Part shown: positions 1 to 21,381 of the stretch, in pieces | How the letters are laid out: the number at the start of each line of letters is the position of its first letter | Position numbering within the stretch: position 1 is the stretch's first letter | Source: a virus | DNA length: 21,381 nt | Reading direction: 5' to 3' (one strand) | IMG/VR virus record: IMGVR_UViG_3300035703_000438 | Coordinates: 1-21,381 of that record | Program-made: the position numbers and the translations under genes | The notes under the pieces: generated by a model | Database searches by the model: none | What the model was told of the DNA's origin: nothing | The model's input: the letters and a program-made list of their open reading frames with translations, nothing else

Positions 1-8
1 TCCGTATA

Positions 9-26
9 TGTCCTGACCCAAGGACA
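9..26. repeat. Inverted repeat TGTCCT-N6-AGGACA at the left edge
   Basis: Perfect 6-bp arms (9-14 and 21-26) around a 6-base loop. There is no T-tract, so it is not an obvious terminator. It could be an operator or an RNA hairpin. The rest of bases 1-84 holds no gene that I can support. Confidence 0.3.
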
Positions 27-84
27 ATAATACGTGGGGGTCACTGGCGGACGCTGAGAAGTCTTCAGACAATAGATGACAAAC

Positions 85-116
85 GAGAGGGCATTCCTTT
101 GAGTGTCCTCTTTTTT
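85..116 (+). terminator. Rho-independent terminator-like hairpin
   Basis: Arms AGAGGGCA (86-93) and TGTCCTCT (104-111) pair over 8 bp with one G-T wobble around a 10-base loop, and a run of six T begins at 111. It would end transcription arriving from the left of the window, just upstream of the first small gene. Confidence 0.6.
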
Positions 117-137
117 GTTATGACTAAGGAGATTACA

Positions 138-314
138 ATGACTGTTGAGAAATACACAAGCAGCAAAAGAGCACAGAAACAATCCATCGCAGATGACCTA
201 GGGAAACCCTATGAGGACCTAGAGCCATGGGTGGATTACGACCCTATCGCTATCGATGAGATCGCCTGGCAAGTCCATAAGGGACGCACAGGTGTAGTAT
301 GGACTGGAGATTAA
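138..314 (+). CDS. Small hypothetical protein, 58 aa
   Basis: Function not recognised. The ATG at 138 is chosen over an in-frame ATG at 99 because a clear Shine-Dalgarno AAGGAG (126-131) precedes it, and because the upstream ATG lies inside the terminator hairpin. The product is soluble, basic at the N terminus and acidic in the middle, ending in GVVWTGD; no signal peptide or membrane segment is visible. It is followed after one base by the next ATG, so the two are probably translated together. It is the first of nine small + strand genes that resemble the accessory early region of T7-like phages, where products often modify the host. That role is inference from position only. Confidence 0.6.
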   Translation: MTVEKYTSSKRAQKQSIADDLGKPYEDLEPWVDYDPIAIDEIAWQVHKGRTGVVWTGD

Positions 315-315
315 T

Positions 316-600
316 ATGATCAACGAACATGATTTGAATGACTTTGTAACACAGGCACTAGAGACCACAGGTGACGTAGCCCTTGATGTCAAAGAGCACG
401 AGGGCCAGACGGTTCTAGATATGAAGAACTTCTTGCACAAGTACACTGAGACTGTCGCCAAGATGCTATCCGAGAAGTGCGATAAGGCTTGGTACTTTGA
501 TGCAGCTAACCTCATCAGGCAGACCGCAGGGATCCCTATCTCTGTGTCCTCAGATGTCCAGTTGAGCATGAAGCTGCACCCTGAAGATGATCCAGAATAG
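316..600 (+). CDS. Hypothetical protein, 94 aa
   Basis: Function not recognised. An acidic, mostly helical-looking soluble protein with no signal peptide, membrane segment or cysteine-rich motif. The ATG at 316 follows the previous stop by one base, which suggests translational coupling. Its last 14 bases overlap the next small gene, which starts at 587. Support comes from an uninterrupted frame within a tightly packed same-strand gene run. A long antisense frame overlaps it but is interpreted as a shadow. Confidence 0.6.
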   Translation: MINEHDLNDFVTQALETTGDVALDVKEHEGQTVLDMKNFLHKYTETVAKMLSEKCDKAWYFDAANLIRQTAGIPISVSSDVQLSMKLHPEDDPE

Positions 601-757
601 GTGGTTCACCGTTCGTGACGAAGAGGGATCAGCGTTACGTCTGTTCGACACCAGAGCTGAAGCAGAGAGATTCCTTCAGCCTGGCTGGACGATCAACGAG
701 AAGCCAATCCCGCCTCGCAAGTCAATCTATGAGCTGCTTGGTCCAGCTCCATTTTGA
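587..757 (+). CDS. Small phage protein, 56 aa
   Basis: A short frame starting at an ATG that overlaps the end of the preceding gene by 14 bases. It encodes a sequence starting MIQNRWFTVRDEEG, followed by an LRLFDTRAEAERFL segment and a PGWTI motif. This reads like a common small phage protein type in which an aromatic-rich strand precedes a TRAEAERF helix, but I cannot name a family or function. The ribosome binding site is weak (GAAG just upstream), consistent with coupling to the upstream gene. The spacing and sensible amino acid composition support it as real. Confidence 0.6.
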   Translation: MIQNRWFTVRDEEGSALRLFDTRAEAERFLQPGWTINEKPIPPRKSIYELLGPAPF

Positions 758-800
758 CCTTCAGTTTTATTAAAGTTTCATGCACTTGCAGAAAGGAAAT

Positions 801-1016
801 ATGATACTAATCAAGTGGTTAGGCACGATCTTGTGTCTCATAGGGATCACTCTCACGAGCTTCAACGTGTACCCATTGAACGTGATCTTCAGTCTCATTG
901 GGTCTGGCTTGTGGACACTCGCTGGGTTTCTCCAAAGAGATCCTCCGTTGTTTCTCGTGGAGTTCGTAGCAGTAGCAATTTATTTCGCAGGGCTGATCTC
1001 CTGGTTGGTGATGTGA
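801..1016 (+). CDS. Small integral membrane protein, 71 aa
   Basis: Two to three hydrophobic segments are visible: residues about 5-24 (WLGTILCLIGITLTSF), 27-46 (LNVIFSLIGSGLWTLAGF) and 52-70 (FLVEFVAVAIYFAGLISWLV). The product is therefore almost wholly embedded in the inner membrane. The composition resembles small phage membrane proteins of the DUF6552 kind, a comparison from memory. The ATG at 801 is preferred to one at 780 because AAAGGAAA lies just upstream. Candidate roles are superinfection exclusion or membrane modification; a holin is less likely because a better candidate lies at 19549. The next frame has an ATG overlapping this stop (TGATG at 1014-1018). Confidence 0.6.
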   Translation: MILIKWLGTILCLIGITLTSFNVYPLNVIFSLIGSGLWTLAGFLQRDPPLFLVEFVAVAIYFAGLISWLVM

Positions 1017-1084
1017 TGGTGTGGCTGTGTCCACCCCTGAACCTCAGGAATTGGAATAACTATTGGAAATGGAGGGAAAAGACT

Positions 1085-1264
1085 TTGGCTGATATTTCAA
1101 TGTGTAAAGATGACCAGTGTCCAATGAAGACGGACTGTTATCGCTTCACTGCACAGGTCAATGAGTTTAGGCAGTCGTATTTCACAATCTCACCAAGAGA
1201 AAAGAACGACTGCGATTATTTTTGGGATAACGAAAGGAAGAGTAATGGCACGAATGATAACTAA
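1085..1264 (+). CDS. Cysteine-containing small protein, 59 aa, TTG start
   Basis: The product starts MADISMCKDDQCPMKTDC, with further aromatic residues and a final cysteine in NDCDYFW. The four cysteines are spaced as in a small metal-binding or zinc-ribbon-like fold, and short phage proteins with an N terminus like MADI-MC--CP are common. I choose the TTG at 1085 because GGAGGG (1071-1076) sits 8 bases upstream and the protein then begins just before the first cysteine. An in-frame ATG at 1016, overlapping the preceding stop, would add 23 residues of unlike composition (rich in Trp and Asn). Function unknown. The stop overlaps the next gene, which starts at 1245. Confidence 0.65.
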   Translation: MADISMCKDDQCPMKTDCYRFTAQVNEFRQSYFTISPREKNDCDYFWDNERKSNGTNDN

Positions 1265-1562
1265 GACGAGAATCACCCTTGAAGAGGACATTCTGAAGCT
1301 TTGGAATATCAAGGAAGATCTAGAGACATTCCTTCAGATGTATTGCGATAACCCGCAACCCATGACTGAAGATCAAGTCTACAATTACCTTCACTCGATC
1401 AGCAATGTCCTAGACCTTCGCATGGAGCGACTCTGGGACACCTTCTGTCAGTGCTTTGAGTTGGACGAGTATGCCAACGAGGAAGCCATCGCTGCTCGAA
1501 TCAAGATGTGGCAGGATAGCCAGAAGCAGGAGAAGCCCAAAAAGAAAGGGAAGAAAACATGA
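1245..1562 (+). CDS. Hypothetical protein with lysine-rich tail, 105 aa
   Basis: Function not recognised. The ATG at 1245 follows GGAAG and overlaps the preceding gene by 20 bases. The body is acidic and probably alpha-helical (residues about 10-85). The last 15 residues are almost all Lys, Gln, Glu and Pro, ending PKKKGKKT, a basic tail that could contact nucleic acid. No signal peptide or membrane segment. It overlaps the next gene by 4 bases (ATGA), a coupling arrangement. Confidence 0.6.
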   Translation: MARMITKTRITLEEDILKLWNIKEDLETFLQMYCDNPQPMTEDQVYNYLHSISNVLDLRMERLWDTFCQCFELDEYANEEAIAARIKMWQDSQKQEKPKKKGKKT

Positions 1563-1891
1563 AGCGACACATCATCAGCCTGACGATCGTGACCTTCCTT
1601 CTGGGCCTGGTGCTGGGGTTCATCGGGGGCAAGGCTCACGCCCAGCAGAACACCTACACTGACCAATATGGGAGAGTGGTAGGGCAGGGGAGCACGGTGG
1701 GCATTCAGACCACCTACAGCGATCAGTATGGACGGACAGTGGGGTATGGCTATCAGGTGGGCAATCAAACCACCTATGTCGATCAGTACGGAAAGACCCT
1801 TGGGTATGAGTCCCAGCTTGGGACCAACCCTATCCCTCAGTCCAACCCATACGGACCCAATGCGATGCCTGATCCATTTACCAAGAGGTGA
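1559..1891 (+). CDS. Secreted tandem-repeat protein, 110 aa
   Basis: An N-terminal signal peptide is clear: MKRH, a hydrophobic core at about residues 5-23, and a likely signal peptidase I site after KAHA (residue 28). The mature part consists of three consecutive units of exactly 20 residues (30-49, 50-69, 70-89) with the pattern Q-x-T-Y-x-D-Q-Y-G-R/K, then V/L-G and a final G-x, followed by a Pro/Asn-rich tail. No enzyme family is recognised. The protein should act in the periplasm or outside the cell. Regular Gln/Gly/Tyr-rich repeats suggest a beta-solenoid or fibre-like structure, which is inference. It starts with a 4-base overlap with the preceding gene and is followed by another small gene with a hydrophobic, signal-like N terminus. 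Confidence 0.7.
   Translation: MKRHIISLTIVTFLLGLVLGFIGGKAHAQQNTYTDQYGRVVGQGSTVGIQTTYSDQYGRTVGYGYQVGNQTTYVDQYGKTLGYESQLGTNPIPQSNPYGPNAMPDPFTKR
1646..1825 (+). repeat. Three tandem 60-bp coding repeats
   Basis: Units 1646-1705, 1706-1765 and 1766-1825 each encode 20 residues. Units 2 and 3 are most alike, sharing blocks such as GGTGGGCA, ACCACCTA and GATCAGTA. The third codon positions have drifted, so the duplications are not recent. Confidence 0.75.
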
Positions 1892-1894
1892 TCT

Positions 1895-2107
1895 ATGAAG
1901 CAGCTAATTTTGATATGTTTTGTTTTCGTAGCGGGGGTAATGGCGACTGAGTATGGCAAGCAGTACAGCACCTACCTCGATACCCTTGAGTGTGGGGTCT
2001 ACAAGCCAGGCTGGTCCACCGTGGTGGCTTATGAGGATGGAGAGCTGATCTGCATCTATCGCCAGCAGGATTGGCCCCAGAGGACACACTCAGGGAGAGC
2101 CGCATGA
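1895..2107 (+). CDS. Small exported or membrane-anchored protein, 70 aa
   Basis: It begins MKQLILICFVFVAGVMA, a short basic start and hydrophobic core typical of a signal peptide, with a plausible cleavage after VMA (residue 17). No lipobox is evident, because the cysteine at residue 8 is inside the core. The mature part (about 53 residues) holds two cysteines (in TLECGV and LICIYR) that could form a disulfide in the periplasm. Function unknown. It follows the repeat protein by three bases and overlaps the next start by 4 bases (ATGA at 2104-2107), so the three genes are probably co-translated. Confidence 0.6.
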   Translation: MKQLILICFVFVAGVMATEYGKQYSTYLDTLECGVYKPGWSTVVAYEDGELICIYRQQDWPQRTHSGRAA

Positions 2108-2325
2108 AGGTTGTCATCATTCTAGAGGACACCACCAAGGGCATCTACCCTGAGGTTCGTTGGAAGGGAAATGGGGTCTGCGACCACCCTCCAGACAGCC
2201 TCTCGCTACACCTTTGTACTCTACTCGTGAAACAGATCGAGGAGCTGGCAAAAGCGGGTGCACTGGTGGTCGTTAAAGAGCCTACGAGACCCGAAGCTGA
2301 AGCTTCACAAAGGCATCTCGGATAG
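2104..2325 (+). CDS. Small hypothetical phage protein, 73 aa
   Basis: It begins MKVVIILEDTTKGIYPEVRW, a beta-rich opening, then VCDHPPDSLSLHLCTLLVKQIEEL and a short strand GALVVVKEP. The pattern resembles small conserved phage proteins of unknown role, but no function can be given. The start overlaps the previous stop by 4 bases. It is the last gene of the leftmost rightward block and converges on the leftward gene at 2282-2584, with the two coding regions overlapping by 44 bases at their 3' ends. No terminator separates them. Confidence 0.6.
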   Translation: MKVVIILEDTTKGIYPEVRWKGNGVCDHPPDSLSLHLCTLLVKQIEELAKAGALVVVKEPTRPEAEASQRHLG

Positions 2326-2584
2326 CGGCTGACTCGGATCGGAAGGGGCCGTCCTCATCGACGGCTACCACTTTGCCTTTCTGGGTTCGCTCCCAGTACC
2401 ACCCGCCATAGCGCAGTGGTTCGCCTTTTATGCGGGTCCCATTCCAAACCTTGGTTGTGGTTCGCCCCGCAAAATAGATCTTCACCCCGGACTTTTTGAC
2501 CTGGTTGATGAAATTTGTAGGCAGCCTCAACGCCTCCTCCTGTGTGGTTTTGATTACCAGTTGGAGACTGCTAATTGCATGCAA
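2282..2584 (-). CDS. Leftward hypothetical phage protein, about 100 aa
   Basis: The only convincing minus-strand gene here. The product contains LVIKTTQEEALRLP near the start, then VKIYFAGRTTTKVWNGTRIKG, a Trp-rich GGWYWERT and a C-terminal GPFRSESAAIRDAF motif seen in small conserved phage proteins. No function is known to me. The start is uncertain. A stop codon lies three codons upstream of the TTG at 2584, so this is the longest form, but it lacks a ribosome binding site. A TTG at 2530 has AGGAGG five bases upstream but would drop the KTTQEEAL segment. It is divergent from the MarR-like/integrase pair and may be expressed in a different state (lysogeny or very early). Confidence 0.6.
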   Translation of the reverse strand: MHAISSLQLVIKTTQEEALRLPTNFINQVKKSGVKIYFAGRTTTKVWNGTRIKGEPLRYGGWYWERTQKGKVVAVDEDGPFRSESAAIRDAFVKLQLRVS

Positions 2585-2585
2585 T
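2574..2585. promoter_or_regulatory. Palindrome ATTGCATGCAAT, candidate operator
   Basis: A perfect 12-bp palindrome covering the likely start of the leftward gene and facing the gap before the MarR-like gene. Its position in a divergent control region fits an operator for a dimeric regulator. No second copy was noticed, so the assignment is tentative. Confidence 0.35.
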
Positions 2586-2604
2586 GGTTGTCAAGCCCTC
2601 AGTG

Positions 2605-2617
2605 CCTAATTTTTAGG
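2605..2617. repeat. Inverted repeat CCTAA-TTT-TTAGG in the divergent gap
   Basis: 5-bp arms with a 3-base centre, in the gap between the leftward gene and the MarR-like gene. It is AT-rich and symmetric, so it is a possible operator half of the switch region. There is no direct evidence of function. Confidence 0.3.
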
Positions 2618-2677
2618 ACGTTTGCCTATCTTTTCCACGCTTACCATGTGGTGAGAATTCGTTGACGGCTGACTCCC

Positions 2678-2706
2678 TATGATTCAGACTCTCTTGATCT
2701 GAAATC
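2678..2706. promoter_or_regulatory. Candidate promoter -10 and operator of the MarR-like gene
   Basis: TATGAT (2678-2683) matches five of six bases of a sigma70 -10 box, but no -35 box is found at 16-18 bp. Overlapping and just downstream is an inverted repeat, TTCAGA (2683-2688) and TCTGAA (2698-2703), with a 9-base spacer, which would sit on the start of transcription. This arrangement suits autoregulation by the MarR-like protein encoded at 2730. Inference only. Confidence 0.35.
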
Positions 2707-2729
2707 AAACGAAGGAGTCGGATCATCAT

Positions 2730-3071
2730 ATGCAAACGCATGAAGCTTTTAAGTTACTCTCAGGTATTCAGAGGTTAGACCCTGAGATGCCACTACAACA
2801 GGTGATGTGCCTGTTGGTTATAGCGGAAGCAGAAGATGGCTTGTCACTGACCGACGTAGCGAAAAAGGTAGGAATAAGCCTGACAACTGCATCACGTTAT
2901 GTCAGTGCCCTTGGTAAATTGAACAGACATCGTACCGATGGTTTGAAATTCATCGAGTCTCACGAGGACCCGATGGAGAGACGGAAGAAGATAATACGCA
3001 TAACAACCAAGGGTAAGATCGCCCTTCGCAGCATTCTAGGAGATGGCTATGCCGATATTCAAACGAGGTAA
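2730..3071 (+). CDS. MarR-like winged-helix regulator, 113 aa
   Basis: A DNA-binding regulator of the MarR type. Residues about 38-62 (LSLTDVAKKVGISLTTASRYVSALG) form the helix-turn-helix. They are followed by the wing, FIESHEDPMERRKKIIRITTKG, which keeps the DP-x-x-RR and ITTKG elements typical of MarR proteins. At 113 aa it is shorter than the usual 140-150. The ATG at 2730 has GAAGGAG about 12 bases upstream, rather far. It overlaps the integrase start, so the two are co-transcribed. No CI/Cro-like repressor is seen in the window, so this is the best candidate for controlling lysogeny or integrase expression. Its targets are not known; the inverted repeat at 2683-2703 is a candidate. Confidence 0.75.
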   Translation: MQTHEAFKLLSGIQRLDPEMPLQQVMCLLVIAEAEDGLSLTDVAKKVGISLTTASRYVSALGKLNRHRTDGLKFIESHEDPMERRKKIIRITTKGKIALRSILGDGYADIQTR

Positions 3072-4080
3072 GAGTTTTATGGTGTCTGTAGGGAGCGGAG
3101 AATACCGCTTTAGGCAGTGTTACAAGACAATGGACGAGGCCAAGCTTGCAGAGCTAGAGGCTATTGTTCGTCACAACACCACTGGGTCAGCTTTGATCCC
3201 AACGGTGAAGCCCAAGGTAGTGTTAGGACACACCCTCAAGGACGCCTTTGAGCTGACTTGGCGTGTCCATTGGTCGCAGGACAAATCCCCAAAGACTCAC
3301 GATGACGCCTGTCGTTGCATCTTTCGTGTGATACCCAGCGACACTCAGCTCACGGACATCAAGCCTGACCTGATCCTTGAGGCCATCGAGGATTGGGAGG
3401 AGCAGGGCAACTCAGGCTCCACCGTGAACAGGAAACTGAGTCACCTGCGCATGATGCTCAAGACAGCTCACGAGCGTGACTGGATTACCACACTGCCCAA
3501 AGTTCCAACACGCAGAGAGGGAAAGCATCGAATCCGTTGGATCAATGAGGCTGAGGAGCTGAAGGTTCTCACCACCTGCACCCACCTTGGACTCGATGAG
3601 CTGCGGGACTTCATCATCGTGGCGATTGATACGGGGTTCAGGCGTGGGGAGCTTCTCGGACTAGAGCCGAGAGACATCTTCAACGGGCTGCTCCACCTCC
3701 ACGAGGGTGAGACCAAGACGGACAAGGCTCGCTCGGTTCCTGCCACAAGCAGGGTGGCTGAGATCCTCGCCCGTAGGTCCAACCAGCGGAGGATCTTCAA
3801 CCTCACTGAGCCAGCCCTACGGCACCAGTGGCGGGTCCTTCGCCAGGCCATGAAGCTGGAGGACGATCCTCAGTTCGTTGTCCACATGCTGAGACACACT
3901 TGTGCGTCAAGGCTGGTTCAACGTGGGGTGCCATTGGCGGTAGTCCAGAAGTGGATGGGACATTCCAACATCCAGACCACCCTGCGTTATGCCCACCTCG
4001 CCCCTGAAAGTCTTATGGTGGGCAAGGAGGCTCTCGAACAAGTATCTGAGAGGCCAGCCCTGCGGCTCGTTAACGGCTGA
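3049..4080 (+). CDS. int: Tyrosine-type integrase, 343 aa
   Basis: A site-specific tyrosine recombinase that would integrate the phage at the adjacent tRNA-like attP. The catalytic set is complete: Arg in DTGFRRGEL (R198), Lys in ETKTDKARSVP, HMLR (H279, R282), His in WMGHS (H305) and the nucleophile Tyr in TLRYAHL (Y314). Residues about 60-150 form the core-binding (SAM-like) domain and the first 50 the arm-binding region. The ATG at 3049 is favoured over one at 3043 because AGGAG (3038-3042) then lies 6 bases upstream. The gene overlaps the MarR-like gene by 23 bases. Integrases beside the RNA polymerase gene are known from P-SSP7-like cyanophages and some pelagiphages. Confidence 0.95.
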   Translation: MPIFKRGKSFMVSVGSGEYRFRQCYKTMDEAKLAELEAIVRHNTTGSALIPTVKPKVVLGHTLKDAFELTWRVHWSQDKSPKTHDDACRCIFRVIPSDTQLTDIKPDLILEAIEDWEEQGNSGSTVNRKLSHLRMMLKTAHERDWITTLPKVPTRREGKHRIRWINEAEELKVLTTCTHLGLDELRDFIIVAIDTGFRRGELLGLEPRDIFNGLLHLHEGETKTDKARSVPATSRVAEILARRSNQRRIFNLTEPALRHQWRVLRQAMKLEDDPQFVVHMLRHTCASRLVQRGVPLAVVQKWMGHSNIQTTLRYAHLAPESLMVGKEALEQVSERPALRLVNG

Positions 4081-4186
4081 TAAAGGGTTGTCACAGGCTT
4101 GGTTCTGTGTCAGAAGACGGCCACAAAATGGGCACAAAAAATGACACTGCCCATTGAAAACATTGGGAAAAAGTCTTTCCGGAGGC

Positions 4187-4239
4187 TTTAGGTTCCGGTG
4201 ACGCAAGTCGTGTGGGTTCGAGTCCCTCCGCCCGCACCA
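4187..4239 (+). other. attP: attP core: 3' part of a tRNA-Leu(UAG) gene
   Basis: From TTTAGGT at 4187 (the anticodon loop with TAG) the sequence follows a class II tRNA. It has the 3' anticodon stem TCCGG, a variable arm GAC-GCAA-GTC, the T loop TTCGAGT, the acceptor 3' strand CGCCCGC, discriminator A, and an encoded CCA ending at 4239. The 5' half of the tRNA is absent, so it is not a complete gene. It lies about 105 bases after int, the classic position of attP. One oddity is that the T stem GTGGG/CCCTC has a T-T mismatch, so the host tRNA probably differs at that base. The host acceptor 5' strand is predicted to be GCGGGCG. Confidence 0.85.
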
Positions 4240-4260
4240 ACAATCTCCCTAAGGAAAACT

Positions 4261-4295
4261 GAAGAGAACCCCTTGTAAACCAAGGGGTTTTCTTT
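4261..4295 (+). terminator. Strong rho-independent terminator between attP and RNAP gene
   Basis: Perfect 9-bp arms AACCCCTTG (4267-4275) and CAAGGGGTT (4281-4289) around TAAAC, extended by several wobble pairs, and followed by TTTCTTT. It is nearly symmetric and could work in both directions. It starts about 20 bases after the CCA of the tRNA-like core, so in a lysogen it would terminate the rebuilt tRNA-Leu transcript before the phage polymerase gene. Confidence 0.85.
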
Positions 4296-4328
4296 CGTTT
4301 GACAGCAAGAGTTACCAATGGCCATGTG

Positions 4329-4340
4329 TTGTCCAGACAA
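4329..4340. repeat. Palindromic TTGTC-CA-GACAA upstream of the RNAP gene
   Basis: 5-bp arms with a 2-base centre, 25 bases downstream of a TTGACA (4299-4304) that would serve as a -35 box, although no good -10 box follows. A possible operator controlling polymerase expression; untested. Confidence 0.3.
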
Positions 4341-4363
4341 GACAGTTACATGGAGGTAAGACT

Positions 4364-4383
4364 GTGACAACTTTTTCTGTCAC
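4364..4383. repeat. Inverted repeat GTGACA-N8-TGTCAC at a possible RNAP start codon
   Basis: Perfect 6-bp arms (4364-4369 and 4378-4383). The left arm contains a GTG preceded by GGAGGT (4352-4357), so a hairpin or bound repressor here could block translation or transcription of an N-extended polymerase. Confidence 0.35.
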
Positions 4384-4449
4384 ATTGTGCCAACCCCTTA
4401 CCGACAGGCAAGGGAATTTTGGACAAACCCAGAACATCGGACTGAAGTA

Positions 4450-4473
4450 TTCCTATAGTCCGACAATTGGATA
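4450..4473 (+). promoter_or_regulatory. Phage RNAP promoter P1 (predicted)
   Basis: A 24-bp element containing TATAGTCCGACA and TTGGATA. It differs at only two positions from P2 (7095-7118) and is related to P3 (16595-16618). Predicted start of transcription is G4469, by analogy with GG starts of T7-type promoters. Its AGTCCGA (4457-4463) pairs with an upstream TCGGACT (4437-4443). It lies ahead of the polymerase ATG at 4544, so the polymerase would stimulate its own gene. Confidence 0.7.
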
Positions 4474-4494
4474 TCCCCACAAGAAATCTATAGG

Positions 4495-4524
4495 TTTACT
4501 CTTAAGGGGTATTAACTATATATT
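4495..4524 (+). promoter_or_regulatory. Possible host sigma70 promoter for the RNAP gene
   Basis: TTTACT (4495-4500, four of six) and TATATT (4519-4524, five of six) are separated by 18 bases, placing transcription start near 4531, just before the ATG at 4544. The phage needs host transcription of its polymerase at first infection, so a host promoter is expected somewhere here. This is the best match I see. Confidence 0.35.
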
Positions 4525-4543
4525 CACCGATATAGAAAGAGCT

Positions 4544-7072
4544 ATGACTACACTACAAGCTGAACATGAAGACGATCTAATGACTATCCAGATCCGGCTC
4601 GAAGAGGAGATGACCCGAAGGGGTCAGGAGCGGTATCTCAGAGATGTGAACAAGGCCAAACAGGCCCAGAGGGAGGAAGGCACCGCTTACGGTCAGACCA
4701 TCCTCGCTCACCGACTGGACACACTCGCCAAAGGCATCAAGGAGTGGATTGACGAAGCCTCTCAGGGCGTGGCGGGGAACCGCAACATCGCCTTCAAGAA
4801 GGTCAGGGACATGGACCCCAACACCCTCGCCTTCCTGACCCTCAAGAACGTCCTGGCGGGGGTCTCATCGATCCGCACCGTGCAGTTCGTGGGCGTCGCC
4901 ATCGGCACTGCCGTGGAGGACGAACTCCGCTTCGCCAAGGTGCGGGAGATCGAGAAAAAAAAGTACGAGAAGCTGGTGGCAGGAGCTAAAAAAAGATCAA
5001 GCTACCACTACAAACATATCTATGCCGTGCGCCAGGCGCAACGCATTGACGAGTGGGAGAAGTGGACTCGCACCGATCGCCTTCATGTCGGAGTGAAGCT
5101 CATGGACATCTGCATGGCGACGGTGGGGATCGTGGAGATCACCCATCAAAAGATTGAGAAAGATCAAGCTCTGAAATATGTCCGTGCCGTGCCCGAAACC
5201 CTCGACTGGATCGAGCGCAAGAACGACATCACCCAGTTCCTCAGACCCGTCTACGAACCCATGGTGGTGCAACCCAAGGACTGGGAGGATCCGTTCTCGG
5301 GCGGCTACATCAGCTCCAACATCAAGCCCTTGAAATTGGTCAAGACCAAGAATCGGGCTTACATGGACGAGCTGCGCAACGTCGACATGCCGATCGTCTA
5401 CGAGGCAGTGAACGCTCTCCAGCGCACTCCTTGGCAGATCCACAGCCAGGTGCTGGAGGTGATGCAGACGCTCTGGGACAACGGCTCCGAGCTGGGTGGA
5501 TTGCCTCCTCGTGAGGGACGCCCCATGCCGCCCGTGCCTCAGGACATCGAGACCAACGAGACGGCCAAGAAGGAGTTCAGGATCGCCTCAGCCAAGATGC
5601 ACATGCAGAACCTCTCAATTCTAGGACAAAGGATTGGGTTCTCCATCGCCTTGGGGATCGCCAAGCGGTTTGAGCCGTATCGGAAAATTTATTTTCCCTA
5701 CCAGCTCGACTTCCGTGGACGCATCTATGCGGTGCCTCACCTCAACCCGCAGGGATCCGACTACCAGAAGGCTCTCTTGCGGTTCGCCAATGGCAAACCC
5801 TTGGGCGAGGAGGGATGGAAATGGCTGGCTATCCACGGTGCTAACGTGGCTGGCTTTGATAAAGTGTCCTTAGAGGACAGAGTGAATTGGGTACAGGATA
5901 ATGAAGAAGAAATCATTAGAATTGCGAAGGACCCGTATAATAATCGGGGGTGGTGCACCCAGATCCAAGACGTATCAATCGATAAGCCTTGGCAATTCTT
6001 GGCGTTTTGTTACGAGTGGCTCGGTTACACTGAACATGGTGACTCGTTCGTATCGAAACTGCCCGTGGCTATGGACGGTTCATGTTCTGGAATCCAACAC
6101 TTCTCCGCTATGCTCCGTGACCACCACGGTGGAGCGGCCGTTAATCTCGTTCCTCAAGAGCTTCCTGCTGACGTATACCAATTGGTCGCCAATAAGGTCA
6201 TCGAGAAAGTCAAGCACGACGCCCAGTTTGGGACAGACGACGGACTGGGACACACTGACGAGGGTACACCGTATGTGGTTGAAGGCACCAGAACCCTTGC
6301 CTCCCAGTGGTTGCAGTTCGGAATCACACGAAAAGTAACCAAGCGGTCAGTGATGACCCTGGCTTACGGCTCTCGTGAGTACGGCTTCAAGGAGCAGCTC
6401 ATGGAGGACATCATCCGTCCCGCCAAACAGGCCTCGATGATGGATCCGTCCCGCTTCCCCTTCTCGCACGATGGCTACCGAGCCGCAGCCTACATGGCCA
6501 AGCGGATCTGGGTGGCTGTCAACGAGACCCTGGTGAAGGCGTCGGAGGCCATGAACTGGCTGAAGCATGCCGCTTCCCTTGCCGCTCAGGAACAGTTGCC
6601 AGTTCGTTGGACTTCTCCCGTCGGCTTCCCGGTGATGCAAGCCTATCCCGATCTCGCTTTGAGAACCGTCAAGACGGCCATCAACGGCAAGACCGTGAAG
6701 CTCACCATGTATGCCGAGAAGGACAAGCTTGACAGACGGAAACAGTCTCAGGGCATCGCCCCCAACTACGTCCACTCCTGCGATGCAGCCCACATGATGC
6801 TGACGGTGGTGCGAGCCAAGCAGGCTGGGATCCACAACTTCGCCATGATCCATGACTCGTTCGGGACCACGGCAGGAGACGTCGAGGATCTCTACCATGT
6901 GGTGCGGGAGGGCTTCGTGGAGATGTACGAGGAGATCCCTGTGATCGAGACCTTTCGGGATGAGATCCTGCAACAGCTCTCGCCTGACAACCGGGTGAAC
7001 CTGGTGGACCTGCCTGAACGGGGCGAGCTGGATCTGAAGCGGGTGTGCGAGTCACGCTATTGCTTCGCCTAG
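4544..7072 (+). CDS. T7-like single-subunit DNA-dependent RNA polymerase, 842 aa
   Basis: Transcribes the phage genes from its own promoters. Catalytic residues line up with T7 RNAP: Asp511 in AMDGSCSGIQHFSAM (T7 D537), Lys600 and Tyr608 in TKRSVMTLAYGS (T7 K631, Y639), and Asp771 in MIHDSFGT (T7 D812). The protein ends in FA, as in T7. T7 RNAP has 883 residues. The ATG at 4544 places the AEHEDDLMTIQIRLEEEM helix where related enzymes begin, but its ribosome binding site is poor (AGAAAGAG). The frame stays open upstream to a GTG at 4364 with an excellent GGAGGT, giving a 902-residue form with an extra 60 residues unlike any T7 RNAP N terminus I know. P1 lies inside that extension. The gene immediately follows attP and a terminator. 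Confidence 0.97.
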   Translation: MTTLQAEHEDDLMTIQIRLEEEMTRRGQERYLRDVNKAKQAQREEGTAYGQTILAHRLDTLAKGIKEWIDEASQGVAGNRNIAFKKVRDMDPNTLAFLTLKNVLAGVSSIRTVQFVGVAIGTAVEDELRFAKVREIEKKKYEKLVAGAKKRSSYHYKHIYAVRQAQRIDEWEKWTRTDRLHVGVKLMDICMATVGIVEITHQKIEKDQALKYVRAVPETLDWIERKNDITQFLRPVYEPMVVQPKDWEDPFSGGYISSNIKPLKLVKTKNRAYMDELRNVDMPIVYEAVNALQRTPWQIHSQVLEVMQTLWDNGSELGGLPPREGRPMPPVPQDIETNETAKKEFRIASAKMHMQNLSILGQRIGFSIALGIAKRFEPYRKIYFPYQLDFRGRIYAVPHLNPQGSDYQKALLRFANGKPLGEEGWKWLAIHGANVAGFDKVSLEDRVNWVQDNEEEIIRIAKDPYNNRGWCTQIQDVSIDKPWQFLAFCYEWLGYTEHGDSFVSKLPVAMDGSCSGIQHFSAMLRDHHGGAAVNLVPQELPADVYQLVANKVIEKVKHDAQFGTDDGLGHTDEGTPYVVEGTRTLASQWLQFGITRKVTKRSVMTLAYGSREYGFKEQLMEDIIRPAKQASMMDPSRFPFSHDGYRAAAYMAKRIWVAVNETLVKASEAMNWLKHAASLAAQEQLPVRWTSPVGFPVMQAYPDLALRTVKTAINGKTVKLTMYAEKDKLDRRKQSQGIAPNYVHSCDAAHMMLTVVRAKQAGIHNFAMIHDSFGTTAGDVEDLYHVVREGFVEMYEEIPVIETFRDEILQQLSPDNRVNLVDLPERGELDLKRVCESRYCFA

Positions 7073-7075
7073 ATC

Positions 7076-7091
7076 GTTACCACTCAGTAAC
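7076..7091 (+). repeat. Short hairpin GTTAC-N6-GTAAC after the RNAP gene
   Basis: 5-bp arms directly after the polymerase stop codon and just before promoter P2. There is no adequate T-tract, so it is a weak terminator at best. It may mark the boundary between the polymerase transcript and the P2 transcript. Confidence 0.3.
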
Positions 7092-7094
7092 AGT

Positions 7095-7118
7095 TTCCTT
7101 TAGTCCGACACTTGGATA
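7095..7118 (+). promoter_or_regulatory. Phage RNAP promoter P2 (predicted)
   Basis: A 24-bp element with TTTAGTCCGACA and TTGGATA, matching P1 at 22 of 24 positions. It is in the gap between the polymerase gene and the replication genes. Predicted transcription start is G7114, giving a 30-base leader before the ATG at 7144. It should drive the SSB to RNR block. Confidence 0.75.
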
Positions 7119-7143
7119 GACGAGGTAAGTTTTGGAGAATCAA

Positions 7144-7254
7144 ATGTTTAACGTTGTAATGCCTGATGGCACAGTCCGTGTAGTTAAGACAAAGGCGGAA
7201 GCCTTCCGATTGATTGCAGAAATGAAAGAAGCCTACCAAGGCTATTTGAAATAA
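7144..7254 (+). CDS. Very small hypothetical protein, 36 aa
   Basis: A short frame starting MFNVVMPDGTVRVVKTKAEA and ending in an amphipathic helix. The ribosome binding site GGAGA (about 7 bases upstream) is good. It is the first gene after promoter P2, and SSB follows eight bases later. Function unknown. The composition (a beta hairpin then a helix) is that of a folded mini-protein rather than random sequence. Confidence 0.55.
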   Translation: MFNVVMPDGTVRVVKTKAEAFRLIAEMKEAYQGYLK

Positions 7255-7262
7255 GGAATTAT

Positions 7263-7880
7263 ATGAGTAAGAAACCTAAGCTGGAACGCTTCGTCACACC
7301 GATGGGCGTAGCGCAGTATCCCCACCTGAACAAGCCTGACACAAAGTTCAATCCAGACGGAGAGTACAAGGTCAATATCGAAATCGATAACCCTGATGCA
7401 GTCAACACTCTCTCGTCCTTCTTGGATGAACAGATGGCTGACTCCTTCGCCAAAGCCCAGGAAGAGAACAAGGGCAAGAAGATCAAGCAGGCCGATGCGC
7501 CTTACACGCTGGATGAGAACACAGGAAAACTGACTGTTCGCTTCAAGCTTAAGGCTAAGGTCACCCCTAAGAATGGTGATCCTTTCGAACAGCGAGTCGC
7601 CTTGTTTGACGCCAAGGGTACGCCCATGGTCACAGCCCCTAACGTGGGTGGTGGCTCAAAGATCAAGGTGTCCTACGAAGTGATGCCGTTTTATACCGCA
7701 TTGATTGGCGCAGGTATTTCTCTGCGAGTTCGTGCTGTGCAGATCATTGATCTGGTTGAGTACAGTGCGGCAGGTGCTGGAGCCTATGGCTTCGGTCAAG
7801 AAGATGGCTACGAGGCGGATACCACCGCCACTAAAAATGAGTTCACCGACGCAACGGAAGAGTCCGAAAAGGACTTCTAA
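7263..7880 (+). CDS. Single-stranded DNA-binding protein, T7 gp2.5-like, 205 aa
   Basis: Coats ssDNA at the replication fork and contacts the polymerase and helicase. The N-terminal three quarters have the features of the gp2.5/DUF2815-type OB fold (FVTPMGVAQYPHLNKPDTKF, FKLKAKVTPKNGDPFEQRV, VSYEVMPFY). The C terminus is an acidic tail ending EESEKDF with a terminal Phe, as in T7 gp2.5, where the tail and last aromatic residue mediate protein contacts. T7 gp2.5 is 232 aa. The ATG at 7263 follows AAGGAA. The 3' end overlaps the endonuclease gene by 44 bases. Confidence 0.9.
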   Translation: MSKKPKLERFVTPMGVAQYPHLNKPDTKFNPDGEYKVNIEIDNPDAVNTLSSFLDEQMADSFAKAQEENKGKKIKQADAPYTLDENTGKLTVRFKLKAKVTPKNGDPFEQRVALFDAKGTPMVTAPNVGGGSKIKVSYEVMPFYTALIGAGISLRVRAVQIIDLVEYSAAGAGAYGFGQEDGYEADTTATKNEFTDATEESEKDF

Positions 7881-8274
7881 ACCTTTCTCGTCAAAACAAG
7901 TCGGGCTGAAGTATGGCTTCCGATCTGGACTAGAAGAAGCAATTGCTGAAGACCTCACCTCGAAAGGGGTGGGGTTTACTTTTGAAGAGACAGTTATTCA
8001 CTATCAGAAACCTGCCAAGCTTTCAAAGTACACTCCAGATTTTGTTTTAGAGAATGGTATCATCATCGAATCAAAGGGACGGTTCCTGACTGAGGATCGA
8101 CAGAAACATCTGCTGATCCAAAAACAGAACCCGTTCATGGACATAAGATTTGTATTTAGTAATTCAAAAACCAAGATCAGTAAGCGTAGCAAAACAACAT
8201 ATGCCGATTGGTGCAACAAGCACGGCTTCCAGTTTGCTGACAAGCTTATCCCTGAATCTTGGCTCAAGGAATAA
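7837..8274 (+). CDS. Endonuclease I (Holliday junction resolvase), T7 gp3-like, 145 aa
   Basis: Resolves branched DNA and helps degrade host DNA. All four T7 endonuclease I active-site residues are present with the same spacing: Glu33 in FRSGLEE (T7 E20), Asp68 in YTPDF (D55), Glu78 and Lys80 in IIESKG (E65, K67). The C-terminal part also keeps HLLIQKQNP, IRFVFSNSKTK and FADKLIPESWLKE. T7 endonuclease I is 149 aa. The start is uncertain. The ATG at 7837 gives the closest length but overlaps SSB by 44 bases and has no clear ribosome binding site. An ATG at 7804 is an alternative. Confidence 0.93.
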   Translation: MSSPTQRKSPKRTSKPFSSKQVGLKYGFRSGLEEAIAEDLTSKGVGFTFEETVIHYQKPAKLSKYTPDFVLENGIIIESKGRFLTEDRQKHLLIQKQNPFMDIRFVFSNSKTKISKRSKTTYADWCNKHGFQFADKLIPESWLKE

Positions 8275-8275
8275 T

Positions 8276-8719
8276 ATGTATAACGCAAATACCAAGGACA
8301 GGAAACGCACAGATTATATTGCGGTTCACTGTTCGGCTACATCCGAGAAGGCGGACATTGGTGCCGCTGAGATCGACAAGTGGCATCGAGGACAGGGTTG
8401 GGCTTGTATTGGCTACCACTACGTCATCCGACGCAATGGGGTCATCGAGCCAGGCCGTAAGGACACCCAGGTGGGTGCCCACGTCCAAGGCTTCAACGAA
8501 AGCTCCATCGGCATTTGCATGGTGGGGGGCGTTGACGCCAATGACGTAAACAAGGCTGTCAACAATTTCACCCCTGAACAGTTCGCCTCGCTCAAAAAGC
8601 TGCTGGACGAACTCAAGGCTCGCTATCCTAATGCGAAGGTTCAGGGACACCGTGACTTTCCCAACGTCAAGAAGGCATGTCCTTGCTTTGACGTGGCTAA
8701 GTGGCTGAAAAGTTTCTAG
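8276..8719 (+). CDS. N-acetylmuramoyl-L-alanine amidase (T7 lysozyme gp3.5-like), 147 aa
   Basis: A zinc amidase that cuts the bond between N-acetylmuramic acid and L-alanine in peptidoglycan for lysis. In T7 the homologue also binds and inhibits RNA polymerase. The amidase_2 fold shows His18 (YIAVHCSAT), His125 (GHRDF) and Cys135 (KKACPCF) as zinc ligands, with Lys133 two residues before the cysteine as in T7 (K128/C130). T7 lysozyme is 151 aa. The ATG at 8276 follows CAAGGAATAAT and overlaps no gene. No signal peptide is present, so it needs the holin (19549-19968) to reach the cell wall. Whether it binds this phage's polymerase cannot be read from sequence. Confidence 0.95.
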   Translation: MYNANTKDRKRTDYIAVHCSATSEKADIGAAEIDKWHRGQGWACIGYHYVIRRNGVIEPGRKDTQVGAHVQGFNESSIGICMVGGVDANDVNKAVNNFTPEQFASLKKLLDELKARYPNAKVQGHRDFPNVKKACPCFDVAKWLKSF

Positions 8720-8756
8720 CCAAAAAATTTAGTAGTGATCTCCTAGTTGTACTTTC

Positions 8757-8786
8757 GGGGTGGGCTTCGGCTCACCCCTATTTTTT
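8757..8786 (+). terminator. Rho-independent terminator with UUCG tetraloop
   Basis: A 9-bp stem (8757-8765 with 8770-8778, one G-T wobble) closed by a C-TTCG-G tetraloop, followed by TATTTTTT. This is the most stable-looking hairpin in the window. It separates the amidase from the primase-helicase gene, whose ATG is only 15 bases beyond, so it probably attenuates rather than abolishes downstream transcription. Confidence 0.88.
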
Positions 8787-8800
8787 CAAGACAAGGACTT

Positions 8801-10420
8801 ATGCAGACAGAAAACGATAGCGAATTCCTCCGTCACATACCTTGTGACAACTGCGGATCATCAGACGCCAACAGCTTGTATTCCGATGGGCATACATTCT
8901 GTTTCAGTTGCAACACCCACAAGAGTGGAGATGGCTCATGCACCTCCGAGCCTGCCCAAAAGAAATCTTCGAGCACCTTAATCTCTGGCACCTACCAGGA
9001 TCTCGCCAAGCGGAAAATCCGGGAGGAGACCTGTCGGAAGTTTGGCTACCAGGTTGGCGAGTACAAAGGACGCATTGTCCAGATTGCCCCGTACTTCGAT
9101 GCGAGTGGAACCCTGATTGCCCAAAAGATCCGTGGTGCCGACAAGTCCTTTACGGTTCTGGGTGAGATCGCCAAATCCCAGCTCTTCGGTGCCAACCTGT
9201 GGAATCAGGGAAAGAAGCTTGTCATCACCGAAGGAGAAATCGATGCACTCACCGTTTCGCAAGTCCAAAATAATAAATGGCCCGTCGTCTCTGTCCCAAA
9301 TGGAGCGCAGGGTGCTCTTAAAGCTATCAAGAGAAATCTCGACTATCTGCATCGTTTTGAAGAAGTCATCTTCATGTTCGATATGGACGAGCCGGGACAG
9401 AAGGCAGCGCAAGAGTGTGCAGAGCTTCTTGAGGCGGGTAAGGCAAAGCTTGCGTCCCTACCATTTAAAGATGCTAACGAGTGTCTTCAGAACGGGAGAC
9501 CGGAAGATATCGTACAAGCGATATGGAACGCTAAGACCTTCCGTCCTGATGGTGTTATCTCGGGAGCCGATCTCTGGGATCAAATCAACTCCGAAGAAAT
9601 CGTGGAATCCATCCCCTATCCTTGGGGCGGACTCAACGATCTCACTCGGGGCGCACGAAAGGGCGAGCTGGTCACCCTTACGGCTGGTTCGGGGGTAGGC
9701 AAGTCGGCGATCGTTCGAGAGATAGCCCACCACCTCCTGGCTCAGGGTGAGACCGTTGGCCTGCTCATGCTGGAAGAGAACCCGAAGCGCACAGCCCTTG
9801 GACTGATGGGTATCGATCTCAATAAACCGCTGCACCTATCTAAAGAGGGAGTAACTGATGAGGCATTACGCAAAGCTTTTGATAATACTGTTGGCAACGA
9901 TCGTCTTTATTTGTACAACCATTTCGGCAGCAGTGACATTGGCAACCTTATTTCTAGGGTTCGATATCTTGCTAAAGGCTGCGGCTGTAACTGGATTATT
10001 CTCGATCACCTTAGCATTGTTGTTAGTGGTCTTGGCGATGGTGATGAACGAAGACTTATCGACAATGCTATGACCTACCTCCGCACCCTGGTCGAAGAGA
10101 CTGGCGTGGGGATGTTCGTGGTATCACACCTGAGGAGACCCGAGGGTGACAGAGGACATGAGCAGGGAGCCAAGACATCTCTCTCCCAGCTCAGAGGATC
10201 TCATTCGATTGCCCAGCTCAGTGACATGGTCATTGGCTTGGAGCGGGATCAGCAAGGCACTAACCCCAACATCACGACAGTCAGAGTTCTGAAGAACAGG
10301 TTCTCTGGTGAGACAGGTATTGCAGGTTACGTATTGTATAATCGAGAAACAGGAAGACTGTCCGAGACTGACAACCCTCAGTTCAAGGACGAAACCAAAC
10401 ACTTAGAAAAGGAATTCTAA
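8801..10420 (+). CDS. Primase-helicase, T7 gp4-like, 539 aa
   Basis: Unwinds DNA and makes RNA primers. Domains in order: a zinc-binding domain with Cys15, Cys18, Cys34, Cys37 (HIPCDNCG, CFSC); a TOPRIM primase domain with Glu144 in ITEGEIDAL and Asp194/Asp196 in FMFDMDEPG; and a RecA-like helicase with Walker A GSGVGKS (Lys301), Walker B IILDH, and the DNA-binding region SLSQLRGSHSIAQLSDMVIGLER. The last residue is Phe, as in T7, where the tail contacts the polymerase. T7 gp4 is 566 aa. The ATG at 8801 is chosen because it lies just beyond the terminator and follows AAGGAC. Codon choice in about 9840-10070 is more AT-rich than on either side, and a hydrophobic second frame lies there. Confidence 0.96.
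   Translation: MQTENDSEFLRHIPCDNCGSSDANSLYSDGHTFCFSCNTHKSGDGSCTSEPAQKKSSSTLISGTYQDLAKRKIREETCRKFGYQVGEYKGRIVQIAPYFDASGTLIAQKIRGADKSFTVLGEIAKSQLFGANLWNQGKKLVITEGEIDALTVSQVQNNKWPVVSVPNGAQGALKAIKRNLDYLHRFEEVIFMFDMDEPGQKAAQECAELLEAGKAKLASLPFKDANECLQNGRPEDIVQAIWNAKTFRPDGVISGADLWDQINSEEIVESIPYPWGGLNDLTRGARKGELVTLTAGSGVGKSAIVREIAHHLLAQGETVGLLMLEENPKRTALGLMGIDLNKPLHLSKEGVTDEALRKAFDNTVGNDRLYLYNHFGSSDIGNLISRVRYLAKGCGCNWIILDHLSIVVSGLGDGDERRLIDNAMTYLRTLVEETGVGMFVVSHLRRPEGDRGHEQGAKTSLSQLRGSHSIAQLSDMVIGLERDQQGTNPNITTVRVLKNRFSGETGIAGYVLYNRETGRLSETDNPQFKDETKHLEKEF
9858..10073 (+). CDS. Possible embedded membrane-protein gene inside the helicase gene, 71 aa
   Basis: A +1-shifted frame wholly inside the primase-helicase gene. 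It has a good ribosome binding site (GAGGGAG, 6 bases before the ATG). The product begins MRHYAK, has a hydrophobic stretch at about 7-34, a short turn near GFDILLK, a second stretch at about 42-62, and ends NEDLSTML. That is a two-TM hairpin with charged ends, like class II holins. T7 also carries short frames overlapping gene 4. Hydrophobic alternate frames can arise by chance from the codons of a conserved gene, so this is a candidate only. It coincides with a local shift to AT-rich codons in the main frame. Confidence 0.3.
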   Translation: MRHYAKLLIILLATIVFICTTISAAVTLATLFLGFDILLKAAAVTGLFSITLALLLVVLAMVMNEDLSTML

Positions 10421-10620
10421 TGTCGCAGAATGAAATTATCATCAACCATATCCGTCGTGCCAAGAGCATTTCGCAGCGTGAAGCCCTGATTGACCATGGG
10501 ATCCAGTCTCTGACTAAACGTATTAGCGAGCTTCGTAGCATGGGATACAAGATCAAGACTGTTCACAAGAAGCACCCGATTACGGGACAGCGTTATGCCC
10601 GTTATGTTATGGGGCGATAA
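10420..10620 (+). CDS. Small helix-turn-helix protein, 66 aa
   Basis: The product has the arrangement of a compact winged helix-turn-helix domain: HIRRAKSISQREALIDHGIQ then SLTKRISELRSMGYKIKT, followed by a GQRYARYVM wing. Such proteins are common beside replication genes in podoviruses, where they may bind DNA. A specific role is not known. The ATG at 10420 overlaps the last base of the helicase stop (TAATG) and follows AAAGGAAT, so it is co-translated with helicase. It ends two bases before the next small gene. Confidence 0.7.
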   Translation: MSQNEIIINHIRRAKSISQREALIDHGIQSLTKRISELRSMGYKIKTVHKKHPITGQRYARYVMGR

Positions 10621-10621
10621 G

Positions 10622-10768
10622 ATGAACTGGATGCTGGAAACAATGTTTATCACAGGAGTAACCTTTGGAATCGAATGGATGCCTCTTGGGCGTGTATGCG
10701 ATGACGAAGGCTATGTTGTAATCGATATCTTCATCGTACGATTCTTGATTACATATTCACCGAATTAA
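10622..10768 (+). CDS. Very small hypothetical protein, 48 aa
   Basis: The short frame begins MNWMLETMFITGVTFGIEW, is moderately hydrophobic with acidic residues in the centre (CDDEG), and ends IVRFLITYSPN. It starts one base after the stop of the HTH gene, with GGGGCGATAAG upstream as a weak ribosome binding site. It may sit at the membrane, but neither hydrophobic segment is long enough to be sure. It fills the gap before the DNA polymerase gene. Confidence 0.5.
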   Translation: MNWMLETMFITGVTFGIEWMPLGRVCDDEGYVVIDIFIVRFLITYSPN

Positions 10769-10791
10769 ATTAGCTAGTCGAGGGAGACAGC

Positions 10792-12576
10792 GTGGCACTT
10801 ATATTTGACTTAGAAACAAACGGATTGCTGGATGATGTAACCAAGATCCACTGCATCGTTATCAAGGACACAGAGACAGGTTCAGTAATGCGTTATGAAC
10901 CCAATCTGGTTCACTCAGGTCTCAGAATCTTGATGGACTTTGGACATACCATAGTAGGTCATAACGTTATCAAGTACGACATTCCTGTAATCCAAAAGCT
11001 CTACCCTTGGTTCAAGGTAGACAAGTCAAAGGTTCGTGACACGATCGTCTGCACTCGACTCATCTGGTCCAACATCAAGGACCATGATGCTCGCCTGATG
11101 CAGGAGGGTAGGCTCCCTACGAAGATGTATGGAAGCCACTCTCTTGAGGCCTGGGGTCATCGCTTGGGTAACTACAAGGGTGACTTCAAGGGTCCTTGGG
11201 ATACCTTCACACAGGAGATGCTGGACTACTGCGTTCAAGACGTAGAGGTGACGGCTACCCTGTATGACAAGATCCTATCCAAGAATTACTCAGTTGCCGC
11301 ACTGGAACTGGAGCATGACGTAGCATGGTTGATGGCGAAGCAGGAACGGAATGGCTTCTGCTTTGACACCCAGAAAGCAGCTACGCTGTATGCCAAGCTG
11401 GTGCAGCGGAGGGGGGAGCTGGAGCGGGAACTCAAGGACTACTTCGGGTCTTGGGTAATCCAGCTCCCCGACTTTATCCCAGCCAGGGACAACAAAACCC
11501 AAGGCTACAAGAAAGGCGTACCCGTCAAGAGAACCAAGACGATCGAGTTCAACCCCTCATCGAGGGATCACATCGCAGATCGCCTGATCAATCTCTATGG
11601 CTGGAAGCCCGTTGACTTCACCGAGGGTGGCAAACCCATGGTGGATGAAGACGTATTATCTAAACTGGATTATCCCCCATGCAAGCTGCTGACCGAATAC
11701 CTCTTGATTCAGAAGAGGGCAGGGCAGTTGTCGGAAGGACAGCAAGCATGGATGAAGTCCGAAAAGAAAGGAAAGATTCATGGTTCTGTTAATCCTAACG
11801 GTGCTGTTACTGGCCGTGCAACTCATGCTTACCCTAATATCGCTCAGGTACCCAGCGGAGGTTCTGCTTACGGCCCTGACTGTCGTGAACTCTTTACTGT
11901 TCCTCACGGGTGGCATCTGGTTGGTGCAGATGCTTCGGGTCTAGAGCTTCGTTGCCTCGCCCACTTCATGGCAAAGTATGATGGTGGGAAGTATGGCGAC
12001 GTTCTCCTGACCGGAGATATCCATACAGCCAATCAGGAAGCTGCTGGTCTCGATACTCGTAGCCAAGCCAAGACATTTATTTACGCATTCTTATATGGAG
12101 CTGGTGATGCCAAGATCGGGACCATTGTTGGTGGAGATGCGTCTGCGGGGAAAAGACTCAAGGTCAAGTTTCTTCGTAGTCTGCCAGCACTCGGAAGACT
12201 TGTCGATGCTGTTAAAGATTCTGCGTCAAGAGGCTACCTCATTGGGCTTGACGGACGACAGCTACACGTTCGAAGTTCACACGCAGCACTGAACACCCTC
12301 CTGCAATCGGCAGGGGCTTTGATCTGTAAACAGTGGTTGGTGATCCTCGAACAGGATCTCCAGGCTGAGGGATTGAAGCACGGCTGGGATGGTGACTACG
12401 CCTTCTGCGCTTGGGTTCACGACGAGGTTCAAATTGCTTGCCGATCTGAAACCGTTGCCAATCGAGTTGCTGAACTGGCGAAGGCTGCTGTGGTCAAGGC
12501 AGGAGAGCATTTCAGTTTTAGATGCCCACTGGCGGGAGACTCAAAGATTGGAACCAACTGGTCACAGACACACTAG
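10792..12576 (+). CDS. Family A DNA polymerase, T7 gp5-like, 594 aa
   Basis: The replicative polymerase. The N-terminal 3'-5' exonuclease domain starts with IFDLETNG (Asp6, Glu8; T7 D5, E7). The polymerase domain shows motif A in GADASGLELR (Asp380), motif B R-SQA-K-TFIYAFLYG (Arg423, Lys427, Tyr431) and motif C VHDEV (Asp544, Glu545). Tyr431 is at the E. coli Pol I 762 position, the same as T7 Tyr526. It is shorter than T7 gp5 (704 aa), so the thioredoxin-binding insert may be reduced or absent; an alignment would settle this. It uses a GTG start preceded by GAGGGAGA. It is followed eight bases later by a small gene with its own ribosome binding site. Confidence 0.96.
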   Translation: MALIFDLETNGLLDDVTKIHCIVIKDTETGSVMRYEPNLVHSGLRILMDFGHTIVGHNVIKYDIPVIQKLYPWFKVDKSKVRDTIVCTRLIWSNIKDHDARLMQEGRLPTKMYGSHSLEAWGHRLGNYKGDFKGPWDTFTQEMLDYCVQDVEVTATLYDKILSKNYSVAALELEHDVAWLMAKQERNGFCFDTQKAATLYAKLVQRRGELERELKDYFGSWVIQLPDFIPARDNKTQGYKKGVPVKRTKTIEFNPSSRDHIADRLINLYGWKPVDFTEGGKPMVDEDVLSKLDYPPCKLLTEYLLIQKRAGQLSEGQQAWMKSEKKGKIHGSVNPNGAVTGRATHAYPNIAQVPSGGSAYGPDCRELFTVPHGWHLVGADASGLELRCLAHFMAKYDGGKYGDVLLTGDIHTANQEAAGLDTRSQAKTFIYAFLYGAGDAKIGTIVGGDASAGKRLKVKFLRSLPALGRLVDAVKDSASRGYLIGLDGRQLHVRSSHAALNTLLQSAGALICKQWLVILEQDLQAEGLKHGWDGDYAFCAWVHDEVQIACRSETVANRVAELAKAAVVKAGEHFSFRCPLAGDSKIGTNWSQTH

Positions 12577-12584
12577 GGAGGACT

Positions 12585-12806
12585 ATGACACGTAATAAAA
12601 TCAACGATGTATTGTTCAGATCCTATGCGTCAGGCTTTGCTGTTCAATCTAATTACGCCCGTAAGTATGCGCAGGAAGTTGGTGCATTGGCGTCAATGAA
12701 TATGATCACCACCAAGGTGGTTCGTGGCAGTGCTCCGCAGTTCGGGAGAACCTGGCGAGTCACTTTGGATGGCATGAAATTTCTATCCGAAGAGGGGATT
12801 GTATGA
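12585..12806 (+). CDS. Small hypothetical protein, possible winged helix, 73 aa
   Basis: The product starts MTRNKINDVLFRSYASGFAV and has a helical region, then a possible recognition helix (NYARKYAQEVGALASMNMITTKV) and a strand pair (FGRTWRVTLDGMKFL). The order helix-helix-helix-wing resembles small winged-helix DNA-binding proteins, but no family is certain. The start has GGGAGGA five bases or less upstream. It overlaps the metallopeptidase gene by 4 bases (ATGA at 12803), so both are probably translated together. Confidence 0.6.
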   Translation: MTRNKINDVLFRSYASGFAVQSNYARKYAQEVGALASMNMITTKVVRGSAPQFGRTWRVTLDGMKFLSEEGIV

Positions 12807-13147
12807 GTTACAAGAAGTTACGACCAAAGTCCATTAGGGTCATGGGTAAGGTCTATCAGATCAAGTTTATACCCACGTCACCGATCGACCATGAGAACCT
12901 AGGCCAGTGTGATCACAGGAAAATGCTGATCACCATCGAGGACGATCAGGTTCCTGTCGAGGAGCTGGACACGGTGATCCACGAGATCCTCCATGCCATC
13001 TGGTATCAGATGTCAATCGGAGAAGGTCCAATGGAGGAAGAACCTCTTGTCCGCAGGATGGCCAATGGCTTCATTCAGGTGTTCTTGGATAATCAGAATC
13101 TTTTGAAATATGTGGCTGCAATCAAAAACGTACCCTTGGAGGAATAA
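12803..13147 (+). CDS. Putative zinc metallopeptidase (HExxH), 114 aa
   Basis: The motif TVIHEILHAIWYQ contains H60-E61-x-x-H64, the zinc-binding and catalytic helix of gluzincin/minigluzincin peptidases. A downstream Glu in EEEPLVRRMANGF is the likely third ligand or structural residue. The N-terminal half is beta-rich. Proteins of this size with such a motif are frequent in phages and resemble the ImmA/IrrE or SprT-like groups, though without the HTH of ImmA regulators. The substrate is unknown. Candidates are a host regulator or a phage protein. It overlaps its upstream neighbour by 4 bases. Confidence 0.75.
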   Translation: MSYKKLRPKSIRVMGKVYQIKFIPTSPIDHENLGQCDHRKMLITIEDDQVPVEELDTVIHEILHAIWYQMSIGEGPMEEEPLVRRMANGFIQVFLDNQNLLKYVAAIKNVPLEE

Positions 13148-13148
13148 C

Positions 13149-13310
13149 ATGCACCCTGAAGCAAAGCTTGTAGCAGAAGCCTGTGTTCGCATTTGTCAGG
13201 ACAACGAGGCTACCCAGTGTGCCGATATTATTCGATCCATATTTCTCCAACCCGTTCAGCCATGTGTTTTACTGACACCGAAAGTTCCTTATGAAGACAG
13301 CCCTAATTGA
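13149..13310 (+). CDS. Small hypothetical protein, 53 aa
   Basis: It begins MHPEAKLVAEACVRICQDNE, a cysteine-containing amphipathic helix, and ends with a Pro-rich stretch (LTPKVPYEDSPN). The ATG at 13149 follows GGAGGA (13138-13143) at ideal spacing, directly after the metallopeptidase stop. It overlaps the exonuclease start by 20 bases in another frame. Function unknown. Confidence 0.55.
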   Translation: MHPEAKLVAEACVRICQDNEATQCADIIRSIFLQPVQPCVLLTPKVPYEDSPN

Positions 13311-14079
13311 TGCAGATATCCTAGCCTACCAGGCTGCTTCCTATGCGGAACGACCGATTGACTGGGGTGATGGACTGTGGACCCTCCATGCCTTTGAGCA
13401 GGAAGCCACCGAGAAGTTCGTCTCCCTGATTGAGAGCGTAAAGGCGAAGGTCGAAGCCGATGATGTGATCCTCGCCCTAAGCGATAAGGAGAACTGGCGT
13501 AAGGCCGTCCTCCCCACCTACAAGGCGAATCGATCTGGCACCCGCAAGCCCATGCTCTTGCCCTATCTCAGATCCTATGCGCATGAAAATTACACGGTAT
13601 ATCAACGAGATACGCTTGAGGGTGATGATTGTCTGGGCATCCTAGCCACGATGATCACAACAAATAAGATCTTCAATCCCATCATTTGTTCCCTCGACAA
13701 GGACTTCAAGACCATCCCTGGCAAGCACTACAACTTTGGCAAGGATGAGTTCTTTGAGATCACCGAGGCGCAAGCCGATCGCTGGCATATGATCCAGACC
13801 CTGACAGGGGACGCTACGGATGGCTATGCAGGTTGCCCCGGCATAGGCCCTGTGAAGGCCGAGAAGCTCGTCCAGTTGGCTCTGGAGGAGGGCACCCCCT
13901 GGGCGGACGAGAAGCAGCTCAAGGAGATCTATTGGAAGCATGTGGTGGCTGCCTATAAGAAGGCAGGCTTTGCCGAAGAGGAAGCTCTTGTTCAGGCACG
14001 GGTGGCTCGCATATGCCGAGCATCCGACTATGACTTCGAGAATAAGAAGGTTATTTTATGGGAGCCTTATGGAAGCTAA
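13291..14079 (+). CDS. 5'-3' exonuclease, T7 gp6-like, 262 aa
   Basis: Degrades duplex DNA from 5' ends and removes RNA primers. In T7 it also supplies nucleotides from host DNA and takes part in recombination. Motifs of the FEN/PIN superfamily are visible: ALIDADILAYQAA at the N terminus, WRKAVLPTYKANR, TLEGDDCLG, SLDKDFKTIPG, and GDATDGYAGCPGIGPVKAEKL, the helix-hairpin-helix-type region. The acidic residues of these motifs would bind two metal ions. T7 gp6 is about 300 aa. The start has only a weak ribosome binding site, but the IDAD motif fixes it near the N terminus. It overlaps the DUF3310 gene by 11 bases. Confidence 0.92.
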   Translation: MKTALIDADILAYQAASYAERPIDWGDGLWTLHAFEQEATEKFVSLIESVKAKVEADDVILALSDKENWRKAVLPTYKANRSGTRKPMLLPYLRSYAHENYTVYQRDTLEGDDCLGILATMITTNKIFNPIICSLDKDFKTIPGKHYNFGKDEFFEITEAQADRWHMIQTLTGDATDGYAGCPGIGPVKAEKLVQLALEEGTPWADEKQLKEIYWKHVVAAYKKAGFAEEEALVQARVARICRASDYDFENKKVILWEPYGS

Positions 14080-14290
14080 AGACATGCAGGTAGGTGGAAG
14101 CCATTACAAGAAAGCAATCCAGCCTTGGGACATTATCTCCGTATGGGGATTGGACTACTGGCGTGGCAACGTTATCAAATATGTGCTTCGTGCCCCAGCC
14201 AAGAATGGTCGTGAGGACCTAGAGAAGGCGATACATTATCTTGAGTATCTAATCGAGCACTATGACGAGGTGATCAACGATGACGTTTGA
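14069..14290 (+). CDS. DUF3310 protein, 73 aa
   Basis: The sequence carries the signature of DUF3310 phage proteins: VGGSHYKKAIQPWDII, then WRGNVIKYVLRA, and KNGREDLEKAIHYLEYLIE. The biochemical role of the family is not established to my knowledge. Some members are annotated as nucleotide kinase-like, and the position here between exonuclease, MazG-like protein and RNR fits nucleotide metabolism. The start is the ATG at 14069, with an alternative at 14084. It overlaps both neighbours (exonuclease by 11 bases, MazG-like gene by 11 bases). Confidence 0.85.
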   Translation: MEAKDMQVGGSHYKKAIQPWDIISVWGLDYWRGNVIKYVLRAPAKNGREDLEKAIHYLEYLIEHYDEVINDDV

Positions 14291-14594
14291 AGAATATCAG
14301 CTAAAGGTGAGGATGACTCGCCTTGACTCCGCTACGGATATTTATTGCTTTCTCAATCTGGCTGCTGAAGCAGGAGAGGTTTGCGCCCTTGAGGCCAAGC
14401 TGATCAGAGACGGAGGAGACTTTGAGTACTACCGTCAGAATCTAAAGAAGGAACTGGGAGATGTGATGTGGCATGTTGCCGCCATCGCATTGGATCATGG
14501 GTTTGATTTGGCATCCATTGCTGAAGCAAACATTGAAAAACTAAAAGGCCGTATGGCTCGAAACACAATCAAGGGAAATGGTGACGACAGGTAA
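14280..14594 (+). CDS. MazG-like nucleotide pyrophosphohydrolase, 104 aa
   Basis: Expected to hydrolyse nucleoside triphosphates to monophosphates, possibly also acting on ppGpp or unusual dNTPs. The metal-binding set of the all-alpha NTP pyrophosphohydrolase fold is present: E30-AG-E33 in LAAEAGEV and E58-LG-D61 in KELGDVMWH. It is a single-domain form, as usual in phages. The gene overlaps DUF3310 by 11 bases and RNR by 17 bases, so the three are tightly linked, consistent with a nucleotide pool module feeding the DNA polymerase. Confidence 0.87.
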   Translation: MTFEEYQLKVRMTRLDSATDIYCFLNLAAEAGEVCALEAKLIRDGGDFEYYRQNLKKELGDVMWHVAAIALDHGFDLASIAEANIEKLKGRMARNTIKGNGDDR

Positions 14595-16557
14595 TCCAAG
14601 CCTAAGAGCGCAGCTTATAACAAGGCGCACATACAATAGACCCACCGATGATTCGGGGAAGAATTTTGAAACATGGGAAGAGACCGTAGATAGAGTGTTG
14701 TCTCACCAAGCCTGGCTCTGGATCAGAGCGAGTGGCAAGGATCTGACGGACGAACAGAATGCCGAACTGGAGGAGCTGAGAACCCTCATGCTCCAGCGTA
14801 AGGTTCTCACCTCCGGTCGGACCCTCTGGTTGGGTGGCACCACCGTAGCCCAGACACGGGAAGCCTCACAGTTCAACTGTAGCTTCACCCATGTCGAGAG
14901 CATCTATGATGTGGTGGATTGCCTCTGGCTCCTCCTCCAGGGCTGTGGTGTGGGATTCCGTCCCATCATTGGACAACTCACTGGCTTCACCAAGCCAATC
15001 AATGAGTTGCAGATTATTCGTAGTGAACGTACAGCGAAAGGCGGACGTGAAACAAACAAAGAAACATACGACAACGGAGTCTGGACTATATCCGTGGGAG
15101 ATTCTGCTGAAGCGTGGGCAAAGTCTATTGGTAAGCTTATGGCTCACCCTTACGCAGCCGACAAGCTGGTCCTGGACTTCTCAGAAATCCGTCCTGCGGG
15201 GGAGCGACTTAAAGGCTACGGATGGATCTCCTCAGGAGACACAGCCATCGCCAAAGCGTACGAGGAAATCTTCAAGATCCTCAACCGTCGCTCAGGCTCC
15301 CTCCTCAGCCGCATCGATATCCTCGACATCATCAACTGGCTCGGTACGGTCCTCTCGTCCCGCAGGTCAGCGGAAATCGCCCTCTTCAATTACGGAGAAG
15401 ACGAGTGGCAAGAGTTCGCAGTTGCGAAAAAAGAATTCTGGGTAAACAATATCCAGCGAGCACAATCCAACAACTCCCTGCTTTTCAAGAGCAAACCGTC
15501 CCGTCAGGACTTGAAGCATATCCTCGATCTGATGGTAGAGGCGGGTGGATCCGAACCTGGATTCATCAACGGCCAGACGGCAGCAAAGAGGGCACCTTGG
15601 TTTAAGGGTGTGAATCCATGTGCAGAGATTCTATTGGGTAACAAGAGTTTCTGTAATCTTACAGAGGTTGATGTTGGCAAATTCAAAGGTGATTCTTCCG
15701 GTCTCAGAAGGGCAGTCCATATTGCAGCCAGGGCTAACTACAGGCAAACCTGTGTTGATCTCCGAGATGGTGTGCTCCAAGAAGCTTGGCATCTCAACAA
15801 CGAGTTCCTACGGCTATGTGGCGTGGGTCTTACGGGTATCGTGCGGAGACCAGACTTGGGTAGTTACGACTATACTGAATTGCAGAGAGCAGCTACTTCG
15901 GGAGCTTACTCAATGGCTGATGAGCTTGGGTTACCACGCCCAAAGAACGTCACGACAGTCAAACCGAGTGGGACACTATCGAAGATTATGGACACCACTG
16001 AAGGTGTTCACAAACCGCTCGGGAAGTACGTGTTCAACAATGTGAACTTCTCCAAGCATGACCCCCTGGTTCCCCTCTGTCGCCAGGCAGGGTATCGGGT
16101 GTTTGACAATCCGATGGATACCGAGTCCGTGCTGATCACCTTCCCAGTCCGTTGGGATGATGTACCCTTTGAGAAGATCCATAGGGACGGCAAGGATCTT
16201 GAGGTGAACCTAGAGTCAGCCTTGGCCCAGCTAGAGCGTTACAAGATGCTCATGCAGAACTGGTGCCAGCAGAACGTATCCGCTACAATCAGCTATTCCG
16301 TTGATGAAGTGGACGATATTGTGGACTGGCTCATGGATAATTGGGACTTGTATGTGGGTGTTAGCTTCTTGTTTAGAGCGGACCCAACCAAGACAGCCAA
16401 GGATCTAGGCTACCTCTATTTACCGCAAGAGGTTGTTTCTAAAGAGGTTTTTGACGAGTACGCCTCTCGTATCCAACCCGTCACGATCGATGAAGCGAAC
16501 AGCTTTGACGAGCTTGAGGGTATGGAATGCGCAGGTGGAGCTTGTCCAGTTCGATAA
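14578..16557 (+). CDS. Class II (adenosylcobalamin-dependent) ribonucleotide reductase, 659 aa
   Basis: Reduces ribonucleotides (triphosphates in this family) to deoxyribonucleotides for phage DNA synthesis, using adenosylcobalamin. It matches the monomeric Lactobacillus leichmannii type (739 aa): Cys101 in FNCSFTH; Cys348 (radical), Glu350 and Cys359 in NPCAEILLGNKSFCNL; and the C-terminal redox pair Cys651/Cys656 in ECAGGACPVR, with the same spacings of 11 and 5 residues. GCGVGFRPIIG is also typical. No class I small subunit or class III activase is nearby. The ATG at 14578 overlaps the MazG-like gene by 17 bases. As the enzyme needs B12, the host presumably makes or imports it. It ends the replication block and is followed by a GC-rich hairpin. 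Confidence 0.95.
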   Translation: MVTTGNPSLRAQLITRRTYNRPTDDSGKNFETWEETVDRVLSHQAWLWIRASGKDLTDEQNAELEELRTLMLQRKVLTSGRTLWLGGTTVAQTREASQFNCSFTHVESIYDVVDCLWLLLQGCGVGFRPIIGQLTGFTKPINELQIIRSERTAKGGRETNKETYDNGVWTISVGDSAEAWAKSIGKLMAHPYAADKLVLDFSEIRPAGERLKGYGWISSGDTAIAKAYEEIFKILNRRSGSLLSRIDILDIINWLGTVLSSRRSAEIALFNYGEDEWQEFAVAKKEFWVNNIQRAQSNNSLLFKSKPSRQDLKHILDLMVEAGGSEPGFINGQTAAKRAPWFKGVNPCAEILLGNKSFCNLTEVDVGKFKGDSSGLRRAVHIAARANYRQTCVDLRDGVLQEAWHLNNEFLRLCGVGLTGIVRRPDLGSYDYTELQRAATSGAYSMADELGLPRPKNVTTVKPSGTLSKIMDTTEGVHKPLGKYVFNNVNFSKHDPLVPLCRQAGYRVFDNPMDTESVLITFPVRWDDVPFEKIHRDGKDLEVNLESALAQLERYKMLMQNWCQQNVSATISYSVDEVDDIVDWLMDNWDLYVGVSFLFRADPTKTAKDLGYLYLPQEVVSKEVFDEYASRIQPVTIDEANSFDELEGMECAGGACPVR

Positions 16558-16560
16558 GCT

Positions 16561-16601
16561 AGGGGAGGGGGTCAAACCCCTCCTAACCCCTTGATTTCTT
16601 T
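16561..16601 (+). terminator. GC-rich hairpin ending the replication block
   Basis: GGAGGGG (16564-16570) pairs perfectly with CCCCTCC (16577-16583) around GTCAAA. A second register, AGGGG (16561-16565) with CCCCT (16587-16591), is also possible. The T-rich stretch only begins about 11 bases later, so it is an imperfect intrinsic terminator. It sits between the RNR stop and promoter P3. Confidence 0.6.
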
Positions 16602-16618
16602 AGTCCTTGAATTGGAGA
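16595..16618 (+). promoter_or_regulatory. Phage RNAP promoter P3 (predicted), head of the structural block
   Basis: TTTCTTTAGTCC and ATTGGAGA in the same register as P1 and P2, with a divergent centre (TTGA for GACA). If transcription starts at G16614, the mRNA would begin GGAGAACTT and reach the ATG at 16623 after only nine bases, so the Shine-Dalgarno sequence would be the very 5' end of the transcript. It should drive portal, scaffold and capsid genes. Confidence 0.65.
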
Positions 16619-16622
16619 ACTT

Positions 16623-16817
16623 ATGGATAAAACTAAGCGATTTCCTATAGTTACAAAAGAATTACTTGAAGAGATGGAGAAGAGGTTTCCTGATACGATG
16701 CCTGACCATACTCTTTCACACAGCGATATTTTATTTAAGTCGGGCCAAGTTTCAGTGGTCCGTTTGTTACGGTCAGCCTTTGAGGCACAGACTAAAAATG
16801 TATTGGAGAACCGATAA
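16623..16817 (+). CDS. Small conserved-looking phage protein upstream of portal, 64 aa
   Basis: It starts MDKTKRFPIVTKELLEEMEK and continues with GQVSVVRLLRSAFEAQ. Comparable small proteins with a P-V-T-K-E-L-L opening and a G-Q-x-S-V-x-x-L-R segment lie just upstream of portal genes in T7-like phages, as I recall. No function is assigned. GGAG lies six bases before the ATG and overlaps the 3' end of promoter P3. The stop codon (TAA, 16815-16817) is followed immediately by the next ATG. Confidence 0.65.
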   Translation: MDKTKRFPIVTKELLEEMEKRFPDTMPDHTLSHSDILFKSGQVSVVRLLRSAFEAQTKNVLENR

Positions 16818-17033
16818 ATGTGTATGTCCTCACCCAAGGCACCACCCCCACCGCCACCGCCACCTCCTCCAGCTCCTCCTGCACCCGTGCCTGAGTTGAA
16901 GCTGAACAAGGATGATCCTTCGATGGACAAGAGCGCAAACGCTCTGAACAAGAAAGGCCGTGCTCGTCTTCGTATTGATATGGCTGATTCAGCCGTTCCC
17001 AGCGAAGGCAGTGGTCTAAACATTCCACAATAA
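16818..17033 (+). CDS. Proline-rich small protein before portal, 71 aa
   Basis: It begins MCMSSPKA, followed by ten consecutive prolines and a further PAPPAPVP segment (residues 9-25), then a hydrophilic part ending RLRIDMADSAVPSEGSGLNIP. Short proteins with an N-terminal Cys, a proline run and a GLNIP-like end are common ahead of the portal gene in marine podoviruses. Their role (virion or assembly) is unsettled. The proline run probably needs elongation factor P for translation. A long antisense Gly-rich frame here is a by-product of the proline codons. It starts directly after the previous stop and is followed by GGAGAAAACAGGG ahead of portal. Confidence 0.7.
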   Translation: MCMSSPKAPPPPPPPPPPAPPAPVPELKLNKDDPSMDKSANALNKKGRARLRIDMADSAVPSEGSGLNIPQ

Positions 17034-17046
17034 GGAGAAAACAGGG

Positions 17047-18618
17047 ATGGAGAATAACCAAACCTGTTCGGGCAAATACTCAAGGCTAGAATCAACTCGT
17101 AAGATGTTTCTAGACAGAGCAAGAGAATGTGCCGAGCTAACCATCCCTTCGTTGCTACCTAAGGATGGACATTCAGGTGCTTCTAGGTTGCCTACTCCAT
17201 GGCAGGGCATTGGTGCTCGTGGCGTAAACAACCTGGCATCAAAGCTCTTGCTTGCATTGCTTCCCCCTAACTCTCCATTCTTTCGCTTGCAGATTGACGA
17301 CTTCACACTTGAGAAGTTGACTCAGCAGCAAGGTATGAGAGCCAAGGTTGAGGAAGGCCTGAACCGAATCGAACGTTCTGTGATGAACGAAATCGAATCT
17401 AACGCCATTCGTGTTGGCGGATTCGAAGCTCTAAAGCACCTGCTTGTTGCAGGTAACGCATTGATTTACTTACCCCCTGAGGGTGGAGTACGAGTGTTCC
17501 GTCTTGATCGCTTTGTGGTCAAGAGAGATCCAATGGGCAATGTCCTTGAGATCATCACCAAGGAATCCGTATCTCCCAAGACCCTCCCTGAAGAAGTTCA
17601 GGAGATGATCTCATCGGCTGATGGATCTGATTGGGACGGTTATAAGAATGTAGATATGTACACCCACATCTATCGGGATGATAAGAAGTGGAAAGTGTAT
17701 CAAGAAATCAAGGGACAGAAGATCCCTGGCACAGAAGGTTCTTATCCACTGGATAAGTCCCCATGGATCCCCGTAAGATTCACCAAGATTGACGGTGAGG
17801 ATTATGGACGTGGCTATGTTGAAGAATACCTAGGTGACCTAAAGTCGCTTGAGGGATTGTCTCAGGCTATCGTTGAGGGTTCTGCTGCTGCTGCTAAAGT
17901 TCTCTTCATGGTCAACCCCAACGGGGTTACCGATATGGCCCAGCTTGCTGGAGCCGATAATGGCGCATTCGTTGAGGGAGTACAGACAGACGTAAGTACC
18001 CTCCAGCTTAATAAGTTCAATGATTTCCGTGTCGCACTGGAGACGGTAAACACTATCAACGAACGCCTGTCATTCGCCTTCCTCCTCAACTCCGCTGTGC
18101 AACGCAGTGGGGAGCGAGTGACTGCTGAAGAGATTCGCTACATGGCCAACGAGCTGGAGTCCGCCCTAGGTGGAATCTACTCGATCCTGAGCCAGGAGTT
18201 CCAACTCCCATTGGTGAAGCGAATCATGTTCCAGATGGAACGTCAGAAGCGATTGCCCGTGTTGCCCGAAGGAACCGTTCAGCCTGTGATTGTCACGGGT
18301 ATGGAGGCTCTCGGTCGTGGTAACGATTTGAATAAATTGAATATGTTCTTCCAAGCTGCGGCTATGATCGCCCAGCTCCCTCCTGAGATCAACAAGTCAG
18401 ACGCATTGATGCGCACTGGCTCGTCCTTAGGGATCGACATGAAGGGTCTCGTCAAGAGTCCTGAAGAGATCCAAGCTGAAATGCAGGCTGCCCAACAGCA
18501 GCAGATGATGCAGATGGCTATGGAGAAGGGAATTGGACCTGCCGTGCAAGCTGGTGGACGTATGATGGAACAAGGAATTGCTAATGCCCAAGGCCAAGCA
18601 GCCCAAGGTTCTGAGTGA
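17047..18618 (+). CDS. Portal (head-tail connector) protein, T7 gp8-like, 523 aa
   Basis: Forms the dodecameric ring at one capsid vertex through which DNA is packaged and to which the tail binds. Family features: KMFLDRARECAELTIPSLLP near the N terminus, WQGIGARGVNNLASKLLLALLPPNSPFFRL, RFTKIDGEDYGRGYVEEYLGDL, and SGERVTAEEIRYMANELESALGGIYS in the C-terminal half. The C terminus is rich in Gln, Met and Ala, also typical. T7 gp8 is 536 aa. The ATG at 17047 follows GGAGAAAACAGGG. Its 3' end overlaps the next small gene by 35 bases. Confidence 0.95.
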   Translation: MENNQTCSGKYSRLESTRKMFLDRARECAELTIPSLLPKDGHSGASRLPTPWQGIGARGVNNLASKLLLALLPPNSPFFRLQIDDFTLEKLTQQQGMRAKVEEGLNRIERSVMNEIESNAIRVGGFEALKHLLVAGNALIYLPPEGGVRVFRLDRFVVKRDPMGNVLEIITKESVSPKTLPEEVQEMISSADGSDWDGYKNVDMYTHIYRDDKKWKVYQEIKGQKIPGTEGSYPLDKSPWIPVRFTKIDGEDYGRGYVEEYLGDLKSLEGLSQAIVEGSAAAAKVLFMVNPNGVTDMAQLAGADNGAFVEGVQTDVSTLQLNKFNDFRVALETVNTINERLSFAFLLNSAVQRSGERVTAEEIRYMANELESALGGIYSILSQEFQLPLVKRIMFQMERQKRLPVLPEGTVQPVIVTGMEALGRGNDLNKLNMFFQAAAMIAQLPPEINKSDALMRTGSSLGIDMKGLVKSPEEIQAEMQAAQQQQMMQMAMEKGIGPAVQAGGRMMEQGIANAQGQAAQGSE

Positions 18619-18748
18619 AACATTCGAGGTGGCTACTGAAGAGGTAGCCCCTCAACCCACTCCTGAACCCAAGGCTAACGATAAACCCCAGTCCAACACC
18701 TATGATAAAGTCAATGGTGGCGTGACTCTTACTGTAACTGATTACTAA
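18584..18748 (+). CDS. Small protein between portal and scaffold, 54 aa
   Basis: A short frame overlapping the portal 3' end by 35 bases, with AAGGAA ahead of the ATG. The product is MPKAKQPKVLSETFEV, a Glu/Pro-rich middle, and an end NGGVTLTVTDY. The last A of its stop codon is the first base of the scaffold ATG (TAATG), a typical coupling. It is probably a minor assembly or virion-associated protein. No function is known. Confidence 0.6.
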   Translation: MPKAKQPKVLSETFEVATEEVAPQPTPEPKANDKPQSNTYDKVNGGVTLTVTDY

Positions 18749-19539
18749 TGGTTGATACTGTAATTGTACCTAGTACTACCCCGACAGAGGACCAAGCCCA
18801 CGTAGATGCAATGATCGCTAAGGTCGATGCTGCTGCTCAGGCTCCTGCTGACGAAACACCTCCCGCAACCGAACCGACCGAAGATCGCCCCCAGTGGCTC
18901 CCAGAGAAATTCAAGTCTCCTGAGGATCTCGCTAAGGCCTATGCAGAGCTTGAAACCAAGCTAGGCAAGCCAGCAGAACCCCAACAGGCTGACCCCAATG
19001 CCCAGCCCTCCACCGACCAGGTGAAGGACGAGTTGGCTACCAAGGGTCTGGACTTGTCCAATTTCTCCCAAGAGTTCAACACCAAGGGTGAGCTATCTGC
19101 TGAGAGCTATGACAAGCTCGAAAAGGCAGGTTATCCACGGAACATCGTTGACCAGTATATTGATGGTCAAAAGGCACGAGCTGCCCTCTACGAGTCCGAG
19201 GTCAAGTCTATTGCTGGTGGTGAAGAACCCTTCTCTGAGATGGTTGAATGGGCGAAAGCCAATCTAACCCCTACAGAGATCTCCGCTTATAACGCAGCCA
19301 TTGATTCTGGCGATCCAAACATTGCGAAACTAGCAGTATCTGGAATATATCAGAAGTTCTCTGCTGTCCGTCCTGCTGAACCCACCTTGTTCAAGGGTGC
19401 AACCAGTGGCTCTGGATCTGCTGATGCCTACGAATCCGTAGCTCAGATGCAGAAAGATATGGCTTCACCTGAATATAAGAACGATCCTGCCTTCCGTGCC
19501 AAAGTGGCTGCGAAGCTGAGTCGCTCTAACATTCTCTAA
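18748..19539 (+). CDS. Capsid assembly scaffolding protein, T7 gp9-like, 263 aa
   Basis: Guides capsid assembly and leaves before DNA packaging. The product is acidic at the N terminus and rich in Ala, Glu, Pro and Asp. The WLPEKFKSPEDLAKAYAELETKLG motif (about residues 49-72) is characteristic of gp9-type scaffolds. The middle has EYxxKGELSAESYDKLEKAGYP-type features and the C terminus is basic and helical (AFRAKVAAKLSRSNIL), the usual coat-binding end. T7 gp9 is 307 aa. Its start overlaps the preceding stop by one base, and it is followed after nine bases by the holin gene. Confidence 0.92.
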   Translation: MVDTVIVPSTTPTEDQAHVDAMIAKVDAAAQAPADETPPATEPTEDRPQWLPEKFKSPEDLAKAYAELETKLGKPAEPQQADPNAQPSTDQVKDELATKGLDLSNFSQEFNTKGELSAESYDKLEKAGYPRNIVDQYIDGQKARAALYESEVKSIAGGEEPFSEMVEWAKANLTPTEISAYNAAIDSGDPNIAKLAVSGIYQKFSAVRPAEPTLFKGATSGSGSADAYESVAQMQKDMASPEYKNDPAFRAKVAAKLSRSNIL

Positions 19540-19548
19540 GGAATAACG

Positions 19549-19968
19549 ATGAACCCCCTACTCCTAGGGGGTCTCTTCGATCTTGCTGGAAAGGTCTTTG
19601 ATAAGCTCTTTCCTAACCCTGCCCAGGCTGCTGAAGCCAAGCTGAAGCTCTTTGAGATGCAACAGCGGGGCGAACTGGCGCAGCTCGAATCGGATACCAA
19701 GCTTGCCTTGGGTCAGATGGAGATCAACAAGATTGAAGCTGGCTCCGATAGTTTCTTCAAGTCAGGCTGGAGGCCATCCGTTGGATGGATCTGCACGTTC
19801 GGACTTGCATATCAGATTGTGTTTCGACCCTTGTTCACATGGGTAGGAACGAACGTAGCCCAGTGGACGGCACCGCCTCCGCTTGAGCTAGATACATTGA
19901 TGACCCTCCTGTTCGGGATGTTGGGTCTGGGTGCCTATCGTACATACGAGAAGGTCACAAAGAAGTAA
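19549..19968 (+). CDS. Holin of the 3TM gene-transfer-agent type, 139 aa
   Basis: The product has the plan of the Holin_3TM family (PF11351) known for gene transfer agent release. There is an N-terminal hydrophobic LLLGGLFDLAGKVFDKLFP, a charged helical linker (about residues 25-65), then SGWRPSVGWICTFGLAYQIVFRPLFTWV and LDTLMTLLFGMLGLGAYRTYEKV, the WRP and LGAYRTYEK motifs being diagnostic. It would permeabilise the inner membrane and let the amidase (8276-8719) act. Its place between scaffold and capsid differs from T7, where the holin is gene 17.5. A perfect 8-bp hairpin covers codons 2-8 and may throttle its translation. The ribosome binding site is TAAGGAAT. Confidence 0.85.
   Translation: MNPLLLGGLFDLAGKVFDKLFPNPAQAAEAKLKLFEMQQRGELAQLESDTKLALGQMEINKIEAGSDSFFKSGWRPSVGWICTFGLAYQIVFRPLFTWVGTNVAQWTAPPPLELDTLMTLLFGMLGLGAYRTYEKVTKK
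19553..19572 (+). promoter_or_regulatory. Hairpin at the holin start codon
   Basis: ACCCCCTA (19553-19560) and TAGGGGGT (19565-19572) are perfectly complementary around CTCC, beginning one base after the holin ATG. With eight pairs, five of them G-C, the structure should hinder initiation. There is no T-tract, so it is not a simple terminator. Possible roles are translational delay of the holin or an RNase III-type processing site. Confidence 0.55.
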
Positions 19969-19988
19969 CACATTGTTAAGGAATCATT

Positions 19989-20147
19989 ATGCCGCAAGCT
20001 AAGAATGGTTTGTATGCAAACATCAACGCCAAGCGTCTGCGTATCCAGCAGGGCTCTGGCGAGCGTATGCGAAAGCCGGGAGAAAAGGGAGCACCTACTG
20101 CTTCCGATTTCAAGAATTCTGCGAAGACGGCTAAGAACCGTAACTGA
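19989..20147 (+). CDS. Small basic phage protein, 52 aa
   Basis: The product has the conserved pattern KNGLYANINAKRLRIQQGSGERMRKPG, then KGAPTASDFKNSAKTAK. This highly basic short protein type (LYANI-AKR-RI--GSGE-MRKPG) is widespread near structural genes of many phages. Its function is unknown to me; the charge suggests DNA or RNA binding or a virion role. The ATG at 19989 follows TTAAGGAAT. It lies between holin and the capsid leader. Confidence 0.75.
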   Translation: MPQAKNGLYANINAKRLRIQQGSGERMRKPGEKGAPTASDFKNSAKTAKNRN

Positions 20148-20373
20148 AACAACACCCCTCCTATGGTTTCACCTGTAGGACGCAGCCCTCAGTAATGGGG
20201 GCTTGCATTACCTTGTATTGAAGACGCTCCACACTGCATCTCTATGCGGTGGAATTGCAATTCTAAGAACTGATTACACTACCTTTGCCTCCTGCGGGAG
20301 ATAACTTTGTGTGACGTGTGTCGGGTTCAGGAAGTTGCACTAACTTTCTTCAACTCTACACGAGGTATATTTT
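20148..20373 (+). promoter_or_regulatory. 226-base structured leader before the capsid gene
   Basis: No coding frame of note. Several inverted repeats follow each other: GTAATG/CATTAC (loop of 8, near 20193-20212), CCAC-GCAT/ATGC-GTGG (near 20231-20254), the palindrome GAATTGCAATTC (near 20253-20264), CTCC/GGAG (near 20290-20301) and AGTTG/CAACT (near 20333-20356). No good copy of the P1-P3 motif is present. The ribosome binding site ACGAGG lies just before the ATG, followed by TATATTTT. It is probably an RNA leader affecting stability, processing or translation of the capsid mRNA, or it contains a promoter I do not recognise. Confidence 0.5.
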
Positions 20374-21324
20374 ATGTCTAACGCAACCCCAAGTCGGTTT
20401 GGTTCCATTAACGGAGCAGCCGATAAAGACGCACTCTTTCTAAAAGTCTTCGCAGGTGAAGTGCTAACTGCATTCGCTGAGAAGAACGTAATGATGGACA
20501 AGCACTCTGTGCGCACCATCAGCTCTGGTAAGTCAGCTCAGTTCCCTGTAACTGGCAATTTCTCTGCTGAATACCACACTCCTGGTAACGAGATTCTCGG
20601 TACCTCCATGAATCACGCAGAGCGTGTCATCACCATTGATGATCTGCTCATCGCTCACACCTTCATCGCTAACATTGATGAAGCTAAGAATCACTATGAC
20701 GTTCGTGCTAACTACAGCGCAAAGTTGGGCCAGGCTTTGGCTAACACCGCTGACAAGCACCTCTTCCAGAACGCTATCCTTGCAGCTCGTGCATCCGCTA
20801 CCGTAACTGGTGGCAACGGTGGAAGCCGTGTTACGAACGCTAACATGGGTACTGACTCCGATGTTCTGATCGCTGCTTTGTTTGAAGCTGCTCAGAAGTT
20901 CGATGAGAAGGATGTTCCAGAAGATGAGCGTTATGCTTTCTTGAAGCCAGCTCAGTATTACAAGCTTGCACAGAACACCAAGGTCTTGAATAAGGACTGG
21001 GGTGGTGCTGGTGTATACGCAGACGGTAAGGTTCTCCGTGTTGCTGGTTTGACCATTGTTGCTTCTAACCACATTCCTACCACCAACATCACCACGGGTG
21101 TTGATGCAGGTACTTCGACTCGCTATGCCGTTGATGCTCGTACGACCATTGGCGTTGTATTGCAGAAGGAAGCAATTGGTACTGTTAAGTTGCTCGATCT
21201 CGCTATGGAATCCGAGTACGACATCCGTCGTCAGGGTACATTGATGGTTGCTAAGTATGCTATGGGTCATGGCATCTTGCGTCCTGAGTGCGCTATCGAA
21301 TTGGCTACTGGTGCAGTTGCCTAA
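20374..21324 (+). CDS. Major capsid protein, T7 gp10-like, 316 aa
   Basis: Forms the icosahedral HK97-fold shell. Typical T7-group features: the N-terminal LFLKVFAGEVLTAFAEKNVM, then HSVRTISSGKSAQFPVTG, HAERVITIDDLLIAHTFI, and VLRVAGLTIVASNHIP and AVVLQKEAIGTVKLLDLAMESEYD-like C-terminal segments. T7 gp10A is 345 aa. Codons here prefer T-ending and highly expressed forms (GCT, GGT, CGT, AAC), as expected for the most abundant protein. The ATG at 20374 is preceded by ACGAGG. A strong terminator follows the stop. No evident slippage product like T7 gp10B is visible within the window. Confidence 0.95.
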   Translation: MSNATPSRFGSINGAADKDALFLKVFAGEVLTAFAEKNVMMDKHSVRTISSGKSAQFPVTGNFSAEYHTPGNEILGTSMNHAERVITIDDLLIAHTFIANIDEAKNHYDVRANYSAKLGQALANTADKHLFQNAILAARASATVTGGNGGSRVTNANMGTDSDVLIAALFEAAQKFDEKDVPEDERYAFLKPAQYYKLAQNTKVLNKDWGGAGVYADGKVLRVAGLTIVASNHIPTTNITTGVDAGTSTRYAVDARTTIGVVLQKEAIGTVKLLDLAMESEYDIRRQGTLMVAKYAMGHGILRPECAIELATGAVA

Positions 21325-21340
21325 TCAATGAAGTAACCCC

Positions 21341-21378
21341 AAGGGGAACTCTCGTAACTGGGGGTTCCCCTTTTTTTT
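21341..21378 (+). terminator. Rho-independent terminator after the capsid gene
   Basis: AAGGGGAAC (21341-21349) pairs with GTTCCCCTT (21364-21372) over 9 bp, followed by T to 21378. AACCCC (21335-21340) could instead pair with GGGGTT (21361-21366), giving an alternative fold. The position matches the T7 late terminator just after gene 10, which partly ends transcripts so that capsid is made in excess over tail proteins. Confidence 0.88.
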
Positions 21379-21381
21379 ATT

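Follow-up and report, generated by a model that had tools for sequence, protein, structure and literature searches.

Three elements in a T7-like phage with temperate features as probable promoters of its own RNA polymerase, with a new specificity

The window analysed here (the whole 21,381-base stretch of an IMG/VR virus record, evidently a fragment) encodes an RNA polymerase (RNAP) of the T7 type at 4538-7072, which raises the question of where on its own genome this polymerase starts transcription. The original prediction was that three copies of a 24-bp intergenic element are the cognate promoters, that transcription starts at the GG of TTGGA, and that the specificity is new. On sequence evidence the three elements are predicted, with a probability of about 0.95, to be the cognate promoters of this polymerase. 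They behaved as cognate promoters in every computational test available, which is strong support; the specificity is new, and the promoter type is a well-known one.

The window and its three elements

Judged by its genes, the window is a T7-like phage with temperate features. The gene order is regulator, integrase, terminator-like hairpin, RNAP, gp2.5-like SSB, endonuclease I, amidase, primase-helicase, DNA polymerase, exonuclease, MazG, B12-type ribonucleotide reductase, connector, scaffold, holin-like protein and capsid genes, followed by a hairpin with a T-run (Table 1). The catalytic residues D537, K631, Y639, H811 and D812 of the RNAP are all kept, and the winged-helix protein is a candidate lysogeny regulator. 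Right after the integrase gene, at about 4190-4240, the sequence GGGTTCGAGTCCCTCCGCCCGCACCA resembles the 3′ end of a tRNA and is a probable attachment site; no whole tRNA gene was found in the window. A small ORF at 1559-1891 has a signal-like N-terminus, three imperfect Y-x-DQYG-containing repeats and no Pfam match. An Rfam search returned no match.

Table 1. Coordinates of the predicted promoters and of other features of the window
Feature	Position	Strand	Sequence or basis
Predicted promoter 1	4450..4473	+	TTCCTATAGTCCGACAATTGGATA; upstream of RNAP gene; predicted start G4469; 69-nt leader to ATG 4538
Predicted promoter 2	7095..7118	+	TTCCTTTAGTCCGACACTTGGATA; downstream of RNAP, upstream of replication block; predicted start G7114
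Predicted promoter 3, late class	16595..16618	+	TTTCTTTAGTCCTTGAATTGGAGA; upstream of structural block; predicted start G16614
Winged-helix transcriptional regulator (IclR/MarR-like HTH)	2730..3071	+	Pfam/PHROG; position as in LUZ100
Tyrosine integrase	3043..4080	+	Pfam PF00589 8e-24; PHROG 1
Terminator-like hairpin in integrase/RNAP gap, then T-rich stretch	4262..4294	+	-20.3 kcal/mol, z -4.9; terminator scan
T7-type single-subunit RNA polymerase, 844 aa; T746, K748, K758 (T7 numbering)	4538..7072	+	Pfam RNA_pol 4e-118, RPOL_N; PHROG 414; T7 RNAP 1aro E 1.5e-177
N-acetylmuramoyl-L-alanine amidase in the position of T7 lysozyme (gp3.5)	8276..8719	+	Pfam Amidase_2 4e-19
GC hairpin just upstream of predicted promoter 3	16563..16584	+	fold energy unexceptional, z -0.7
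Hairpin and T-run after major capsid gene, in the place of T7 Tphi	21341..21379	+	z -2.8

The three copies were found again where the original prediction had placed them, all on the + strand and with no comparable fourth match in the window. Copies 1 and 2 are indeed identical at 22 of 24 positions, and site 3 matches each of them at 18 of 24. When each copy was held out of the matrix in turn, it scored 31.6, 31.8 and 21.0 bits; elsewhere in the window, both strands included, the highest scores were 12.2, 11.5 and 13.7 bits. The pattern TTTAGTCCNNNNNTTGGA, with at most one mismatch, occurs three times on the forward strand, never on the reverse strand and never with a reversed-pattern control, a copy count that covers the fragment only. 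Sites 2 and 3 are intergenic. The longest reading frame (GTG at 4364) takes in site 1, and the relatives align from ATG 4538; because homology places the RNAP start there, site 1 is intergenic too. The element is therefore not spread equally over gene interiors and both strands: its sites are intergenic, with three on the forward strand and none on the reverse. The annotated gene order also reproduces their placement before the polymerase gene, the replication block and the structural block. The sequences from the predicted starts read GGATA, GGATA and GGAGA (sites 1, 2 and 3), purine-rich with G at +1; site 3 has TTG at -7 to -5, where sites 1 and 2 have GAC.

Within the element, TATAGT or TTTAGT looks like a -10 box, and a weak sigma-70-like match lies nearby (4495-4524), as might be seen if the elements were ordinary host sigma-70 promoters. 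However, a scan of 2300-7300 for TTGACA and TATAAT-like hexamers 16-18 nt apart gave no match at sites 1 and 2, the conserved block extends beyond TATAGT into TTGGATA, and the sequence of the element shifts clade by clade with the phage RNAP, which together make a host promoter exceedingly improbable.

Conservation and covariation with the polymerase

Among relatives whose RNAPs are 85-95% identical to that of the window, the flanks of site 1 can barely be aligned past the closest sibling, yet CTAT.GTCC.ACAATTGGATA is kept; site 2 follows the same pattern, its element being kept amid poorly conserved flanks. The flanks of site 3 are conserved too, and footprinting says little there. The arms of the GC hairpin upstream of site 3 vary across relatives with their complementarity kept (GGAGGGG/CCCCTCC, GGAGAGG/CCTCTCC). 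Two degenerate 21-base patterns searched against 2.9 million viral contigs (IMG/VR) matched 11 stretches, all in the clade of the window; the matching contigs that were new as RNAP relatives are 80-91% identical to the window and match at site 2 or site 3. A scan of genome contigs found one relative only, within a Polynucleobacter genome. The scan of related genomes that had been proposed as a check matched the orthologous sites, with strong whole-contig matches on the RNAP strand only; opposite-strand matches on the whole contigs of relatives are few, and are weak, palindromic or coding. Motif-like opposite-strand matches in L007, L028, L025 and L016 were rejected as promoters, being conserved coding sequence (IQFYDYT-like by hand translation).

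Relatives carry an extra copy close to the genome end, at a distance of about 34-37 kb from the start of RNAP, in a region that T7 uses for replication and packaging, and CTATAG-type repeats follow the genome-end copy in three of them (G001, L028 and G004). Both observations would suit replication, packaging or RNA-processing signals common to intergenic regions. T7 itself, however, carries promoters at its genome ends (phiOL and phiOR), the leaders of sites 1 and 2 showed no excess of folding over shuffled sequences, and covariation with the RNAP contact residues would not be expected of such signals, so that there is hardly any probability left for this explanation. By analogy, one more promoter of the phage polymerase would be expected near the genome end, beyond the window. 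In G001, the closest sibling, TTCCTATAGTCCTTGAATAGGGGG stands some 8 kb upstream of the RNAP gene. Arrays of short CCTATAG/CTATAGG-like repeats (G001, about 5507-5650; L028, about 3646-3725; G004, 1-90) recall the repeats beside the T7 terminal repeat, and in G004 the two contig ends bear one and the same promoter, as a terminal overlap would produce.

In T7 RNAP, N748 contacts -10/-11, R756 contacts -9 and Q758 contacts -8 (PMC5937735). The RNAPs were aligned with those of T7, T3 and SP6, and promoters were registered without positions -12 to -7. Mutual information, judged against label permutations, then gave a ranking of the variable RNAP columns for every promoter position, using representatives of less than 80% identity. 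When the clade of the window was left out (33 diverged polymerases, 696 columns; registers of L135 and L194 set by hand, ambiguous L133 and L222 dropped), N748 ranked first of 696 for -12, -11 (z 10.3) and -10, R756 second for -9, and Q758 first for -8 (z 9.0), ranks that are only partly corrected for phylogeny, with all other columns sharing the same tree. With the clade included, N748 ranked first of 696 for -11 and fourth for -10, R756 first for -9 and Q758 first for -8. Among promoter instances outside the clade, K748 accompanies G-11 in 23 of 23 and K758 accompanies C-8 in 10 of 14; the window matches both predictions, having K748 with G-11 and K758 with C-8. Because a sequence that is not a promoter would have no reason to covary with the RNAP contact residues, the covariation indicates that the element is a promoter. 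Lying on one strand at the starts of gene blocks, specific to the clade and covarying with the residues of the specificity loop, the elements uphold the original prediction of cognate phage-RNAP promoters.

The same register gives a predicted +1 at the first G of TTGGA, in agreement with the start first proposed. For comparison with mapped ends, Pseudomonas phage LUZ100 offers promoters phi1-phi7 determined by ONT-cappable-seq (PMC10134795; OP329100.1); measured from the first G, the annotated ends of its promoters scatter over 0-2 nt, so the exact starts in the window could be 1-2 nt off.

The covariation also bears on the idea that the elements are operators through which a phage repressor, the winged-helix protein, silences gene blocks in the prophage. 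The phage is temperate and encodes such a regulator, site 1 overlaps inverted repeats (4437-4443/4457-4463 and 4446-4458/4488-4500) beside a near-palindrome at 4484-4497, and in relatives the RNAP promoter has been proposed to be flanked by repressor sites (PMC10134795). Sites 2 and 3 lack such dyads, however, and operators would leave the covariation of element bases with RNAP contact residues unexplained; this alternative is very unlikely, and the promoter reading itself leaves room for an operator that overlaps promoter 1. The near-palindrome (AAATCTATAGGTTT) lies about 15-30 nt past the predicted start of promoter 1, and at the corresponding place in relative G003 (about 2409-2424) there is a perfect 16-bp palindrome, TAAAACTATAGTTTTA; by their sequence and position these palindromes are candidate operators of the regulator.

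Residue 746, position -7 and two promoter classes

The CACTATAG-type core (-7 to +1), by which the T7/T3/SP6/K11 promoter group has been defined (PMC13029058), is absent from all three sites, which have GACAATTG, GACACTTG and TTGAATTG there instead. Outside the clade of the window, residue 746 is nearly always Arg or Lys and C-7 is near-invariant; all 61 of 61 promoter instances of RNAPs with R or K at this residue have C at -7. The clade of the window (the window, L007, L008 and L009) has T746 with G or T at -7, and residues 746-748 align without gaps. The association between residue 746 and -7 is significant on lineages (Fisher p 0.005). Two other lineages without R or K at 746 have a usable register; since the V746 lineage has G at -7 and the T746 lineage has C, loss of R746 permits a change at -7 and does not force it. 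The R746A mutation inactivates T7 RNAP (PMC11477551) and position -7 of the T7 promoter is intolerant of change (PMC7948468), which makes this natural loss of R746 and C-7 directly testable.

Promoters fall into two classes by the bases at -6/-5, one RNAP-proximal and one late; site 3 is in the late class. In a search that left out -7 to -5, covering the clade of the window, L010 and clade B (RNAPs 72-75% identical to that of the window), A-6 was present in 19 of 19 promoters up to about 4.6 kb past the RNAP start and in 2 of 15 late and right-end promoters, a split whose p value of 1e-7 overstates independence because the genomes are related. The -6 split is absent in BB8, G019, G021 and YIMV22061. 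It is plausible, the odds being evenly poised, that the RNAP of the clade gave up the Arg/Lys at 746 and reads G or T at -7, and that it also serves two -6/-5 classes (A-6 at the replication promoters and those flanking RNAP, mostly no A-6 at late and right-end ones), which could time middle versus late expression. T7 too has two promoter classes, and its lysozyme helps to tell them apart. In the window, an amidase occupies the lysozyme position.

Other phages, mechanism and meaning

The upstream flank of the RNAP gene was compared with the downstream flank, with no prior motif, in 103 loci. A 21-mer was shared at 18 or more of 21 positions in 49 of the 103, against 0 (reversed) and 1 (reverse complement) in the controls; as a positive control, L132 and L200 returned near-T7/T3 promoter sequences (e.g. 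AATTAACCCTCACTATAGGGAGA). Flanking pairs were GGTTGCACAATTGGATA in clade B, CTCCTGCACAATTGGATA in L010 and AATTAACCCCCACTAATAGAG, near the T3 promoter, in Limnohabitans phage YIMV22061 (RNAP 54% identical to that of the window). The flank comparison recovered no clear pair in L040, L041 and many distant loci. Strong and very different pairs flank the RNAP genes of distant loci L216 (e.g. GTGACAACGAGGGCTACCCCTAGC), L208, L196, L201 and L222, and are candidate promoters of further specificities. L015 and L020 (G011) have a changed specificity loop with K758, and the promoters that flank their RNAP genes carry C at -8. In G011, however, the late promoter, ATGGTTGCCCAATTGG, is still of the clade-B type and carries G at -8, which may be a specificity switch seen midway. 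Before the primase-helicase gene, where clade-B relatives have a promoter, the window has a hairpin with a UUCG loop and a T-run (8757-8785, z -5.2).

The nearest named relative by RNAP is Bordetella phage vB_BbrP_BB8 (MK984681; 64.5% identity), which has its own element, GGTTGCACATAAGGATA, upstream and downstream of the RNAP gene and before the structural block, like the window, and also near its genome end. BB8 has T-9 G-8 C-7 with R746/Y758, whereas the window has C-9 C-8 G-7 with T746/K758. The word "promoter" is absent from the accessible portion of the BB8 genome paper (PMC7073063). LUZ100, a T7-like phage that is temperate, shares the gene order of the window (regulator, integrase, terminator, promoter, RNAP, promoter, SSB); its phi1 upstream and phi2 downstream of RNAP end in TTGGA and ATGGA (PMC10134795), and its promoters, like those of the window, lack the CACTATAG core. 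It differs in its recognition sequence (AATTACCACACAG..TGGA), in having D748 and L758, in its RNAP (41% identical) and in that its promoters were mapped experimentally, whereas those of the window are predicted from sequence.

With T7, T3 and SP6 promoters the elements share size, register, G at +1 (GG as in T7 and T3), A-6 C-5 at sites 1 and 2, and the contact scheme of 748 to -11/-10, 756 to -9 and 758 to -8. They differ in that C-7 is replaced by G or T and Arg746 by Thr, the RNAP being about 39% identical to that of T7 and 32% to that of SP6. The expected new specificity was borne out against the T7 and SP6 consensus sequences, and the T3 promoter also differs. According to the accessible portion of the KP34 report (PMC6834552), the RNAP of Klebsiella phage KP34 is also single-subunit with more than one promoter type, but it recognises two unrelated sequences, whereas the classes of the window differ only at -7 to -5.

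Each promoter would extend from about -17 to +5 and initiate at G4469, G7114 or G16614, with rightward transcription into the polymerase gene, the replication genes and the structural genes from promoters 1, 2 and 3, respectively. The specificity loop is predicted to read about -12 to -7, Lys748 with G-11/T-10 and Lys758 with C-8. Host RNAP that enters from the early or lysogeny region would presumably supply the first polymerase molecules, after which promoter 1 may drive the RNAP gene itself in a positive feedback, both as proposed for LUZ100, and the promoter class may set middle or late timing.

For four of the metagenomic RNAPs in a core-based search, no promoter-like sequence was reported (PMC13029058); because there is a group of promoters without the CACTATAG core, searches that start from it would miss them. 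The window adds a new, probably orthogonal RNAP-promoter pair, and the analysis shows that the genomes of uncultured phages allow a direct reading of the T7-type recognition code.
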